64,000 bases of DNA from Comamonadaceae bacterium OS-1 (GTDB taxonomy: Bacteria > Pseudomonadota > Gammaproteobacteria > Burkholderiales > Burkholderiaceae_C), in the NCBI GenBank assembly GCA_027923965.1, contig AP026969.1, positions 2,976,001 through 3,040,000 of the forward strand, written 5' to 3'. The stretch's first letter is position 1, and each line of letters starts with the position of its first letter. The translations under genes were made by a program, and so were the position numbers. This document shows positions 1 through 64,000 of this stretch, one piece after another. Below the pieces are notes generated by a model, which searched no databases, was not told the DNA's origin, and saw only the letters and a list, made by a program, of their open reading frames with translations.

Positions 1-411
1 GACAAGACCCAGGCCTTCTGCCTGTTTGCCACGCACTATTTCGAGCTCACCGAGTTCCCGGCCCAGCACCATGGCGCGGTAAACATGCACGTGAGCGCGG
101 CAGAGTCGGGCCGCGACATCGTGTTTCTGCACGAGCTGCAGCCCGGCCCCGCCAGCCGCAGCTACGGCATCCAGGTGGCCCGCCTGGCCGGCATGCCCGC
201 CGCCGTGCTCAACCACGCCCGCCACACCTTGGCTGCATTGGAAGACCACGCGCTGGGCCACCAGGCGCAGGTGGATTTGTTCGCGCCGCCGCCCGCTGCG
301 GAATTGGTAGCACTTAGCGCCGTAGAGACGGCGCTGGAGGCCATTAATCCCGATGCACTGAGCCCGCGTGAGGCGCTGGAGGCCTTGTACCGGTTGAAAA
401 AGCTGATCTGA
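1..411 (+). CDS. mutS: DNA mismatch repair protein MutS, C-terminal part (5' end outside window)
   Basis: Only the last 136 residues are present; the reading frame is open from base 1 and stops at 409-411. The segment begins in the end of the ABC-type ATPase domain (the CLFATHYFELTEF stretch with its conserved His), continues through the SYGIQVARLAGMP element that follows the ATPase core, and ends in the variable tail closing with a LSPREALEALYRLKKLI element typical of MutS C-termini. MutS binds mismatched DNA as a dimer and, with MutL, starts methyl-directed or nick-directed repair in the cytoplasm. The family identification rests on these strongly conserved terminal motifs. The toxin-antitoxin operon starts 52 bases downstream on the same strand. 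Confidence 0.95.
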   Translation, partial: DKTQAFCLFATHYFELTEFPAQHHGAVNMHVSAAESGRDIVFLHELQPGPASRSYGIQVARLAGMPAAVLNHARHTLAALEDHALGHQAQVDLFAPPPAAELVALSAVETALEAINPDALSPREALEALYRLKKLI

Positions 412-413
412 GT

Positions 414-448
414 GGTTGTCACACGTAAAATACATCTGTGTGACAACC
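414..448. promoter_or_regulatory. Perfect inverted repeat upstream of antitoxin gene (likely autoregulatory operator)
   Basis: GGTTGTCACAC (414-424) is matched exactly by GTGTGACAACC (438-448) across a 13-base AT-rich spacer that contains a TAAAAT box (426-431). It lies between the mutS stop and the antitoxin ATG at 463. Ribbon-helix-helix antitoxins normally bind such palindromes to repress their own operon, so operator is the preferred reading. No U-run follows the stem, which argues against a mutS terminator. Confidence 0.6.
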
Positions 449-462
449 CACGGAGTAGCCCC

Positions 463-717
463 ATGACCACCGCTGAAAAAATTCTCAACGTGCGCCTGCC
501 GCTGGATGTCAGCGGGCAACTGGAAGAACTGGTGCGGGCCACAGGGCGTAGCAAAAGCTTTTTGGCGCTGGAAGCCTTGAAAAACTACCTGAACGCCGAG
601 TCTTGGCAAGTGGCCGATATCCGCCAAGGCTTGGAAGAAGCCGACCGGGGCGAGTTCGCGACACCCGAAGAAGTCAAGGCCACATTCGCCAAGTTCGGCG
701 TGAAATATGAGCTATGA
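463..717 (+). CDS. CopG/ParD-type ribbon-helix-helix antitoxin
   Basis: An 84-residue protein. The N-terminal KILNVRLPLDVSGQLEELV followed by TGRSKSFLALEALKNYL is the beta-strand/helix/helix pattern of ribbon-helix-helix DNA-binding antitoxins; the C-terminal part (RQGLEEADRGEFATPEEVKATFAKFG) is the usual toxin-wrapping tail. ATG 463 is preferred over upstream GTG 412 because the extra residues would be encoded by the operator palindrome and do not resemble the family. The gene overlaps the toxin start by 11 bases, so the pair is translationally coupled. Expected role: neutralise the ParE/RelE-type toxin and, with it, repress the operon at the palindrome at 414-448. Confidence 0.85.
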   Translation: MTTAEKILNVRLPLDVSGQLEELVRATGRSKSFLALEALKNYLNAESWQVADIRQGLEEADRGEFATPEEVKATFAKFGVKYEL

Positions 718-1018
718 GATTCAATGGACTGTACGCGCGCTGAAAAATCTAGACGCTATTGGTTCCTACATAGCCCAAGACAACCCGCGGCGCGCACAGA
801 GCTTTGTGCAAGAACTGCTGGACAAAGCCACCTTGCTGCGCAACTTCCCTGCCATGGGCCGTCCAGGCCGCTTGCCCGGAACCCGTGAACTGGTCGTACA
901 CAAAAATTACATCCTGCCGTACCGCGTAAAAAACAACGTGGTGCAAATATTGCGCGTACAGCATGCCGCACAAAATGCTGCTCCCTCGGGAGCAGCCCCC
1001 ACAGAAAGCCCCAAATGA
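707..1018 (+). CDS. ParE/RelE-family toxin
   Basis: A 103-residue protein with the ParE/RelE fold signature: SYEIQWTVRALKNLDAIGSYIAQDNPRRAQSFVQELL at the start, a central GRPGRLPGTRELVVHKNYILPYRV and a terminal VVQILRVQHAAQ strand. Family members act either on gyrase (ParE) or on ribosome-bound mRNA (RelE). The GTRELVV and YILPYRV motifs favour ParE, though the target cannot be fixed from sequence. The tail after VQHAAQ is about 10 residues longer than usual and its stop TGA (1016-1018) overlaps the start ATG of the downstream Anbu gene (ATGA), so all three genes read as one coupled unit. Confidence 0.85.
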   Translation: MSYEIQWTVRALKNLDAIGSYIAQDNPRRAQSFVQELLDKATLLRNFPAMGRPGRLPGTRELVVHKNYILPYRVKNNVVQILRVQHAAQNAAPSGAAPTESPK

Positions 1019-1842
1019 CCTACTGCGTCGCCATCAAACTCAATGCCGGGCTGGTTTTCCTGTCCGATTCGCGTACCAACGCCGGGCTGGACCAGATCAG
1101 CACTTTCCGCAAGATGATCGTGTACGAGAAGCCGCAAGACCGCTTCATGGTGCTGCTGTCGGCGGGCAACCTGAGCATTTCGCAGGCCATCCGCGAGATT
1201 TTGCAGATCGAGCAGCTCAAGGAAAGCGAAGGCGGCGAGCCCATCACCATCTGGAACGCCAAGAGCATGTTCGACGCGGCCCGCGTGCTGGGTGCGGCGG
1301 TGCGCCATGTGTACGACCGCGACGCGGTGTCGCTGCGCCAGGCCGGCGTGGAGTTCAACGTGTCGCTGATTTTTGGCGGCCAGATCAAGGGTGAGGGCAT
1401 GCGCCTGTTCCAGGTGTATTCGGCCGGCAACTTCATCGAAGCCACGCCCGAAACCCCGTACTTCCAGGTCGGCGAATCCAAGTACGGCAAGCCCGTGCTG
1501 GACCGCGTGATCACCCCCACCACCCCGCTGGACGAAGCCGCCAAGTGCGCGCTGGTGTCGATGGACTCCACCCTCAAATCCAACCTGTCCGTCGGCCTGC
1601 CGCTGGACCTGGTGGTGTACGAGGCCGATACCTTCCAGACCGACAAGGTGGTTTGCATCGACGAAAATAACCCCTACATGAAGATGCTGCACAGCAGCTG
1701 GGGCCACAAGCTGCGCCAGGTGTTCGACAGCATCGAAGACCCGATGTGGAACGGCGAGCAGACCGAAGTGCCGCTGATGGTCGAGTCGGCCCGGGGCAAG
1801 CCGCTGCGCAAGATCACCACGCCGCAAGAGCGCCTGATCTAA
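1015..1842 (+). CDS. Anbu-type proteasome-like protease (ancestral beta subunit)
   Basis: A 275-residue Ntn-hydrolase of the proteasome/HslV superfamily. The protein starts M-T-Y-C, so removal of Met exposes Thr as N-terminal nucleophile, as in Anbu and HslV. The next conserved block (LVFLSDSRTNAGLDQISTFRKM) carries the Asp-Ser-Arg and Lys region of the active site, and a glycine-rich LLSAGNLSISQ strand follows. Length and start sequence fit Anbu rather than HslV (about 180 aa). Anbu family members are often beside an alpha-E protein, a transglutaminase-like protein and an ATP-grasp/ligase-like protein; none is visible here. Instead the gene overlaps a toxin gene by ATGA, an unusual partner. 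Substrate unknown; cytoplasmic. Confidence 0.88.
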   Translation: MTYCVAIKLNAGLVFLSDSRTNAGLDQISTFRKMIVYEKPQDRFMVLLSAGNLSISQAIREILQIEQLKESEGGEPITIWNAKSMFDAARVLGAAVRHVYDRDAVSLRQAGVEFNVSLIFGGQIKGEGMRLFQVYSAGNFIEATPETPYFQVGESKYGKPVLDRVITPTTPLDEAAKCALVSMDSTLKSNLSVGLPLDLVVYEADTFQTDKVVCIDENNPYMKMLHSSWGHKLRQVFDSIEDPMWNGEQTEVPLMVESARGKPLRKITTPQERLI

Positions 1843-1895
1843 CCGGGGACGCAGGCGCGCCTGCGCGACTCTTTGTGGCGGGCAAAAGTCACAGA

Positions 1896-2777
1896 ATGGT
1901 GCTTATGCCATCTTTGCCACCCATCGTCTTCACCCACGCCAACAGCTTCCCCGCCGCCACCTACAGCGTCCTGTTCGCCAGCCTGCGGGCCCGCGGCTTC
2001 GCGGTAGAGGCGATTGACCAGCTCGGCCACGACCCGCAGTACCCGGTCACCAACAACTGGCCGCACCTGGTGCAGCAACTGGCCGACTTTGCCTCCACGG
2101 CGGTGGCGCGGCAGGGCCAACCCGCGTTTCTGGTCGGGCATTCGCTGGGGGGATTTTTGAGCCTGATGGTGGCCGCCCGGCACCCGGAGCTGGCCTGCGG
2201 CGTGCTGCTGCTGGACGCGCCCATCGTCGGCGGCTGGCGCGCCACCACGCTGGGGGCCATCAAGCGGGCCAACATGGTGGAAGTGGTGTCGCCCGGCAAG
2301 ATCAGCCGCACCCGCCGCCAGCACTGGGCCGACCAGGCCGCGGCGCTGGCCCACTTTCAAAGCAAAAAGGCTTTTGCCCGCTGGGAGCCGCAGGTGCTGC
2401 AGGACTACATCCGTTTTGGTACCCGCGACGAGGACGGCCAGCGGGTGCTGGGCTTCGACCGCGCGGTGGAAACCGCCATCTACAACAGCTTCCCCGACAA
2501 CCTGGAAGGCCTGCTGCGCCGCCGCCCTTTAAAGTGCCCGGTGGCCTTCATCGGCGGCACGCACTCGGCCGAGATGCGCCAGATCGGCATGGGCCTGACC
2601 AGCAAAATCACCAAGGGCCGCACCATGATGCTGGACGGCAGCCACCTGTTCCCCATGGAAAAGCCGCTGGCCACGGCGGCAGCGATCGAGGCGGCGCTAC
2701 GGAATATCGGGAATATCGGGAATATCGGGAATATCAGCGTGCCAGCAACGGCCCCAGAGCCGCCAGGCCATCGATAA
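1896..2777 (+). CDS. Alpha/beta-hydrolase fold protein
   Basis: A 293-residue predicted hydrolase. The nucleophile elbow GHSLGG places the catalytic Ser at about residue 83, an early VFTHANSFPAATY loop supplies the oxyanion region, and DGSHLFP near the end supplies the His. Its substrate is not recognisable; soluble esterase or lipase-like enzymes have this form. ATG 1896 is used, but ATG 1905 (MPSLPP) is equally possible because neither has a strong ribosome site. The C-terminus is odd: a 9-base tandem repeat (2700-2735) encodes Asn-Ile-Gly units, and the last 44 bases overlap the end of the convergent HAD gene. Confidence 0.82.
   Translation: MVLMPSLPPIVFTHANSFPAATYSVLFASLRARGFAVEAIDQLGHDPQYPVTNNWPHLVQQLADFASTAVARQGQPAFLVGHSLGGFLSLMVAARHPELACGVLLLDAPIVGGWRATTLGAIKRANMVEVVSPGKISRTRRQHWADQAAALAHFQSKKAFARWEPQVLQDYIRFGTRDEDGQRVLGFDRAVETAIYNSFPDNLEGLLRRRPLKCPVAFIGGTHSAEMRQIGMGLTSKITKGRTMMLDGSHLFPMEKPLATAAAIEAALRNIGNIGNIGNISVPATAPEPPGHR
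2700..2735. repeat. Tandem 9-base repeat (GGGAATATC, four copies)
   Basis: Four consecutive copies, the first with C in place of the first G. They encode NIG-NIG-NIG-NIS near the hydrolase C-terminus and lie directly beyond the HAD stop codon (TCA at 2734-2736 on the + strand). Because the unit is a multiple of three, copy-number change would keep the hydrolase frame. Confidence 0.9.
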
Positions 2778-3384
2778 ACGTCACCCGTTCGGCCACGTCC
2801 GCCGCCAGGCCCTCTTGCGGGTGCAGGCTGAACACCTGCATGCCCGCCGCCAAACCGGCCAGCAGACCGGGCAGGCTGTCTTCCACCACCGCGCAGTGGG
2901 CGGGTGCCACGCCCAGGGCCTGGGCGGCGTGCAGGAACAGGCCGGGGTGGGGTTTGAAGCTGCCGACTTCGTAGGCGGTGTAGATGCGCTCGCCCAGCAG
3001 ATGGCGCAGGCCGGTCAGGGCCAGTGTCAGCTCGACCTTTTCGCGTGGGCCGTTGGTGGCGACGCAAAACGGGATGTGCAAACCTTGCAGCAAGGCCAGT
3101 GCACCCGGCAAAGGCTCCAGACCCTGGCGGAAGCGGATTTCGGACTGTTGCCGCACCTGGGCCGTCAGGGCGGCTTCAAAACCCGGAGCCTGGGCGGGCA
3201 ACTGGGCCGTAATCCAGGCGATGCAGTCGGCCATGCGCGCGCCGCGAAACCGCTGGTGCGCCTCGGCGCGGCTGACCTGCACGCCGTGGGCCACGGCCAG
3301 CGCGTGCAGCACGTCCATGCCGGGCTCCTCGCTGTCCACCAGCGTGCCATCGGCATCGAAAATGACGGCCTGGATGGCGGCCAT
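2734..3384 (-). CDS. HAD-superfamily phosphatase (YieH/phosphoglycolate phosphatase-like)
   Basis: A 216-residue haloacid dehalogenase-type hydrolase. Motif I is FDADGTLVDSE (Asp10 nucleophile, Asp12 acid/base), motif II is the ATNGP Thr near residue 110, motif III contains SFKPHPG Lys near 144, and motif IV is VVEDS near 168-171. The helical cap lies between motifs I and II. This is the beta-phosphoglucomutase/phosphoglycolate phosphatase branch; substrate uncertain (a sugar phosphate or phosphoglycolate). ATG 3384 is chosen because it overlaps the uppP stop (ATGA), so translation is probably coupled to uppP; a longer upstream reading would only read through uppP in another frame. It converges on, and overlaps by 44 bases, the alpha/beta-hydrolase gene. 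Confidence 0.88.
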   Translation of the reverse strand: MAAIQAVIFDADGTLVDSEEPGMDVLHALAVAHGVQVSRAEAHQRFRGARMADCIAWITAQLPAQAPGFEAALTAQVRQQSEIRFRQGLEPLPGALALLQGLHIPFCVATNGPREKVELTLALTGLRHLLGERIYTAYEVGSFKPHPGLFLHAAQALGVAPAHCAVVEDSLPGLLAGLAAGMQVFSLHPQEGLAADVAERVTFIDGLAALGPLLAR

Positions 3385-4208
3385 CAGGCAGCCCAGACCA
3401 CCGTGCCGGTGACCCAAGTGGCCAGCACCACCAGACCAAAGGCGATGCGGTACCAGGCGAACACCACGAAATCGTGGGTGGAGATGTAGCGCAGCAGCCA
3501 GCGGATGCACAGCCAGGCGCTCAAAAAGCTGACCACAAAGCCCACGGCAAACAGGGGAAAGTCGGCCATAGACAGCAGCGCGCGCTCTTTCCACAGGCTG
3601 TAGGCACCGGCGGCGATCAGCGTAGGAATGGCCAGAAAGAAGCTGAAATCGGTGGCCGCCTTGCGCGACAGGCCCAGCAGCATGCCGCCGATGATGGTGG
3701 AGCCGGAGCGGCTGGTGCCGGGGATCATGCCCAGGCACTGCACCAGGCCGACCTTGAGGGCATCCAGCCCGCTCATGTCGTCGATCTCCTGGATGCGCAC
3801 GACGGGCTTGGCGCGGCGCTCCACCCACCAGATGATCAAGCCGCCAATGATGAAGGCCGAGGCCACCACCGGGGCGTTGAACAGATAGGCCTTGATGGCT
3901 TTATAGACAAAAAACCCGACCAGGGCCGCGGGCAGGAAGCCTATGGCCACGTTGAACACAAAGCGGCGCGAGCGGGCGCTGCTGCTGAAGCCGCTGATGG
4001 CCCCGGCAATCCGCTGCCAGTAGACGATGATCACGGCCAGGATGGCACCGGTCTGGATAGCGATGTCGAATACCTTGGACTTGTCGTCCGTCATGCCCAG
4101 AAGCGAGCCGGTCAGAATCAAATGCCCCGTGCTGGACACCGGCAAAAACTCGGTCAGCCCCTCGACGATGCCCATGATGGCGGCCTTGATCAGCAAAATG
4201 GTATCCAC
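3384..4208 (-). CDS. uppP: Undecaprenyl-diphosphatase UppP
   Basis: An integral membrane phosphatase of about 274 residues that recycles undecaprenyl diphosphate to the monophosphate for peptidoglycan and other envelope polymers; its loss gives bacitracin sensitivity. The two family signatures are present: [15 protein letters not shown] near the N-terminus and PGTSRSGST in the middle, with about eight hydrophobic segments. The start is placed at GTG 4208 ([12 protein letters not shown]) because a GGGAG site lies five bases upstream and relatives begin at this point; an upstream TTG at 4220 would use that ribosome site as coding sequence. Its stop overlaps the HAD start. Confidence 0.93.
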
Positions 4209-4239
4209 ACGCACTCCCAAAAATTAGATGGCGCGATTA

Positions 4240-4887
4240 TCACTGGGTGGCCCATCGCTTTCGTAAAGCACGCACCGCGCTGTCTACGGTTGTCAACACC
4301 GGCAAACCCGTAGCCGCCACGCAGGCCGCCCGCGCCCGTGCCTGGCTGAACTGGGCCAGGGCGATGCGGTCACAGCCCCGGGCCTGCAGCGCCCGTGCCT
4401 GTGCGGCCACCAGCGCATCGTGGCGGGCACCGTCGCCACGGTTCAGGGCGTCCAGCGCGCCCTCGGCCAGCGCCAGCTCCAGCCGCTGGCCAGGCGGAAA
4501 TTCAGGCGGCATGGACTGCAGCGTGGGCCCAAAGCTGGCAATCAGTCCCAGGGTGCCGCCTTGCTCTACCGCCTCGGCCACCATGGCCTCGTTCGGCTTG
4601 AGCACCGGTATCTGCGGGTGCGCCCGCGCCACCGCCTCGATGCAGGGCCCGAAAGCCGAACAGGTGAACAAAATCCCCTCGGCCCCGGTGTCCACTGCGT
4701 ACTGCGCCAGCCGGGCAAAGCGCTGGTGCATGGCCGCATCCAGCCCGCGCCCGCTGCGCGCCAGGTCGGCAGACAGGCTGTCGTCCAGCAGGTTTATCAC
4801 CTGCGCCTGGGGCCACAGTTCGGCAAAGGCGTGGTTGATGGGCGCGACCGAAAGGGCCAGGGCGTGGATGAGGGCGATGCGGGGCAT
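4240..4887 (-). CDS. Asp/Glu/hydantoin racemase-family protein
   Basis: A 215-residue protein. The first catalytic Cys region is ILFTCSAFGPCIE and the second is the segment around ACVAATGLPVLTTVDSAVRAL, the arrangement of cofactor-independent two-base racemases; NEAMVAEA is a further family block. Known members racemise aspartate, glutamate or hydantoins; the exact substrate is not readable here. It starts one base after the stop of the class III aminotransferase, so both are one operon, pointing to amino-acid or amine catabolism under the divergent RpiR-type regulator. Confidence 0.82.
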   Translation of the reverse strand: MPRIALIHALALSVAPINHAFAELWPQAQVINLLDDSLSADLARSGRGLDAAMHQRFARLAQYAVDTGAEGILFTCSAFGPCIEAVARAHPQIPVLKPNEAMVAEAVEQGGTLGLIASFGPTLQSMPPEFPPGQRLELALAEGALDALNRGDGARHDALVAAQARALQARGCDRIALAQFSQARARAACVAATGLPVLTTVDSAVRALRKRWATQ

Positions 4888-4888
4888 A

Positions 4889-6223
4889 TCAGGCTTTCAG
4901 GCTGGCCACTGCCGCGTCGATGGAAACCGCCAGCGTGCGGGCGATTTCGGCCAGGTCGGCCTGGGTGGCGATGAAGGGCGGGGCCAGCAGCACGTGGTCG
5001 CCTGCCTGGCCATCCACCGTGCCGCCCATGGGGTAGCACAGCAGGCCGCGCGCCATGGCCTCCTTCTTGATGCGGGCATGCAGCTTGTGGCGCGGGTCGA
5101 ACGGGGTCTTGCGGGCGCGGTCTGCTACCAGTTCGATGCCCCAGAAGAAGCCCCGGCCACGGATGTCGCCCACCCAAGGGTTTTGGTCCATGTTTTCATG
5201 CAGTAGCGCTGACAGCACGGGCGCATCGCGCTGTACTTTTTGTAGCAAACCATCGCGCTGGATCACACGCTGCACCGCCAGCGCCGCCGCGCAGGCGACC
5301 GGGTGGCCCAGGTAGGTGTGGCCGTGCTGAAAAAAGCCGCTGCCCTGCCCCATGGCCTGGGTGATCTTGCGCTGCACCAGCACCGCGCCGATGGGCTGGT
5401 AGCCGCCGCCCAGGCCCTTGGCGGTGGTCAGCAGGTCGGGCACCACACCCTCTTGCTCGCAGGCGTAGAGGGTGCCGGTGCGGCCCATGCCGCACATCAC
5501 CTCGTCCAGGATCAGCAGCACGCCGTACTTGTCGCACACGGCGCGTACCGCCTGGAAATAGCCGGGCACGGGGGTCAGCACCCCGGCAGTCGCCCCGCCC
5601 ACGGTTTCGGCCACGAAGGCGATCACCGTGTCCGGCCCCTGGGCCAGGATGGCGGCTTCCAGCTCGGCCGCCAGGCGCAGGCCGTAGGCGGCGGGGGTTT
5701 CGCCCTCCAGCATCTCGCGGTACGGGTAGCAGGGGGCGACGTGGGTGGCGGGCACCAGCAGCGGCGCAAACGGCGCGCGCCGCCAGGCGTTGCCACCCAC
5801 GGCCAGGGCCCCCAGGGTGTTGCCGTGGTAGCTCTGGCGGCGGGCGATGAAGTGGCTGCGCTGGGGCTGGCCAATCTCTACAAAGTACTGCCGCGCCATC
5901 TTCAGCGCCGACTCCACCGCCTCCGAGCCACCGCTGACCAGGTACACCTGGTCCATGCCCTCGGGCGCGTGCTGCACCAGGTGGTCGGCCAGTTCCTCGG
6001 CCACCTGGCTGGTGAAAAAGCTGGTGTGGGCATAGGCCAGCTGGTCGATCTGCGCGTGCATGGCCGCCCGCACCTCGGGGTGGCCGTGGCCCAGGCAGGA
6101 GACGGCGGCACCGCCCGATGCGTCCAGGTAGGTGCGCCCTGCCGCGTCGCGAATGCGCATGCCCTGGGCCGAGACGGCGACGGGCGGGGTGTGGTGTAGG
6201 TGGCGGTGGAAAACGTGGGTCAT
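4889..6223 (-). CDS. PLP-dependent class III aminotransferase
   Basis: A 444-residue aminotransferase. The PLP lysine is Lys269 in TTAKGLGGGYQPIGAV, the cofactor-ring Asp is Asp240 in LLILDEVMCGMGRTG, and the phosphate-binding SGGSEAVESALKMAR lies near residues 97-111. Family members act on omega-amino groups (4-aminobutyrate, beta-alanine, taurine, polyamines) or amino acids; the substrate is not decidable. It is the first gene of an operon with the racemase and reads away from the RpiR-family regulator across an AT-rich promoter region, which suggests regulation by that protein. Confidence 0.9.
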   Translation of the reverse strand: MTHVFHRHLHHTPPVAVSAQGMRIRDAAGRTYLDASGGAAVSCLGHGHPEVRAAMHAQIDQLAYAHTSFFTSQVAEELADHLVQHAPEGMDQVYLVSGGSEAVESALKMARQYFVEIGQPQRSHFIARRQSYHGNTLGALAVGGNAWRRAPFAPLLVPATHVAPCYPYREMLEGETPAAYGLRLAAELEAAILAQGPDTVIAFVAETVGGATAGVLTPVPGYFQAVRAVCDKYGVLLILDEVMCGMGRTGTLYACEQEGVVPDLLTTAKGLGGGYQPIGAVLVQRKITQAMGQGSGFFQHGHTYLGHPVACAAALAVQRVIQRDGLLQKVQRDAPVLSALLHENMDQNPWVGDIRGRGFFWGIELVADRARKTPFDPRHKLHARIKKEAMARGLLCYPMGGTVDGQAGDHVLLAPPFIATQADLAEIARTLAVSIDAAVASLKA

Positions 6224-6239
6224 GGCAAGTGGTTCAGCC

Positions 6240-6294
6240 GTTGCAATTAAATAAAAACTGGAACAAATATACCAAAATTAAAATTGATTGCAAC
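6240..6294. promoter_or_regulatory. Divergent promoter region with inverted GTTGCAAT / ATTGCAAC sites
   Basis: The AT-rich gap between the aminotransferase (minus) and the RpiR-type gene (plus) contains GTTGCAAT at 6240-6247 and its exact reverse complement ATTGCAAC at 6287-6294, 39 bases apart. RpiR-type regulators bind inverted repeats, so the two half-sites are candidate operators shared by both divergent genes. Assignment is by position, not by a known consensus. Confidence 0.45.
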
Positions 6295-6331
6295 ATATGA
6301 TCCACAGGCAAAGCTGTGCAACACTTGTTCC

Positions 6332-7210
6332 ATGAACGCCAGCGACCTGGTCCGAGACCGCTTTCCCACCCTCAGCCCCGGCCTGCAGCGCGCAGGCCGG
6401 TACGCGCTGGACCACCCGAACGAGATCGTCACCGTGTCGATGCGCAGCATCGCCCTGCGGGCCGAGGTGCCTCCGGCCACGCTGGTGCGCTTTGCGCAAA
6501 CGCTGGGTTTTGCGGGCTGGCCGCAGCTCAAGGAGGCGTTTGCGCTGGAGCTGGGCCTGGCACCCGAGCAGTACGGCCAGCGCGCCCAAAGCCTGGTCGC
6601 CCGCGGCAGCCAGTCGGGCGGCGACACGGCATTGCTAGATGAGCTGTTTGCGGTGCAGGCGCACAACCTGCAGTTCACCAAAACCCACAATGGCGAGGCC
6701 CTGGGCCGGGCCGCCGCTCTGCTGGTGGCCGCGCCACAGTTGCATGTGGCGGGCTTTCGGGCCAGCTATGCGCTGGCGTTCCATCTGGCCTACGGGCTGC
6801 GGCTGTTCCGGCCATCGGTGCAGTTGCTGGACGGCCATGCGGGCGGGCTGGAAATGCAGTTGCGCGCCCTGCAGCCGGTGGACACGGTGCTGGTGGTGGG
6901 CTTTGCGCCCTACTCGCGCGAGGCCGAGCTGGTGGCGCAGGCCGCCCGCCAGTGCGGCTGCAAGCTGGTGGCCATCACCGACAGCACGGCCTCGCCGCTG
7001 TCGTTGCTGGCCGACGAGACGCTGCTGTTCTCGGTACACAGCCCGTCGTTCTTTCCGTCCACCGCCGCCGGTATGGCGCTGGTGGAGGCGCTGCTGGCGC
7101 TGGTGGTGGCGCAGTCGGGCAGCGCGGTGGTGGAGCGCATCGCTGCGGCAGAAGACCAGCTATTTACGTCGGGTTCCTACCTGCAAAAGCCCCCAAGTCG
7201 GTCGATTTGA
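6332..7210 (+). CDS. MurR/RpiR-family transcriptional regulator
   Basis: A 292-residue regulator. An N-terminal HTH_6 domain (residues about 1-80; VSMRSIALRAEVPPATLVRFAQTLGFAGWPQLKEAF) is followed by a SIS sugar-phosphate-type ligand domain (about 120-260) with the AGFRASYALAFHLAYGL and VVGFAPYSREAELVAQAARQCGCKLVAITD segments. ATG 6332 is used because the longer reading from TTG 6284 lacks family resemblance. It is divergent from the aminotransferase-racemase operon and likely controls it in response to an amine- or sugar-derived ligand. The gene ends just before a palindromic repeat that separates it from the convergent protease gene. Confidence 0.88.
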   Translation: MNASDLVRDRFPTLSPGLQRAGRYALDHPNEIVTVSMRSIALRAEVPPATLVRFAQTLGFAGWPQLKEAFALELGLAPEQYGQRAQSLVARGSQSGGDTALLDELFAVQAHNLQFTKTHNGEALGRAAALLVAAPQLHVAGFRASYALAFHLAYGLRLFRPSVQLLDGHAGGLEMQLRALQPVDTVLVVGFAPYSREAELVAQAARQCGCKLVAITDSTASPLSLLADETLLFSVHSPSFFPSTAAGMALVEALLALVVAQSGSAVVERIAAAEDQLFTSGSYLQKPPSRSI

Positions 7211-7221
7211 AATTCAAGAAA

Positions 7222-7276
7222 AAATAGCCGTCTGTGCTTATTGGATAAGCACAAGCAGCTATTTATTCAATAGCAA
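7222..7276. repeat. Dispersed palindromic repeat, copy 1 (convergent gene ends)
   Basis: TGTGCTTAT (7233-7241) pairs exactly with ATAAGCACA (7245-7253) around TGG, and AAATAGC (7222-7228) pairs with GCTATTT (7258-7264), followed by a TTCAATAGCAA tail. It lies between the convergent rpiR-like and protease genes, where a bidirectional terminator is expected. The same core recurs about ten times in the window. Confidence 0.85.
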
Positions 7277-7280
7277 TCGC

Positions 7281-8801
7281 TCAGGGGCAGTTGCTGGTTG
7301 GTGCCAGCCACTGGCGCAACCGCGCGTTGAAGGCCACATCCAGCCGACCGTAGGCATTGCTGCCAGTCGGGTTGCTGCAGCTCGAGCTGCCGCCGTACAG
7401 CTGGCCCACCAGGTAGTGGCCGCCACCGATGGTCTCAAACAGCGGTGCCCCGCTGCTGCCCAGTTCGGTGGACCCGCGGGCGAACTGGGTGTTGACAAAA
7501 CTGCTGTTCGCCTGGTTCGAAGTCGTGCAGCTGAAGTCACCGTTGGCGGCCAGTGATCCACAGTTCAGAAACGACGTGATCACCCCGGTGCTGATGGATT
7601 GCCAATCACCCTGCGGAAAGTGCAGGCTCACGGCCACATGGCCCAGCACGGGGGCTGCCACGGACCAGCCCGCAAATACCGCCCCGGTGGGGGGCGTGTC
7701 CGCCAGACGCATGAAAGAAGTGTCGGTGCTGGCACTGGCGTAGAGCAAGGTAGCCCCGCCAATGCGGGTGGTGGCATTCGCGTCACCCGTCACACCACCG
7801 CAGGTACTGGCCCGCCAAAACCACCAGGTCTCCAGCGTCGATGCCTCTGCCTGGGTCGAGATGCAGTGGTTGGCCCCCAAAAAGTACGGCGTGCCGCTGC
7901 CGGAGGCGTCATTGACCAGGGTGCCGGTGCACGCGGAGGTGATGCCGTTCTTGACGAAGCTCATGCGGGCCACGGAGTTGCTTTCGGTGGCGAAGCTGGG
8001 TTCGCAAGCGGTATCCACCTCGCAGCTACCCACCGCAGCCTTGGCCACGTTGCCGGCCTTGGCCTCCATGAGGGGGCTGCTGAACAAGTGCGAAACGCTC
8101 GGAATGGCGATTTCCACGCTGGCGGTAGACACCTGCGCGGGCAGCTCGATCTCCAGCGTGGCCTCGGTGCCCTCCACCGTCGGGGCCCAGTAGGTGCGTC
8201 CGGCATCGCTGGCGTCGCCCGCCGCGCGGTTGCGCGCCAGGGTGTCCAGCACGTCCTGCGCGGCAATGGTGTAGGCCTTGCCCGCGCCCTGCGCGTAGAC
8301 CCGCAGCGTGGCGGATGCAGGCAGGCTCTTCACCAGCACGCCCAGGCGCAGGCCCACGGCCAGGCCCGAATGGATGCTGATCGCCGCTACCCGCCCACCC
8401 GTCGCCGTGGCCTGCCATTGCAGCAAGGCGCTGGTGGCAGCGACCGTGGCCGTGGCGGCCACATCACGCGGCAGGCCGATCTGCTGGGGTACGCCCTTTT
8501 GCGCCAACAGCGGTTTGACCGCAGCCACCTTGGCCTGGGCCACATCGCCCAGCGCTATGGCATGGGCCAGCACCGGCTGCGCCGCGCGCGGCTGCAGGGC
8601 AGAAGCCGCAGTACCCCCCGTTTGCCGCAGCGATTCGGCCTGCACCCGCGTATCCACGGTGGCAGACTTGGCCGTCACGGTGCTGACCGCCGGGCACACC
8701 GCACCACCACTACCACCGCCACTGTCACCGCTGCCCCCGCCACAACTGGCCACCGCAGCCGCCACGGCCAGCAAGCCAAGTCGGTTCCATGTACGTTCCA
8801 T
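7281..8801 (-). CDS. Secreted trypsin-like serine protease (lysyl endopeptidase-like), predicted lipoprotein
   Basis: A 506-residue exported protein. The signal peptide ends in a lipobox (AVASC, lipid Cys20) followed by a Gly/Ser-rich linker. Residues about 45-240 are a propeptide-like beta-rich region. The C-terminal half is a chymotrypsin-fold domain with His in FLGANHC, Asp in STDTSFMRL and Ser in ELGSSGAPLF, and multiple Cys as in Lysobacter/Achromobacter lysyl endopeptidases. Specificity is not certain. A strong ribosome site (AGGAGATAGGT) precedes the ATG. It ends at the palindromic repeat shared with the convergent regulator gene and is the last gene on the minus strand after macB. Confidence 0.87.
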   Translation of the reverse strand: MERTWNRLGLLAVAAAVASCGGGSGDSGGGSGGAVCPAVSTVTAKSATVDTRVQAESLRQTGGTAASALQPRAAQPVLAHAIALGDVAQAKVAAVKPLLAQKGVPQQIGLPRDVAATATVAATSALLQWQATATGGRVAAISIHSGLAVGLRLGVLVKSLPASATLRVYAQGAGKAYTIAAQDVLDTLARNRAAGDASDAGRTYWAPTVEGTEATLEIELPAQVSTASVEIAIPSVSHLFSSPLMEAKAGNVAKAAVGSCEVDTACEPSFATESNSVARMSFVKNGITSACTGTLVNDASGSGTPYFLGANHCISTQAEASTLETWWFWRASTCGGVTGDANATTRIGGATLLYASASTDTSFMRLADTPPTGAVFAGWSVAAPVLGHVAVSLHFPQGDWQSISTGVITSFLNCGSLAANGDFSCTTSNQANSSFVNTQFARGSTELGSSGAPLFETIGGGHYLVGQLYGGSSSCSNPTGSNAYGRLDVAFNARLRQWLAPTSNCP

Positions 8802-8834
8802 ACCTATCTCCTGAAATTGAGTTCAATGTACCCG

Positions 8835-10801
<1,967 letters not shown>

Positions 10802-10802
<1 letters not shown>

Positions 10803-11719
10803 CAAAGTGGCCTCCGCCCAGCACGCACCCGGCGCACCTTTTGCACCGCCAGGCAGTGCAGCAGCGATCCCAGAACCGAGCCGGTCCACAGCAGGCGCGA
10901 CGGCGTGGGGGCCTGGGCGTACAGGCTCAGCACGTCCGGCGGCAAAGACTCCGGCAGGCGCAGCCGCAGCCACTGCCAGACCATTTCATACTGCACGCCG
11001 CGCTGGGCATAGCGCCACAGGCGGCGCAGGTAGATGCGGTAGTCCGCCAGCCGCCAGGGGCTGAGCGAGCGGAACGCAAACCCTGCTTCCGGCGCAAACA
11101 CCACCTGGTCGCCGCCCTCCACCGCCATGGCGATAGGCTGCAGGTTGCGGCCTGCCCACAGGGACACCAGCCAGTCCTCGCCGATCAGACCCTGCGGCAG
11201 GCGGATGCCGCGCTGGCGCAGGGTCTGCACAAAGCTGCCCCGCAGCGCATACAGCCCGCCCGCCAGCGTGCCCTGGCTCAGCATGCGCTGGCTCCAGCCC
11301 TCGCGGTCGCGGCCGGTGCTGGGCAGGGCCCCCACGGCATGGGCCGCAGGCACCTGCTCCAGCCGCGCAGCCATTGCCCGCAGCGCACCGGGGGCGACCT
11401 GCACGTCGCCGTCTACAAACACGTGCAGGGTGGCCGCGGCGGCAACCGTGTGCACATAGGTATTCCAGGCGTTGGCCTTGTCGGCCATTGCAATCTCGAC
11501 CACACGCAGGTGGGGCGATGCCGCCATCAGACCGCGCACCACCTGCGCCGTGCCGTCCTGGCAGCCGTTGGCCAGCACCACCACGTCCACCACCACCTCG
11601 GCCGCCATGCCCTGGGCGGCCACCTCGATGCTGCGCAGGGTGGCGGCAATGCGCGGGGCCTCGTTGTGGGCAAACACCGCGATGGACCAGGTAGCTGCCA
11701 TGGTTACAGAGGCTGGCAT
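10802..11719 (-). CDS. Family 2 glycosyltransferase-like protein inside the macAB operon
   Basis: A 305-residue GT-A fold protein: the N-terminal [21 protein letters not shown] nucleotide-binding start, a DxD-type motif in [15 protein letters not shown], and GEDWLVSLW in place of the usual ED catalytic element. One hydrophobic C-terminal stretch ([17 protein letters not shown]) suggests membrane association. Acceptor and sugar unknown. It overlaps macA upstream and macB downstream by ATGA on both sides, so the three proteins are made together; this implies the enzyme modifies or makes the exported compound, or that the operon was assembled by insertion. Confidence 0.85.
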
Positions 11720-13023
11720 CAGAACGGCAGCTTGGGTGCGCTGGCGCGGGGAGCCCCGGCCAGCGGGTTGCCGGTGACCACGGCCGTGCCGTCCTGCAAG
11801 CCCGCGTCGGGGCTGAGCAGCTCGGTGCTGCTGCCGTCGGTGATGCCCAGGCAGACGTTGGTGGCCACGGGCTTGCCCGCCGCGTCCAGCAGGTAGATCC
11901 GGCCACGCCGTGGAGAATTTAAAGAAATAGTGCCGTTTGTGCAGGTAGGACCAGCGGGAGCAGCTACGGTATTTGTAGCATCGGCAATGCGCATGCGCAA
12001 GGCGGCGTTGGGCACCTTGAGCACGTCCTGGCGGGTGTCGGTGACGATGCGCACATTGGCCGTCATGCCCGGCAGCAGGCGGCCGTCGGCATTGGCAAAG
12101 CGCAGCACGGCCACGTAGGTGACCACGTTGGCCACGTTCAACGCGGCCTTGCGCACCTGGCGCACCTCGGCCTCGAAGGTCTGGCCGGGGAAGGCATCGA
12201 CGCTGAAGTTGGCCTTTTGCCCCAGGCGGATGCGGCCCACGTCGCTCTCGTCGATGCTGGCCTCGACCTGCATGTCGTGCAGGTTTTGCGCAATCACAAA
12301 CAGCTCGGGGGCTTGCAGGCTGGCGGCCACGGTCTGGCCGCGCTCGATGGTGCGTTTGATGACGATGCCGCTGACCGGCGAGGTGATGCGGGTGCGCCCC
12401 AGGTCGATGCGCGCCTGGCCCAGCATGGCTTCGCGCTGCGCCACATTGGCCAGGGCGGTGGTGATCTGCGCCTGGCTCACGCTGGCCTGGGCCTGGGCCA
12501 GCTTGAGCAGCTCGCCGCTGGTATTGACCAGGGCACGGGTACGGTCCACCTCGCTCTGGGCGATGAACTGCTTGTCGGCCAGGTCGCGCTTGCGGTCAAA
12601 GTCGCGCTGGGCCTCGGCCAGGTCCACCTGGGCTTTGGAGATGGCGGCCCGGCCTGCCGCCGCATTGGCCTGGGCCGTGAGCACCGCCGCCCGCGCGGCA
12701 TCCACATCGGCCTGGGCCGAGCGCACGCGGTACTCGAAGGTTTCCGGGTCCAGCATGGCGATGAGCTGCCCGGCCTTGACCTCGGCGTTGAAGTCGGCGT
12801 ACAGCTCCTTGATCTGCCCCGACACCTGGGTGCCCACCGACACCTGGGTCACCGGGTTGACCGCCCCGCTAGCCGCCACCGTGGCCAGCAGCGGGCCCCG
12901 CGCCAGTGCGCCGGTGCGGTACGCGGGCTGGTCGGCCACGCGGTTTTGGCTCCACCACCACGTACCCAAGCCCAGCACGCCCACGGCCACCAGTCCCCAC
13001 ACCCAACGCTTCATTTTTCGCAT
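11719..13023 (-). CDS. macA: MacA-type periplasmic adaptor subunit
   Basis: A 434-residue membrane-fusion protein: N-terminal membrane anchor (residues about 5-25), lipoyl half (VSVGTQVSGQIKELYADFNAEVKAGQLIAMLD), a long alpha-helical hairpin rich in Ala/Gln (about 95-215), the second lipoyl half (TRITSPVSGIVIKRTIERGQTV) and a beta-barrel and membrane-proximal region. It links MacB to an outer-membrane channel. The segment around residues 345-368 (encoded near 11924-11990) is AT-richer and contains an unusual Cys; its DNA resembles the dispersed repeat of this genome, so it may be a repeat-derived insertion. A palindrome GTTTGCAAAC (13074-13083) lies just upstream. Confidence 0.9.
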   Translation of the reverse strand: MRKMKRWVWGLVAVGVLGLGTWWWSQNRVADQPAYRTGALARGPLLATVAASGAVNPVTQVSVGTQVSGQIKELYADFNAEVKAGQLIAMLDPETFEYRVRSAQADVDAARAAVLTAQANAAAGRAAISKAQVDLAEAQRDFDRKRDLADKQFIAQSEVDRTRALVNTSGELLKLAQAQASVSQAQITTALANVAQREAMLGQARIDLGRTRITSPVSGIVIKRTIERGQTVAASLQAPELFVIAQNLHDMQVEASIDESDVGRIRLGQKANFSVDAFPGQTFEAEVRQVRKAALNVANVVTYVAVLRFANADGRLLPGMTANVRIVTDTRQDVLKVPNAALRMRIADATNTVAAPAGPTCTNGTISLNSPRRGRIYLLDAAGKPVATNVCLGITDGSSTELLSPDAGLQDGTAVVTGNPLAGAPRASAPKLPF

Positions 13024-13084
13024 GGGGGCGATTGTAGGAACGGGCGGTTACAAAATTCCCTGTGGGGTTAAGCGTTTGCAAACA

Positions 13085-13576
13085 TCAAGGCCGCCGAAAC
13101 GAGACCGGCTGCTTCGCCCAATACGCTGACGCCAGCAGGTCCAGCCGCACCACCCCGCCCGCCGACGGCGCGTGCACAAACCGGCCCTCGCCTACATAGA
13201 TGCCTGCATGGGTGGCGGCACCGCGCGGGGCAAACACCACCAGGTCGCCGGTGCGCACCGCATCGGCTGGCACGGCCTGGCCCCAGTTGACCAGGGCAGC
13301 CACGGTGCGCGGTGCCGGAAGGCGCGCTTGGGACTGGTACACAAAACCGATCAGGCCGCTGCAGTCAAACCCCGACGCCGGTGTATTGCCGCCATAGCGG
13401 TAGGGCGTGCCCACCAGGCTGATGGCGTACAGGGTGACATCGTTGGCCTCTTCTGCCGACAGCCGGGACGGGCCCGGCGGGGCTGTCACGGAGAGGCGGG
13501 ACGGCGGCGCGGTGGAGCAGCCAGCCAAGGCAAGCAGTACGACCAGGGCAACAGTAGAGGAGCGCAGGATGGGCAT
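13085..13576 (-). CDS. NlpC/P60-family cell-wall peptidase, predicted lipoprotein
   Basis: A 163-residue lipoprotein. The signal peptide ends LLALAGC with lipid Cys20; the peptidase domain holds the Cys72 nucleophile (GFDCSGLIGFVY), His123 (THAGIYVGEG) and His135 (RFVHAPS), the full NlpC/P60 triad. Family members cut gamma-D-Glu-diaminopimelate bonds in peptidoglycan stem peptides (Spr/MepS-like). ATG 13576 is chosen because the signal peptide starts there; the upstream extension would read into the kinase gene in another frame. It follows the hybrid kinase by 13 bases and precedes macA on the same strand. Confidence 0.9.
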   Translation of the reverse strand: MPILRSSTVALVVLLALAGCSTAPPSRLSVTAPPGPSRLSAEEANDVTLYAISLVGTPYRYGGNTPASGFDCSGLIGFVYQSQARLPAPRTVAALVNWGQAVPADAVRTGDLVVFAPRGAATHAGIYVGEGRFVHAPSAGGVVRLDLLASAYWAKQPVSFRRP

Positions 13577-13589
13577 GCGGTGGGGTGTT

Positions 13590-16500
13590 TCAGGCTTCGG
13601 CGATGGCCAATTTGAACCGGTCCAGCGCCTCGGCGGCGGCATCGAAATCGAAATTTTGCAGCTCTGCCTGCAATTGGGCGATGGCCGGATGCCAGGGCGT
13701 ACCCGCCAGCAGTGTGGCACAGCGGTCAGCCTCGTCCAGCGCCAGGGCATCGCTGTCTTGCAGCAGGCGCTCCAGTGCGGCCAGCAGGGGTGGCACGTCG
13801 GGGGGTAAGGCCGGGCACGTTACGGCGGCGGTGGCAGGCGCGGCGTGCACCGCCTGGCTCCAGGCATCGATACCCGCCACAACGGCACGCAGGGCTGCAT
13901 CGGTCGCTGCACGCAGCACGAGCAGTTCCGCCGAATGCACCTGTGGCGCGGCGCAGGCCAGCTCCAGACTGTGGGTGGCCAAGTGCAAATCCTGCGCGCC
14001 GATATTGCCCGCCAGCCCCTTGAGGGTGTGGACATGGCGCACCAAGGCTTCCTGGTGGGCCGGGCTGGACAGGTCAGAGCGCAACCGGTCGAACTGGGCG
14101 CTGAAGTCGCGCTGGGTGGCCGCAAACCGCAGCAGCAGGCGGGCGTACAGGTCGGCCTTGCCGCCCGCCACCCGCAGACCGGCGGCCCAGTCCAGGCCGG
14201 GCACGCGGTCCAACCCCTGGAACCGCTGCGCGGGGTCTGTGGCGTCAGCAAGGGCAGAGGGCAGAGGGCGCACCGGCTGGCCCACGGCCTTGGGGGTGAC
14301 CCAGCGGGCGATGGTGGCGAACATTACGCCCACATCCAGCGGTTTGCCGATGTGGTCGTTCATGCCTACGGCCAGCACTTTTTCGCGGTCGCTGCTCATG
14401 GCGTTGGCGGTCATGGCGATGATGGGCAGCTCGGCCCAGCGCGGGTCCTGGCGCAGCAGCCGGGTGGCGGTAAAGCCATCCATCACCGGCATCTGGCAGT
14501 CCATCAGCACCACGTCGAACGCGGCAGTACCGACTGTGTCCAATGCTTGCACACGCTCCACGGCCTCCTGGCCGTTGTTGGCCAGCTCCACCACCATGCC
14601 GACGCTGCTGAGCAGCTCCAGCGCCAGTTCCTGGTTGACTTCGTTGTCTTCCACCAGCAGCACCCGCACGCCCGCCAGGCCCAGCGCCGGGTCGCTGGCC
14701 GTGCCCGGTGCCGCAAGCACGCGGCTTTGCTGCTGCGAGGGGATCGTGTTGATGGTGAAGTGAAAGGTACTGCCGATCCCGGCAGTGCTGTGCACGCCAA
14801 TGCGGCCCCCCATCAGATGCACCAGGTTTTTGGAGATGGTCAGCCCCAGGCCGGTGCCACCAAAGCGCCGCGAGGTCGACGAATCGGCCTGGGTGAACGC
14901 ATTGAACAGCTTACCCTGCTGCTGGGGTGTAAGGCCGATGCCCGCGTCGGTGACGGCAAAGTGCAGTGTCAGTTGCTCGCCGGTGGCCGAGTACAGCGGG
15001 TCGCCCGGGGCCAGGCGGCGCACCGCCACCACGATCTCGCCCCGCTCGGTGAATTTGATGGCGTTGCCCACCAGGTTCAGCAGCACCTGGCCCAGGCGCA
15101 GCGGGTCGCCCTGCAGCATGGCCGGGATGTCGGCCGCGCAGTCCACGCGCAGGGTCAGGCCTTTGCTGTGGGCTCTTTCAGCCACCAGACTGGTCAGGGT
15201 GGTGAGCACCTCGTCCAGCGCAAAAGGGGTGGACTCGATGGTCATCTTGCCAGCCTCGATCTTCGAGAAGTCGAGGATGTCGTTGATGATGCCCATCAGG
15301 TTTTTGGCAGCGGCATTGACCTTTCGGATGTAGTTGGCCTGGCGCGGACTGAGCTCGCCCGCCAGCGCCAGGCCGGACATACCGATGATGGCGTTCATCG
15401 GGGTGCGGATCTCGTGGCTCATATTGGCCAGAAAATCCGACTTGGCCTGGTTGGCCTCTTCCGCCGCCTTTTGGGCCTGGCGGATGGCGATCTCGGCTTC
15501 CTTGAGGGCGGTGATGTCCTGGTTCACACCAAACAGCTGGACCAGTCGGCCATCGGAATCGGTTTCGGCCTGCACCAGGGTGCGCAGCCAGATCTGCCGC
15601 CCGTCCACGGGGCGGCGAAAGGGGTAGGTCATCTCGAACGCGTCCAGCCGCCCGGCCAGCGCCTCGGCAAATTGCTGGCGGTACCGGGTGACCAGCAGCG
15701 GGTCCGGGAGGTCGATGCGCCGCCACACCTCGGACACCGTCAAACGCCGTTCGGTGCGGCCTGGCAACTCGCCGCACAGCACGGCGTTGCGCTCGGACGA
15801 TACCAGCCAGTCGGGCTGGTCGGCGCGGATGTGCCACTCACCCGACCGGGTTAGCGTGAGCGCCTGGTTGGCCCGCTCATTGGCCGCCAGCAGCTGGGCC
15901 TGGGCGTTGTGCTGGTAACGCTGGACGGCGCTGAGCTTGTCGCGCATCTGCACCAGCCGGTGCAGCACGCTGTCGCCCTGCACGGCGTCGGTGTGGATGG
16001 CGGAGCCCAGGTCACCATCGGCAATGCGCTGGATGGTGGCGTGCACCCGCTCGATGGTGCCTCCCATCAGGGTTTGCAGCTTGTCGATGTAGCGGTTCAC
16101 GTTGTCGGTCACGGCCTGGAATTCCCGGGTGTCAGCAGGGGGCAGGTGCCGTTGCAGGCTGCTGCCGCTGGAGGCGATGGCATCCAGCGCATCGCGGATC
16201 TTGCCCAGCGGGCGCAGCACCTGCTTGGTGACGATGGCGTACAGCGCGGCCACGATCAGGCAGTTGATGGCCAGGATCTGCAGCACCAGCAGCACCAGAT
16301 CGTGCTGCAGGCGCAGGCGGATGCCGCGCTCCGACGCGTACAGGGTGACGCTGCCCACCTTGGGCTGGTCGGGCTGGTACAGCACATCGAACTCCCGCGT
16401 AATGTCTGCAACCAAAGGGCCCTGCAGCTCCGCCAGTGCACCTTGGGCCCGCTGCAAGCCGTACGACCGGTCTTTGCCGTAGCGCACATAAATGCCGGTG

Positions 16501-16745
16501 ACGATGGCATCGTTCATCTCGGAGCGCATGATGTCGATGATCTGCTCGCGGTTGAACTGCCAGATCGCCGTTGGCAAGGTGGTCTTGATGCGCGCCTCGA
16601 TATGGCTGAGCCGCTGGGCCAGGTCCGCCTCTTTCTCGCGTTTGCGGTCCAGGTAATTCCAGGCACCAAACGCGCCCAGCCCCACCGACACGATCAACAC
16701 GAACAGCACCACAAAGCGAAGTCGGATGGAAGGCTTGGTCAGCAT
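13590..16745 (-). CDS. Hybrid sensor histidine kinase with receiver and Hpt domains (copy 1)
   Basis: A 1,051-residue phosphorelay protein. Order: membrane segment (about 11-29), periplasmic sensor (about 30-150), second membrane segment (about 150-172), HAMP-like linker, PAS (about 300-410), coiled coil, HisKA with His444 in [10 protein letters not shown], HATPase_c with N/G boxes ([21 protein letters not shown]), receiver with Asp749 ([11 protein letters not shown]), and a C-terminal Hpt with His906 (HVHTLKG). Phosphate would flow His444-Asp749-His906 to a separate receiver, none of which is encoded next to it. The gene starts 18 bases after a periplasmic binding-protein gene, likely its ligand-sensing partner. 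Copy 2 at 17735-20890 is the same length and very similar. Confidence 0.94.
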
Positions 16746-16763
16746 GTTCCGCCCCTGCCCACT

Positions 16764-17519
16764 TCATTCGGCGGGTTTTAAGGGTGGAATGCCCAGCTCG
16801 GCCAGCTTGTCCAGAAAGATCTTTTTGACCAGCCCTTCTTTTTGCATGACCAGCAAGGCAGCATTGATTCGGGGCACCAGCGCGGCATGCTTTTTGTTCA
16901 GATGGAAATACAGCGGCTCGGTGGCCCAGGCGCGTGGTCCACGGTAAAACTTGCGCGGGCGCTGGTGGACAATTTCCGGCTCTGCAGCGAGGTAGACCAG
17001 CATCGCAACCTCAAACCGTCCATTGGCCAACATCTCAAACGCGGTGCGGACGTTCGCTGTGTCGGTGACGTTCATCCCCTGGGTGTACTTCGGCAACATC
17101 AAAATGGTCTGCGTCAAACCTATCTTGCGCTGGCGCAATTCGGCACGCGGCAGATTGGCTACTTTTTCGTCCATGCTGTAGATGGCCAGGTCGGCCCATA
17201 CCACCGGAGTGGGCACGGCCACTACATCGGTATATGTTTTGGCCGCATCGGCGATGCGCATCACATCACCGTCGAGGCTGCCATCGTTGGCCAGGATCAT
17301 CGAGCGTGACAGGGGAACGCGCTGGAACTCGCACTTCAGGCCGCTGCGCTTGAACGCCTCTTTCACCACGCTCTCGGCAATATCGGACAAAGGCGAGAGG
17401 GAATCCGTGCGGCCAATCTGCAGAGCCTGCTGGGCCAAGGCGGGCATGGCCGCCAGCACCAACAATGCGGCGCCGAACCCGTGGCGCAGCATGCAGACTG
17501 CAAAACAGAGGATGTTCAT
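16764..17519 (-). CDS. Periplasmic solute-binding protein (SBP_bac_3-like), partner of hybrid kinase copy 1
   Basis: A 251-residue exported protein: cleavable signal peptide (ending near AMPALAQQ) and a family-3 extracellular solute-binding fold ([74 protein letters not shown]). No permease or ATPase is nearby, so transport is unlikely; the close coupling to the kinase suggests a co-receptor that delivers ligand state to the kinase sensor domain. ATG 17519 is preferred over GTG 17528 because an AGGTG site lies six bases before it; the paralogue at 20910 has the same start arrangement and length. Confidence 0.87.
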   Translation of the reverse strand: MNILCFAVCMLRHGFGAALLVLAAMPALAQQALQIGRTDSLSPLSDIAESVVKEAFKRSGLKCEFQRVPLSRSMILANDGSLDGDVMRIADAAKTYTDVVAVPTPVVWADLAIYSMDEKVANLPRAELRQRKIGLTQTILMLPKYTQGMNVTDTANVRTAFEMLANGRFEVAMLVYLAAEPEIVHQRPRKFYRGPRAWATEPLYFHLNKKHAALVPRINAALLVMQKEGLVKKIFLDKLAELGIPPLKPAE

Positions 17520-17528
17520 CGCATACAC

Positions 17529-17734
17529 CTAGGTGGGAAGACTCGTGCGGTGTAGATGCTATACACACTTACAAAAATAAACAAACAACCCTGGATCAAA
17601 AATACACAAAAAATCAGCCTCCTGTGCTTATCTGATAAGCATGAGCAGCTATCAAAAATGTATTTTATTTAAAGGAAGAACATGAGCCCGACCATCAGGC
17701 TGGTGGACCTGAAGGCGCCGCAACGAGGCGTCGC
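17529..17734. other. Intergenic: promoter of SBP copy 1 and 3' flank of kinase copy 2
   Basis: On the minus strand a TTGTTT / 17 bases / TGTATA arrangement just upstream of the SBP gene is a plausible sigma-70 promoter. The stretch also carries repeat copy 2 (17612-17656). An ATG at 17682 preceded by AAAGGAAGAAC opens a plus-strand frame that runs antisense into the kinase and is treated as a shadow. Confidence 0.5.
17612..17656. repeat. Dispersed palindromic repeat, copy 2
   Basis: The core GCTTATC-T-GATAAGC (17627-17641) with flanking CCTGTG and the tail GAGCAGCTAT matches the layout of copy 1. It sits about 80 bases past the 3' end of hybrid kinase copy 2. Confidence 0.75.
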
Positions 17735-20700
17735 TCAGGCCTGGGCGACGGCAGAGTTCAGCCGGTCCAGTGCCACGGCGGCGGCATCGAAGTCGAAGTT
17801 TTGCAGGTCGGCCAGCAGCTGGACCATGGCCGGATGCCAGGGAGTGCCCGCCAGCAAGACGGCACAACGGTCGGCATCCTCCAGCGCCTGGGCATCGCTG
17901 TCCTGCACCAGGCGTGCCAGTGCGGCCAGCAGCGGCGGCACGTCGGGCGGCAAGGTCGGGCTAGACGCAGGGGCCGGGGCCACCGTAGCAGCAGGGGGGC
18001 CCCCCTGCTCCCAGACATCGATACCCCGCAGCACCGCCCGCAAGGCGGCGTCGGCGGCATCGCGCAGCACCTGCAACTCGGCCCACGGGATGGGCGGGGT
18101 TGCGCACACCAACTCCAGGCTGTGGGTCGTCCGCTGCAAATCCTGCGCGCCGATATTGCCCGCCAGCCCCTTGAGGGTGTGGACATGGCGCACCAGGGCT
18201 TCCTGGTGGGCCGGGCTGGACAGGTCAGAGCGCAACCGGTCGAACTGGGCGCTGAAGTCGCGCTGGGTGGCCGCAAACCGCAGCAGCAGGCGGGCGTACA
18301 GGTCGGCCTTGCCGCCCGCCACCCGCAGACCGGCGGCCCAGTCCAGGCCGGGCACGCGGTCCAACCCCTGGAACCGCTGCGCGGGGTCGGCGGCTTGCCG
18401 GGCGGCCATGGGCGGTTGGGGTAGTGGCTGAAGCCGGGTTTTGGGGGTGACCCAGCGGGCGATGGTGGCGAACATCACGCCCACATCCAGCGGTTTGCCG
18501 ATGTGGTCGTTCATGCCTACGGCCAGCACCTTTTCACGGTCGCTGCGCATGGCGTTGGCGGTCATGGCGATGATGGGCAGCTCGGCCCAGCGCGGGTCCT
18601 GGCGCAGCAGCCGGGTGGCGGTAAAGCCGTCCATCACCGGCATTTGACAGTCCATCAGCACGGCATCAAAGGGAGCATCGGCGCTGGCCCGGCCCACCTT
18701 GTCCACGGCTTCCTGGCCGTTGTTGGCAATATCCACCACGATGCCTGCGCTGGTCAACAGCTCCAGCGCCAGTTCCTGGTTGACTTCGTTGTCCTCCACC
18801 AGCAGCACCCGCACGCCCGCCAGGCCCAGCGCCGGGTCGCTGGCGGGTTCCAGTCTGGCGGCGGCCACGCTCTGCAGCGCTGCAGGCTCCAGGTTGACGG
18901 TGAAATAGAAAGTACTGCCCTCCCCGGGGGTGCTGTGCACGCCAATGCGACCCCCCATCAGATGCACCAGGTTTTTGGAGATGGTCAGCCCCAGGCCGGT
19001 GCCACCAAAGCGCCGCGAGGTCGACGAATCGGCCTGGGTGAACGCATTGAACAGCTTGCCCTGCTGCTGGGGCGTAAGGCCGATGCCCGCGTCGGTGACG
19101 GCAAAGTGCAGTGTCAGTTGCTCGCCGGTGGCCGAGTACAGCGGGTCGCCCGGGGCGAGGCGGCGCACCGCCACCACGATCTCGCCCCGCTCGGCGAATT
19201 TGATGGCGTTGCCCACCAGGTTCAGCAGCACCTGGCCCAGGCGCAGCGGGTCGCCCTGCAGCATGGCCGGGATGTCGTCGGCAGCGTCCAAGCGCATCAC
19301 CAGGCCTTTGCTGTGGGCTTTTTCCGCCACCAGACTGGACAGCGTGGTGAGCACCTCGTCCAGCGTGAACGGCGTGGACTCGATGGTCATCTTGCCGGCC
19401 TCGATCTTGGAAAAGTCGAGGATGTCGTTGATGATGCCCAGCAGGTTGCGCGCGGCGGTGTTGACCTTTCGGATGTAGTTGGCCTGGCGCGTGCTGAGCT
19501 CGCCCGCCAGCGCCAGGCCGGACATACCGATGATGGCGTTCATCGGGGTGCGGATCTCGTGGCTCATATTGGCCAGAAAATCCGACTTGGCCTGGTTGGC
19601 CTCTTCCGCCGCCTTTTGGGCCTGGCGGATGGCGATCTCGGCTTCCTTGAGGGCGGTGATGTCCTGGTTCACACCAAACAGCTGGACCAGTCGGCCATCG
19701 GAATCGGTTTCGGCCTGCACCAGGGTGCGCAGCCAGATCTGCCGCCCGTCGATAGGGCGGCGAAAGGGGTAGGTCATCTCGAAAGCATCCAGCCGCCCGG
19801 CCAGGGCATCGGAGAACTGCTGGCGAAACCGGGCCAGCAGCAACGGGTCTTCCAGATCGATGCGTTGCCACACCTCGGCCACCGCCAGGCGCCAGTCCGA
19901 GGTGCCCGGCAGCTCTCCGCACAGCACGGCGTTGCGTTCGGACGACACCAGCCAGCCGGGCTGGTCGGCGCGGATGTGCCACTCGCCCGACCGGGTCAGC
20001 GTGAGCGCCAGGTTGGCCCGCTCATTGGCCGCCTGCAACTGGGCCTGGGCACTTTGCTGGTAGAGCTGGATGGCGCTGAGCTTGTCGCGCATTTGCACCA
20101 GCCGGTGCAGCACGCTCTCACCCCGCTCTTGTTCGGTATGGATGGCAGAGCCCAGGTCGCCATCGGCAATGCGTTGGATGGTGGCGTGCACCCGCTCGAT
20201 GGTGCCACCCATCAGGGTCTGCAGTTGGTCGATGTAGCGGTTCACGTTGTCGGTCACGGCCTGGAATTCCCGGGTGTCGGCAGGGGGCAGGTGCCGTTGC
20301 AGGCTGCTGCCGCTGGAGGCGATGGCATCCAGCGCATCGCGGATCTTGCCCAGCGGGCTGAGCACCTGCTTGGTGACGATGGCGTACAGCGCGGCCACGA
20401 TCATGCAGTTGATGGCCAGAATCTGCAGCACCAGCAACGCCAGATCGTGCTGCAGGCTCTCGCGGATACTGCGCTCCGAAGCAAAAATGGCCACTGTGCC
20501 CACCTTGGGCTGGCCAGGCTCGTAGAGCACGTCAAACTCCCGGGTGATGTCGGCCGTCAGTGGCCCCTCCAACTCCACCAGTGCGCCTTGGGCCCGCTGC
20601 AAGCCATACGCCTTTTTTTTGCCATATTGGACCTGGATGCCCGTCACGATGGGATCGTTCATCTCGGAGCGCACGATATTGATGATTTGTTCGCGGTTGA

Positions 20701-20890
20701 ACTGCCAGATCGCAATCGGCAGACTGGTCTTGACGCGCGCCTCGATATGGCCCAAGCGTTCGACCAGATCAGCCTCTTTCTCTTGCTTGCGGTTACCGTA
20801 GTTCCACGCCCCAAACGCGCCTAAGCCCGCGGACACGATCAATACAAACAGGACGACAAAGCGGAGTCGGATGGATGGTTTCTGCGCCAT
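17735..20890 (-). CDS. Hybrid sensor histidine kinase with receiver and Hpt domains (copy 2)
   Basis: A 1,051-residue protein with the same domain order and length as copy 1 at 13590-16745: two membrane segments around a periplasmic sensor, HAMP-like linker, PAS, HisKA ([10 protein letters not shown], His444), HATPase_c, receiver ([11 protein letters not shown]) and Hpt (HVHTLKG). Large blocks of the catalytic core and Hpt are nearly identical at DNA level (for example 14021-14224 against 18170-18374), while sensor, linker and extreme C-terminus differ. ATG 20890 is used (MAQKPS), 19 bases after the upstream binding-protein stop; a longer reading would overlap that gene. Likely senses a related but distinct ligand. 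Confidence 0.94.
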
Positions 20891-20909
20891 GGACCGTGCT
20901 GCGCCAGGT

Positions 20910-21665
20910 TCAGTCGGCAGGCAGCAGCGGCGCAATACCCATTTCGGTCAGCTTGTCGCGGAAGATCTTTTTTATAACACCCTCTTTTTGCATGTCCAGC
21001 AGGGCAGCATCGATTTTGGGCACCAGCGCAGCGTGCTTGTTGTTCAGGTAAAAGTACAGCGGCTCGCTGGCCCAATAGTGCGGGCGGCGGTACACATTTT
21101 TGATGCCCTTGCGGCCGATTTCCGGTTCGGCATCGAGGAAGATCAATATCGTCATGTCAAAGCGCTGGTTCGCCAACATCTCGAACGCGGTGCTGATGGA
21201 CTGCGTATCGATCACGTCCATACCCTGGCTGTGCTTGACCAGCATCAGCGTGCCACGCGTCAGCCCCACCTTGCGTTTGCGCTGCTCGGCACGGGGCAAA
21301 TTGGCCACTGCTTCGTCCATGCTGTAGAGGGCAACGTCGGCCATCACCACCGGCGTGGGCACCCGTACCAGGTCGGGGAAGTTTTTCCCTACATCGACGA
21401 TGCGCATCAACTCGCCGTCCAGGCTGCCCTCGTTCGCCAACGCCACCGAGCGCAACAGCGGCAAGCGCCTGTACTCGCCCTGCAAACCGCTGCGTTTGAA
21501 CGCCTCTCTGACCACGCTTTCGGCAATGTCCGACAAGGGCGACGGAAAGTCCACACGCCCAATCTGCAGCACCTGCTGGGCCGCAGCAGACCCTGCCGCC
21601 AACGCCAGCACAGCAGCCCCGACACCGCGGCACAACGTCCGGCGGGCAAACAGAAAGAGGGTCAT
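20910..21665 (-). CDS. Periplasmic solute-binding protein (SBP_bac_3-like), partner of hybrid kinase copy 2
   Basis: A 251-residue exported paralogue of the protein at 16764-17519. The shared anchors are [10 protein letters not shown](K/R)EAFKRSGL, the [12 protein letters not shown] block, FEMLAN.RF and [24 protein letters not shown]. The ligand-pocket residues between these differ, so specificity has probably changed. Start ATG 21665 has an AGGTGG site; GTG 21674 is the alternative. It is followed by kinase copy 2 after 19 bases. A perfect palindrome lies 27 bases upstream (21692-21707). Confidence 0.87.
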
Positions 21666-21691
21666 CACATCCACCTGGTCGAGTAAGTCCG

Positions 21692-21707
21692 TGCATTTAC
21701 AAATGCA
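21692..21707. promoter_or_regulatory. Palindrome upstream of SBP/kinase unit 2
   Basis: TGCATTT-AC-AAATGCA is a perfect inverted repeat (7-base arms), and a further ACAAATGCA half-site lies at 21727-21735. It is a candidate operator for the downstream binding-protein/kinase operon; the cognate regulator is unknown. Confidence 0.4.
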
Positions 21708-21756
21708 ATCTAGATTTACATTAACTCACAAATGCACCTCTTTCCAAAATTTAAAC

Positions 21757-21814
21757 CAAAAATGCCTCCAGCGCTTATTGCACAAGCACAAATAGCTATA
21801 AAATTTATAGTAAA
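21757..21814. repeat. Dispersed palindromic repeat, copy 3 (degenerate)
   Basis: The run AATGCCTCCAGCGCTTATTG (21761-21780) and then CACAAGCACAAATAGCTAT match the arrangement of the family core with several mismatches. The tail contains the stop codon of the antiporter-like gene (TTA on the + strand at 21805-21807). Confidence 0.7.
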
Positions 21815-23058
21815 AACAGCAGTCCCGCCACGACCGTCGGCAGGGCCGCACCGCCCAGCAGGCCTAGCGCTCCGATCGATTCTTCGTTGAACCCCTTGCG
21901 CAACAGCGCCACCCCGGCCGGGTTGGGCGCGTTGGCGATCACCGTCAAGCCGCCGCCGGCCACGGCACCAGCCACCAGCATGTACTTGGCCGGGTCGCTG
22001 ATGCCCTCGATCAGAGAGCCCAGGTAGGTCAGCGCCGCGTTGTCGGTCAGCGCCGTCAGACCCAGCGCGCCAAAAAACAGCGCGGTAGGCGCCAGGCTGG
22101 AGACGATGGGTTGCAGCCACCACTGCTGCATGCCACCCAGCACCACCAGCCCGGCCAGGAAGAAGCCCACCAGCAGGCCCTCTTTCAGAATCAGCGGGCT
22201 CTGGTGCCGTTTATAGGCTTCGGTGTAGCCGATGAAAAACAAAAACAGCCCGATAAACACCACCGGATGGTGGGCAAACACCACCACCCCGGCCAGAAAC
22301 GCCAGGTGGATCAGGCTCACCAGCAGCGGCACAGGCCGGGTCGCCATGGGTTTGGCAGCGACCGTGGTTTGGAGGTAGGTACGCAGCAAAAACACCACTA
22401 CGCTGGCGTTGACCAGCACGGCGATGCAAGCGCGCCAGCCAAAGGTGCGGGCCATGAAGGCACTGTCCCAACCCCAGACCGATGCCACCATCAGCACCGG
22501 CGGCGCGGCATACGAGGTCAGCGTGCCGCCCACCGACACGTTGACGAAGAGCACGCCCAAGGCCCCGTACTTCAACCACTCGGGCGGCCCGTGGCGGAAC
22601 ACCAGCGGGGCCAGGATCAACGCCGCCAGGGTCATGGCCGCCGGCTCGGTGATCAATGAACCCAGCAGCGGCACCAGGGCCAGTCCCAGCCACGCCATGG
22701 CCAAAGGGGTGGGCAGCGGCAGCACGCGGGCCACGCCGGTGAGCCACTGCTGAACCAGTTCCAGCACCGGACGCGAGGCGGCCACCACCATCACCACGAA
22801 CACAAACAGCGGCTCGGTGTACTGGCGCGACTCGGCATAGGCCAGCGCCTCCGCACCGCTGCCCAGCAGTGCCATCACGACCACCAGCACCAGGGCCCAG
22901 AGGCCAAACACCACCTCCACCTCGCCCAGGATGTGGAACAAGCCCGCGTGGCGCGGGTGCCGGTGGGCCAGGGTTTCAAACCATTTGGCGGCGAAGGTGT
23001 GCAACAGCGCCAGCCCGAACAGGACGGCGGCGGCGATGTGGATGGGAGTGGACTGCAT
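21805..23058 (-). CDS. Putative Na+/H+ antiporter (Na_H_antiport_3-like membrane protein)
   Basis: A 417-residue membrane protein with about 11-12 hydrophobic segments. It matches the poorly characterised putative Na+/H+ antiporter family: EPLFVFVVMVVAASRP, GSLITEPAAMTLAALIL, VNVSVGGTLTSYAAPPVLMVA and the C-terminal TALTDNAALTYLGSLIEG with ANAPNPAGVALLRKGF. The conserved Glu-Pro-Ala and Thr-Asp-Asn-Ala segments are ion-pathway candidates as in other ion-transporter superfamily proteins. Ion specificity is inferred from the family name only. It is monocistronic, and its stop codon lies in repeat copy 3. Confidence 0.8.
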   Translation of the reverse strand: MQSTPIHIAAAVLFGLALLHTFAAKWFETLAHRHPRHAGLFHILGEVEVVFGLWALVLVVVMALLGSGAEALAYAESRQYTEPLFVFVVMVVAASRPVLELVQQWLTGVARVLPLPTPLAMAWLGLALVPLLGSLITEPAAMTLAALILAPLVFRHGPPEWLKYGALGVLFVNVSVGGTLTSYAAPPVLMVASVWGWDSAFMARTFGWRACIAVLVNASVVVFLLRTYLQTTVAAKPMATRPVPLLVSLIHLAFLAGVVVFAHHPVVFIGLFLFFIGYTEAYKRHQSPLILKEGLLVGFFLAGLVVLGGMQQWWLQPIVSSLAPTALFFGALGLTALTDNAALTYLGSLIEGISDPAKYMLVAGAVAGGGLTVIANAPNPAGVALLRKGFNEESIGALGLLGGAALPTVVAGLLFLL

Positions 23059-23326
23059 GAGTGTGACTAAAGGTAATAACTAATTGCCATTGTCACGTAC
23101 GCCACCCCGCATTGGCGCTTATTCCCACGGCCAACGGGGTTTTTCATTTTGACAACAGTTAGTAACAAATAACAACATTTGAAAACAACCTGCATACCTA
23201 TTTAACCAAAAATTATTCCAACTACCCCGTCTCCAGGGCCAGCGGGAACGCTGAAACGGGGGCAAGGCATCGCGCGGCTTGCCGCGGGTATGGGTTCACG
23301 GCCAACAATGCTCCGGCAACCATGCA
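23059..23326. other. AT-rich divergent intergenic region with hairpins
   Basis: The gap separates the antiporter-like gene (minus) and the acyltransferase-like gene (plus). It holds a terminator-like hairpin (23105-23144) and, near the plus gene, a second inverted repeat GGCAAG (23261-23266) / CTTGCC (23278-23283). No known riboswitch consensus was recognised. Confidence 0.5.
23105..23144 (+). terminator. Orphan intrinsic-terminator-like hairpin
   Basis: CCCCG (23105-23109) and TTGGC (23112-23116) pair with GCCAA (23130-23134) and CGGGG (23135-23139), followed at once by TTTTT (23140-23144) on the plus strand. No plus-strand gene ends here: the left neighbour is on the minus strand. It may end a short RNA or act as a leader attenuator. 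The loop contains GCGCTTATTCC, the half-core of the dispersed repeat. Confidence 0.55.
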
Positions 23327-24424
23327 ATGACGACAAGAAGATCCAAAACACTGGACATCTTCCGAGGTTTGCTGTTTGTACTCATGGCGAGTACCCATGC
23401 GATGTCGTTGGTTGGTATCGACAGGTCGCACTGGTTGTTCAGCGACCTGTGGCTGCCCAACGGCTGGGCCACGGTGGTGTATGTGGTCCTGTCGGGTTAC
23501 GGCATCGGGTGGATTTTCTCGGCTCGCCATCCTCCCGAGCGGCACAAAGCTTTGTTGCACCACCGCAGCGCGGTGATTTTGGCGGTGATGCTGCTGTCCA
23601 ACAGTTTTTTTGCCATCACTAAACTGGTCCAGGCGGGCGATCTTTCACCGGTCTTTTCCTGGGCCTGGTGGATCGGCTTCATCACCCTGACAACGCCGTG
23701 GACCATCTCCGGCGTGTTGCTGCCCACGGTATTGGTCTTGCTGTGCGCACCGGCATTGATTCGCTGCTGCGGCAACTGGCCATTGCAGACCTTGGCAGCA
23801 CTGCTCCTGGCCCAGATCGGAGTGAATTTGGCCGGGCAGTTTGCGGTGGCATCGGGCGGTGCCGTTAACTGGGCGGTACGGCTCTTTTTGCGCGAAGGCC
23901 TGGGCGGATTTCCGGTGCTGCCATTCGTGCTGAACGGCTGCATCGGGTGCTGGCTTGGCATGTATCGCCACCAAAATGAACCGCTGTGGCTGTACGGCAT
24001 TGCCTTGCTTTTACTGCTCCAGCTGGGAGTGTATGTGTCCACTTTTGCACCGCCCGCGGTGTACTGGAGCGTGTTTCGCAACACGGCGGGGCCCGCCGGT
24101 AAATTTGCCTGGCTTTTTCTGTGCGCGGGTCTGCTGGCGCACTCGGGCTACAAACCACTGGTTTTGCCCATCGCACTGATAGGCAAATTCGCATTGACCA
24201 CCTTTGTGATGCACCGCATTTTTCTCCAGGTGCTCCACGCCAGCCTCAATGGCTTGCAGCTGGACGCACTGCCCGCAGAGCTGCGCTATGCCACGCTGTG
24301 GATCGGTACCTTGACGCTGACCTGGGTTTTATGTGGATTTTTACAACGCTACTACAACCGGGTCGCATCGCCGCGGTTTGCCCAAAACAAGGTATCCGGT
24401 AAAGACGACTACTTCACCCAGTGA
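23327..24424 (+). CDS. Multi-pass membrane acyltransferase-like protein
   Basis: A 365-residue protein with about ten hydrophobic segments. The start KTLDIFRGLLFVLMASTHAMSL resembles acyltransferase-3 / OpgC / DUF1624-type membrane acyltransferases, in which an early Arg and His lie in or near the first membrane segment; HRIFLQVLHA near the C-terminus is another polar membrane motif. Such enzymes O-acylate glycans or other envelope molecules. The substrate cannot be inferred. ATG 23327 is the first start that gives the family-like N-terminus. The last 11 bases overlap the end of the convergent EAL gene. Confidence 0.68.
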   Translation: MTTRRSKTLDIFRGLLFVLMASTHAMSLVGIDRSHWLFSDLWLPNGWATVVYVVLSGYGIGWIFSARHPPERHKALLHHRSAVILAVMLLSNSFFAITKLVQAGDLSPVFSWAWWIGFITLTTPWTISGVLLPTVLVLLCAPALIRCCGNWPLQTLAALLLAQIGVNLAGQFAVASGGAVNWAVRLFLREGLGGFPVLPFVLNGCIGCWLGMYRHQNEPLWLYGIALLLLLQLGVYVSTFAPPAVYWSVFRNTAGPAGKFAWLFLCAGLLAHSGYKPLVLPIALIGKFALTTFVMHRIFLQVLHASLNGLQLDALPAELRYATLWIGTLTLTWVLCGFLQRYYNRVASPRFAQNKVSGKDDYFTQ

Positions 24425-27400
24425 GCCGCGCAGGCAACAGAAACTTCTGCTCAAACACCTCGACGGGCACCGGTCGGCTGAACAAAAAGCCCTGCATTTC
24501 ATCGCAACCCATCAGGCGCAGCAGGCGCGACTGCTCCTCGGTTTCCACGCCTTCGGCCACCACCTTGAGTTTGAAGGCGTGGGCCAGGTTGATGATGGTG
24601 GACACCAGCGACAGCCCACGCGGGCCGGTGACCATATCCACCACAAAGCTGCGGTCAATCTTCAGCGTGTCCACCGGCAGGCGCGATAACTGGCCCAGCG
24701 AAGAGTAGCCAGTGCCAAAGTCGTCAATGGCAATGGTCAGCCCCATGGCACGGATGGCCAGCAGGCTGGTGCTGCTGCGCTGTACGTCTTCCATGATCAG
24801 GCTCTCGGTGATCTCCAGCTCCAGGCCTAGCGCAGCCTGCGGGTCGGTACCAATCACCTGCTCCAGAGCGGAAACGAAGTTGCGGTGGCGCAGTTGCAGC
24901 GGTGACACGTTGACCGCAATCCGTACCGGCGCCAGGCCTGCGGCACGCCAGCGCTGGTAGTCCTCTTGCGCCTTGCGCAAGGCCCACAGGCCGACTTCGT
25001 AGATCAGCCCGGTCTCTTCCAGAATCGGGATGAAATGCCCCGGTGGGACCAGGCCGTTTTTCGGGTCGTTCCAGCGGATCAACGCTTCGGCGCTGGTCAC
25101 GTTGCCCGTACCCAGATCCACCTTGGGCTGGTAATGCAGCACGAACTGCTCCATATCCAGGGCGGTACGCAGGCGACTTTCCAGGTCCAGCGCGGCGGCT
25201 ACCCGTGTGTCCATCTCGGGGGCATAGAACATCAGGTGTTCTGCCGAGCGTTTGACCCGCTTCAGAGCCGACTCGGCATTGCGCAGCAGGGTTTCGGCAT
25301 CTTCGCCATCCAGCGGGTACAGCACGACGCCAATCTTGCCAGCAATGCGCAGATCCGAGCCCTGTAAGCGGTAGGGATGGGCGAAGCAGTCGCGCAACAG
25401 GTGCTCCAGCTCCAGCGCCACACGGCCCACATCGCGCGGCCCCTGCAACAGGACGCCAAAGCAGTTGATCCCCACCCGCGCCGCCGCCTCCAGTGGTACG
25501 CCGCCCACCCGGATGCGTTGCGCCAGCTGGTTGAGCAAATCATCGCCAGCCGCCCGCCCCAGGGTGTCGTTGATGGCCCGAAAGCGCTCGATATCGATCA
25601 ATGCCAGCGCCATACTGCTGCGGCCACCGTCAAACATGCGCACATGCTGGCCCACCTGCTCCAGAAACAGGGTGCGGTTGGGCAGGCCGGTGATTTCGTC
25701 GTAGTAGGCCAGGTAGTTGAGCTTGTCGGCCTTTTCGATGTGGTCGAGCGCAAAGCCAATGTCACTGGCCAATTCGGACAACAGCAACAACTCTTCGTCG
25801 TCAAAAAAACCGGTCTCGTCGGCGTACAGGGCCAGCACCCCCACCACCGTGTCGTTGACCATCAAGGGCAACACCGACATGGCGCATATTCCCTGGTCCA
25901 TGTGCGCCTTCAGGTACTGGCTACCCGAGAAGTCCTTCATGTCATTGAGCACCATGGGTTTTTTGCCCTTGATGGCCCGCACGGTCATGGAGTTTGCATG
26001 CTTTGCACCGTCTTGCAGCGAAAAACTGTCCTGGATATAGGCCAGGAACTCCGGCTCCACCCCCGACGAGGCAATCGGCAGAATCTGCAACGCATCCCAA
26101 TCGGTCAGGCCGATCCAGGCCATCTTGAACTGTCCCAGTTCAACGGCAATCCGGCAGGCCTCCTGGAACAGCTCTTCGTGGTTGCGCACGCGCACAATCA
26201 GGGCGTTGATGCCGCTGAGTACCGCATACACCCGGTTGAGCCGTTTGATCCGCCGCTCAGCCGCGCGCTGGTCGGTGATGTCTTCGCCGATACTGGCAGC
26301 GCCCACCACCTCGCCCGCGACCGACCGCAGCAGGGTGTGGTTCCAGCGGATCAAGCGACGGTCTCCCTGCCGGGTCTGGATTTCACTTTCAAAATGGGTC
26401 AGGCCCGGCTGGTTGGCCAGCAAGGCGGCATACCGTTGGCGGGCCGCATCCGGTGCATGCGCCGCGAAGATGCCAAAGAATTCGCGGCCCATGACCTCCG
26501 CCCGCTGCCAGCCCGTCAACCGCAGCAGGTAGTCGTTGCAATAGGTGACGCGCCCCTCGCGGTCCAGCATCTGCGAGACCAGCTCCAGGTGGCCCAGCAT
26601 GTCGTGGAAGCGGCGGTTACTCTCCACCAACGCTTCCGCCGAACGCTTGCGCTCGACCACTTCGGCCTGCAGTTGCTCGGCGTGTGCCCGGACTTCCTTG
26701 TACAGACTGCCGTTCTCAAAAATCCGGCCCACCTGGGCCGCCAGAATCGTCACAATCTCCTCGTCCTCATCGCTGAAATCGACCGCGCCCAGCTTGTCCA
26801 CCAGGCACATCCAGCCGTAGGTGTGCGACAAGGACACCACCGGTACCACCAGGCAGGCATACAGCGGCGGATAGCCCGGTGGCAGCCCCACCGACACCGG
26901 GTCACCGTCGGCGCAGCGGGTGCGGCGGGAGCGGCGTTGGGCACGCACTTCGCCCAGCAAACCATGGTCGATGGCGGGACGCTGCAGTTTGTTCAGTACC
27001 GCGGCATCGATGCCACTGGCAAAAAATACGGGCTCGGACTGGCTCTTTCCCTGCACGCAGAGCAGCACGTACTTGGCCCCCATCAGATCACGTGCACCCC
27101 GGCAGACCTTGTCGAGCAGCACCAGCGGGTCGTGCTCCGAAGCCAGGTGCAAATTCAGATCGGTCAGCGCTGCCAGGCGCCGGTTGGTGCCGCGCAAGTC
27201 TTCCAGTTTCTCCGACAGCTTGTCGCTCATCAGGCGCATGTGGGCGCGGTCAAACTCCAGCGTCTCGGGCACGGTCAAAGCTTGGGCCACAGGCATGTGC
27301 GCCAGGGACTGGGCTATCGCCAGCAAAATCTCTTCGGGCTCGCAGGGCTTGACCAGCACCCGCGATACACCGCAGGTCCTGGCCAGGTTGCGGGCCTCGC

Positions 27401-27662
27401 GCTCGCGGTAGTGCGCGCTGTAGAAAATCACCTCGGTGGCCGCGCACAAGGGGTCGGCACGCAGCTGGCGCACAAACTCGTAGCCATCCATGGTGGGCAT
27501 CAGGATGTCTGAAATCACCAGGTCCGGGCGTGTCGCGCGCACCACAGCCAGCCCCTGAGCACCGTCAGCGGCCTCCAGCGGCTGGTGGCCGCCATGGCGG
27601 ATCAACGCGACGAGCAACTCGCGGTTTTCAGCCAGATCATCCACAACCAGTATTTTCGCCAT
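24414..27662 (-). CDS. Receiver-GAF-PAS-GAF-GGDEF(degenerate)-EAL protein, probable cyclic-di-GMP phosphodiesterase
   Basis: A 1,082-residue protein. Residues 1-125 are a receiver with Asp52 (VISDILMPTMDG). A GAF-like domain covers about 165-320, PAS about 350-470, a second GAF about 480-640, GGDEF about 650-810 and EAL about 825-1070. The GGDEF active loop reads GINCF, so cyclase activity is unlikely. The EAL domain keeps AEALIRW, LELEITES, IDDFGTGYSSL and KIDRSFV, so phosphodiesterase activity is likely, controlled by phosphorylation of the receiver. The two upstream genes (a receiver protein and a PAS histidine kinase) are 17 bases and further upstream on the same strand and probably form one signalling operon. 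Confidence 0.92.
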   Translation of the reverse strand: MAKILVVDDLAENRELLVALIRHGGHQPLEAADGAQGLAVVRATRPDLVISDILMPTMDGYEFVRQLRADPLCAATEVIFYSAHYREREARNLARTCGVSRVLVKPCEPEEILLAIAQSLAHMPVAQALTVPETLEFDRAHMRLMSDKLSEKLEDLRGTNRRLAALTDLNLHLASEHDPLVLLDKVCRGARDLMGAKYVLLCVQGKSQSEPVFFASGIDAAVLNKLQRPAIDHGLLGEVRAQRRSRRTRCADGDPVSVGLPPGYPPLYACLVVPVVSLSHTYGWMCLVDKLGAVDFSDEDEEIVTILAAQVGRIFENGSLYKEVRAHAEQLQAEVVERKRSAEALVESNRRFHDMLGHLELVSQMLDREGRVTYCNDYLLRLTGWQRAEVMGREFFGIFAAHAPDAARQRYAALLANQPGLTHFESEIQTRQGDRRLIRWNHTLLRSVAGEVVGAASIGEDITDQRAAERRIKRLNRVYAVLSGINALIVRVRNHEELFQEACRIAVELGQFKMAWIGLTDWDALQILPIASSGVEPEFLAYIQDSFSLQDGAKHANSMTVRAIKGKKPMVLNDMKDFSGSQYLKAHMDQGICAMSVLPLMVNDTVVGVLALYADETGFFDDEELLLLSELASDIGFALDHIEKADKLNYLAYYDEITGLPNRTLFLEQVGQHVRMFDGGRSSMALALIDIERFRAINDTLGRAAGDDLLNQLAQRIRVGGVPLEAAARVGINCFGVLLQGPRDVGRVALELEHLLRDCFAHPYRLQGSDLRIAGKIGVVLYPLDGEDAETLLRNAESALKRVKRSAEHLMFYAPEMDTRVAAALDLESRLRTALDMEQFVLHYQPKVDLGTGNVTSAEALIRWNDPKNGLVPPGHFIPILEETGLIYEVGLWALRKAQEDYQRWRAAGLAPVRIAVNVSPLQLRHRNFVSALEQVIGTDPQAALGLELEITESLIMEDVQRSSTSLLAIRAMGLTIAIDDFGTGYSSLGQLSRLPVDTLKIDRSFVVDMVTGPRGLSLVSTIINLAHAFKLKVVAEGVETEEQSRLLRLMGCDEMQGFLFSRPVPVEVFEQKFLLPARLTG

Positions 27663-27679
27663 GGGCCATTGCGTCGAAG

Positions 27680-28078
27680 TTATGCGCCTGGCGGGCTGGA
27701 GGCCCGAAGTCCAGGCGGCAGGAATGCCGCGATTTGCTCTACAAAAATCTCGGGGGTAATGGGCTTTGTCAGGTAGTGGTCAAAGCCGGTGGCCAGCGCA
27801 ATATCTCGGTCGCCCGGCATGGAAAAGGCGGTGACGGCCACCACCGGTACCGCCCGCCACAGCGGGTTGCCGCGCAAACGCTGCACCACTTCATAGCCGT
27901 TGAGCACCGGCATCTGCAAATCACAGAGCACCAGGTCAGGGTGTTCGATCAGAGCCATTTGAACACCCGCACCACCATCTGCCGCCTCCAGCACCGTATA
28001 ACCCTGCCGATCTAGCAGGTAGCGCACCAGTTCACGGCTGAACTCATCGTCTTCGATCACCAGAATGCGTGCGGGCAT
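27680..28078 (-). CDS. Single-domain response regulator (receiver only)
   Basis: A 132-residue CheY-like receiver: acidic pocket IEDDE at residues 8-12, phospho-acceptor Asp53 in LVLCDLQMPVLNG, Thr in AVTAFS and Lys in LTKPIT. No output domain. It lies three bases after the PAS kinase stop and 17 bases before the receiver-EAL gene, so it may be a phosphate sink, an intermediate, or the receiver that accepts phosphate from a Hpt domain such as those of the hybrid kinases. Confidence 0.92.
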   Translation of the reverse strand: MPARILVIEDDEFSRELVRYLLDRQGYTVLEAADGGAGVQMALIEHPDLVLCDLQMPVLNGYEVVQRLRGNPLWRAVPVVAVTAFSMPGDRDIALATGFDHYLTKPITPEIFVEQIAAFLPPGLRASSPPGA

Positions 28079-28081
28079 GGG

Positions 28082-29926
28082 CTACTCCAGCGGGAGCTCC
28101 AGGGTAAAGATGCTGCCTTGCCCATGCACGCTGCGCACCGTGATATCCCCCCCCAGCTCCAGGGCCAGTTTGCGGCTGAGGTGCAGGCCCAGGCCGGTGC
28201 CCTCGAATCGCCGTCGGTCTGCCGCCTCCACCCTGGAAAACGCCTCGAACAAGCGCCCCAGGTCGGCTGCGGGAATGCCGGGGCCGGTGTCTTCCACACT
28301 GATGCGCAGCGCTTGGCCGTCCGCAGTCGGGCCGGACTCTAGTTGCAGGCATACCCGCCCGCGCTCGGTGAACTTGATGGCATTGCCCAGCAGATTGATG
28401 ACGATCTGGCTCACCGCCCGGCGGTCGGTTTGCAGCACCAGTTCCTGAGGAGCCAGCCGCAGCGCAAATTCCAAACCTTTGTTTTCAGCCTCGGGCCGCA
28501 GCGTGGCGGCCAGCTCTGCCAGCAGCGCCTGGCATTCCACCGGTTCGCGCGCGGGGTCAAACTTGTTGGCCCCCAATTTGGCCAGATCGAGCAGGTCGTT
28601 GATCAAGGACAACAGGTGGCGGGCGCTGGTCTGGACGATGCGCAACTGCTTGTCCTGCTCTGCGTTCAGCGGGCCAGGCAACTGCATGCGCAGCGTGCCG
28701 GTGAAACCGATGATGGAATTCAACGGCGTGCGCAACTCGTGCGACATGCTGGCAAAAAACCGGTCTTTGACCAGCGCAGCGTTCTCCAGCTCGCGGTTTT
28801 TATCGTGCAAGGTCTGCTCGAAACGTTTGCGCTCGGTCACGTCGCGGATGGCGCTGGACACAAACAGCCCGTCTTCCGTCTCCAGCGGGCTCAGGCTGAT
28901 CTCGACCGGGAACTCCGATCCATCCTTGCGCTGGCCAAACAGATCCAGCCCGGCCCCCATGGATCGGGCGCGCGGCTGCGAAAAAAAGCCGCCGCGGTGG
29001 CCCGGGTGCTGGTGGCGAAAACGTTCAGGCACTAGGATTTCGATCTGCTCGCCCAACAGCTCCTCGCGGCTCCAGCCAAACAGTTTCACCGCCTGCGAAT
29101 TGACCAGCACCATGGTGCCGTCGCGGTTGACGATCACCATCGCGTCCGGGGCCGACTCCAGCAGGTCCTTGAACTTCTGGTCGGCCTTCTTGCGGTCGGT
29201 GATGTCGCGGATGGCGCTCATCACCATGGTGCCCTCTTCGGTGGCGATGGGGCTCAGGCTGACCTCGACCGGAAACTCCTCTCCGCCCTTGCGCAGACCA
29301 AACAACTCCAGCCCGGCCCCCATGGTGCGGGTGCGCGGCTGTTCCAGAAAATGGCTGCGATGGCCCAGGTGGGCGCCGCGAAAGCGCTTGGGCAGCAGCA
29401 CCTCGATCGGCTGGCCCAGCAACTCCGCCCGCCTGTGTCCAAAAACCTTTTCCGCCTGGGAGTTGACCAGCACAATCCGCCCGGTCACATTGACCATCAC
29501 GATCGCGTCGGGCGTAGATTCCAGCAGATCGTGGAACCGGGCTTCCACCAGTTTGGCATCGCGCAACACCTTCAGGTGGGTGACATCCTTTTGGTTGGAG
29601 AGAAAGTAGGCAAACTGGCCATCGGCACTGTGGACTGCCCTGGTTGAGATGCTGGTGTGCACCAGCGTGCTGTCCTTGCGTCGCCGCACCGCCTCGTACA
29701 CCACCATGCCCTGGCGCAAAACCTCGGCCTGGGCCTGCAACTCTTCGTCGGCACGGTCTTTGGGAATGATCAGATCGAAGACCGATCGCCCCAGGGCCTC
29801 GATCTCGGTGTAGCCAAAAATAGTCTCGGCCGCAGGGTTCCAGTTCAAGACCTGGCCCGTCGGCGAAATAGCCAACAGCGCATCCGGGTTGAGCGCCCAC
29901 AGCGTGTCGGTCGAGGCCGGGATCAC
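28082..29926 (-). CDS. Soluble PAS-PAS-PAS histidine kinase
   Basis: A 614-residue cytoplasmic kinase without membrane segments. PAS1 covers about 10-120, PAS2 about 130-245 and PAS3 about 255-370; PAS2 and PAS3 are internal duplicates (each starts DLLES.PDA and carries LVNSQA.K.FG and MGAGL.LFG). HisKA carries His396 (ASMSHELRTPLNS); HATPase_c has LLGNAIKF, VEDTGPGI and FEGTGLGLHLS. The start is GTG 29926, supported by an AAAGGTGG site four bases upstream. PAS domains suggest redox, oxygen or small-ligand sensing. It is first in an operon with a receiver and a receiver-EAL protein. Confidence 0.92.
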   Translation of the reverse strand: MIPASTDTLWALNPDALLAISPTGQVLNWNPAAETIFGYTEIEALGRSVFDLIIPKDRADEELQAQAEVLRQGMVVYEAVRRRKDSTLVHTSISTRAVHSADGQFAYFLSNQKDVTHLKVLRDAKLVEARFHDLLESTPDAIVMVNVTGRIVLVNSQAEKVFGHRRAELLGQPIEVLLPKRFRGAHLGHRSHFLEQPRTRTMGAGLELFGLRKGGEEFPVEVSLSPIATEEGTMVMSAIRDITDRKKADQKFKDLLESAPDAMVIVNRDGTMVLVNSQAVKLFGWSREELLGEQIEILVPERFRHQHPGHRGGFFSQPRARSMGAGLDLFGQRKDGSEFPVEISLSPLETEDGLFVSSAIRDVTERKRFEQTLHDKNRELENAALVKDRFFASMSHELRTPLNSIIGFTGTLRMQLPGPLNAEQDKQLRIVQTSARHLLSLINDLLDLAKLGANKFDPAREPVECQALLAELAATLRPEAENKGLEFALRLAPQELVLQTDRRAVSQIVINLLGNAIKFTERGRVCLQLESGPTADGQALRISVEDTGPGIPAADLGRLFEAFSRVEAADRRRFEGTGLGLHLSRKLALELGGDITVRSVHGQGSIFTLELPLE

Positions 29927-30240
29927 CCGGCCACCTTTCGCAAGCGGCCCACGCGGGTCAGCGACAGGCGGCGCAGCGTTGGGTCCGTGGAAAGAAAAGG
30001 AGTTTTGTGCACATGCATCAACATCCCCCGAATGTAACTAATGGTTACGAGTATACCAATATGGTACCCGGACACAGTCCACAAGTCAGGAGCATTTCCA
30101 GGGTACGCAGCCCATAATAGTCCACAAAAACTTCATTCAAAAAAAGAATACCCGTACAGTACAGCTTCTCATTGTGCATAACCAAATCGGGCTTTCACGC
30201 TTACTCCAAGAGCACAAGAAGCTACAATTTCAGTAGCAAA
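29927..30240. other. Intergenic promoter region of the PAS-kinase operon
   Basis: No gene is supported here. Two small palindromes are visible, GTAAC-TAATG-GTTAC (30034-30048) and TACCA-ATA-TGGTA (30054-30066), in an AT-rich stretch about 110 bases upstream of the kinase; they are operator candidates. Repeat copy 4 begins at 30191. Confidence 0.5.
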
Positions 30241-30243
30241 TTA
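30191..30243. repeat. Dispersed palindromic repeat, copy 4 (degenerate)
   Basis: CACGCTTACTCC followed by AGCACAAGAAGCTAC and a CAGTAGCAAATTA tail matches the repeat layout. The tail supplies the stop codon of the cupin fragment at 30241, just as copy 5 does for the intact cupin gene. Confidence 0.7.
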
Positions 30244-30432
30244 TAAATACGGTGGCGTGCAGGCCGACACAATCTCGACCACGCTGTCGCCGGTATTGCG
30301 AAAGCGGTGCAGCAGGCTGCTGTCAAACAGGTAGGCATCGCCCGCCTTCAGCTCGCGCACTTGCTCTCCCACGGTGAGCTCGATTTCGGCGCTGCACGCC
30401 ATGCCGCCCGCTTGCGATGCCTGCTCCGCCAT
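30241..30432 (-). pseudogene. Duplicated C-terminal fragment of an XRE-cupin regulator
   Basis: 63 codons matching the last part of the XRE-cupin regulator at 32403-32993. From EIELTVG.QVR.LKAGDAYLFDSSL.HRFRNTGDSVVEIVSACTPPYL onwards the two differ at only a few positions, and the similarity extends outward into the flanking repeat copy. It lacks the HTH domain and most of the cupin barrel, so it cannot be a regulator. It starts (ATG 30432) nine bases after, and in frame with, the TAG stop of the MarR-family gene. Interpreted as a remnant of a segmental duplication. Confidence 0.8.
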
Positions 30433-30441
30433 GGCCAGGGG

Positions 30442-30930
30442 CTATAGCTCTGCCAAAGGAATGCCTCCGGCCTGTTCGTCGGCTTTCAGCAGCACGATCA
30501 GCTCGGCCAGGTCCTGGTCCAGCCGCAGCAGGCTGGCCTCGGGCAGCTTGCCCAGCGCCAAGGGCAGCACGCCAGCAAACGGGCCTGGCACCTGGTCGAG
30601 CACAGCCAGGCCTGCGGGCAGGATGTGCAGTTGCACGTGGCGCCGATCCTCCGGGGCTTTGTCCACACGGATCAGCGCCTTGCCCAGCAGGGCTTTGACC
30701 AGGTTGCTCGCGGTGCTTTGGTGGATGTCCATACTTTTGGCCAGCCCGCCCATACCGATGGCAGGCTGGTCCCGGACCACGCTCAGCGCCCACACCTGCG
30801 CGCTGCCCAGGCCGACCTGGCTTTGCACCTGCTGGAAGTGGCTGCGCACCGCGTTGAACACCACCCGAAAACGCCGCAACACCTGGGCGGTGGTGGCGGG
30901 GGCATCCGGGGCATCGTGGGGCGGCAGCAT
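30442..30930 (-). CDS. MarR-family transcriptional regulator
   Basis: A 162-residue winged-helix regulator: helix bundle at the N-terminus (LRRFRVVFNAVRSHFQQVQSQVGL), recognition region GMGGLAKSMDIHQSTASNLVKALLGKALIRV, and wing APEDRRHVQLHILPAG. ATG 30930 starts just before the dimerisation helix; ATGs further upstream (30972, 30993) overlap the palindromic operator. It is divergent from the ClC gene and likely represses it and itself. Its ligand is unknown. Its stop is immediately followed in frame by the duplicated cupin fragment. Confidence 0.87.
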   Translation of the reverse strand: MLPPHDAPDAPATTAQVLRRFRVVFNAVRSHFQQVQSQVGLGSAQVWALSVVRDQPAIGMGGLAKSMDIHQSTASNLVKALLGKALIRVDKAPEDRRHVQLHILPAGLAVLDQVPGPFAGVLPLALGKLPEASLLRLDQDLAELIVLLKADEQAGGIPLAEL

Positions 30931-30968
30931 GGCTGGATGATAGAGGCAGGTGCACCCTACAATCACAT

Positions 30969-30984
30969 ACATTGCAGCAAATGT
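30969..30984. promoter_or_regulatory. Candidate MarR operator between marR-like and ClC genes
   Basis: ACATTGCAGCAAATGT is a near-perfect palindrome in the divergent gap. It is flanked by the direct repeat TGCACCCTAC at 30951-30960 and 30989-30998. A MarR dimer bound here would block both promoters. Confidence 0.5.
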
Positions 30985-31010
30985 AATTTGCACCCTACCA
31001 AGACCGACCC

Positions 31011-32336
31011 ATGCAGCCGCACCCCCGCGTTTTCACCGCCTTCCAGCAAGAAGTGGCCGACTGGCGTTTATGGGCCGGGCGCGGTGTGGTGCTGGGATTT
31101 GCCGCACTGGCGGGCTTGACGGTAGTGGCCTTTACCTGGTTGACGGAACATGCCCTGCATCTATTTTCCTTGCTGGACGCGCAGGCCTGGTGGGCCCCGC
31201 TGCTATGGACACCGGCTTGTACCGCAGCCATTGTCTGGCTGACGCGGCGGTTTGCGCCCGGTGCCGCAGGCTCAGGCATTCCGCAGGTGATGGCTGCCCT
31301 GGCCCCCGAGGTGCCGCCCGCTGCGCGCGGGCTGTTTGTGTCGCTGCGCCTGGCGCTGGCCAAGGCGCTGCTGACGGCCTGGGGCCTGCTGGCCGGTTTG
31401 TCGCTGGGACGCGAAGGCCCGTCGGTACAGATCGCGGCCGGGGTCATGCACCACGCGCGCCGCTGGCTGCCCAAAGGCGCGCGGGTATCGGAGCACGGCC
31501 TGCTGCTGGCCGGGGGCGCGGCAGGCATCGCGGCGGCGTTCAACACACCGTTGGGCGGCGTGATGTTTGCCATTGAAGAGCTGTCGCGCAGGCCCGAGCA
31601 GCGCAGCAACGGCCTGCTGCTGGCGGCCATTGTGCTCAGCGGTTTGATAGCCGTGTCGGTGTACGGGAACGCCACCTATTTTGGGGTGATCCGCATCGAG
31701 AATTTAAGCCGGACGTTGCTGTTGCCGGGCCTGCTGGTCACCGTGTGCTGCGGGTTAGCGGGCGGCCTGTTTGCGCGGCTGCTGGTGGTGTCGCTGTCGG
31801 GCAGCTCGGCCGATGCGTTCACCCGGTTCCGCCAGTCTGCGCCGGTACGGTTTGCGGCCGTCTGCGGGCTGGCCGTGGCGGTGCTGGGTGTGGCGAGCCA
31901 GAGCGACACCTACGGCAGTGGCTACGGCCACACCCGCGCCATGCTGGAGGGCCATGGCGACACCGCCCCGCTGTATGTGTTGCTAAAGTTCATTGCCACC
32001 TGGCTCACCACCTGGGCCGGGGTGCCTGCCGGCATTTTTGCGCCCTCGCTGGCGATTGGCGGGGCCCTGGGCAACGACATTGCGCTGCTGACCGGCTACG
32101 TGAATGCGCCCACGCTGATCGCTTTGGGCATGGCGGGCTTTCTGGCGGCAGTTACCCAGGCCCCCATGACCTCGTTCATCATCGTGATGGAAATGGTGGA
32201 CGGCCATGGCCTGGTGCTGAGCCTGATGGCCAGCGCCCTGGTGGCCAGCGGCGTGTCACGCCTGGTCAGTGCGCCGCTGTATGCGTCGCTGGCGGCGCTG
32301 CAGTTGCGCCGCTTGCCACCCGCCACGCAGCCATAA
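31011..32336 (+). CDS. ClC-family chloride channel or H+/Cl- antiporter
   Basis: A 441-residue membrane protein of the ClC family. All signature selectivity elements are visible: GSGIPQ, GREGPSVQ (with the gating Glu), and AGIFAPSLAIGGALG; about ten hydrophobic helices follow the ClC pattern. The gating Glu is typical of antiporters but channel or fluoride-type function cannot be excluded. There is no C-terminal CBS pair. It is divergent from the MarR-type regulator and ends at repeat copy 5, convergent with the XRE-cupin gene. Confidence 0.92.
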   Translation: MQPHPRVFTAFQQEVADWRLWAGRGVVLGFAALAGLTVVAFTWLTEHALHLFSLLDAQAWWAPLLWTPACTAAIVWLTRRFAPGAAGSGIPQVMAALAPEVPPAARGLFVSLRLALAKALLTAWGLLAGLSLGREGPSVQIAAGVMHHARRWLPKGARVSEHGLLLAGGAAGIAAAFNTPLGGVMFAIEELSRRPEQRSNGLLLAAIVLSGLIAVSVYGNATYFGVIRIENLSRTLLLPGLLVTVCCGLAGGLFARLLVVSLSGSSADAFTRFRQSAPVRFAAVCGLAVAVLGVASQSDTYGSGYGHTRAMLEGHGDTAPLYVLLKFIATWLTTWAGVPAGIFAPSLAIGGALGNDIALLTGYVNAPTLIALGMAGFLAAVTQAPMTSFIIVMEMVDGHGLVLSLMASALVASGVSRLVSAPLYASLAALQLRRLPPATQP

Positions 32337-32344
32337 CTCCAAGC

Positions 32345-32405
32345 ATTTCAGGCCGCCAGCGCTTGAAGGGATTGCACCAGCAGCTATTTATTCAATAGCA
32401 AATTA
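32345..32405. repeat. Dispersed palindromic repeat, copy 5 (degenerate)
   Basis: CCAGCGCTTGAAGGGATTGC is followed by ACCAGCAGCTATTTATTCAATAGCAAATTA; the right half matches copy 1 closely. It sits between the convergent ClC and XRE-cupin genes and supplies the cupin stop codon (TTA on the + strand, 32403-32405). Confidence 0.7.
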
Positions 32406-32993
32406 CAAATACGGCGGGGTGCAGGCCGAGACGATTTCGACCACGCTGTCGCCGGTATTGCGAAAACGGTGCGGCAGGCTGCTGTCGAACAGGTAGGCAT
32501 CGCCCGCCTTCAGCACCCGTACCTGCGCGCCCACCGTGAGCTCGATCTCGCCGCTGAGCACAATGCCGCCCTCGTGCGATTCGTGTTCCAGCATGTCCAC
32601 GCCGGTATCGGCCCCGGGGGCGTAGCGCTCTTGCAGGATTTGCAGGTTGTGGGCGCGGGCATTGCCCACCTGGCGCAGCGTCAGGGTACGGTCGCCGCTG
32701 GCACCAGGGGCGTGGCGCGTCAGGCGGGATGTCAGATCCACCAGATCGGCCGGGCTGTGGAACACGGCATCGGCCTGGGGCTGGTCGGGCTCGAAAAACT
32801 CCGCCATGGTCAGCGGCACGCCACTCAGAATTTTGCGCAACGAGGCCACCGAAGGGCTGCTCTTGTTCTGCTCGATGGTCGAAATCTGGCTGGACGGCAC
32901 GCCCGCCCGCTCCGCCAGCTGCCGCTGCGACCAGCCCGCCACCATGCGCACCTGGCGCAAGCGGCTCCCCACATCAAACGGACCATCCAGCAT
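32403..32993 (-). CDS. XRE-family regulator with C-terminal cupin (PuuR-like)
   Basis: A 196-residue regulator. The HTH_XRE domain is at residues 1-65 (LRQVRMVAGWSQRQLAERAGVPSSQISTIEQNKSSPSVASLRKIL) and the cupin_2 ligand domain at about 110-190 (HESHEGGIVLSGEIELTVG, AGDAYLFDSSLPHRFRNTGD). PuuR-type proteins repress amine or amino-acid catabolic genes and sense the amine through the cupin. The start at ATG 32993 follows GGGGAAA; a 327-codon upstream reading would run antisense through davB. It is divergent from davB-davA with a strong palindrome between, so it is the likely regulator of lysine use. Confidence 0.9.
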   Translation of the reverse strand: MLDGPFDVGSRLRQVRMVAGWSQRQLAERAGVPSSQISTIEQNKSSPSVASLRKILSGVPLTMAEFFEPDQPQADAVFHSPADLVDLTSRLTRHAPGASGDRTLTLRQVGNARAHNLQILQERYAPGADTGVDMLEHESHEGGIVLSGEIELTVGAQVRVLKAGDAYLFDSSLPHRFRNTGDSVVEIVSACTPPYL

Positions 32994-33010
32994 AAATAAT
33001 TTCCCCAAAC

Positions 33011-33033
33011 GCTCAATATTTTGAGCAAAATAT
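33011..33033. promoter_or_regulatory. Overlapping palindromes: candidate operator for davBA and its XRE-cupin regulator
   Basis: GCTCAA-TATT-TTGAGC (33011-33026) is a perfect inverted repeat; a second perfect one, ATATTTT-GAGC-AAAATAT (33016-33033), overlaps it. On the minus strand 33022-33011 reads AAAATATTGAGC, which resembles the AAAATATAATGAAC element I recall for E. coli PuuR. The site is in the 70-base divergent gap, so bound regulator could control both sides. Confidence 0.6.
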
Positions 33034-33063
33034 ACACCTATACCGATCACTTGCACCATTGCC

Positions 33064-34746
33064 ATGCCACTCGACCACGCACCCACCGCCGCCAACAAGC
33101 CGCCCGTCACCATTTTCGGCCCCGATTTTCCGTTTCCGTTCGACGACTGGATCGCCCACCCCGCCGGGCTGGGCCGCCTGCCCGCCCAGCACCATGGAGC
33201 CGAGGTGGCCATCGTCGGCGCGGGCATGGCCGGCATGGTGGCCGCGTACGAGCTGATGAAGCTGGGCTTCAAACCGGTGGTGTACGAGGCCTCCAAGATG
33301 GGCGGCCGCCTGCGCTCGCAGCCTTTCGAGGGCGGCCAGGGCGTGATCGCCGAGCTGGGCGGCATGCGCTTTCCGGTGTCCAGCACCGCGTTCTACCACT
33401 ACGTCAACGCCCTGGGCTTGCAAAGCCAGCCCTTCCCCAACCCGCTCACGCCCGCCAGCGGCAGCACCGTGGTCGATCTGGAAGGCCAGACCTACTACGC
33501 CGAAAAACTGGCCGACCTGCCGCCCATGTTCAAGGAAGTGGCCGATGCCTGGGCCCGTGCGCTGGAAGACAGGGCCCAGTTCGAGGCGGTGCAAAACGCC
33601 ATCCGCAGCCGTGACGTGCCCGCGCTGAAGGCGCTGTGGAACAAGCTGGTGCCGCTGTGGGACGACCGTACCTTCTACGACTTTGTGGCCACCTCCAAGG
33701 CCTTTGCCGGGCTTTCTTTCCAGCACCGCGAAGTCTTTGGCCAGGTGGGTTTTGGCACCGGCGGCTGGGATTCGGACTTCCCCAACTCCATGCTCGAAAT
33801 TCTGCGCGTGGTAATGACCAACTGCGATGACGAGCAGCGCCTGATTGTGGGCGGTGCCGACCAGGTACCGCTGGGCCTGTGGCAGCACGCGCCCGCGCAC
33901 TGCGTCCACTGGCCCGCAGGCACCACCCTGGCCAGCCTGCACGGTGGCGCACCACGCGCGGGCGTGGCGGCCATCCAGCGCCAGAGCGACGGCAATATTG
34001 CCGTAACCGACCGCTGGGGCGACACCCGCAGCTACGCCGCGGTACTCACCACCTGCCAAAGCTGGCTGCTGACCACGCAAATCGATTGCGACGAATCGCT
34101 GTTTTCGCAAAAAATGTGGATGGCGCTGGACCGCACCCGCTACATGCAGTCCAGCAAAACGTTTGTGATGGTGGACCGCCCGTTCTGGAAAGACAAAGAC
34201 CCCGTCACCGGCCGCGACACCCTGAGCATGACGCTGACCGACCGCCTCACCCGCGGCACCTATTTGTTCGACAACGGCCCCGGCAAACCGGGCGTGATTT
34301 GCCTCTCCTACGCCTGGATGGGCGACGCGCTGAAGATGCTGCCCCAGCCGACCGAAAAGCGCGTCAAGCTGGCGCTGGATGCTTTGAAAAAAATCTACCC
34401 CCACGTAGACATTGCCAGCCACATCATCGGCGACCCCATCACCGTGTCGTGGGAGGCCGACCCGCACTTCCTGGGCGCGTTCAAGGGCGCGCTGCCCGGC
34501 CACTACCGCTACAACCAGCGCATGTTTGCCCACTTCATGCAAGACGACAAGCCCGCCAGCGAACGCGGCATCTTCATCGCAGGCGATGACGTGTCCTGGA
34601 CCCCCGCCTGGGTGGAGGGCGCGGTGCAGACCTCGCTGAACGCGGTGTGGGGCATCCTGCACCACTTCGGCGGAAAAACGCATGCCGAGAACCCGGGCCC
34701 AGGGGATGTGTTCAAAGACATTGGCCCCATGGAGCTGCCGGAATGA
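33064..34746 (+). CDS. davB: L-lysine 2-monooxygenase (flavin amine-oxidase fold)
   Basis: A 560-residue FAD enzyme. The dinucleotide-binding motif VAIVGAGMAGMVAAYELMKLG is near residues 48-68, followed by VVYEASKMGGRLRS and the LGGMRFP loop; the C-terminal FAD contact is IFIAGDDVSWTPAWVEGA. Length and sequence agree closely with Pseudomonas DavB, which converts L-lysine and O2 to 5-aminopentanamide, CO2 and water. Tryptophan 2-monooxygenase is a more distant alternative. The stop overlaps the davA start (ATGA), and the known partner of DavB is exactly this amidase. Downstream DavT/DavD functions are not in the window. Confidence 0.92.
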   Translation: MPLDHAPTAANKPPVTIFGPDFPFPFDDWIAHPAGLGRLPAQHHGAEVAIVGAGMAGMVAAYELMKLGFKPVVYEASKMGGRLRSQPFEGGQGVIAELGGMRFPVSSTAFYHYVNALGLQSQPFPNPLTPASGSTVVDLEGQTYYAEKLADLPPMFKEVADAWARALEDRAQFEAVQNAIRSRDVPALKALWNKLVPLWDDRTFYDFVATSKAFAGLSFQHREVFGQVGFGTGGWDSDFPNSMLEILRVVMTNCDDEQRLIVGGADQVPLGLWQHAPAHCVHWPAGTTLASLHGGAPRAGVAAIQRQSDGNIAVTDRWGDTRSYAAVLTTCQSWLLTTQIDCDESLFSQKMWMALDRTRYMQSSKTFVMVDRPFWKDKDPVTGRDTLSMTLTDRLTRGTYLFDNGPGKPGVICLSYAWMGDALKMLPQPTEKRVKLALDALKKIYPHVDIASHIIGDPITVSWEADPHFLGAFKGALPGHYRYNQRMFAHFMQDDKPASERGIFIAGDDVSWTPAWVEGAVQTSLNAVWGILHHFGGKTHAENPGPGDVFKDIGPMELPE

Positions 34747-35561
34747 CCGACCTGCGCCTGGCACTACTGCAATGCCCATCGCTGCCGCTGGACGTGGCCG
34801 TCAACCTGGCGCGGCTGGAGCAGTTCGCCGCCCGGGCCGCTGCCGCCGGGGCGCATTTGCTGGTCACACCAGAGATGTTTTTGACCGGCTACAACATCGG
34901 CAGCCACCCCGCCCGGCAATTGGCGGAACCCCCTGACGGCCCCCGCGCCCAGGCCGTGGCGGCGATCGCCCGCCAACACCAGATCGCCATCGCATTCGGC
35001 CACCCGGAGCACGACAAGGATGGTGGCGAAACAGGCAAAGTCTTCAACGCCGCCCAGTGCATCGATGCCCAGGGCCACCCCCTCGCCCGCTACCGCAAAA
35101 CCCAACTCTTCGGCGACCTGGACCGCGGCATGTTCAGCCCCGGCCCGGGCGGCGAGCCGCTGTTTGACTTCCACGGCTGGCAGCTGGGCCTGCTGATCTG
35201 CTATGACGTGGAATTCCCCGAAAACACCCGCCGCCTGGCATTGCTGGGTGCCGACCTGATCGTGGTGCCCACGGCCAACATGGAAGGCTTCGACTTCGTC
35301 GCCCAGCACCTGGTGCCCACCCGGGCCTACGAGAACCAGGTGTTTGTGGCGTATGCGAACTTTTGCGGCAGCGAGGGCGACCTGGTCTACAACGGGCTGA
35401 GCTGCGTGGCGGCACCCACCGGGGCGGGCCTGGTGCAGGCCGGGCGCGGGGCCGAGCTGCTGCTGGCGGACGTGACGCGGGCGGGCTTGGCGGCGGGGCG
35501 GGCCTTGAATGGGCATCTGGCGCTGTGCCGGGCCACACAGCAACCGCTATCTAAAATATAG
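34743..35561 (+). CDS. davA: 5-aminopentanamidase (nitrilase-superfamily amidase)
   Basis: A 272-residue carbon-nitrogen hydrolase with the Glu-Lys-Cys triad: Glu44 (VTPEMFLTGY), Lys119 (RYRKTQLF) and Cys153 (LICYDVEFPE). It follows davB with a 4-base overlap, so the assigned reaction is 5-aminopentanamide to 5-aminovalerate in the delta-aminovalerate route of lysine catabolism. The last residues and the stop codon (TAG 35559-35561) lie within dispersed repeat copy 6, so the C-terminus has been reshaped by the repeat. Confidence 0.9.
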   Translation: MTDLRLALLQCPSLPLDVAVNLARLEQFAARAAAAGAHLLVTPEMFLTGYNIGSHPARQLAEPPDGPRAQAVAAIARQHQIAIAFGHPEHDKDGGETGKVFNAAQCIDAQGHPLARYRKTQLFGDLDRGMFSPGPGGEPLFDFHGWQLGLLICYDVEFPENTRRLALLGADLIVVPTANMEGFDFVAQHLVPTRAYENQVFVAYANFCGSEGDLVYNGLSCVAAPTGAGLVQAGRGAELLLADVTRAGLAAGRALNGHLALCRATQQPLSKI

Positions 35562-35602
35562 CTTCTTGCGCTCATTCCATAAGCGCTAGAGGCACTTTTT
35601 AT
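35556..35602. repeat. Dispersed palindromic repeat, copy 6
   Basis: ATAGCTTCTTGCGCTCATTC followed by CATAAGCGCTAGAGGC and a T-run. It lies between the convergent davA and MFS exporter genes, contains the davA stop codon, and its hairpin plus T-run could serve as terminator. Confidence 0.85.
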
Positions 35603-35612
35603 ATAAATTCCC

Positions 35613-37163
35613 TCAATCGACGGCATGCGCCTCCACCGGCGGCTTGGCCACGTGGCTTTGTTTGCGCATCAGCAGCAACAGCGGTATGGAGGCCAGGGTC
35701 ACGGCCATCATGATCTTGAAGTCGTTCAGGGTGGCCAGAAAGCTGGCCTGGCGGGTGACTTCGTTGTTCAGCGCAGCCAGGCCCTGCGGCGTGGCCAGGT
35801 TGTAGACGGCAGGCAGACCGGCCTGCACGGCGGGGCTGGCCAGGTTGATGTGCTCGACCATTTGCGAATGGAACAAGGCGGTGTTGCGAGTCAGCAGGGT
35901 TTGCATCACCGAAATGCCGATGCTGCTGCCGATGTTGCGCGACAGGCTGTAGATGGCGGTACCGTCGGAGCGGTACAGCGGGTTGAGGGTGGAGAACGTC
36001 ATGGTGGTCAGCGGCACCGACACAAAGCCCAGGCCCAGGCCCTGGACCACGCTGGACCACACCACGCTGGACTGTGGGGTGTCGAAGGTGTAGCCCGACA
36101 TCTGCCACAGCGACCAGGCGGTCAGCGCAAACCCTACAGCGATCATGCCGCGCGCATCCACGCGGTGGGCATAGCGCCCGGCAAACAGCATGGCCACCAT
36201 GGTGCCCATGCCGCTGGGCGCAATCACCAGGCCCGCGGTGATGACGGGGTAGCCCATCAGCGACTGCAGCATGGGCGGCAGCAGGGCCCGCGTGGCGTAC
36301 AGCAGCAGGCCGACCATGAAGTACAGCACCAGGCCGGTGACGAAGTTACGGTCTTTGAGCAACTGCACATTGAAGAACGACACCTCTTTGGCGGTGGCCG
36401 TGAGCGCAATGAAAAAGGCGAAACTGACCAGCGCCCCGGCGGCTTCCAGCTGGATTTCCAGCGAGCTGAACCAGTCCAGCAGCTCGCCACGGTCCAGAAA
36501 CATCTGCAGCAGGCCAATCGCCAGGCTCAGGGCCACGCAACCGTACACATCAAAGCGCAGCTTGGTCTGCACCACGGTTTCGCGGATGTAGAGCTGGATG
36601 CCAATGAACGACAAGATGCCTACCGGGATGTTGACAAAGAACACCCAGCGCCAGCTGAAGTTGTCGGTCAGCCAGCCACCCAGCGTGGGGCCGAGGATGG
36701 GTCCGATCATCACGCCCATGCCCCAGATGGCCATGGCCTGGGCGTGCTTTTCCTTGGGGTTGGTGTCCAGCATGATGGCCTGCGACAAGGGCACCAGGGC
36801 CGCGCCCAGCAGACCCTGCAGCAGGCGCGCCAGCACGATTTGCGTGAGTGACGTGGCCAGCCCGCACAGGGCGGATGCCACGGTAAAGCCCACCACCGAA
36901 ATCAAGAAGATGCGCTTGCGTCCAAAGCGCCCACTCATCCAGCCGGTCAGCGGCGTGGCAATCGCCGCCGCCACGATGTAGGAGGTGAGCACCCAGGAGA
37001 TCTGGTCCTGCGAGGCAGACAAGTTGCCCGCCATGTGCGGCAGCGCCACATTGGCAATGGTGCTGTCCAGCGTCTGCATCACGGTGGCCAACATGATCGC
37101 CACGGTCACCAGCTTGCGGTGTTTGGCCAGGTCGGGTGGGACGGCGGTGTCGGTGGAGGCCAT
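35613..37163 (-). CDS. EmrB/QacA-family (DHA2) drug:H+ antiporter
   Basis: A 516-residue major-facilitator exporter with 14 predicted membrane segments. Motif A appears as GWMSGRFGRKRIFLIS after segment 2, motif D1-like LDSTIANVALPHMA in segment 1 and the antiporter motif GPILGPTLGGWLTD in segment 5, all typical of DHA2. Substrates are usually hydrophobic toxicants. No EmrA-type adaptor is adjacent. It lies downstream of a MarR-family gene on the same strand, with a perfect palindrome (37205-37218) 42 bases before its start that matches the one before marR, so it is probably derepressed by the compounds it exports. Confidence 0.92.
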   Translation of the reverse strand: MASTDTAVPPDLAKHRKLVTVAIMLATVMQTLDSTIANVALPHMAGNLSASQDQISWVLTSYIVAAAIATPLTGWMSGRFGRKRIFLISVVGFTVASALCGLATSLTQIVLARLLQGLLGAALVPLSQAIMLDTNPKEKHAQAMAIWGMGVMIGPILGPTLGGWLTDNFSWRWVFFVNIPVGILSFIGIQLYIRETVVQTKLRFDVYGCVALSLAIGLLQMFLDRGELLDWFSSLEIQLEAAGALVSFAFFIALTATAKEVSFFNVQLLKDRNFVTGLVLYFMVGLLLYATRALLPPMLQSLMGYPVITAGLVIAPSGMGTMVAMLFAGRYAHRVDARGMIAVGFALTAWSLWQMSGYTFDTPQSSVVWSSVVQGLGLGFVSVPLTTMTFSTLNPLYRSDGTAIYSLSRNIGSSIGISVMQTLLTRNTALFHSQMVEHINLASPAVQAGLPAVYNLATPQGLAALNNEVTRQASFLATLNDFKIMMAVTLASIPLLLLMRKQSHVAKPPVEAHAVD

Positions 37164-37204
37164 GGAGGTGTACGCGGAGGAGTGAAATGGTGACGTGGGT
37201 GATA

Positions 37205-37218
37205 GTGACCTAGGTCAC
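37205..37218. promoter_or_regulatory. MarR-type operator before the exporter gene
   Basis: GTGACCTAGGTCAC is a perfect 14-base palindrome between the marR-like gene and the exporter. It shares the core ACCTAGGT with the palindrome before the regulator (37752-37763). Confidence 0.75.
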
Positions 37219-37244
37219 CATATGTGTAAAAAAAGGGGCTGCCG

Positions 37245-37739
37245 TCAGCTGTCCACAAAGCGCAGCACCTTGCGCAACAGCCCGTCGAACTGGTCCATCT
37301 CTTCGGCACTGAACCCGGCCCACAGCGCGCCGTACTGCTGGCGGCGCTGGGGCTGTACCTTTTCCACCAGGGCCTGGCCCGCGTCGGTGAGCTGCATGTA
37401 GACCTCGCGCCGGTCCACTTCGCTGGCCACGCGCTCCACCCAGCCTTTTTTGGCCAGGTCGTCGGCAATGCGCGAACAGTGGGTGCGCGAGGTGTGGATG
37501 AAGGTGCTCAGCTCCGACGGCAGCATTCGGTGGCCCGGGTGGCTGTACAGCACCACCAGGGTGGTCCAGGTGGTGTAGTTCAGCCCCAGCTCGCGCAGCG
37601 TGGCATCGAACACCTCCGCCAGACGGGTGCCGGTGTGCAGCAGCAGCCGGGTCAGAATCGCCTCGCGCGGCTGCGCCCCCGGGATCTGGGTGGCAATGGC
37701 TTGGATGGCCGATTCAAAAGAGGCAAAGCTTTCCGACAT
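37245..37739 (-). CDS. MarR-family regulator of the adjacent exporter
   Basis: A 164-residue winged-helix protein: ILTRLLLHTGTRLAEVFDATLRELGLNYTTWTTLVVLYSHPG dimerisation and helix region, recognition helix LSTFIHTSRTHCSRIADDLAKKGWVERV, and wing SEVDRREVYMQLTDAG. A Cys in the recognition helix (THCSR) is unusual and might allow thiol sensing, though this is speculation. Matching palindromes lie 13 bases before its start and before the exporter, the layout of an autoregulated MarR-EmrB module. Confidence 0.9.
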   Translation of the reverse strand: MSESFASFESAIQAIATQIPGAQPREAILTRLLLHTGTRLAEVFDATLRELGLNYTTWTTLVVLYSHPGHRMLPSELSTFIHTSRTHCSRIADDLAKKGWVERVASEVDRREVYMQLTDAGQALVEKVQPQRRQQYGALWAGFSAEEMDQFDGLLRKVLRFVDS

Positions 37740-37751
37740 GGCCGCGAATGA

Positions 37752-37763
37752 TAACCTAGGTTA
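37752..37763. promoter_or_regulatory. MarR-type operator before the regulator gene
   Basis: TAACCTAGGTTA is a perfect 12-base palindrome 13 bases upstream of the regulator ATG, with the same ACCTAGGT core as the operator at 37205-37218. Confidence 0.75.
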
Positions 37764-37784
37764 CCAATTTATGCAGTGCTATGT

Positions 37785-37826
37785 AAAACGTAGCTTCTTA
37801 CGCTTACCATATAAGCACAGAATGCC
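37785..37826. repeat. Dispersed palindromic repeat, copy 7
   Basis: CGTAGCTTCTTACGCTTACC followed by ATATAAGCACAGAATGCC is a diverged copy of the repeat core in the divergent gap between the marR-like gene and the four-gene cluster. Confidence 0.65.
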
Positions 37827-37916
37827 GATTTCATGCCCAAACATGGTCCTACCCACCAGGCCCTGCATTCCTCCACAAAACTAAGGATGTCTGTCCCACC
37901 CCGCCGGGCGGGGGAA

Positions 37917-37945
37917 TTGACGCAGGCCGCCACCCCGCCTAACCT
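37917..37945 (+). promoter_or_regulatory. Sigma-70-type promoter of the four-gene giant-protein operon
   Basis: TTGACG (37917-37922), a 17-base spacer, and TAACCT (37940-37945) give a good -35/-10 pair. Start would be near 37952, leaving a leader of about 40 bases that carries a GCCTGT (37953-37958) / ACAGGC (37967-37972) hairpin and a GAAGGAAA ribosome site before ATG 37993. A CCCCGC/GCGGGG stem lies just upstream of the -35 box. Confidence 0.65.
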
Positions 37946-37992
37946 CGCGTGAGCCTGTCAGACTGCACAGGCTCATCCGTGAAGGAAACCGC

Positions 37993-40900
37993 ATGGCTGG
38001 CACCGCTGACACCGTTTTTTTGCGCGCATTTCTGTGGCTGCAAGGCAGCGTGGCCGCGCTGCAAACCGACATCCAGCCGCCCGCACTGGCCACACCGCTG
38101 GCCGACGCGCTGCGCACCCGGCTCGGGCTGGCGCTGGACCAGACGGCAGCCACCATCAACCCCGACACTTTCCACGCCAGCAATGCCGAAGCCCAGTCGC
38201 TGGCTACAGCGGCCATGGTGGTGGGCGAAACGCTGGCGGCGCTGAAGACCGTGGGCGAGCTGCTGGCCCACCTGGGCGACGGCGGCGTGGGGCTGGGGGA
38301 CTTGTCCAAGGTGATCCAGCAGATCAACCGCATCACCTCGGCCAGCCCCGGCAAACCGCCCAGCGCGTATTCGATTGCCAAGCTGCTGCTGATCGTCAGC
38401 GGCGATGCCGACCAGCCCGCCAGCGACCCGCCCGCCCAACTGCTGGTCTACCGCCTGATGGGCAAAACTGCCGTCAACCCGCCCACACCCGCCGCGTTTG
38501 CCGAGGCGCAAATGACCCTGGGCCTGGTGGTGATGGCCATTGGCACCCTGCTGGACCGCGCCTTTGCCGCGCCCAACCTGGACGATGCCAAGGGCTGGCT
38601 GGTGCCCCGCGATGTGGCGATCACCCCGCCGGACCAGAAGGCATCGCGGGCCTTCCATCTGGCTGGGGAGGGGGCGACCAGCCTGGACCTGCTGCTGGGC
38701 TATGACACCGCGCCGCCCAAGCTGTACGCCGAGCTGGACGCAACGCTTGCATCCAGCACCGGGGCCGAACACGACTTTGCGCTGGCGCTCAAGGCCATCG
38801 GCAAAGTCACGCTGCAAATCGATCTGCCCGCACTCACCGTCCCGCTGCCCCCCCTGCCCCGCCCCGTACTCTCGGGTGCGTCAGCCATCAGCCTGCTGTT
38901 CAGCCGCAACAAACCCCTGGTGCTGGGCGACAAGGCCCAGACCCACTTCACCATCGGCAAGATGACCGGCGGCTTCACGCTGGACAACCTGCAGCCCAAG
39001 GTGGAGTTTGACCTGGCCGAGAGCGTGCTGACGCTCAAGGTGGGCGACGACCCCTTCCTGGGCGCGGTGCTGGGCGATGCGATCGAGGTGGCGCTGACCT
39101 TCGGGCTCATCGCCGACATGGCGGGCGGCCTGCGGCTCAAAGACGGCACCGGCCTCAAGGCCACCATCCCGCTGGAACGCATCCCCAACAGCCCGGTGCA
39201 GATTCCTTTCCTGAGCTTCGAGCTGAAAAAGGCCGACAACCTGGACAAGATCGAGGTCGAGCTGTCGGGCTCGTTCCAGGTGGAGATCGGGCCGTTCTCC
39301 GGCTCCATCGACCGGCTGGGCACCCTGCTCAAGCTGGACGACCTGCTGGCTGGCATCACCGCGCCGCGCTTTGACCTGAAGCCACCCTCGGGCGCAGGCC
39401 TGGCCATCGATGCGGGCATCGTCAAAGGCGGCGGCTTTTTGCTGTTCGACCCCGACCGGGGCGAGTACGGCGGCATTCTGGACATCCGCATCGGCGTGAT
39501 CGGGGTCAAGGCGATTGGCCTGCTCAGCACCAAGAACCCCGGCGGCTGGTCGCTGCTGCTGATCATCACCGCGCAGTTGCCGCCCATCCAGCTGGGCTTT
39601 GGCTTCACCCTCACCGGCATTGGTGGGCTGCTGGGCGTGCAGCACACGGTGAGTGTGGACACGCTGTCGCAGGGCCTGACCAGTGGCTCCCTGGATAGTT
39701 TCTTGTTTCCACAGAACCCGGTGGCCAATGCGCCGCAGATCATCAACCAGCTGCGCACCATCTTCCCGTTCAAGGCCGGGGGCTTTGTCATCGGGCCGAT
39801 GCTGGAGCTGGGCTGGGGCACGCCCAGCCTGGTGATTGCGCGGGTGGGCGTGCTCATCGAAGCCAGCCAGATCGTGTTTGCAGGCCAGGTGATCGTGCAG
39901 CTACCGCCGCTGGTGGACAAGTCGCTGGCCATCCTGCGGCTGCAGGTGGACTTTGCGGGCGGCATTGTGTTCGACCCGCTGAAAATCTGGTTCGACGGCG
40001 TGCTGCGCGACTCGCGGGTGGTGTTCATCGCGCTGACCGGGCAGTTTGCGTTCCGCGCGATTTTTGGCGACCGGCCCAGCTTTTTGATCAGCGCAGGCGG
40101 CTTCCACCCGCGCTTTACCGACCTGCCGCCCGGCCTGCCCAGCCCGTTCCAGCGCATCGGTGCGGACCTGTCGATCGGCCCGGTGGGCATGCAGTTCCGG
40201 GGCTACTTTGCCGTGACCTCGGCCACAGTGCAGACCGGCTCATCCATGCGCATCTGGGCCGACATCGGCATCGCCAGCATCGAAGGCGGGTTCGAGTTCG
40301 ATGCCATCGTCTACATCGTGCCGCGCTTCCGCTTCGAGGTGGACCTGCACGTCTGGGCCAGCGTGGAGGTGTTTGACCTGGACTTTGCCAGCATCGACAT
40401 CTACGGCCTGTTTGCCGGGCCGGGCCGCTGGCACATCGTGGGTAAGGCCGAAATCCACACACCCTGGCCGCTGCCCGACTTCAGCTTCCACGTGGATGAG
40501 AGCTGGGGCGAAGACCGCGCCACCACGGTGCGCAAGCTGTCGCTGGCCACCGAGCTCAAAACCGAGCTGCAAAAGCCTGGCAACTGGTCGGCCCAGTTAC
40601 CGCAGGAGGGCGATGCCTTCGCCAGTTTCGCCAAGCTGCCCGCCAGTGCCGGGATTCTGGCCCACCCCAATGCCGTGCTGCAGTTTGTGCAAAAGCGCAT
40701 GCCGCTGAACAAGCAGCTGACCAAGCTGGGCACCGATGGCATTGAAGGCAGCGGCGACCAGTTGCAAATCAGCATTGGCGAGATCCGCTTTGGCGCAGAG
40801 ACCACGCCGGTGGACAAAAAGCTCAACGACCAGTTCTCGGCAGCGCAGTTCCTGGACCTGAACGAGGACGAAACCTTCAGCCGCCCGTCCTTCGACAGCT

Positions 40901-41307
40901 TCGAGGCAGGCTTCCAGGTGGGCCAGCACAAGTACCAGTTTGGCCGCACCGCCAAGGACCTGTTCGACTACGAAGAGTGCAACCTGTCCACCCCCAAGAC
41001 CACCATGAGCTCCAGCCTGGCACGCGGCGCCCTGGTGGAAGTGGGCCACGCCCGCTGGGCCACCTCGCTGGGCGCGGCAGCGCGCTCGGAGCTGCGCCGC
41101 CCGGCCCGGCTGCAGCCCGCCACCGAGGTCAAGATCGCCGTCAACCCGGCCCCGCTGCACACCATAGACAGCGCCAGTGGCACCCTGGCCAGCACGCCCC
41201 TGGCCGGGGCCGCTGCGCAGTCGTACTGGGCCGCGCACGACCTGGTGGGGGCCAGCAGCAAGGCGCTGCAGATCGTCGAATCGTTTGAAACCGTACAGGC
41301 GTTTTAG
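37993..41307 (+). CDS. Giant protein A: DUF6603-like protein of unknown function
   Basis: 1,104 residues, no signal peptide or convincing membrane helix. Residues 1-240 are mostly helical and Ala/Leu-rich. Residues about 240-870 are strikingly rich in alternating polar/non-polar beta-strand segments and Gly turns (GFGFTLTGIGGLLGVQ, GGFVIGPMLELGWGTP, IVFAGQVIVQLPPLV, WHIVGKAEIHTPWPLPDFSFHVDESWG); this resembles the DUF6603 family, an assignment from memory. Residues 870-1104 form a separate end domain containing SAAQFLDLNEDETFSRPSFDSFEAG. It is first in a four-gene operon with a strong ribosome site; the next gene starts 9 bases on. Function unknown. Confidence 0.75.
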   Translation: MAGTADTVFLRAFLWLQGSVAALQTDIQPPALATPLADALRTRLGLALDQTAATINPDTFHASNAEAQSLATAAMVVGETLAALKTVGELLAHLGDGGVGLGDLSKVIQQINRITSASPGKPPSAYSIAKLLLIVSGDADQPASDPPAQLLVYRLMGKTAVNPPTPAAFAEAQMTLGLVVMAIGTLLDRAFAAPNLDDAKGWLVPRDVAITPPDQKASRAFHLAGEGATSLDLLLGYDTAPPKLYAELDATLASSTGAEHDFALALKAIGKVTLQIDLPALTVPLPPLPRPVLSGASAISLLFSRNKPLVLGDKAQTHFTIGKMTGGFTLDNLQPKVEFDLAESVLTLKVGDDPFLGAVLGDAIEVALTFGLIADMAGGLRLKDGTGLKATIPLERIPNSPVQIPFLSFELKKADNLDKIEVELSGSFQVEIGPFSGSIDRLGTLLKLDDLLAGITAPRFDLKPPSGAGLAIDAGIVKGGGFLLFDPDRGEYGGILDIRIGVIGVKAIGLLSTKNPGGWSLLLIITAQLPPIQLGFGFTLTGIGGLLGVQHTVSVDTLSQGLTSGSLDSFLFPQNPVANAPQIINQLRTIFPFKAGGFVIGPMLELGWGTPSLVIARVGVLIEASQIVFAGQVIVQLPPLVDKSLAILRLQVDFAGGIVFDPLKIWFDGVLRDSRVVFIALTGQFAFRAIFGDRPSFLISAGGFHPRFTDLPPGLPSPFQRIGADLSIGPVGMQFRGYFAVTSATVQTGSSMRIWADIGIASIEGGFEFDAIVYIVPRFRFEVDLHVWASVEVFDLDFASIDIYGLFAGPGRWHIVGKAEIHTPWPLPDFSFHVDESWGEDRATTVRKLSLATELKTELQKPGNWSAQLPQEGDAFASFAKLPASAGILAHPNAVLQFVQKRMPLNKQLTKLGTDGIEGSGDQLQISIGEIRFGAETTPVDKKLNDQFSAAQFLDLNEDETFSRPSFDSFEAGFQVGQHKYQFGRTAKDLFDYEECNLSTPKTTMSSSLARGALVEVGHARWATSLGAAARSELRRPARLQPATEVKIAVNPAPLHTIDSASGTLASTPLAGAAAQSYWAAHDLVGASSKALQIVESFETVQAF

Positions 41308-41316
41308 GACATTCCC

Positions 41317-44300
41317 ATGGCCACCTCCACCCAAGTTGCCTACCAGTTCATGCCCTGGGTCCGCCGGGGCCTGAGCGTGGCCCTGACCGCCAGCGACACC
41401 CTGGGCGTAGGCCCGCTGCTCCCGGCCCGCGCCACCGCCCAGGTCCACGTGGCCCTGGCCGCACCGCACGCGGGCACGCCGATCGACCCGCTGGCGCTGC
41501 AACTGCACGGCCCTGGCGATGTGGTGGCCATCGACACCCGGCTGGTGCTGCGCACCGACCCCAAGCCCCACGCGCGCAACTTCGAGCCCAACTACCTGGC
41601 CATCGTGGACTTCGACCCGCCCGATTTCCCGTGGATGCTGACCCCCGCCCTGGCCCATGCCGACGACCGCCTGCGCCCCTGGCTGGTGCTGCTGGTGCTG
41701 GAAAAGTCCAAGGTGGGCACGCCCAAGATGCCGCCCCAGGGCCCGCTGCCCACGGTGCGCATTGCCGCCGCCGACGTGGCCACCGAGCTGCCGCCGCTGG
41801 GTGAATCCTGGTCCTGGGCGCACGCGCAGGTGGTCAGCCACCGGGACGATGCGCCCGGCATCCAAAGCGACCTGCAAGCCGACCCGACCCGCAACGCCTC
41901 TCGCCTGGTCAGCCCGCGCCGCCTGCTGCCGCTGACCGACTACGTGGCCTGTGTCGTGCCCGCGTTCGAGCCGGGGCGCTTGCGTGGCCTGGGTCTGGCC
42001 GAAGCCCAGCCTGCGGCCATGGCCACCCTGGGCCCGGCCTGGGACGTACAGCAGGCCAGCGATGTGCTGCTGCCGGTGTACTACCACTGGGAGTTTTCCA
42101 CCGGCCCGGGCGGCGACTTTGAATCGCTGGCGCGGCGGCTCAAAACCCCCAGCGCCTACGCAGGCAACGCCGAGGTGGCCGCCCTGCTCAGCCGCGTAGG
42201 CACCGCGCCCATGGGCGTGGACCCGGTGCTGACCGGCTTTGTGCAGGGTGCGGTGGCCACCATGGAAGGCGCGCTGGTGCCCATCCGCTACACCCCTGGC
42301 AGCGCGCCCGACTCCACACAGGCCGACAGCCTGGCGCTGATCGTCAACACCCCGCAGGCCAACGTGGCCGACCCGGTGGCCGACGGCCCTACCAATGCCC
42401 TGGGGCGGCGTATCGAGGTCAAGCCGCAGATGGTCGGCGGCTGGCATGCCAAGAAGCACCAGGTGGCGGTGGGCGAGGCCGCGACCCATTGGGTGGCCGG
42501 GCTGAACCTGAACCCGCGCTACCGCGGTGCCGCAGGCTATGGGGCCGAGGTGGTGCGGCAAAACCAGGAGATCTTCATGGACGCGGCCTGGGGCCAGATT
42601 GGCCGCATCCAGGAGGCCGAAATGCGCTTCAACCTGACCCGGCTGGCCATCGAGGCGCAGCGGGCCCTGAAGGCCAAGCATTTCGACACCCTACCGCCCG
42701 AGCGGCTGCTGCAGGTGATGGGGCCCGCCCTGGGCCGCATCGAGGCACGGGCGGTGAACGGCACGGCCTACCGCATCGGCAGTGCGGCCGGTTCGGTGGG
42801 CGGACAGATCGCCCGCACCAGCCTGCCCAGCGCCCTCACCGACACGGCCATGCGCCGCGCCACCACGCCGCAACGCCGCAGCCTGCGCATGGCCGCCCGG
42901 CTCAACGCCGACCTGCCCGCGCTGGCCGGGCAAACCCAGCGCTACCTGGGGGCCATGGCCGCCGCCACCCAGCGCAGCGCGGCCTTTACCGTGAACGCGT
43001 TCCTGCCCGATGGCATCGTCAGCAGCAAGGCGCTCGACAACATGAACCTGGACGGTGCTGCCGACCGCCTGCTGGACCTGCGCAGCCTGGGGCTGGGCCA
43101 GACCACGGTAGGCCAGGCGCGCGCACTGCAAACCGCAGGCAAAGGGGCCGAGATGGCGTTGGCCAAACGCGGCATGCCCGGGCTGCAGATCCGCGCAGGC
43201 CAGCACCTGGGCGTGTTCACCGACCTGCATGTGGAGCGCTTCAGCCAGTTGGCCAGCGCCATGCCCACAGTGCAGTCCACCGACTGGGGCGTGGTGGCCA
43301 GCACCATCGAATCGCTGGGCCACCGGGGGGTGGAAGGGGTGCTGGTCGAAGCCCGCGCCGCCACCGACAACCAGCAGGCCAGCCTGCAGTTCAGCACCAT
43401 GAAGCTGGATGCCCGCAGCGGCAACCTGCGCCTGAACCGCGCCCTGGTGCGCGAGCTCGACAGCGCCCGGCGAGACATCACGCCCGTGGCCCGCAAGGGC
43501 GCAGCGACCCGCGCCTTGACCGGCACCACCTTGGGCAGCCTGCGCATTGCCGACAGCCGCAAGTACAGCACCGCGGGCGTGTTTGCCGCGCTGCCCGTCA
43601 ACGCGGTGCAGTCGGTGGTGGCCGATGCCGAGAAGCCGCACTTCAGCGTCAATACCGGGTTTGAAATCGTCGGCTCGCTGGCCGCCCCGCCCGACCTGGC
43701 CGTGGCCACACTGACCCTGCCGCCCGCCCTGCGCCAGCGCGCCATACTGAACCGCTATGCCGTGGCCACCCGCGGCAGCCAGCAGCTGTGGACCGATGGT
43801 TTCGTGCAAAGCCAGGTGCAGGTGCAGCCGGTGGACTTCAGCCTGGTGGCCGCCCGCAGCGCCATCACCGTGGCCACCCAGCCCGACACCACGCTGCGCG
43901 CGCGGCTGGCCAGCACGGTGTCGGTCGCGCACCTGGCCGCCACCGAGGGCAATGCCTTTGTATCGGCCTATTTGTCCACCACCGATGCCTTTGCCCGCCA
44001 GCGCTTCATGGTGCCTGCACTGTTCGACCGGGTGATGGCCTGGCCCACCCTGCCCGAGCCGCTGTACCAACGCCTGTCCAGCTGGAACAAGAACGCCTTC
44101 ATGCCGGGGGTGGACGGCATTCCGCAAGACCTGGTGATGCTGGCCAAGGTGAACCAGCACTTCATCGACAGCTTCATGGCCGGGGCCAACTGCGAGATGA
44201 ACCGCGAACTGCTGTGGCGCGGCTTTCCCACCGATCTGCGCGGCACCCCGTTCCAGCGGTTCTGGGACCGCAGCAGCATCGGCCCCGCGCCCACCTACAC

Positions 44301-44976
44301 CTACACCCCGCTGGACGACATCCAGCCCATCCACCAGTGGGGCGCGCAGCCGCTGGGCCTGCGCAGCGATGCCATCAGCCCGTTCATCCGGCGCACCAAC
44401 GGCGAGCGCATCAACCCGGTGGTGCTGCTGGTGCGTGGCCAGTTGCTGCGCCGCTACCCCAACACCGCCGTCTACGCCTGGAAGAAAACGCCGGGGGCCG
44501 ACACCCTGCTCAAAGACGCGCAAGGCCTGCCGCCCGACGGTGCGCTGGCCACGCCGCGCTTCAGCGGCACGATTGGCGACGACATCAGCTTCTTTGGCTT
44601 TGACATCGACGACGAAAAAGCCGCCGACTGGTGCTTTGTGCTGGAGGAGCAAATGACCGAACCGCGTTTCGGCTTCGATGTGGACGAGCCCGCCCCCGGC
44701 CAGGCCCGCACCGGCCCACCCCGGCGCAACGCCTTGCGCACGGCCATGGCCACACCGCTGCACAGCCAGTACAACGCCTACAAGGCCCTGTCGTGGAGCA
44801 ACCTGGCCGTGCCCCCCGGCGGCTTTGTCACGCTGGCCGGGCTGCGCCAGGCACCGCCCCCGGCATTTGCGAGTTTCCCCATGCTGACGGCCCAGGCCAA
44901 TGCCGCGGAGATCGCCCGCGCCCTGCTGCAACAACCGTTCCGTGCCTACTTTGTGGGCGCAGACCTGATCACCTGA
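41317..44976 (+). CDS. Giant protein B: conserved protein of unknown function
   Basis: 1,219 residues, no signal peptide or membrane helix. The N-terminus contains compact aromatic motifs (YQFMPWVRRGLSVAL, FEPNYLAIVDFDPPDFPWML, LRPWLVLLVLEKSKVG, GESWSWAHAQVV). The middle (about 420-780) is Ala/Arg-rich and probably helical. The C-terminal third has FQRFWDRSSIG, DDIQPIHQWG, PVVLLVRGQLLRRYPNTAVYAW, GDDISFFGFDID and CFVLEEQMTEPRFGFD, which look like a conserved domain seen in other uncharacterised proteins. The ribosome site AGGA overlaps the stop of gene A. I do not recognise a function. Confidence 0.8.
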   Translation: MATSTQVAYQFMPWVRRGLSVALTASDTLGVGPLLPARATAQVHVALAAPHAGTPIDPLALQLHGPGDVVAIDTRLVLRTDPKPHARNFEPNYLAIVDFDPPDFPWMLTPALAHADDRLRPWLVLLVLEKSKVGTPKMPPQGPLPTVRIAAADVATELPPLGESWSWAHAQVVSHRDDAPGIQSDLQADPTRNASRLVSPRRLLPLTDYVACVVPAFEPGRLRGLGLAEAQPAAMATLGPAWDVQQASDVLLPVYYHWEFSTGPGGDFESLARRLKTPSAYAGNAEVAALLSRVGTAPMGVDPVLTGFVQGAVATMEGALVPIRYTPGSAPDSTQADSLALIVNTPQANVADPVADGPTNALGRRIEVKPQMVGGWHAKKHQVAVGEAATHWVAGLNLNPRYRGAAGYGAEVVRQNQEIFMDAAWGQIGRIQEAEMRFNLTRLAIEAQRALKAKHFDTLPPERLLQVMGPALGRIEARAVNGTAYRIGSAAGSVGGQIARTSLPSALTDTAMRRATTPQRRSLRMAARLNADLPALAGQTQRYLGAMAAATQRSAAFTVNAFLPDGIVSSKALDNMNLDGAADRLLDLRSLGLGQTTVGQARALQTAGKGAEMALAKRGMPGLQIRAGQHLGVFTDLHVERFSQLASAMPTVQSTDWGVVASTIESLGHRGVEGVLVEARAATDNQQASLQFSTMKLDARSGNLRLNRALVRELDSARRDITPVARKGAATRALTGTTLGSLRIADSRKYSTAGVFAALPVNAVQSVVADAEKPHFSVNTGFEIVGSLAAPPDLAVATLTLPPALRQRAILNRYAVATRGSQQLWTDGFVQSQVQVQPVDFSLVAARSAITVATQPDTTLRARLASTVSVAHLAATEGNAFVSAYLSTTDAFARQRFMVPALFDRVMAWPTLPEPLYQRLSSWNKNAFMPGVDGIPQDLVMLAKVNQHFIDSFMAGANCEMNRELLWRGFPTDLRGTPFQRFWDRSSIGPAPTYTYTPLDDIQPIHQWGAQPLGLRSDAISPFIRRTNGERINPVVLLVRGQLLRRYPNTAVYAWKKTPGADTLLKDAQGLPPDGALATPRFSGTIGDDISFFGFDIDDEKAADWCFVLEEQMTEPRFGFDVDEPAPGQARTGPPRRNALRTAMATPLHSQYNAYKALSWSNLAVPPGGFVTLAGLRQAPPPAFASFPMLTAQANAAEIARALLQQPFRAYFVGADLIT

Positions 44977-44986
44977 GGAAGCATCC

Positions 44987-47900
44987 ATGGCCGCACTGAA
45001 CCTGAATCTGGACGCGCTGCAGGCCGCCCGCGCCGAGCTGGTGCGCCAGCGCGATGCCCAGCGCAGCGCCACCCTGGCCTGGCAGCAGGCCCAGGCCACA
45101 CTCGACACCCTGGCCCGCACGGGTGCCAGCGCCGATGCCCTGCAAGAGCAGGCCAAGATCGCCGCCGATCTGCGCCGCGCCGCCCAATCGGCGCTGCGAG
45201 GCACGGCAGAGCGCCTGCAAGGCATCCAGAATCTGTCGCAAGACCTGCTGGGCCACCTGCAACTGCCGCAGGACAACCCGGCCCCGCTGGTCGAGGCGCT
45301 GGATGCCGCCCACCCGGTCGCCCTGCTGCCAGTGGCGGTGCAGACACGCTACACAGCCGATGCCAGTACGCTGATGGTGCGCATCTACCCCGATGCCATC
45401 CACAGCTTTGGCCACGAGCCAGGCCTGAGCGAGGCCGAAACCGCCGAGGGCAAGCGCTACTGGGCTGAGCGCTTTGCCACCCCCAGCGACACCGAGTCGC
45501 CCTGGCTGCAGATCGCCCGCATCTACACCCCGGCCCGCGCCGCCTGGATTGTGCGCAGCACCACGCCCACCAACTTCGACCAGCTGGGTCGCCGCATCGA
45601 CGATGCCGACGCGGTGCTGGTCAGCCCTGAATTTGACGACGCGGCAATTCCCCAGGCCAGCCGGGTCGGCGCCACCGTCTACGCTACCGCGCTGCCCGAC
45701 CGCTTTGTGGTGGTGGGCCAAAGCCGGGGCCGCGAGGTGTTCCGCGTCTGGGGCCAGCCGGTGGCCGATCTGCTACCCATGACCCCGGCGTTCGACCCGC
45801 TTACCGCCACCGACGAGGCCGAGGCCGAGAAGGACCCGTTTGGCGGCGACCGGGCCTGGCTGGTGGACTACCCCGCCGCCGTGAAGGCCGGCATGGCCAT
45901 CAGCGTCACCGCCAACGACATGCGCAACGGGGCCAGCCTGAATGACCCCATCGACCGCCTGGTGGTGCTGGGCGTGGACTGGACGCAGACGCCCGACTCC
46001 GCCGCCACCCTGCTGGCCAGCCTGCTCGACAACCACCAGCACAGCGCCGGGCTCAAGCTGGTGGCCCAGGGCACCCCTACCAACAACACCAGCAGCACCC
46101 GCGCCGCCTTTGCCGCTAACGGGGCCGACCTGCTGGCCGACATGGACCCGCAAACCACCAGCCAGCGCACGGCAGACGGGGCCTTCGAGCTGGCCACCGC
46201 CGGGGGCCGCCTGCAAGGCCTGCTGGGCCTGCCGGTGGAGGTGTTCGACGCAGGCACCGTCCCCGGTGCCACGCTGCGCGAATCGGCCAGCGCAGGCCAC
46301 ATGGTCAACGCGCTGTGGAGCGCCACCCTGGGCTACACCCTGCGCTACTTCTGGAACCCGCGCGATACCGCCCAGGCGCTGATCAGCGACGCGGCGGTGG
46401 AGCAGCTGCGCGCCTGGTCGGTGCGTTACCTGCGCCCCGGCGGCCCGCTGTCCACCCTGCGCGTGGGCCAGCAGCCCTACGGCATCCTGCCCATCTGCGC
46501 GCGCAATTTCGTGCCCAGCCCGCGTTCCGCATTGGAGCGCGAACTCACCGAGGCGCTGGACTGGCTGCGCCCGCACTGGGACAGCGTGGTCTACAAGGTA
46601 CCCACGCTGCGCAACCCCAGCGCCGAGAGCCTGCACCAGGTGCTGTCCATGCAGCCCTGGGCCTGCGCCAAGCGCTACAACGAAGTCATAGGCCCGGCCA
46701 CCACCCAGAACAACCCGGCCTTTGATGATCTGGTGCGGTTCCAGGGCGACTTTTTGCGCCGCCTGATGGGCCAGTTGCTCAGCGGCAAGAGCGCCGCCGT
46801 GCAGGTGCCCTACCTGTCGCTGTGCGCCATGCGGCCCAAGCAGAATTCGCTGGATGCCGTGCCGTGGGTGCAGCGCGACCCCGACCGGTTGCCGCTCGAA
46901 CGCGAGGGCGCGGCCCTGCTGCAGCCCAACTACATTGCCACCCTGCACAACCACCTGGGCGACCCGGCCAGCGACCTGCGCGCGCGCATCGTGCCCATGC
47001 AAAACGGCAACTCCCTGCTGGAAGCCATGCTGGCCTTTGCCGCCGACGAAGAAATACTCAAGTCCGGCCACGCGCTGTTCTACGAGCATGTGCAAAACAG
47101 CGCCGCCGTCAGCCCGCTGGTGAAAAGCCAGTTCCAGCGCATGGGCCTGGCCGAGTACATCGGCGTGGCTACCAGCACCCTGGTGGGCGACCAGGTGGAG
47201 GTCAACACCGCCCGCGCCCTGATGGGCGTGCGGCTGGAAGGCACCACCGCCAACCGCTCCGTCGAGGGTCATATCGCCCAGTACCTGGGCCAGTCGGCCA
47301 CCCTGTGGCCCGAGCAAATGCAAAACATCGCCAGCTTCAAGGACAGCCTGGCGTTCTTGCAGGACTGCAACGCAGGCGAGCTGCAGCAGGCGTTTCGTAC
47401 CACGCTGGACCTGTACGCCCACCGGCTGGATGCCTGGATCACCGCGCTGGCCACGCACCGGCTCGACACCCTGCGCGCCGCCCGGCCCCAGGGCCTGCAC
47501 CTGGGCGCGTTTGGCGTGGTGCAAGACCTGCTGCCCGATGCCGTGCGCCGCAGGCAGCTGCCGCCCGGCCAGAGCCAGGCACTGGACAGCCTGGGCTACA
47601 TCCATGCGCCGTCGGTGCAGCAGGCCACTGCCGCCGCCGTGCTGCGCAGCGGCTTTCTGGCCAACGGCCAGGCGGCGGGCCAGGCGTTTGACATCGACCT
47701 GCGCTCCCAGCGTGTGCAACACGCCAAGCACCTGCTGGAGGGCATTGCCAACGGCCAATCCATGGCCGCCCTGCTGGGCTACCGCTTCGAGCGCGGCCTG
47801 ACCCACAGCGCGGGCCAGGCGCTGGCCCAGTACATCCTGGAGTGCCGCCAGGCCTACCCGCTGCGCCCCACCGGAGCGACGCCACAAGACGAAGCCAGCG

Positions 47901-49966
47901 AGAGCATTGCCGCCCGCGACGTAGTGGACGGCGTGCGCCTGATGGATGCCTACCGCACGGCCCGCGCTGCGGGCACCGCCTTCAAGGTGCCCGGGGTGCC
48001 CGACGCGCTGCTGCAGCCCGGTGCCGCCATCGCCGTGCTGATCGACGACCTGCTGGAGCAGATGGACGCGGTATCCGACCTGCTGGTCTCCGAGAGCGTG
48101 TACCAGATGGTCGGCGGCAACCTGGACGGTGCCGGAGCCGCCATGATGACCCTGGACAAACAGACCCGCCCGCCCGAGCCCCGCGTGGCCGACACCCCGC
48201 ACAGCACCCGCGGCTACACCCAGCGCCTGGTGGTGGCGCTGGAGTCCGCCGACCCTGGCCCCTGGGCGGTGGAGGGCGAACTGATCTCCCGCATGGAGCC
48301 GCGCCTGAACGCCTGGCTGGCCCGGCTGCTGGGCGACCCCAGCCGCTACCAGTTCAGCGCCCAGGTGTTCAGCCCGCCCACCGAACCCAACGGCGACTGG
48401 GTCGTCACCGACACCATGTTGACGGCCCGTATTGCCGAGCTGGGTCTGTCGCCGCTGGCGCTGGTACTGCACAGCGAAGCCCAGCAGGGCGCAGGCCAGA
48501 GCGGCGTGCAAGAGCGCCTGGGGCAGTTGATGGGCGACAAACTGCGGGCGCAACTGGGTGCTGCCGCAGACGGCCTGGCCGTGGTGCTGCAGGCCGATGC
48601 CCCCGAGGCGGAGCAGATCGGCTTGGTCGCCTTTGAGTCGCTGGCCTGGGTGCTGCGCCGCCTGCTGGCCAAAACCCGCCCCCTGCGCCGCATGGACATG
48701 GTGCAGGCCCGCGACGGCGTGGAGAGCGCCGCCACCCAGGATGACGGCGAAGCCGCTGGTGTCGATCTGGTCGAACTGGAACTGCGCTGCCAGGATGCCG
48801 AACGCCAAGCCGACGCGGTGCTGGCCCTGCTGGCCGATGCCAGTGCTGCCGCACCCGAAGACCTGGACACGCTGGACCCCGTTGCCCCCGCCACCGCCGC
48901 CCTGCTGGTCCAAGCCCAAACCGCCCTGGCCGCCGCCTACGCCCTGGGTTGGCGCAGTGCCGCAGGCCATACCCCGGTGGCCGCAGGCGACGGCCAGGGC
49001 CAGCCGCTGGCCGATGACGACACCGCAGCCCGTGCCGTGGGCCGTGCCCGCGCCCTGCTGCTGGAAATCGGGGGCCGCACCACGGCAGCCCGCAATGCGC
49101 CGGTATCCGACGGGCGCGGCGGCCAGTTGCAAGCCCTGCTGGACCGCATCCACGCGGTGATGGGCAAAGACTTCCCGGTGCTGCCGCTGTTCACCCTGGG
49201 CGCATTTGCCGCCGACGCCGCCGGCAGCCTGGGCGACCGCGACATGCTGCTGGGCAAGGCCGCGCTGGGCAACGACGACACGGCCGTGGCGGGCTGGCTG
49301 CCCAAGCTGGCCTGCGTACGCGAAGCCAGCGCCCTGCTGTCCGACACCCTGCTGGCGGCCGAGGCGCTGGGCGAAGACAGCGGCTACCTGGACGACCCGC
49401 TGGACTTCCAGCTGCTACAGTTTCCGCGCAACCCTCTCAACCATTGGGCCGCCCTGCCCCCTGCGCCCAAGCAAAACCTGCAAGACCTGCGCGGTGTGGT
49501 GGCCATTGCGGCCCACGCCCCCGGCGGGCTGCGGGCGCTGGACGGTGCCACCACGCTGTCCGGCCTGTTTGTCGACGAGTGGATGGAAACCATCCCGTCA
49601 GATACCGAAACCACCGGCGTGGGCTTCCACTTCGACGCGCCCGGGGCCCGCCCGCCACAGAGCATTCTGCTGGCTGTGCCCGCCGACCCCGCCGCCGACC
49701 ACTGGACGCTGGACAGCCTGCTGGCCACGGTGAACGAGGCCATGGCCCTGGCCCAGTTGCGCGCCGTGCGCCCGCAGGATCTGGAAGGCCTGGGCCTGCT
49801 GCTGCCGGGCATCTTTTTGTCGAACAACTTCAAGCAGGACGTGCCGTCCATCGATTTCGCCACCCTGGTCAGCAAAAACCTCTATGCCCTGCGTGCCGCC
49901 AGCGGTGTGGCCAACGGCAAAGCCACCATGGCCGCAGGCACGGCCCAGTTCGCCACCAAATCCTGA
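44987..49966 (+). CDS. Giant protein C: conserved protein of unknown function
   Basis: 1,659 residues, the largest of the cluster, soluble. Residues about 1-90 form an Ala/Gln/Leu-rich coiled coil (LDALQAARAELVRQRDAQRS). Then PVALLPVAVQTRYTADASTL, LMVRIYPDAIHSFGHEPGLSEAE, RFVVVGQSRGREVFRVWGQP and VDWTQTPDSAATLLASLLDN, followed by KLVAQGTPTNNTSSTRAAF, YTLRYFWNPRDTAQAL and LRVGQQPYGILPI. The C-terminus contains FVDEWMETIPSDTETTGVGF and a LLLPGIFLSNNF strand. These spaced motifs look conserved rather than repetitive, yet match no enzyme I know. The start lies 10 bases after gene B with AGGAAG overlapping the stop. Part of one operon. Confidence 0.8.
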   Translation: MAALNLNLDALQAARAELVRQRDAQRSATLAWQQAQATLDTLARTGASADALQEQAKIAADLRRAAQSALRGTAERLQGIQNLSQDLLGHLQLPQDNPAPLVEALDAAHPVALLPVAVQTRYTADASTLMVRIYPDAIHSFGHEPGLSEAETAEGKRYWAERFATPSDTESPWLQIARIYTPARAAWIVRSTTPTNFDQLGRRIDDADAVLVSPEFDDAAIPQASRVGATVYATALPDRFVVVGQSRGREVFRVWGQPVADLLPMTPAFDPLTATDEAEAEKDPFGGDRAWLVDYPAAVKAGMAISVTANDMRNGASLNDPIDRLVVLGVDWTQTPDSAATLLASLLDNHQHSAGLKLVAQGTPTNNTSSTRAAFAANGADLLADMDPQTTSQRTADGAFELATAGGRLQGLLGLPVEVFDAGTVPGATLRESASAGHMVNALWSATLGYTLRYFWNPRDTAQALISDAAVEQLRAWSVRYLRPGGPLSTLRVGQQPYGILPICARNFVPSPRSALERELTEALDWLRPHWDSVVYKVPTLRNPSAESLHQVLSMQPWACAKRYNEVIGPATTQNNPAFDDLVRFQGDFLRRLMGQLLSGKSAAVQVPYLSLCAMRPKQNSLDAVPWVQRDPDRLPLEREGAALLQPNYIATLHNHLGDPASDLRARIVPMQNGNSLLEAMLAFAADEEILKSGHALFYEHVQNSAAVSPLVKSQFQRMGLAEYIGVATSTLVGDQVEVNTARALMGVRLEGTTANRSVEGHIAQYLGQSATLWPEQMQNIASFKDSLAFLQDCNAGELQQAFRTTLDLYAHRLDAWITALATHRLDTLRAARPQGLHLGAFGVVQDLLPDAVRRRQLPPGQSQALDSLGYIHAPSVQQATAAAVLRSGFLANGQAAGQAFDIDLRSQRVQHAKHLLEGIANGQSMAALLGYRFERGLTHSAGQALAQYILECRQAYPLRPTGATPQDEASESIAARDVVDGVRLMDAYRTARAAGTAFKVPGVPDALLQPGAAIAVLIDDLLEQMDAVSDLLVSESVYQMVGGNLDGAGAAMMTLDKQTRPPEPRVADTPHSTRGYTQRLVVALESADPGPWAVEGELISRMEPRLNAWLARLLGDPSRYQFSAQVFSPPTEPNGDWVVTDTMLTARIAELGLSPLALVLHSEAQQGAGQSGVQERLGQLMGDKLRAQLGAAADGLAVVLQADAPEAEQIGLVAFESLAWVLRRLLAKTRPLRRMDMVQARDGVESAATQDDGEAAGVDLVELELRCQDAERQADAVLALLADASAAAPEDLDTLDPVAPATAALLVQAQTALAAAYALGWRSAAGHTPVAAGDGQGQPLADDDTAARAVGRARALLLEIGGRTTAARNAPVSDGRGGQLQALLDRIHAVMGKDFPVLPLFTLGAFAADAAGSLGDRDMLLGKAALGNDDTAVAGWLPKLACVREASALLSDTLLAAEALGEDSGYLDDPLDFQLLQFPRNPLNHWAALPPAPKQNLQDLRGVVAIAAHAPGGLRALDGATTLSGLFVDEWMETIPSDTETTGVGFHFDAPGARPPQSILLAVPADPAADHWTLDSLLATVNEAMALAQLRAVRPQDLEGLGLLLPGIFLSNNFKQDVPSIDFATLVSKNLYALRAASGVANGKATMAAGTAQFATKS

Positions 49967-49975
49967 GGAATTGCC

Positions 49976-51910
49976 ATGCCCATCTCCCTCACCGCCGCCC
50001 GCATCTCGGTGGTCTCGGCGCTGATTGCCCAGCCCGAGCCCTCGCACACCACCTGGTCGCGGCTGGAGCCGCTGCCCACCAGCGACGACGTGGCCGACAG
50101 CCTGCAGGCCCGCATCGCCGACCCGCTGTGGATGCTGGCGCGGCAATGGCAGTTCAACGAATTCCAGGGCGAGGACGCGGGCAGCCCCATCGCTGCCGCG
50201 CTGGCCGTGGCGGGCCTGCCGGTCAGCAGTCTGCTGCCCAGCGCCGACGCACTGGACGGCATCGCCCTGCCGCCCGGAGCCGCGCCGCTGGAGGCGCTGG
50301 TGGAGCATGAACAGGTGTTCCAGATCCACCCCAAGCTCAATGCCCAGGCCGGCCAGCAACTGATGCGCAGCCTGCGCGCCGCCGGGCTGGGCACCCTGGC
50401 CCAGGCGCTGCGCCAGCAATTTCCCGCGCCGTTGCCCAAGCCCTTTGATCCCGCCGCCGACAACGCCGGGTTTGTGTGGCACACCCTGCTGGACCAGCGG
50501 GCCATCCACGCCCAGGCACTGGCCCAGGCCGTCCGCGCCCTGCCCGACCGTGCGGCGGAAGAGGTATTTGGCAGCATCGTGGGAGCCAGCATCGCGCAGA
50601 TGGATGCCTTTCTGGCGCTGCTGCACCACTGGGTGGACTGGCTGGCGGAATTCGCGCTGGACGGTGCCGCGCCCGGGGCCAGCCCCTACTGGAAGCCCGA
50701 ACGGCTGGAGTACAGCTTTGCCCTGGGGGCCCAGGGCGATGGCGCACCGGTGCGCCTGGTGGCCGACGAATACACCGACGGGCGGCTGGACTGGCACAGC
50801 TTCACCCTGGGCGCGGCGCACGCCGAGGCAGGCGGGCCGGACCAGACCGTGCCCTACCCGACCCAGCCGCCCAAACACCTGCCCCTGCCCACCACCGCCC
50901 GCTACCCCGGCATGCCCGCCGACCGCTACTGGGAATTCGAGGATGGCCGCGTCAACTTCGGCATGCTGGGCGCTGCCAAAAGCGACCTGGCCCGGCTGGC
51001 CGTGCTGGAGTACGCGCTGGTGTTCAGCAACGACTGGTTCACCCTGCCGCTGACCCTGCCGACCAACGCGCTGTACACGATTCAACAGCTGGATGTGCGC
51101 GACAACTTTGGCATCACCCTGGCCATCCCCCCGGCGGGCTGGAACATGTTCGAACTCAGCCTGCAGCCCGGCGCACCGCAGCGGCTGGACAACACGCTCT
51201 ACCTCTGTCCCGCCCTGCACAGCCTGGAAGGCCCACCGCTGGAACACGTGATGCTGGTGCGTGACGAGATGGCCAACATGGTCTGGGGCATTGAGAAGCG
51301 CGTGCAGGGCAGCTCCGGCGAGCCCATCGACCGCAAGTTCGAAAGCACCCGCCTGTCCACCACACAGACCCTGCGGCCCACCGTGGTTGCCGACGCGCCG
51401 CCCGCCAGCGCCGGTGCCCTGTTGCAGTACACGCTACAAACCCCTGTGGCCGCACACTGGGTGCCGTTTTTGCCGGTCAAAAAGCAGGGTGCCAACGTGC
51501 TGAACTGGAGCATCCAGCTACAGCGCGGCGTGGTCACCCACCACTACCAGACCACGCCCGCACGCATGGCCGAGCCGGTCAACGCCAGCTACAACGCCTT
51601 CATCCAGCGCCTGCGCGACAACGCCTTTGTGGAAACCACCGGCGCGCTGGGCACCGAGGAGCACCAGCTCGAAGGCTTCATGTTCCACCCGCGCGGCAGC
51701 CTGCTGCGCCAAGACCCGAACGTGGATGTCAAAACCGACTTCCTGCGCATCGCCGAAGAGGAAGTCCCCCGCGACGGCATCAGCCTGCAGCGCCGCTTCA
51801 ACTACGCCCGCGACAGCCAAGGCCGGGCGCTGCTGTGGATTGGGAGGAGCAAGTCGGTGGGACGGGGGGAAGGGTCTAGCGGGTTGAAGTTTGATGTGGT
51901 GAAGGCGTAG
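49976..51910 (+). CDS. Giant-cluster protein D: conserved protein of unknown function
   Basis: 644 residues, soluble. The N-terminal block TTWSRLEPLPTSDDVADSLQ and ARIADPLWMLARQWQFNEFQ, then GEDAGSPIAAALAVAG is highly distinctive and aromatic. A middle region contains WEFEDGRVNFGMLGAAKSDL and ALVFSNDWFTLPLTLPTNAL; a late region has VMLVRDEMANMVWGIEKRVQ and HWVPFLPVKKQG, and the end carries VPRDGISLQRRFNYARDSQG. None is a known catalytic motif. Gene D follows gene C after 9 bases with GAGGAA at the stop. The final 60 bases turn purine-rich. It converges on the broken hepT gene 25 bases further on. Confidence 0.8.
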   Translation: MPISLTAARISVVSALIAQPEPSHTTWSRLEPLPTSDDVADSLQARIADPLWMLARQWQFNEFQGEDAGSPIAAALAVAGLPVSSLLPSADALDGIALPPGAAPLEALVEHEQVFQIHPKLNAQAGQQLMRSLRAAGLGTLAQALRQQFPAPLPKPFDPAADNAGFVWHTLLDQRAIHAQALAQAVRALPDRAAEEVFGSIVGASIAQMDAFLALLHHWVDWLAEFALDGAAPGASPYWKPERLEYSFALGAQGDGAPVRLVADEYTDGRLDWHSFTLGAAHAEAGGPDQTVPYPTQPPKHLPLPTTARYPGMPADRYWEFEDGRVNFGMLGAAKSDLARLAVLEYALVFSNDWFTLPLTLPTNALYTIQQLDVRDNFGITLAIPPAGWNMFELSLQPGAPQRLDNTLYLCPALHSLEGPPLEHVMLVRDEMANMVWGIEKRVQGSSGEPIDRKFESTRLSTTQTLRPTVVADAPPASAGALLQYTLQTPVAAHWVPFLPVKKQGANVLNWSIQLQRGVVTHHYQTTPARMAEPVNASYNAFIQRLRDNAFVETTGALGTEEHQLEGFMFHPRGSLLRQDPNVDVKTDFLRIAEEEVPRDGISLQRRFNYARDSQGRALLWIGRSKSVGRGEGSSGLKFDVVKA

Positions 51911-51934
51911 GCCTGCGGCGCACGGCTTGCATCC

Positions 51935-52303
51935 TTAAGATTCAGGTGGCAACTGCAGCAGTGCCTGGCCTACCAGCGCATGCAGTCCAGCAAGATCGTT
52001 TTGCACGGTCTTCCAGACGACCTCCAGGTCTACCGTAAAGTATCCGTGCGCTATCGCATTGCGCATTTGGTAGGCAAAAGCCAATGGCAACTCGGGGTGC
52101 GCCGCCGCAAATGCTGGATGCTGCAAAGCGATATTGCGGCTGGCTTAGCCGAGATTTTCAAAGTTGCGAATCACCGCATCCTGGACCATTTCGTTCGCTA
52201 AAAAGGCCACCTCGTCCATACCCTGGGTGTAGCGGTCGATACGCTCGATCGCTTCCAGAATATGGCCCAGATAGTCGTGGAGCCTGGGCTTCTCAGCGCT
52301 CAT
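51935..52303 (-). pseudogene. HepT-family ribonuclease toxin interrupted by an in-frame stop codon
   Basis: Conceptual 122-residue DUF86/HepT protein. It starts at ATG 52303, overlapping the MntA-like stop (ATGA), and reads LHDYLGHILEAIERIDRYTQ, then VQDAVIRNFENLG. At codon 53 (52145-52147) there is TAA where the family has Glu (GAG/GAA); after it the same frame resumes as ASRNIALQHPAF, AYQMRNAIAHGYFTVDLEVVW, to a stop at 51935. The RX4HXY active motif (RNAIAHGY) is thus intact but lies beyond the nonsense codon, so the normal product lacks it. The downstream half could only be made by reinitiation. One-base loss of function is inferred. Confidence 0.88.
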
Positions 52304-52590
52304 ATGGGAACGGCCTCGGCCAGCACAGCGGCGCGAAATTTGGTCGGCAATGCTTTGGGCGTGAGCACATCCACGGGCACCCCTAGCAGCTCCAGCAATT
52401 CATGGCGGATGGCACCAATGTCAAACAAGGTGGTGTCCTGGCTGGGGTCAATCAGGATATCGAGATCGCTACCTTCAGTGTCGTCGCCGTGCACCACCGA
52501 TCCGAACACGCGCGGGTTGCTGGCCCGGTGGGACTCTACGATTTGGCGGATGCGTCCCCGGTGGGTCTGCAAAGCGTCCGATGGTTTCAT
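52300..52590 (-). CDS. MntA-like minimal nucleotidyltransferase antitoxin
   Basis: A 96-residue nucleotidyltransferase-fold protein. The GSX10DXD signature is exact: Gly30-Ser31 in RVFGSVVHGDDTEGSDLDILID, with Asp42 and Asp44. In HepT/MntA systems this antitoxin adenylylates the HepT toxin near its active site. ATG 52590 (MKPSDA) is chosen because AGGA lies at normal distance; ATG 52599 would leave no spacing. The partner toxin downstream is interrupted by a stop codon, so the antitoxin may be under no selection. Confidence 0.87.
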   Translation of the reverse strand: MKPSDALQTHRGRIRQIVESHRASNPRVFGSVVHGDDTEGSDLDILIDPSQDTTLFDIGAIRHELLELLGVPVDVLTPKALPTKFRAAVLAEAVPI

Positions 52591-52612
52591 GTTGAACATC
52601 CTGAATGGGATC

Positions 52613-52672
52613 GGACTTACGCTGCGCCCCTGTGTCGCCCTTCGGGCTTACAGGGGGAACTTGCGTAAGTCC
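52613..52672. repeat. Nested inverted-repeat element of about 60 bases (MITE- or RNA-hairpin-like)
   Basis: GGACTTACGC (52613-52622) pairs exactly with GCGTAAGTCC (52663-52672); inside, CCCCTGT (52627-52633) pairs with ACAGGGG (52650-52656) and GCCC (52637-52640) with GGGC (52644-52647). Terminal GGACTTACGC-type ends resemble insertion-sequence terminal repeats, so this could be a minimal non-autonomous element or IS scar just upstream of mntA. No clear target-site duplication is visible. Confidence 0.6.
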
Positions 52673-52773
52673 TGTGGGAGTTCCTGATTACAACACCGAA
52701 CCACCGTAGCCCTGTTACCAGTCGGGTTGAAGACGTAGATGCTATGCAATTTGCAGTAAATTTTGCGAGAGAA

Positions 52774-52829
52774 ACAAGCTGCTACCGGCCATTCCATAAG
52801 CGCAAGAAGCTACTAATTGAATAGCAAAA
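52774..52829. repeat. Dispersed palindromic repeat, copy 8
   Basis: GCTGCTACCGGCCATTCC followed by ATAAGCGCAAGAAGCTAC and the tail TAATTGAATAGCAAAATC. It sits at the 3' end of the HupE/UreJ-like gene, whose stop (TCA on the + strand) begins at 52830. Confidence 0.8.
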
Positions 52830-53945
52830 TCACACCACCCGCAGCCAAAACCAGTACGCCGCCAGTGCCACCAGCAGCCAGGAGCCCCCGCGCACCACCG
52901 CCCTGCCGTACCAGGGCTGGCGCACCACCACCTGGGACAGCAGCACCCAGGCGGTGACGGCGCTGAGTTGGCCGGCTTCCACGCCCAGGTTGAAACCGGC
53001 CAGCGCCCAGGGCAGCAGGCCTGCGGGGGCGGCGGCCTCGATCAACAGGCCGGCGAAGCCGTAGCCGTGGACCAGGCCGAACACCAGGGCCAGGCGCTCG
53101 GGGCGCAGTGCCCGCACGGGGTAGATGTTGAGCAGCGCGGTGAAGGCGATGGACGCGGCGATGGCGGGCTCGACCCAGCGAGGCGAGGCCTCGGTCCAGC
53201 CGAAGGTGGCCAGCGCCAGGGTGATGGAATGGCCCACGGTGAAGGCGGTGATGGTGCGCAGCAGCGACCACCAGGGGCTGCGGCCTTCCACCATGGCGGC
53301 CGCCCGGCCCAGGCGCAGTTGCAGCGGCAGCACCAGGGCCAGCAGAAAGGCCATGTGGTCGTAGCCCTGCAGCAGGTGGTGCATGCCCAGTTGCAGGTAG
53401 TCCCACACCGTACCGGCAATGCCGCGTGGGGGCGCGGCCACGGCCTGGCGCAGTGCCAGGGGTACGGCCTGCTGGGGCGCGGCGGTGGCCAGGAAGTCAT
53501 GGCCGTCGAGGTGGCCGGTAACGATCAGGCGGTGGTTGCTGTCCTCCAACTTGAACAAGGTGTAGCGCAGACCCAAGGCCGTGCCGGGTGGGCAGGCCGC
53601 CGGGCTGGTAGCGCGCAGGTAGGCACCGTCGCTGCGGGCTTCCAGGCCGTCATAGGTCCAGTGCAGCGTGCAGCCGGGGGTAGGGTTGGCGCTGTCCAGC
53701 CCGGTGTGGCTTTGCAGGAGGGCCAGGGCGGCAGGGGTGGCGGCCTGCACTTCGGCCCAGGTCACCTGGCCGTCGGCATTGGCATCCACCGGAATGAGCA
53801 GGTCCAGGTCTTTCAGGGCCACGGAAAGTTGCAAGGTGAGCGCACTGCCCTGCTGGCGCACGTCCAGGTAGGCATCGCTGCCTTTGTGGGCCCAGGCGGG
53901 GGCGCACAACAAGGCGGCGCAGAGGATGGCGAGCAGGCGCTTCAT
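52830..53945 (-). CDS. HupE/UreJ-family membrane protein with N-terminal EF-hand-like segment
   Basis: A 371-residue protein. A signal peptide ends near CAPAWAHKG; an exported domain (about 20-180) contains an EF-hand-like loop DANADGQVTWAEV and Cys pairs; the C-terminal half has about seven membrane segments with the HupE/UreJ-type motifs GMHHLLQGYDHMAFLLALVL, FTVGHSITLALATFG and VFGLVHGYGFAG. His residues in these helices are the presumed metal path. HupE/UreJ proteins are linked to nickel or cobalt supply, but this larger class is uncharacterised. ATG 53945 overlaps the TPR gene stop (ATGA). Confidence 0.83.
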   Translation of the reverse strand: MKRLLAILCAALLCAPAWAHKGSDAYLDVRQQGSALTLQLSVALKDLDLLIPVDANADGQVTWAEVQAATPAALALLQSHTGLDSANPTPGCTLHWTYDGLEARSDGAYLRATSPAACPPGTALGLRYTLFKLEDSNHRLIVTGHLDGHDFLATAAPQQAVPLALRQAVAAPPRGIAGTVWDYLQLGMHHLLQGYDHMAFLLALVLPLQLRLGRAAAMVEGRSPWWSLLRTITAFTVGHSITLALATFGWTEASPRWVEPAIAASIAFTALLNIYPVRALRPERLALVFGLVHGYGFAGLLIEAAAPAGLLPWALAGFNLGVEAGQLSAVTAWVLLSQVVVRQPWYGRAVVRGGSWLLVALAAYWFWLRVV

Positions 53946-55066
53946 GGGCGGCTCCGCGCGTCGACGATGCCGACCTGCTGCATGTCTTTTTGCAATTGCT
54001 GCACAGCGGCGGTGTCTTTGGCTTGGCGGGCACTTTGCAGGGCCACCCACCAGTCGATGGGTTCGCGCTGCAGGTCCAGGTTGCGGCGGGCGATTTGCAG
54101 GGCAGTGGGCGCGTCGTCATCCAGCCACAGGGCCACCAGGGCCTGCTCACGGCTGTGCAGGCTCAGGTCGTCGCCGCGGCGGGCGAGCTCGGCGTTCCAC
54201 TCGCGCAGGGTGGCGCGCAGGGTTGTCCAGGCGGGGTTGTTCAGGCGGCGCAGGGCAGTGGCCTGGCGCAGCAGCACGGCATCGGTGGGCGGTAGGGGCT
54301 GCAGCACGGCCAGGGCCTGGGCGGTCTGGCCGGTGCGCAGCAGCAGGTCGCTCAGGGCAATGCTGGTGTAGAGGTCGGGCTCGGCCTGCAGGCTGCGCTG
54401 GTAGGCGGTGCGGGCGGCGGCATCCTGGCCTGCGCGCTCTTCGCTTTCGGCCAGCAGGGACTGCAGCCAGCTGGTTTGCGCAGGATCTTGCGTGGCGGCC
54501 AGCAGCTGGGTGAAGCCTGTGCGGGCGGCGGCGGTCTGGCCTTGCAGCGACTGGGTTTCGAGCTGGCAAGCCAGGGCATAGAGGTTTTGCCCGGCGCGGG
54601 CCACGGCTTCGCAGGCGCGCAGGGCCTCAAGGTAGCGGCCGGACAGGCGCTCCAGCGCAGCCAGGTTCAGCCAGCCCTGGGCGTGGCCAGGACTGCGGCG
54701 CAAAGCGGCTTGCAGGATGCTGCGCGAGGCTTTGAAGTCGTGGCGGCCCTGCTGCACGGTGGCTTGCAGGATGGCCAGGTCCACCGGCGCGGTGGGCTGG
54801 TCCCACCAGGGGGCCAGCACGGCCTGGGCGCGGCCCCAGTAGCGGGTGTCGCCGGTCTGGCGGGCGGTGGCGATGTGGGCGCGGGCCTGGACGGCTGCGG
54901 CGACCGGGTCGGCAATGGCGGGGGCTGCAGGGGCGGGCCGCACGCGGGTGATGGTGGGCAGGCGCTCGACCACCTCGTCGCCCCGGCTGGGGTGCAGCGC
55001 GGTGGTGGCATGGGCCGTGCCGCACAGCAGCACGCCAGCGAGCCAGAGGATGGAGGGGATGCGCAT
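53942..55066 (-). CDS. Exported tetratricopeptide-repeat protein
   Basis: A 374-residue protein with a signal peptide (LAGVLLCGTAHATTALHP) and several degenerate TPR helical pairs (AQGWLNLAALERLSGRYLEAL, AAARTAYQRSLQAEPDLYTS, ALSDLLLRTGQTAQALAVLQ). Such solenoids act as binding scaffolds. It overlaps the HupE/UreJ-like gene by ATGA and follows the small lipoprotein with repeat copy 9 in between, so it belongs to the DUF4331 operon. Partner unknown. Confidence 0.8.
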   Translation of the reverse strand: MRIPSILWLAGVLLCGTAHATTALHPSRGDEVVERLPTITRVRPAPAAPAIADPVAAAVQARAHIATARQTGDTRYWGRAQAVLAPWWDQPTAPVDLAILQATVQQGRHDFKASRSILQAALRRSPGHAQGWLNLAALERLSGRYLEALRACEAVARAGQNLYALACQLETQSLQGQTAAARTGFTQLLAATQDPAQTSWLQSLLAESEERAGQDAAARTAYQRSLQAEPDLYTSIALSDLLLRTGQTAQALAVLQPLPPTDAVLLRQATALRRLNNPAWTTLRATLREWNAELARRGDDLSLHSREQALVALWLDDDAPTALQIARRNLDLQREPIDWWVALQSARQAKDTAAVQQLQKDMQQVGIVDARSRP

Positions 55067-55080
55067 GGTGAAAAAAATCA

Positions 55081-55140
55081 GATTGCTATTTAATTAGTAG
55101 CTGCTTGTGCTTATGGAATAAGCGCAAGCAGCCATTTTTA
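55081..55140. repeat. Dispersed palindromic repeat, copy 9 (most complete)
   Basis: GCTGCTTGTGCTTAT (55100-55114) pairs with ATAAGCGCAAGCAGC (55118-55132) with one G-T wobble around GGA, followed by CATTTTTA; a GATTGCTATTTAATTA arm precedes it. It lies between the small lipoprotein and TPR genes. Stem plus T-run would act as a terminator or stabiliser in plus orientation. Confidence 0.9.
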
Positions 55141-55179
55141 TACCCAACCCTCCCCCGCAGGGGGAGGGAGCGAGGCCGG

Positions 55180-55443
55180 TTAGAGATCTGCCGGGTCAGC
55201 GGAGTCGCTGGTGGCCAGCTTGGTGTCGGCCAGGACGACCGGGTCGCGGCTGTCGTTGGTGTTGGCAATCTGGGCCTTGGCGAAGGCGACCACATCGTCC
55301 ACCTGGGTTTCCACGCCCACCGGTACCTCGGTGGTGCCGGCCACGTACTGGGCAGCCACGGGGCCGTCCCCTCCCCCGCCGCCACAAGCCGCCAGCAAGC
55401 CCACGGCGATGGCGGTGGGTGCTATCCATTGAAAGTGCAACAT
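55180..55443 (-). CDS. Small predicted lipoprotein
   Basis: An 87-residue protein. Signal peptide and lipobox LLAACGGGGGDG (lipid Cys20) with a Gly tract, then VAAQYVAGTTEVPVGVETQV and VAFAKAQIANTNDSRDPVVL. No known domain. ATG 55443 is the only start that gives a signal peptide. It lies 14 bases after the DUF4331 gene and upstream of the TPR gene on the same strand, so it is probably an envelope partner of that system. Confidence 0.75.
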   Translation of the reverse strand: MLHFQWIAPTAIAVGLLAACGGGGGDGPVAAQYVAGTTEVPVGVETQVDDVVAFAKAQIANTNDSRDPVVLADTKLATSDSADPADL

Positions 55444-55457
55444 GGTGCGGGTCCTTA

Positions 55458-57095
55458 TCAGTTGGAGCCCGAGTTGGGCGTGTTGAGGTAGGGGAAGCGC
55501 GTGAGGAAGGGCACGGTGGCCTGGTCCACGCCGTCGTGGATGTTGGCCGACTGGGCACCCAGCGGCACGCTGGAGGCTTTGCAGGCCGAGGTCAGGCTGG
55601 GTACGCCGGGTACGCCGTTCAGACCCAGGCTGTTGTTGTCGCCGTTGATGACGCACAGGCCGCCGAGCATGGCCACCAGGGCGATGTCCACCACGTCGTC
55701 CTTGGGGCGGCGGCCATTGGGGAAGCCCGCCAGGTCCACCGCTTGCGACAGGTTGGCCGTGCCGCCTACGCGCAGCACCTCACCGGCCACGCCCAGGCGG
55801 TTTTGCAGGGCAAACGGCACGGGGGTGATGGCGGTGTTCAGGCGCAGCACTTCCGACGGGGTGGCGTTGGCGGGTTTGTTCACGCCGGTGATGCCGGTGA
55901 GGAACACGGTGGCCAGGTCGGTACGTGGCAGGTTGGTGGGTGCCACGGCAGTCGGGCTGCCCGCCAGCACCAGACCCAGCAGCGCGGGCAGGGTGGGGTT
56001 GGTCACGTAGGTCAGGAACTGGCCATCGTTCTCGGGCTTTGAGGCGTTGAACTTGTCTTTGTCGGGCAGGCCGATCACCACCTCGTTCACCAGCGGGTTG
56101 CCCAGGCGCGACACCTGCACCCAGCCACCCCCGGCCTTTTCGCTGGCCTGGTGGCCCGACGACGGCTTGCCGTTGAGCAGCCGGGCCTGGCGCAGGCTGG
56201 CGGTGGTCCAGCCGCCAATGACGGGCTCGGCACCGGCGGTCAGGCAGCCTTTGTTGACTTCCAGCGCGATGGTGGTGATGTTGGTTTTCTGCACGACGGC
56301 CTGGCCGCCCATGCCGACGGCGTCCTTGTTGGCCGGGTCGAGCAGGAAGCCGACGGGGGCGTTGACCAGGTCAAAGATCGGGCCCAGGTTGACCGCAAAG
56401 CCGTCCTGGCGCTGGCCGACGAAGACCTTGCCGTCGTCCTTACCGGCGGGGCAGCCGGGCACCTTGATGTTGAAAACGTGCTTTTGGGCATAGGCCTCAT
56501 ACGCTGCCGCATTGCCCAGGGTTTTCGCACCGATGTAGTCCACCGGCTTTTCAAAGGTGGCACCGCCGCTGGCCTTGGTGACGGCCGATACCGCGCCTTT
56601 GCGCCGGTCGCCGCGCACCACGTTGACGGTGTAGGTCTCGTTGAGGTTCAGGTTGGCATCGTTCACGTTGGCCACGGCACCGGCCTGGACCAGCGGAATC
56701 GCCACGCTGGCGGTGCCGATGGGCAAGGCCACGTTGTTGAGCTTGTTATTGAACTTGAACTGGAAAGTGAGGTGCTCTTTGCCGTCGCCCACGTTGTCGA
56801 TGTGGATCTCGTACAGCGCGTTCGGGTCCATCGCAAAGTAGTTGGGGCCGCCGTACGGGGCCTGCAGGGGCTGGTAGTTGGCGATCATGGTCACGTAGTC
56901 GGAGCGACCGCCGCTGCCGTTGTTGGCCACGCCTTCGTAGCTGCGGAACATGTAGAAGTCGGTGCCGTCCACCTTCGGGCTGGTGGTGATGAATGGCGCC
57001 TCTCGGTGGCTGGAAGCGAATGCCGCGCCGGTCAGCGCGAGCAGCACACACGCTGCGGTAGCGGTAGCTGTGCGGGGGTTGCGTTTGAATTGCAT
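55458..57095 (-). CDS. Secreted DUF4331 protein
   Basis: A 545-residue exported protein. The signal peptide ends ALTGAAFASSHREAP, and the SHREAPFITTSPKVDGTDFYMFRSYEG start is the hallmark of DUF4331. The rest is beta-rich (YVTMIANYQPLQAPYGGPNYF, HLTFQFKFNNKLN, GGWVQVSRLGNPLVNEVVIG, TLPALLGLVLAGSP). Function is not known; Cys pairs and an extracellular location are expected. A strong CAGGAGATCACC site precedes ATG 57095. First gene of an operon with the lipoprotein, TPR and HupE/UreJ-like genes. Confidence 0.88.
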   Translation of the reverse strand: MQFKRNPRTATATAACVLLALTGAAFASSHREAPFITTSPKVDGTDFYMFRSYEGVANNGSGGRSDYVTMIANYQPLQAPYGGPNYFAMDPNALYEIHIDNVGDGKEHLTFQFKFNNKLNNVALPIGTASVAIPLVQAGAVANVNDANLNLNETYTVNVVRGDRRKGAVSAVTKASGGATFEKPVDYIGAKTLGNAAAYEAYAQKHVFNIKVPGCPAGKDDGKVFVGQRQDGFAVNLGPIFDLVNAPVGFLLDPANKDAVGMGGQAVVQKTNITTIALEVNKGCLTAGAEPVIGGWTTASLRQARLLNGKPSSGHQASEKAGGGWVQVSRLGNPLVNEVVIGLPDKDKFNASKPENDGQFLTYVTNPTLPALLGLVLAGSPTAVAPTNLPRTDLATVFLTGITGVNKPANATPSEVLRLNTAITPVPFALQNRLGVAGEVLRVGGTANLSQAVDLAGFPNGRRPKDDVVDIALVAMLGGLCVINGDNNSLGLNGVPGVPSLTSACKASSVPLGAQSANIHDGVDQATVPFLTRFPYLNTPNSGSN

Positions 57096-57119
57096 GGTGA
57101 TCTCCTGGGGGTCATGTCC

Positions 57120-57131
57120 ATTGGCGCCAAT
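57120..57131. promoter_or_regulatory. Palindrome upstream of the DUF4331 operon
   Basis: ATTGGCGCCAAT is a perfect 12-base palindrome 25 bases before the DUF4331 ATG; a related ATTGGCAC half-site follows at 57139-57146. Candidate operator; regulator unknown. Confidence 0.45.
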
Positions 57132-57235
57132 AAACACTATTGGCACTCTGGATACGCAGGCGGCTTTACCGTGGATTCACAAACGTGAACTATTTCTCAA
57201 AATAGGCCAGGGGCAAGCAACCACCCGCTTCTACT

Positions 57236-57283
57236 TTGATAGCTTCTTGCGCTTATGGAATAAGCGCTAGAGGCCATTTTTAG
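57236..57283. repeat. Dispersed palindromic repeat, copy 10
   Basis: GATAGCTTCTTGCGCTTATG followed by GAATAAGCGCTAGAGGCC and ATTTTTA. The core GCGCTTATGGAATAAGCGC (57250-57268) is a near-perfect palindrome. Confidence 0.85.
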
Positions 57284-57345
57284 GGGTAAAAAGATATGCA
57301 AGCCAGTACAGCGCTGGGGCCACAGCAGGGCCAGCCCCCACTTAT

Positions 57346-57359
57346 TTGATCTACATCAA
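57346..57359. promoter_or_regulatory. FNR/ANR-type binding site upstream of aer-like gene
   Basis: TTGAT-CTAC-ATCAA matches the TTGATnnnnATCAA consensus of FNR-family regulators exactly. It lies 104 bases upstream of the Aer-like start, suggesting oxygen-dependent control. The exact -10 element is not obvious. Confidence 0.7.
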
Positions 57360-57462
57360 GCAAGCCGCGAACAACACCGCCTGCGGCTTGAAACCTGTCG
57401 GCAGCTCGCGCCTAATCGCAGCCTGTTACCAAATGTAGCCACCGCTACGCCGAAAGAGATTT

Positions 57463-59022
57463 ATGCGATCCAACCTACCCGTCATCCCGCAAGAGTACGA
57501 CTACCCGTCGACCGAGATGTTGGTGTCCACCACCGACACCCGGGGCCACATCACCCACTGCAACAGTGCATTTGTGCAGGTCAGCGGCTTTGATTACGAC
57601 GAACTCATCGGCCAGCCGCACAACATGATCCGCCACCCGGACATGCCGGCCGAAGCCTTCAAGGACATGTGGAGCACCGTTGGCCGCGGTCGCCCCTGGA
57701 CCGGCATGGTGAAAAACCGCCGCAAGGACGGCAGCTTCTACTGGGTCGAGGCCAACGTCACGCCCATCATGGAAGGCGGCAAGCCGCGCGGCTACATGTC
57801 GGTGCGCACCAAGCCCAGCCGCCAGCAGGTACAGGAGGCCGAAGCGCTGTACACCCGCATGCGCAGCGAACGGGCCGCCAACCGCCCGACCTTCAAGCTG
57901 AGTGGCGGCGCGGTGCAGCCGCTGGGCTGGCGCGGCGCACTCACCGGCCTGGCCCGCGTCGGCATGACCCAGCGCTACATGCTGGTGCTGGCGGTGATGG
58001 TGGGCGTGGGCGTATTGCCGACGTTGCTGGGCGTGGCGGGCCTGCCGGGTCTGCTGCTGCAAGTGGGCCTGCAGCTGGCCTGCGCGGCGGTGATGGTGCT
58101 GTGGTTCAAGAGCCACGTGACGGATGTGGTGCTGGAAGCCGAGCGTTTTGCCAGCGACCTCTCGGGCTGCAACCTCAACACCCGGATCGCACTGAACTAC
58201 CCGGCCCCGCTGGGTTCGCTGGTGCGCTGCCTGTGGCAGATCCAGATCAATATGCGGGCCGTGATCGGCGATGTGAACACCGAAATCCACGGTTTCACCC
58301 AGGTGGCTGCCGAGATCGCCTCGGGCAGCATGGACCTGTCGGAACGCACCGAATCCCAGGCCAGCAGCCTGCAGCAAACCGCGGCCAGCATGGAGCAGCT
58401 GTCCGGCACGGTGCAGCAAACCGCTGAAACCGCCCTGCAGGTGGCACAGCAAAGTGACAAGAGCACCCACGTGGCGACCCGGGGCGGCGAGGCCGTGCAC
58501 CAGGTGGGCGTGGCGATGCAGAACATCGACAAATCGTCCAAAAAGGTCCAGGAAATCATCGGTGTGATCGAAGGCATTGCCTTCCAGACCAACATTCTGG
58601 CGCTCAACGCCGCCGTCGAAGCCGCCCGCGCGGGCGAACAAGGCCGGGGCTTTGCGGTAGTGGCCTCGGAGGTGCGGTCGCTGGCGCAACGCAGCGCCGT
58701 GGCGGCCCGCGAGATCCGCACGCTGATTGCCGAATCGGCCGAGCAGATTGCGGCGGGTAGCCACCAGATGCAGGATGCCGGGCGCACCATCGACGAGGTG
58801 GTGGCTTCGGTCAAAGAAGTGGGTGCACTGATCCGCCAGATCACCCACGCCACCGTGGAGCAATCGGGCGGCATCGCCCAGGTGAACGAGGCGGTGAACC
58901 AGCTGGATGCCGTAACCCAGCAAAACGCCGCCCTGGTCGAAGAGTCCGCCGCCTCCGCCGAAGGGCTGAGCGGCAGCAGCCTGGCGCTGGCGCGCTCGGT
59001 GCAAGTGTTTCAGCTGGCGTGA
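57463..59022 (+). CDS. Aer-like methyl-accepting chemotaxis protein with PAS sensor
   Basis: A 519-residue chemoreceptor. Residues about 1-120 are a PAS domain (STTDTRGHITHCNSAFVQVS, GQPHNMIRHPDMPAEAFKDM, RRKDGSFYWVEANVTP) of the Aer type that binds FAD to sense redox or oxygen. A paired membrane segment follows (about 170-215) with no large periplasmic domain, then HAMP and a signalling coiled coil with hairpin IEGIAFQTNILALNAAVEAA and RAGEQGRGFAVVASEVRSLA. The ribosome site AAAGAGA precedes ATG 57463. The gene is coupled by GTGA overlap to a PAS-GGDEF-EAL gene and preceded by an FNR box, so energy taxis and cyclic-di-GMP are likely joined. Confidence 0.92.
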   Translation: MRSNLPVIPQEYDYPSTEMLVSTTDTRGHITHCNSAFVQVSGFDYDELIGQPHNMIRHPDMPAEAFKDMWSTVGRGRPWTGMVKNRRKDGSFYWVEANVTPIMEGGKPRGYMSVRTKPSRQQVQEAEALYTRMRSERAANRPTFKLSGGAVQPLGWRGALTGLARVGMTQRYMLVLAVMVGVGVLPTLLGVAGLPGLLLQVGLQLACAAVMVLWFKSHVTDVVLEAERFASDLSGCNLNTRIALNYPAPLGSLVRCLWQIQINMRAVIGDVNTEIHGFTQVAAEIASGSMDLSERTESQASSLQQTAASMEQLSGTVQQTAETALQVAQQSDKSTHVATRGGEAVHQVGVAMQNIDKSSKKVQEIIGVIEGIAFQTNILALNAAVEAARAGEQGRGFAVVASEVRSLAQRSAVAAREIRTLIAESAEQIAAGSHQMQDAGRTIDEVVASVKEVGALIRQITHATVEQSGGIAQVNEAVNQLDAVTQQNAALVEESAASAEGLSGSSLALARSVQVFQLA

Positions 59023-61214
59023 CCGGGCCCGAGGCACCGGGGACTGCCGCAAACCTGCCGGACCCGCAATACCACCCCTGCAAACCGTGGCGTCTCGCCA
59101 AAAACCTGTCCGAGGCGCTGGCGGCCACCTGGAGTTGCCGGTTCGAACCGGCACTGAACTCGCTGGGCAGCCAGATCGCCATCATCGACCAGCAGGGAAC
59201 CATCACCTACGTCAACCAGGACTGGATCGAGTTTGGCATCCGCAACGGCAGCGCCGCAGACCACCCCTGGGTGGGCAGCGACTACCTGCATGCCTGCAGC
59301 GGCTTCAGCGCCGTCCAGGCGGAGCAAGCGATCTGTCTGGAGGACGGCATCCGCAAGGTGCTCAACGGCGTGGTGCCCACATTCGACTGCGAATACGCCT
59401 GCCACAGCCCCGGCGAGAAGCGCTGGTTTGTCATGCGGGTCGTGCCATTGCACGCCCACCCGGGGCAGTACGTGGTGTCGCACCACAACATCACGCGGCG
59501 CAAGGAGCAGCTGCTGGCAGGCCAGGCGGCGCTGGAGGAGTCGGCCCTGCACAGCCAGGCGGTTCTGGACAATATGGTGGATGGTGTCATCACCATCGAT
59601 GTGCGCGGTCGGATCCAGTCCTTTAACCAGGCCGCCAGCCAGATGTTCCACTACGCGCCAGCCGAAGTACTGGAACGCAATGTGTCCATGCTGATGCCCG
59701 AGCCGCACCGCAGCCACCACGATGGATACCTGCAGCACTTTCAGCACACCGGCGAAGCCCGCGTCATCGGCAAACCACGCGAGGTGGAAGGCATACGCAA
59801 GAACGGTGAAGTATTCCCGATGAGCCTGTCGGTCTCGCAGATCACGCGCTCCGGGCAGCCCACCTTCATCGGCATCGTGCGCGACATCACCCAGCGCAGA
59901 CTGCACGACGAGGAAATCCGCCGACTGGCCTTCTACGACCCCCTGACCGCCCTACCCAACCGCCGCCTGCTGATGGACCGTTTGCACCAGGCCATGGCCA
60001 GTTCGTGCCGCAGCCTGCAGCACGGCGCAGTGATGTTCCTGGACCTGGACCATTTCAAGCAGCTCAACGACGGCTGGGGCCACGATGTGGGCGACGAGCT
60101 GCTGCAGCAGGTCGCCGCCCGCCTGAACGCCTGTGTGCGCGAAGCCGACAGTGTGGCCCGCCTGGGGGGTGATGAGTTTGTGGTGCTGCTGGAGGCCCTG
60201 AGCCCGCTGGCCCCCGAGGCCGCCACACAGGCCGAGGCCGTTGCCAACAAAATCCTCTACACCCTGGGGCAAAGCTACAAGCTGCGCGGCCAGATCTATG
60301 ACAGCACACCCAGCATCGGCATCGTGCTGTTCGCCCAGGACCAGGAGAGCATGGAGGATTTGCTGAAAAAAGCCGATGTCGCCATGTACCAGGCCAAATC
60401 GGCGGGGCGCAACACCGCCCGCTTCTACGACCCGGCCATGCAGGCCGTGGCCATGGCGCGCACCGAGCTGGAACGCGACCTGCGCCTGGGCCTGAGCACC
60501 CAGCAGTTTGTGCTGCACTACCAGATCCAGGTGGACAGCAAGGGCGCACCCACCGGGGCCGAGGCGCTGGTACGCTGGCAGCACCCGCTGCGCGGGCGCA
60601 TCTCGCCAGGCGACTTCATCCCGCTGGCCGAGGAAACCGGCCTGATCCTGCCTTTGGGCCAATGGGTACTGGAGACCGCCTGCGACCAGTTGCAGGCCTG
60701 GGCCCAAAACCCCGCCACCGCCCACTGGAGCATGGCGGTCAACGTCAGCGCCTGGCAGTTCGCCCAGGCCGACTTCGTGGCCCATGTGACGGCGGCGCTG
60801 GCCAAGACCGGTGCCCGGCCGCACCTGCTCAAGCTGGAGCTGACCGAGAGCATGCTGGTCAACGATGTGGACGACGTGATCGCCAAGATGAACGCTCTCA
60901 AGGCCTTTGGCGTGAACTTCTCGCTGGACGACTTCGGCACCGGCTACTCGTCGCTGTCGCACCTCAAAAGCCTGCCGCTGGACCAGTTGAAGATCGACCA
61001 GTCGTTCGTACGCGACGTGCTGACCGACCCCAGCGATGCCGTCATCGCCCGCACCATCGTGGCCCTGGGCCACAGCCTGGGGCTGAAAGTCATCGCCGAA
61101 GGCGTGGAAACCGCCGAGCAACGCCACTTTCTGGCCGGTATCGGCTGCGACGCATTCCAGGGCTACTACTTTGGGCGGCCAGAGCCCGCGAACATGCTGG
61201 AGCCGCGAGGCTGA
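59019..61214 (+). CDS. PAS-PAS-GGDEF-EAL cyclic-di-GMP turnover protein
   Basis: A 731-residue cytoplasmic protein. PAS1 is about 45-165, PAS2 about 175-295, GGDEF about 300-465 and EAL about 475-725. The GGDEF motif is intact at 383-387 with an I-site READ (374-377) five residues before it, so cyclase activity with product inhibition is plausible. The EAL motif is intact (AEALVRW, EAL 515-517; LKLELTES; LDDFGTGYSSL; KIDQSFV). Which activity prevails is unknown. GTG 59019 overlaps the chemoreceptor stop (GTGA), so translation is coupled. Confidence 0.92.
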   Translation: MTGPEAPGTAANLPDPQYHPCKPWRLAKNLSEALAATWSCRFEPALNSLGSQIAIIDQQGTITYVNQDWIEFGIRNGSAADHPWVGSDYLHACSGFSAVQAEQAICLEDGIRKVLNGVVPTFDCEYACHSPGEKRWFVMRVVPLHAHPGQYVVSHHNITRRKEQLLAGQAALEESALHSQAVLDNMVDGVITIDVRGRIQSFNQAASQMFHYAPAEVLERNVSMLMPEPHRSHHDGYLQHFQHTGEARVIGKPREVEGIRKNGEVFPMSLSVSQITRSGQPTFIGIVRDITQRRLHDEEIRRLAFYDPLTALPNRRLLMDRLHQAMASSCRSLQHGAVMFLDLDHFKQLNDGWGHDVGDELLQQVAARLNACVREADSVARLGGDEFVVLLEALSPLAPEAATQAEAVANKILYTLGQSYKLRGQIYDSTPSIGIVLFAQDQESMEDLLKKADVAMYQAKSAGRNTARFYDPAMQAVAMARTELERDLRLGLSTQQFVLHYQIQVDSKGAPTGAEALVRWQHPLRGRISPGDFIPLAEETGLILPLGQWVLETACDQLQAWAQNPATAHWSMAVNVSAWQFAQADFVAHVTAALAKTGARPHLLKLELTESMLVNDVDDVIAKMNALKAFGVNFSLDDFGTGYSSLSHLKSLPLDQLKIDQSFVRDVLTDPSDAVIARTIVALGHSLGLKVIAEGVETAEQRHFLAGIGCDAFQGYYFGRPEPANMLEPRG

Positions 61215-61223
61215 GCGGTAAGG

Positions 61224-62285
61224 TCAGGCCGAAGTCGTACTCTCCCGCTCGATGAGTTGGTAGGGCAGCTTGCTGCTGCTGGGCTCGGGGCCATCGGCCA
61301 GAGATTGCAGAATCGCCTTGGCCGCCACCCGGCCTATATCGGCCGTAGGCGGGCGCACCGTGGACAGGGGCGGCTCCAGCTGCCGCCCAATGGGGAAGTC
61401 GCCAAACCCCAGCAGTGCCAGTTGCCCTGGAATGGCGATGCCCTCGCGGCTGGCCTGCATCAAGGCACCGCAGGCAAGGTGGTCGGTGGCAAAGGCCACC
61501 GCCGTCACCCGCGGGCCCTTGGCCGCCAGTATCTTGGGCAGCACCGCCCGGCCCGCGTCAAACGCATCGCCCATGGCGGCGCGCAGCACCGTGGCACGCG
61601 CACCCTGGGCCTGCACCGCGGCCACAAAGCCTTCGCCGCGCTCGTGGGCGCGAAAGTCTTCGGCCACACCGCTGTCCACATAGGCCAGCGAGGTATGGCC
61701 CAGGTCCAGCAGATGCCGGGCCATGGCCTGGCCCACGGCGAAGTGGTCAAAACCAATTTGCGCAAAGCCTTCTGAATCGGCCCGCGTGGTGGGGTGGTCC
61801 CAGATTTCCACCACCGGGATACCGCTGGTCTGGGCATCGCGCAGCAAACGCAGCGCCCCGGGCGTGTGGTGGCGGCCCGTGACCACGATGGCCGCCGGGG
61901 CCCAGCCGGTAAGCACCCGCAGCTGCTCTTCTTCCCGCTCCTGGGAATAGCCGGTGGACAGCAGCAGCAGCTCGTAGGCGCTCTCGCGCAGGCCCTCGGT
62001 CAGGCCCTGGATGGTTTCGGCAAAGATGGAATGGCCTACGTTGGGGATCAGCGCCGCCACCAGGCGCGATGCGCCACTGGCCAGTTGCCCCGCCTGCTGG
62101 TTGGGCACGTAGCCGGTCTGGTCTATGGCCTCGCGGATGCGCACGGCGGTGGCTTCGGCTACCAGGCCGGGCTGGCGGATGAAACGCGAGACGGTGATGC
62201 GGGTCACGCCTGCCGCATCGGCCACATCGTGCAGCGTGGGGCGTCCATGGCCGCGCCGCTGGCGCTTGATCGGGTCCGTATTCAT
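61224..62285 (-). CDS. LacI-family regulator (GntR/gluconate-type)
   Basis: A 353-residue protein. The N-terminal LacI HTH (GRPTLHDVADAAGVTRITVSRFIRQPGLV) has a hinge helix ending NQQAGQLASG, followed by a periplasmic-binding-like ligand domain. The sequence ATEATAVRIREAIDQTGYVPN-like arrangement and LVAALIPNVGHSIFAETIQG resemble E. coli GntR, the gluconate repressor. ATG 62285 is the first start that gives the HTH. It is divergent from the IlvD/Edd-type dehydratase with a palindrome between, so it likely represses that sugar-acid gene and itself. Confidence 0.9.
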   Translation of the reverse strand: MNTDPIKRQRRGHGRPTLHDVADAAGVTRITVSRFIRQPGLVAEATAVRIREAIDQTGYVPNQQAGQLASGASRLVAALIPNVGHSIFAETIQGLTEGLRESAYELLLLSTGYSQEREEEQLRVLTGWAPAAIVVTGRHHTPGALRLLRDAQTSGIPVVEIWDHPTTRADSEGFAQIGFDHFAVGQAMARHLLDLGHTSLAYVDSGVAEDFRAHERGEGFVAAVQAQGARATVLRAAMGDAFDAGRAVLPKILAAKGPRVTAVAFATDHLACGALMQASREGIAIPGQLALLGFGDFPIGRQLEPPLSTVRPPTADIGRVAAKAILQSLADGPEPSSSKLPYQLIERESTTSA

Positions 62286-62339
62286 TTTTTGTGTTGCGCT
62301 AGGGTTTTTGCTAATGCACGAAGTTTCCACTGCCGTTAA

Positions 62340-62353
62340 TGTTACCGGTAACA
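62340..62353. promoter_or_regulatory. GntR-type LacI operator
   Basis: TGTTACCGGTAACA is a perfect 14-base palindrome with central CG, 37 bases before the dehydratase start. It closely matches the ATGTTACCnGTAACAT element I recall for E. coli GntR, in agreement with the neighbouring regulator. Confidence 0.75.
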
Positions 62354-62390
62354 GCAAAACCGATCATCCTATTTCCGAAAGTCCCTACCC

Positions 62391-64000
62391 ATGACCCAAT
62401 CCCTCGCAGATTTACGCAGCCGCCGGTGGTTCGCCGCTGGCGACATGCGTGGCTTTGCGCACCGCCAGCGCATCCAGCAAATGGGCCTGCGCCGCGAAGA
62501 TGTGCTAGAGCGCCCCATCATTGGCATCATCAATACCTGGAGCGACCTGTCGCCCTGCCACGCGCATTTGCGCGAGCGCGCCGAGAGCGTCAAGCGCGGC
62601 GTGCTGATGGCCGGTGGCATGCCGTTCGAGCTGCCTGCCATGAGCCTGGGCGAGGTGATGGTCAAGCCCACCACCATGCTGTACCGCAACTTCCTGGCCA
62701 TGGAGGTGGAGGAATTGCTGCGCTCGCTGCCGCTGGACGGTGTGGTGCTGCTGGCGGGCTGCGACAAAACCACCCCCGGCACGGTGATGGGGGCCATCAG
62801 CGCGGGCCTGCCTATGCTGTTCTGCTCCGCCGGGCCGATGATCAGCGACCGCTACCTCAAGCGCGGCGAACCCACCCGTGCCGTGGGTGCAGGCACCCAC
62901 ACCCGCATGTTCTGGGACGAATACCAGGCAGGCCACATCAGCGAGGAAGAATGGATAGGCCTGGAGGCCAAGATGACCCGCGCGCCCGGCACCTGCAACA
63001 CCATGGGCACGGCCAGCACCATGACCTCCATCATCGAAGCGCTGGGACTGGCCCTGCCGGGCTCCACCTCCATTCCGGCCATGGACGCAGGCCACAGCCG
63101 CATGGCGGCCGACTGCGGCACCCGCATCGTGCAAATGGTGTGGGACGACCTGACCCCGGCCAAGATCTTGACCGAGGGCTCGTTTCGCAACGCCACTGTG
63201 GCGCAAATGGCGCTGGGCGGCTCCACCAACGCCGCCGTGCACCTGATTGCCCTGGCCCGCCGCGCCGGGGTGAACCTGCAGCTGGAAGACCTGGATGCCA
63301 TCGGCCACCAGGTGCCGGTGCTGGCCAACCTGTACCCCAGCGGCGACAAGCTGATGGAAGACTTCCACTACGCCGGTGGCATGCCAGCCCTGTTGAACCG
63401 CGTGCGCGCCCATTTGTCGCTGAATGAGATGACCGCCACCGGCCACACCCTGGCCGAGAACATCGCGGGCCGCGAAAGCCTGGACGATGCCGTTATCCGC
63501 CCGTTGGACCAGCCGGTCAGCCCGTCTGGCGCGCTGGCGGTGCTGCGCGGCAATCTGGCCCCCGATGGCGCGGTGATGAAGCCCAGCGCCGCCAGCCCGA
63601 AATTCTTCCACCACCGGGGCCGCGCCCTGGTGTTTGACTCGCCCGCCGAGATGAACCGGCGCTGTGCCGACCCCGAGCTCGACTGCGACGAGAACACCGT
63701 GCTGGTGCTGCGCAATGCCGGTCCGGTGGGTGCACCCGGCATGCCCGAATGGGGTGGCCTGCCCATCCCCAAGAAGCTGCTGGACCAGGGCGTGCGCGAC
63801 ATGGTGCGTATTTCCGACGCGCGCATGAGCGGCACCCACTACGGCAGTTGCATCCTGCATGTCAGCCCCGAGGCGGCGGTGGGCGGCCTGCTGTCGCTGG
63901 TGCGCGACGGCGACGAAATCCTGGTCGATCTGACCACCCGCAAGCTCGAACTGCTGGTGGACGAGGCCGAGCTGACCACCCGCCATGCCGCCTGGGTGCC
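62391..64000 (+). CDS. IlvD/Edd-family dehydratase, 3' end outside the window
   Basis: 536 codons are visible, open to the window end; family length is about 570-620. Iron-sulphur-type Cys motifs are present: SPCHAHL, LAGCDKTTPG and GTCNTMGTASTM, with the Lys/Asp region MALGGSTNAAVHL and the end region ISDARMSGTHYGSCILHVSP. The family includes dihydroxy-acid dehydratase, 6-phosphogluconate dehydratase and sugar-acid dehydratases (arabinonate, galactonate, xylonate). The GntR-type regulator and operator beside it favour a sugar acid as substrate. The start at ATG 62391 is the first in frame after the operator. Confidence 0.88.
   Translation, partial: MTQSLADLRSRRWFAAGDMRGFAHRQRIQQMGLRREDVLERPIIGIINTWSDLSPCHAHLRERAESVKRGVLMAGGMPFELPAMSLGEVMVKPTTMLYRNFLAMEVEELLRSLPLDGVVLLAGCDKTTPGTVMGAISAGLPMLFCSAGPMISDRYLKRGEPTRAVGAGTHTRMFWDEYQAGHISEEEWIGLEAKMTRAPGTCNTMGTASTMTSIIEALGLALPGSTSIPAMDAGHSRMAADCGTRIVQMVWDDLTPAKILTEGSFRNATVAQMALGGSTNAAVHLIALARRAGVNLQLEDLDAIGHQVPVLANLYPSGDKLMEDFHYAGGMPALLNRVRAHLSLNEMTATGHTLAENIAGRESLDDAVIRPLDQPVSPSGALAVLRGNLAPDGAVMKPSAASPKFFHHRGRALVFDSPAEMNRRCADPELDCDENTVLVLRNAGPVGAPGMPEWGGLPIPKKLLDQGVRDMVRISDARMSGTHYGSCILHVSPEAAVGGLLSLVRDGDEILVDLTTRKLELLVDEAELTTRHAAWV

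Follow-up and report, generated by a model that had tools for sequence, protein, structure and literature searches.

Four consecutive genes of a Comamonadaceae bacterium (strain OS-1), here called A to D, together encode about 4,600 residues of protein, and the question that they raise is whether they form one system and, if so, what that system builds. They lie in a stretch of 64,000 nucleotides of contig AP026969.1 (the window), and the first step is their arrangement. ORF calls confirmed what had been read from the sequence, namely four same-strand genes of the sizes given in Table 1, separated by gaps of 9, 10 and 9 nt (A/B, B/C and C/D), and an AGGA that ends 6-7 nt upstream of each start, with overlap of the preceding stop codon in the case of B, C and D. 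GC3 of the four genes is 0.88-0.89 vs 0.85-0.88 in four flanking genes. A “good promoter” had been placed before A; a consensus scan found no sigma-70-like site in positions 37200-52900, and Rfam gave no match in 37000-53000. By a crude hydropathy test, strong hydrophobic segments were found in none of the proteins (maximal mean over a 19-residue window: A 1.83, B 1.33, C 1.45, D 1.73), in agreement with the sequence-only reading, which had noted neither membrane helices nor signal peptides.

Table 1. Features of the A-D locus (positions in the window)
Feature	Position	Strand	Remark
Segment replaced in G804 (L171)	37771..52836		contains operon and HepT/MntA-like ORFs
AGGA upstream of A	37983..37986	+	sequence
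Gene A	37993-41307	+	1104 aa (codons), ORF call
AGGA upstream of B	41306..41309	+	overlaps A stop (TAGGA), sequence
Gene B	41317-44976	+	1219 aa, ORF call
AGGA upstream of C	44976..44979	+	overlaps B stop (TGAGGA), sequence
Gene C	44987-49966	+	1659 aa, ORF call
AGGA upstream of D	49966..49969	+	overlaps C stop (TGAGGA), sequence
Gene D	49976-51910	+	644 aa, ORF call

That A, B, C and D constitute one evolutionary unit is well supported by comparative sequence analysis, on the strength of conserved linkage and order, agreeing gene trees and gain or loss as a unit. One scan with two patterns of protein C gathered 76 loci, a set biased towards relatives that keep these patterns and including near-identical strains (L055/L056 and L031/L059). 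A-B-C-D is complete, in order and on one strand in 53 of the 76 loci; 21 are cut by a contig end and keep part of the order, and two are rearranged. Genes of unannotated loci were called by codon usage, which in GC-rich loci led to some wrong calls, with frames fused or missed in L023, L044, L057, L065 and L082. The A-B-C-D loci come from many bacterial phyla, Gram-positives and Gram-negatives alike, and from haloarchaea. The trees of the four genes, built without support values after 20 of 55 sets had been dropped (best HMM segment <60% of the median length), are concordant (r 0.80-0.92). B was found in 14 of the 15 genomes with a match to D, the single exception (G450) having a D match that is a 50-residue fragment. 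D occurs in four of the 399 genomes of the order sample, and in a congener (G804, locus L171) the 15-kb operon-bearing segment of the window is replaced by 158 bp. The linkage and the concordant trees support the earlier proposal of an undescribed four-part system, and the joint occurrence in distant bacteria and archaea points to a single molecular machine.

The proteins B, C and D have no match among Pfam, NCBIfam, PHROG and PADLOC models. At E<=0.001, at least 924, 1355 and 1554 homologous proteins, respectively, read in the frames called here, were found among about 8000 scored candidates each, and most of the best 120 matches per search span nearly the full query. The sequence-only reading had named a match to a known machine as evidence against it; none emerged for C or D among PDB sequences (none better than E 0.04), nor for D by fold, the D model (mean pLDDT 76) having no significant Foldseek match (best E 0.22 in the PDB and 0.08 among viral models). 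Trp, Pro, Gly, Arg, Asp and Glu make up most of the residues invariant across phyla, and strictly invariant His, Cys or Ser are absent from the aligned sets of B, C and D (29, 30 and 26 sequences); some His and Ser are nevertheless kept at >=90%, namely H350, H873, S876 and S907 of C and H155 in the B protein of L031. This conservation pattern looks structural. An enzymatic identity of B, C or D was set aside in view of the missing family match and the structural appearance of the invariant residues, an argument short of proof. Profile comparison suggests that a stretch of about 100 aa, beginning at residue 922 of C, may be common to C and D (probability 67%); the B-C and B-D comparisons for internal homology were negative.

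Protein A is a clear member of the Pfam family DUF6603 (PF20248; 381.4 bits vs a cut-off of 27, E 8e-114, residues 401-959), which has no known function, and other Pfam domains, including the lipoprotein N-terminal, chorein and AsmA domains, are absent at E<=1. The earlier statement that the proteins carry no known motif thus needs qualification for A. In the model, A forms a long antiparallel beta-sheet of which one face is hydrophobic: residues 217-840 run through consecutive strands, and by sequence pattern many of these are hydrophobic on one side (four strands of less than six residues excluded), the quality of the model being moderate (mean pLDDT 70, pTM 0.48). The top Foldseek match is apoB-100, at a low TM-score (0.12 by query), and structure comparison also finds resemblance to the sheets of outer-membrane barrels (porin, LptD and FimD), which places A, weakly, nearest to apolipoprotein B and these barrels. 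With a moderate model, low TM-scores and an rmsd of 6.5-12.7 A in the VIA alignments, a closed barrel, an open groove and a belt are indistinguishable. A long sheet with one hydrophobic face, on which model and sequence pattern agree, is what A may have in common with apoB and the large lipid-transfer or bridge-like (RBG) proteins; A has no detected sequence relation to them, scores low in TM and is bacterial and archaeal, usually with B-D adjoining. The signal peptide of outer-membrane barrels was not seen by the crude hydropathy test, the N-terminus of A not being hydrophobic (13-residue mean 1.32).

The apoB-100 match and the one-sided strands would also suit an assembly that coats or carries a hydrophobic body inside the cell (a lipid, polyester or polyprenoid store), with A on the lipid like an apoB belt and B-D as a soluble shell. 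Polyester granules are present in many of the groups concerned, and the rarity of leaders and the four-gene form of the window without a cargo gene would fit as well. However, peptidoglycan-binding, M23, lectin and lamin-tail modules found in relatives would be odd for an internal store, and the neighbours scanned included no recognisable gene for granules, polyester synthase or lipid storage; we consider such a coat unlikely.

Adjacent genes carry the argument further. Many relatives have leaderless enzymes or binding modules adjoining A-D (PhoD-like, peptidoglycan-binding, M23, M64, lectin and propeller), and in some the C-terminus of D is such a module. Peptidoglycan-binding and M23 proteins and lectin and lamin-tail modules are either neighbours or fusions, and kelch and WD40 modules occur as well; further neighbours are caspase (C14), papain-like (C70), NAL1/trypsin-like and Het-C proteins, and one contains a Peptidase_S74 chaperone domain. 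The adjacent set (n=82, type-2 loci excluded) comprises co-directional proteins of >=100 aa inside the A-D run or chained to it by gaps of <=60 bp; of the families, the first 25 of 83 were listed. In the adjacent proteins, membrane-helix-like segments show no significant depletion relative to the others (3/82 vs 47/441, P 0.06). Same-strand adjacency does not imply joint function, which is clearly lacking for a BlaI/BlaR-type pair beside the operon in the near-identical strains L055 and L056. The peptidoglycan-, lectin- and surface-type domains beside A-D or at D C-termini in many relatives suggest action at or outside the cell envelope. From the “obligate four-part cytoplasmic machine” proposed earlier the shared four-part unit is retained, and these domains make “cytoplasmic” doubtful.

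Such domains could also belong to a structure on the producer's own envelope or surface that serves export or adhesion and is neither weapon nor carrier, with A in or along the membrane and the other proteins anchored. The porin-, LptD- and FimD-like sheets of A and the lamin-tail, kelch, WD40 and lectin modules would accord with this, but hydrophobic N-termini occur in 4 and membrane-helix-like segments in 7 of the 328 core ORFs, and A-D are common to haloarchaea, Gram-positives and Gram-negatives despite their differing envelopes, so that we judge an apparatus of this kind distinctly unlikely.

No gene of the same direction lies within 60 bp of the window's operon, and upstream of A such a gene is also absent in 11 loci, mostly nearer relatives of this operon (L006, L007, L008, L011, L012, L014, L015, L016, L020, L021 and L027); in L012 an alpha/beta hydrolase-like gene lies 51 bp 3' of D. 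Since there is no cargo gene at the window's operon, a cargo reading rests on other lineages.

The shared unit of A-D is well supported and its function is not. For the latter we tentatively favour, at somewhat less than an even chance, an exported or released membrane-engaging particle that would carry modules and take up lineage-specific leaderless proteins. A-D would together make up one obligate assembly of four subunits, produced leaderless in the cytoplasm and acquired or lost as a whole: A the lipid- or membrane-engaging part through its one-sided hydrophobic sheet, B and C putative large scaffold proteins, and D the last subunit, which in some lineages ends in a binding module. A leaderless neighbour specific to the lineage (PhoD-like phosphatase, peptidoglycan-binding, M23/SLT, peptidase, lectin or propeller) would be loaded into the assembly, and the particle, exported or freed by lysis, would act on cell envelopes or surfaces in the manner of known toxin- or enzyme-delivery particles, without relatedness to them. 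The observations behind this proposal are the linkage and order, the joint inheritance, the gain and loss as a unit, the rarity of leaders, the strand pattern of A and the variable envelope-type neighbours in relatives. Export or lysis genes for A-D were not recognised, nor were targets or immunity genes identified.

Some neighbours (caspase, papain-like, NAL1/trypsin-like, Het-C and PhoD-like), together with the rare leaders and the patchy gain and loss of the unit, would also fit an intracellular conflict system for phage defence or cell suicide, in which a large four-protein sensor would license an exchangeable enzyme (phosphatase, caspase-like, papain-like, trypsin-like or metallo-beta-lactamase). 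This is quite unlikely, given that none of A-D matches a PADLOC model at E<=0.1, that Pfam revealed no ATPase or nucleic-acid-sensing domain in them and that the peptidoglycan-binding, M23 and lectin neighbours misfit.

PMC8213781 reports extracellular contractile injection systems (eCIS) in 1.9% of bacteria, in operons mostly of 15-28 tail-derived genes. Compared with that account, A-D are likewise patchy and rare and have leaderless variable neighbours in relatives, but number four genes, none recognised as a tail protein by PHROG. A view of A-D as unrecognised relatives of phage tails or contractile injection systems, with the four proteins a divergent baseplate or fibres, would draw on this likeness, on their size, on the Peptidase_S74 neighbour and on the contractile sheath (PF04984) that 8 of the 14 D-positive genomes encode at some place. 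In addition to the missing PHROG matches, however, the D model lacks a significant match among viral models, a pattern scan found no D relatives in IMG/VR, and the sheath is missing from the other six of the 14, including the genome of the window (G000, 0 matches); we regard this origin as very unlikely. Dependence on a contractile sheath as a general rule was rejected on the same six genomes. B and D turn up in a single phage record out of 50,697, an unannotated faecal scaffold marked “UNVERIFIED”, and a phage origin of A-D was rejected on the PHROG, IMG/VR and phage-record results.

Beyond the released particle, A-D may represent a novel class of protein particles that act on envelopes or surfaces, shared by bacteria and archaea and unrelated to phage tails, Tc toxins and known secretion systems, with a DUF6603 lipid-engaging sheet, two giant scaffolds, a tip protein D with exchangeable modules, and exchangeable leaderless enzymes; this wider claim is put forward with greater reserve, as a serious but minority prospect. 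The four-protein unit, with three subunits outside the searched family libraries, would be a whole molecular machine absent from the literature searched (mainly at abstract level, with nothing found on DUF6603, PF20248 or this operon). A-B-C-D crosses phyla and the border between bacteria and archaea, DUF6603 gains a partner set, the swappable neighbours (phosphatase, peptidoglycan and lectin modules) are concrete handles on function, and a testable question is defined, namely what A-D build and where the product goes.

DUF6603 proteins are also found in a second operon type, named A-E-F-G in this work (loci L139-L146); A is here one subunit of the four-gene unit, whereas other family members belong to this second type. 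Separately occurring homologues had been named as evidence against a joint system: B accompanies D as described above, but A-E-F-G operons have A and a split B relative, and neither C nor D was found in them. G had no match to the B, C and D profiles, and the comparison of E with D was negative. The B-like protein appears split in two in these operons: the N-terminal part of B has its counterpart in E (hhalign probability 98%, E 2e-13), and F is possibly related to the C-terminal part (probability 6%, E 0.007).

Genes A-D are separated by 9 (A/B), 10 (B/C) and 9 nt (C/D), and each start has an AGGA 5' of it that, at B, C and D, overlaps the preceding stop codon, as the sequence-only reading had described. 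The good promoter which that reading placed before the first gene was not recovered by a consensus scan for the operon, and no Rfam elements were matched there. Large antisense ORFs lie opposite A-D, but the + strand frames are favored because they have homologues and a GC3 of 0.88-0.89. Divergent MarR and MFS genes are found upstream, and downstream of D, on the other strand, short HepT/MntA-like ORFs are followed by HupE/UreJ, TPR and DUF4331 genes. By eye, with motifs RxxxxH and GSxxxG...SDxD, the short ORFs resemble a toxin-antitoxin pair of the HepT/MntA kind; the HepT-like portion is divided over two of them (51935-52126 and 52145-52303), and they sit within a segment absent from the congener G804.

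Features of the operon, its surroundings and the second operon type
Feature	Location	Strand	Description
Gene A	37993-41307	+	1104 aa
Gene B	41317-44976	+	1219 aa
Gene C	44987-49966	+	1659 aa
Gene D	49976-51910	+	644 aa
Three short ORFs right after D	51935-52599	-	HepT/MntA toxin-antitoxin-like, by eye
DUF4331 protein	55458-57146	-	E 2e-140; TPR and HupE/UreJ-like genes adjoin, all - strand
Type-2 operon	L139-L146		DUF6603 protein (1054-3426 aa), then E (B-like), sometimes F, and G (~1200 aa)

Of the four proteins, in none of which the sequence-only reading recognized an enzyme motif, B, C and D had no hit at E<=1 against Pfam, NCBIfam or PHROGs; A belongs to Pfam DUF6603 (E 8e-114), a family on which a literature search found no paper. 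PADLOC gave no match to A-D at E<=0.1, and a PDB sequence search returned chance-level matches only (best E 0.04). Relatives of B, C and D are numerous in the protein database; of the top 120 listed per protein, none bears a functional name.

In 76 loci fetched via C alone and then mapped with profile HMMs, the order A-B-C-D on one strand was found in 53; another 21 end at a contig edge and retain a contiguous piece of this order. The two deviating loci are Flavilitoribacter L062 (C-D-B-A) and the gammaproteobacterial MAG L080 (C-D-A), where the profiles did not find B. By record title, the hosts include Burkholderiales, Nitrosospira, alphaproteobacterial MAGs, Nitrospira, Acidobacteria, Actinomycetota (Micromonospora, Streptomyces, Solirubrobacter and others), Bacteroidota, Neobacillus, Anaerolinea, Polyangium and haloarchaea. 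Trees were compared for 35 of the 55 sets having all four genes, 20 being omitted for a best HMM segment below 60% of median length; pairwise distances of A-D correlate at 0.80-0.92 (no more than 0.21 across 1000 permutations of the labels), and the gene trees have 21-25 of 32 splits in common. Horizontal transfer is suggested by the C tree (without support values), in which actinomycete L079 groups with proteobacteria and Polyangium L034 with actinomycetes. On a Natrinema plasmid (G300, L154) A-B-C-D is present twice, the second copy being diverged, and a faecal "Bacteriophage sp." record marked UNVERIFIED (L083, MT835531), possibly bacterial DNA, holds part of A plus B, C and D.

The unit is rare. 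Among the 299 genomes sampled from the phylum, C was found only in the window's own. D was found in 4 of 399 genomes of the order sample (one match being a 50-residue fragment) and in 4 of the 8 genomes from the genus, with the window's genome included in both counts. A sample of 121 genomes from the order of a Micromonospora genome, itself included, gave D in 7, and 14 of 72,556 plasmid records carry it (six Streptomyces, four haloarchaeal). In G804, flanks matching window 37770 and 52837 stand 158 bp apart, versus 15,066 in the window, and in G807 the operon equivalent (37778-51908, 92% identity) adjoins DNA matching window 31241-35610, the MFS/MarR pair being missing at the operon; the operon therefore behaves as a unit that is gained or lost. 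Given this, the linkage and the joint inheritance, A-D very likely form one obligate assembly.

The four-gene unit is not the only setting of A. DUF6603 was detected in 6 of 399 genomes of the order sample (5 above cut-off) and 13 of 121 of the Micromonospora-order sample, which leaves 3 and 6 genomes, respectively, having A without D; D-positive genomes with A number 7/7 in the latter sample and are G000 (the window's own), G579 and G690 in the former. Surroundings were fetched for 8 of the 9 genomes having A without D (weak match G576 omitted; contig L145 is too short to show neighbors). DUF6603 is followed by protein E in seven of the eight loci, by F after E in three, and the giant G is present in six. 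The E profile aligns with the N-terminal part of B over 244 columns (probability 98%, E 2e-13), F weakly matches its C-terminal part, and profile comparison of G with C and D shows no likeness. The neighborhood link holds for the C-derived loci, but A and the B-like E also occur in a second setting. Subtilase, Laminin_G and propeller proteins are among the type-2 neighbors, as are, by a weak match (E 0.005), metallo-beta-lactamase proteins. B and C seem to be composed of separable domains, given the E/F split, the Rhizobium lusitanum plasmid p_3 (L084), where each is in two genes with 4-nt overlaps, and a Halobellus plasmid (L176), where four ORFs occupy the expected B position, the latter two cases hinting at domain boundaries.

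The model and strand pattern of A suggest that the assembly would engage lipid or membrane through this protein. The least certain step is that it might act at envelopes or surfaces, carrying variable cargo, as neighbors, chiefly in other lineages, would suggest. Co-directional proteins of >=100 aa that lie inside the A-D run or link to it through gaps of 60 bp or less number 82, from 50 loci; some caught by this rule are plainly unrelated (L055 and L056 each have a BlaI/BlaR-type pair). Their first 25 of 83 Pfam families include PhoD-like phosphatase (11, all 11 retaining GDQIYAD), PG_binding_1 (10), DUF7800 (6), PG_binding_3 and peptidase M64 (3 each), M23, M48, M56, B_lectin, DUF2515 and Penicillinase_R (2 each) and, once each, caspase, kelch, WD40 and alpha/beta hydrolase; neighbors scanned singly gave beta-lactamase-like, NAL1/trypsin-like, Het-C, S74 chaperone, SLT and papain-like C70 matches. 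N-terminal hydrophobic segments are scarce among core ORFs (4/328) and adjacent proteins (2/82) relative to the remaining ORFs at these loci (73/441); membrane-helix-like segments are likewise less frequent in core ORFs (7/328 vs 47/441), the difference for adjacent proteins (3/82) being non-significant (P 0.06). That A-D form a particle carrying lineage-specific leaderless proteins encoded beside the operon is favored by G690, a genome from the window's own taxonomic order, where caspase-domain and C70 genes directly follow D, and weakened by the window operon, which has no such neighbor, and by 11 loci, mostly its nearer relatives, without an adjacent gene upstream of A. Variable leaderless neighbors and patchy spread resemble extracellular contractile injection systems, but only by analogy, since the contractile sheath (PF04984) was not found in the window's genome and no tail protein was recognized among A-D. 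In some relatives D itself has a C-terminal addition, which in Halalkalicoccus is a lamin tail domain and in Polyangium consists of kelch repeats, and records of two more haloarchaeal plasmids annotate it as "lamin tail domain-containing". A conserved 568-625 aa protein lies 3' of D in six actinomycete loci, mostly of Micromonospora (L063, L064, L065, L068, L069, L071), the L068 copy, scanned singly, having no Pfam match. A peptidoglycan-binding protein is encoded 5' of A in Streptomyces longwoodensis, and in L084 a CVNH gene lies ~2 kb, and GH25 lysozymes ~10-12 kb, beyond D.
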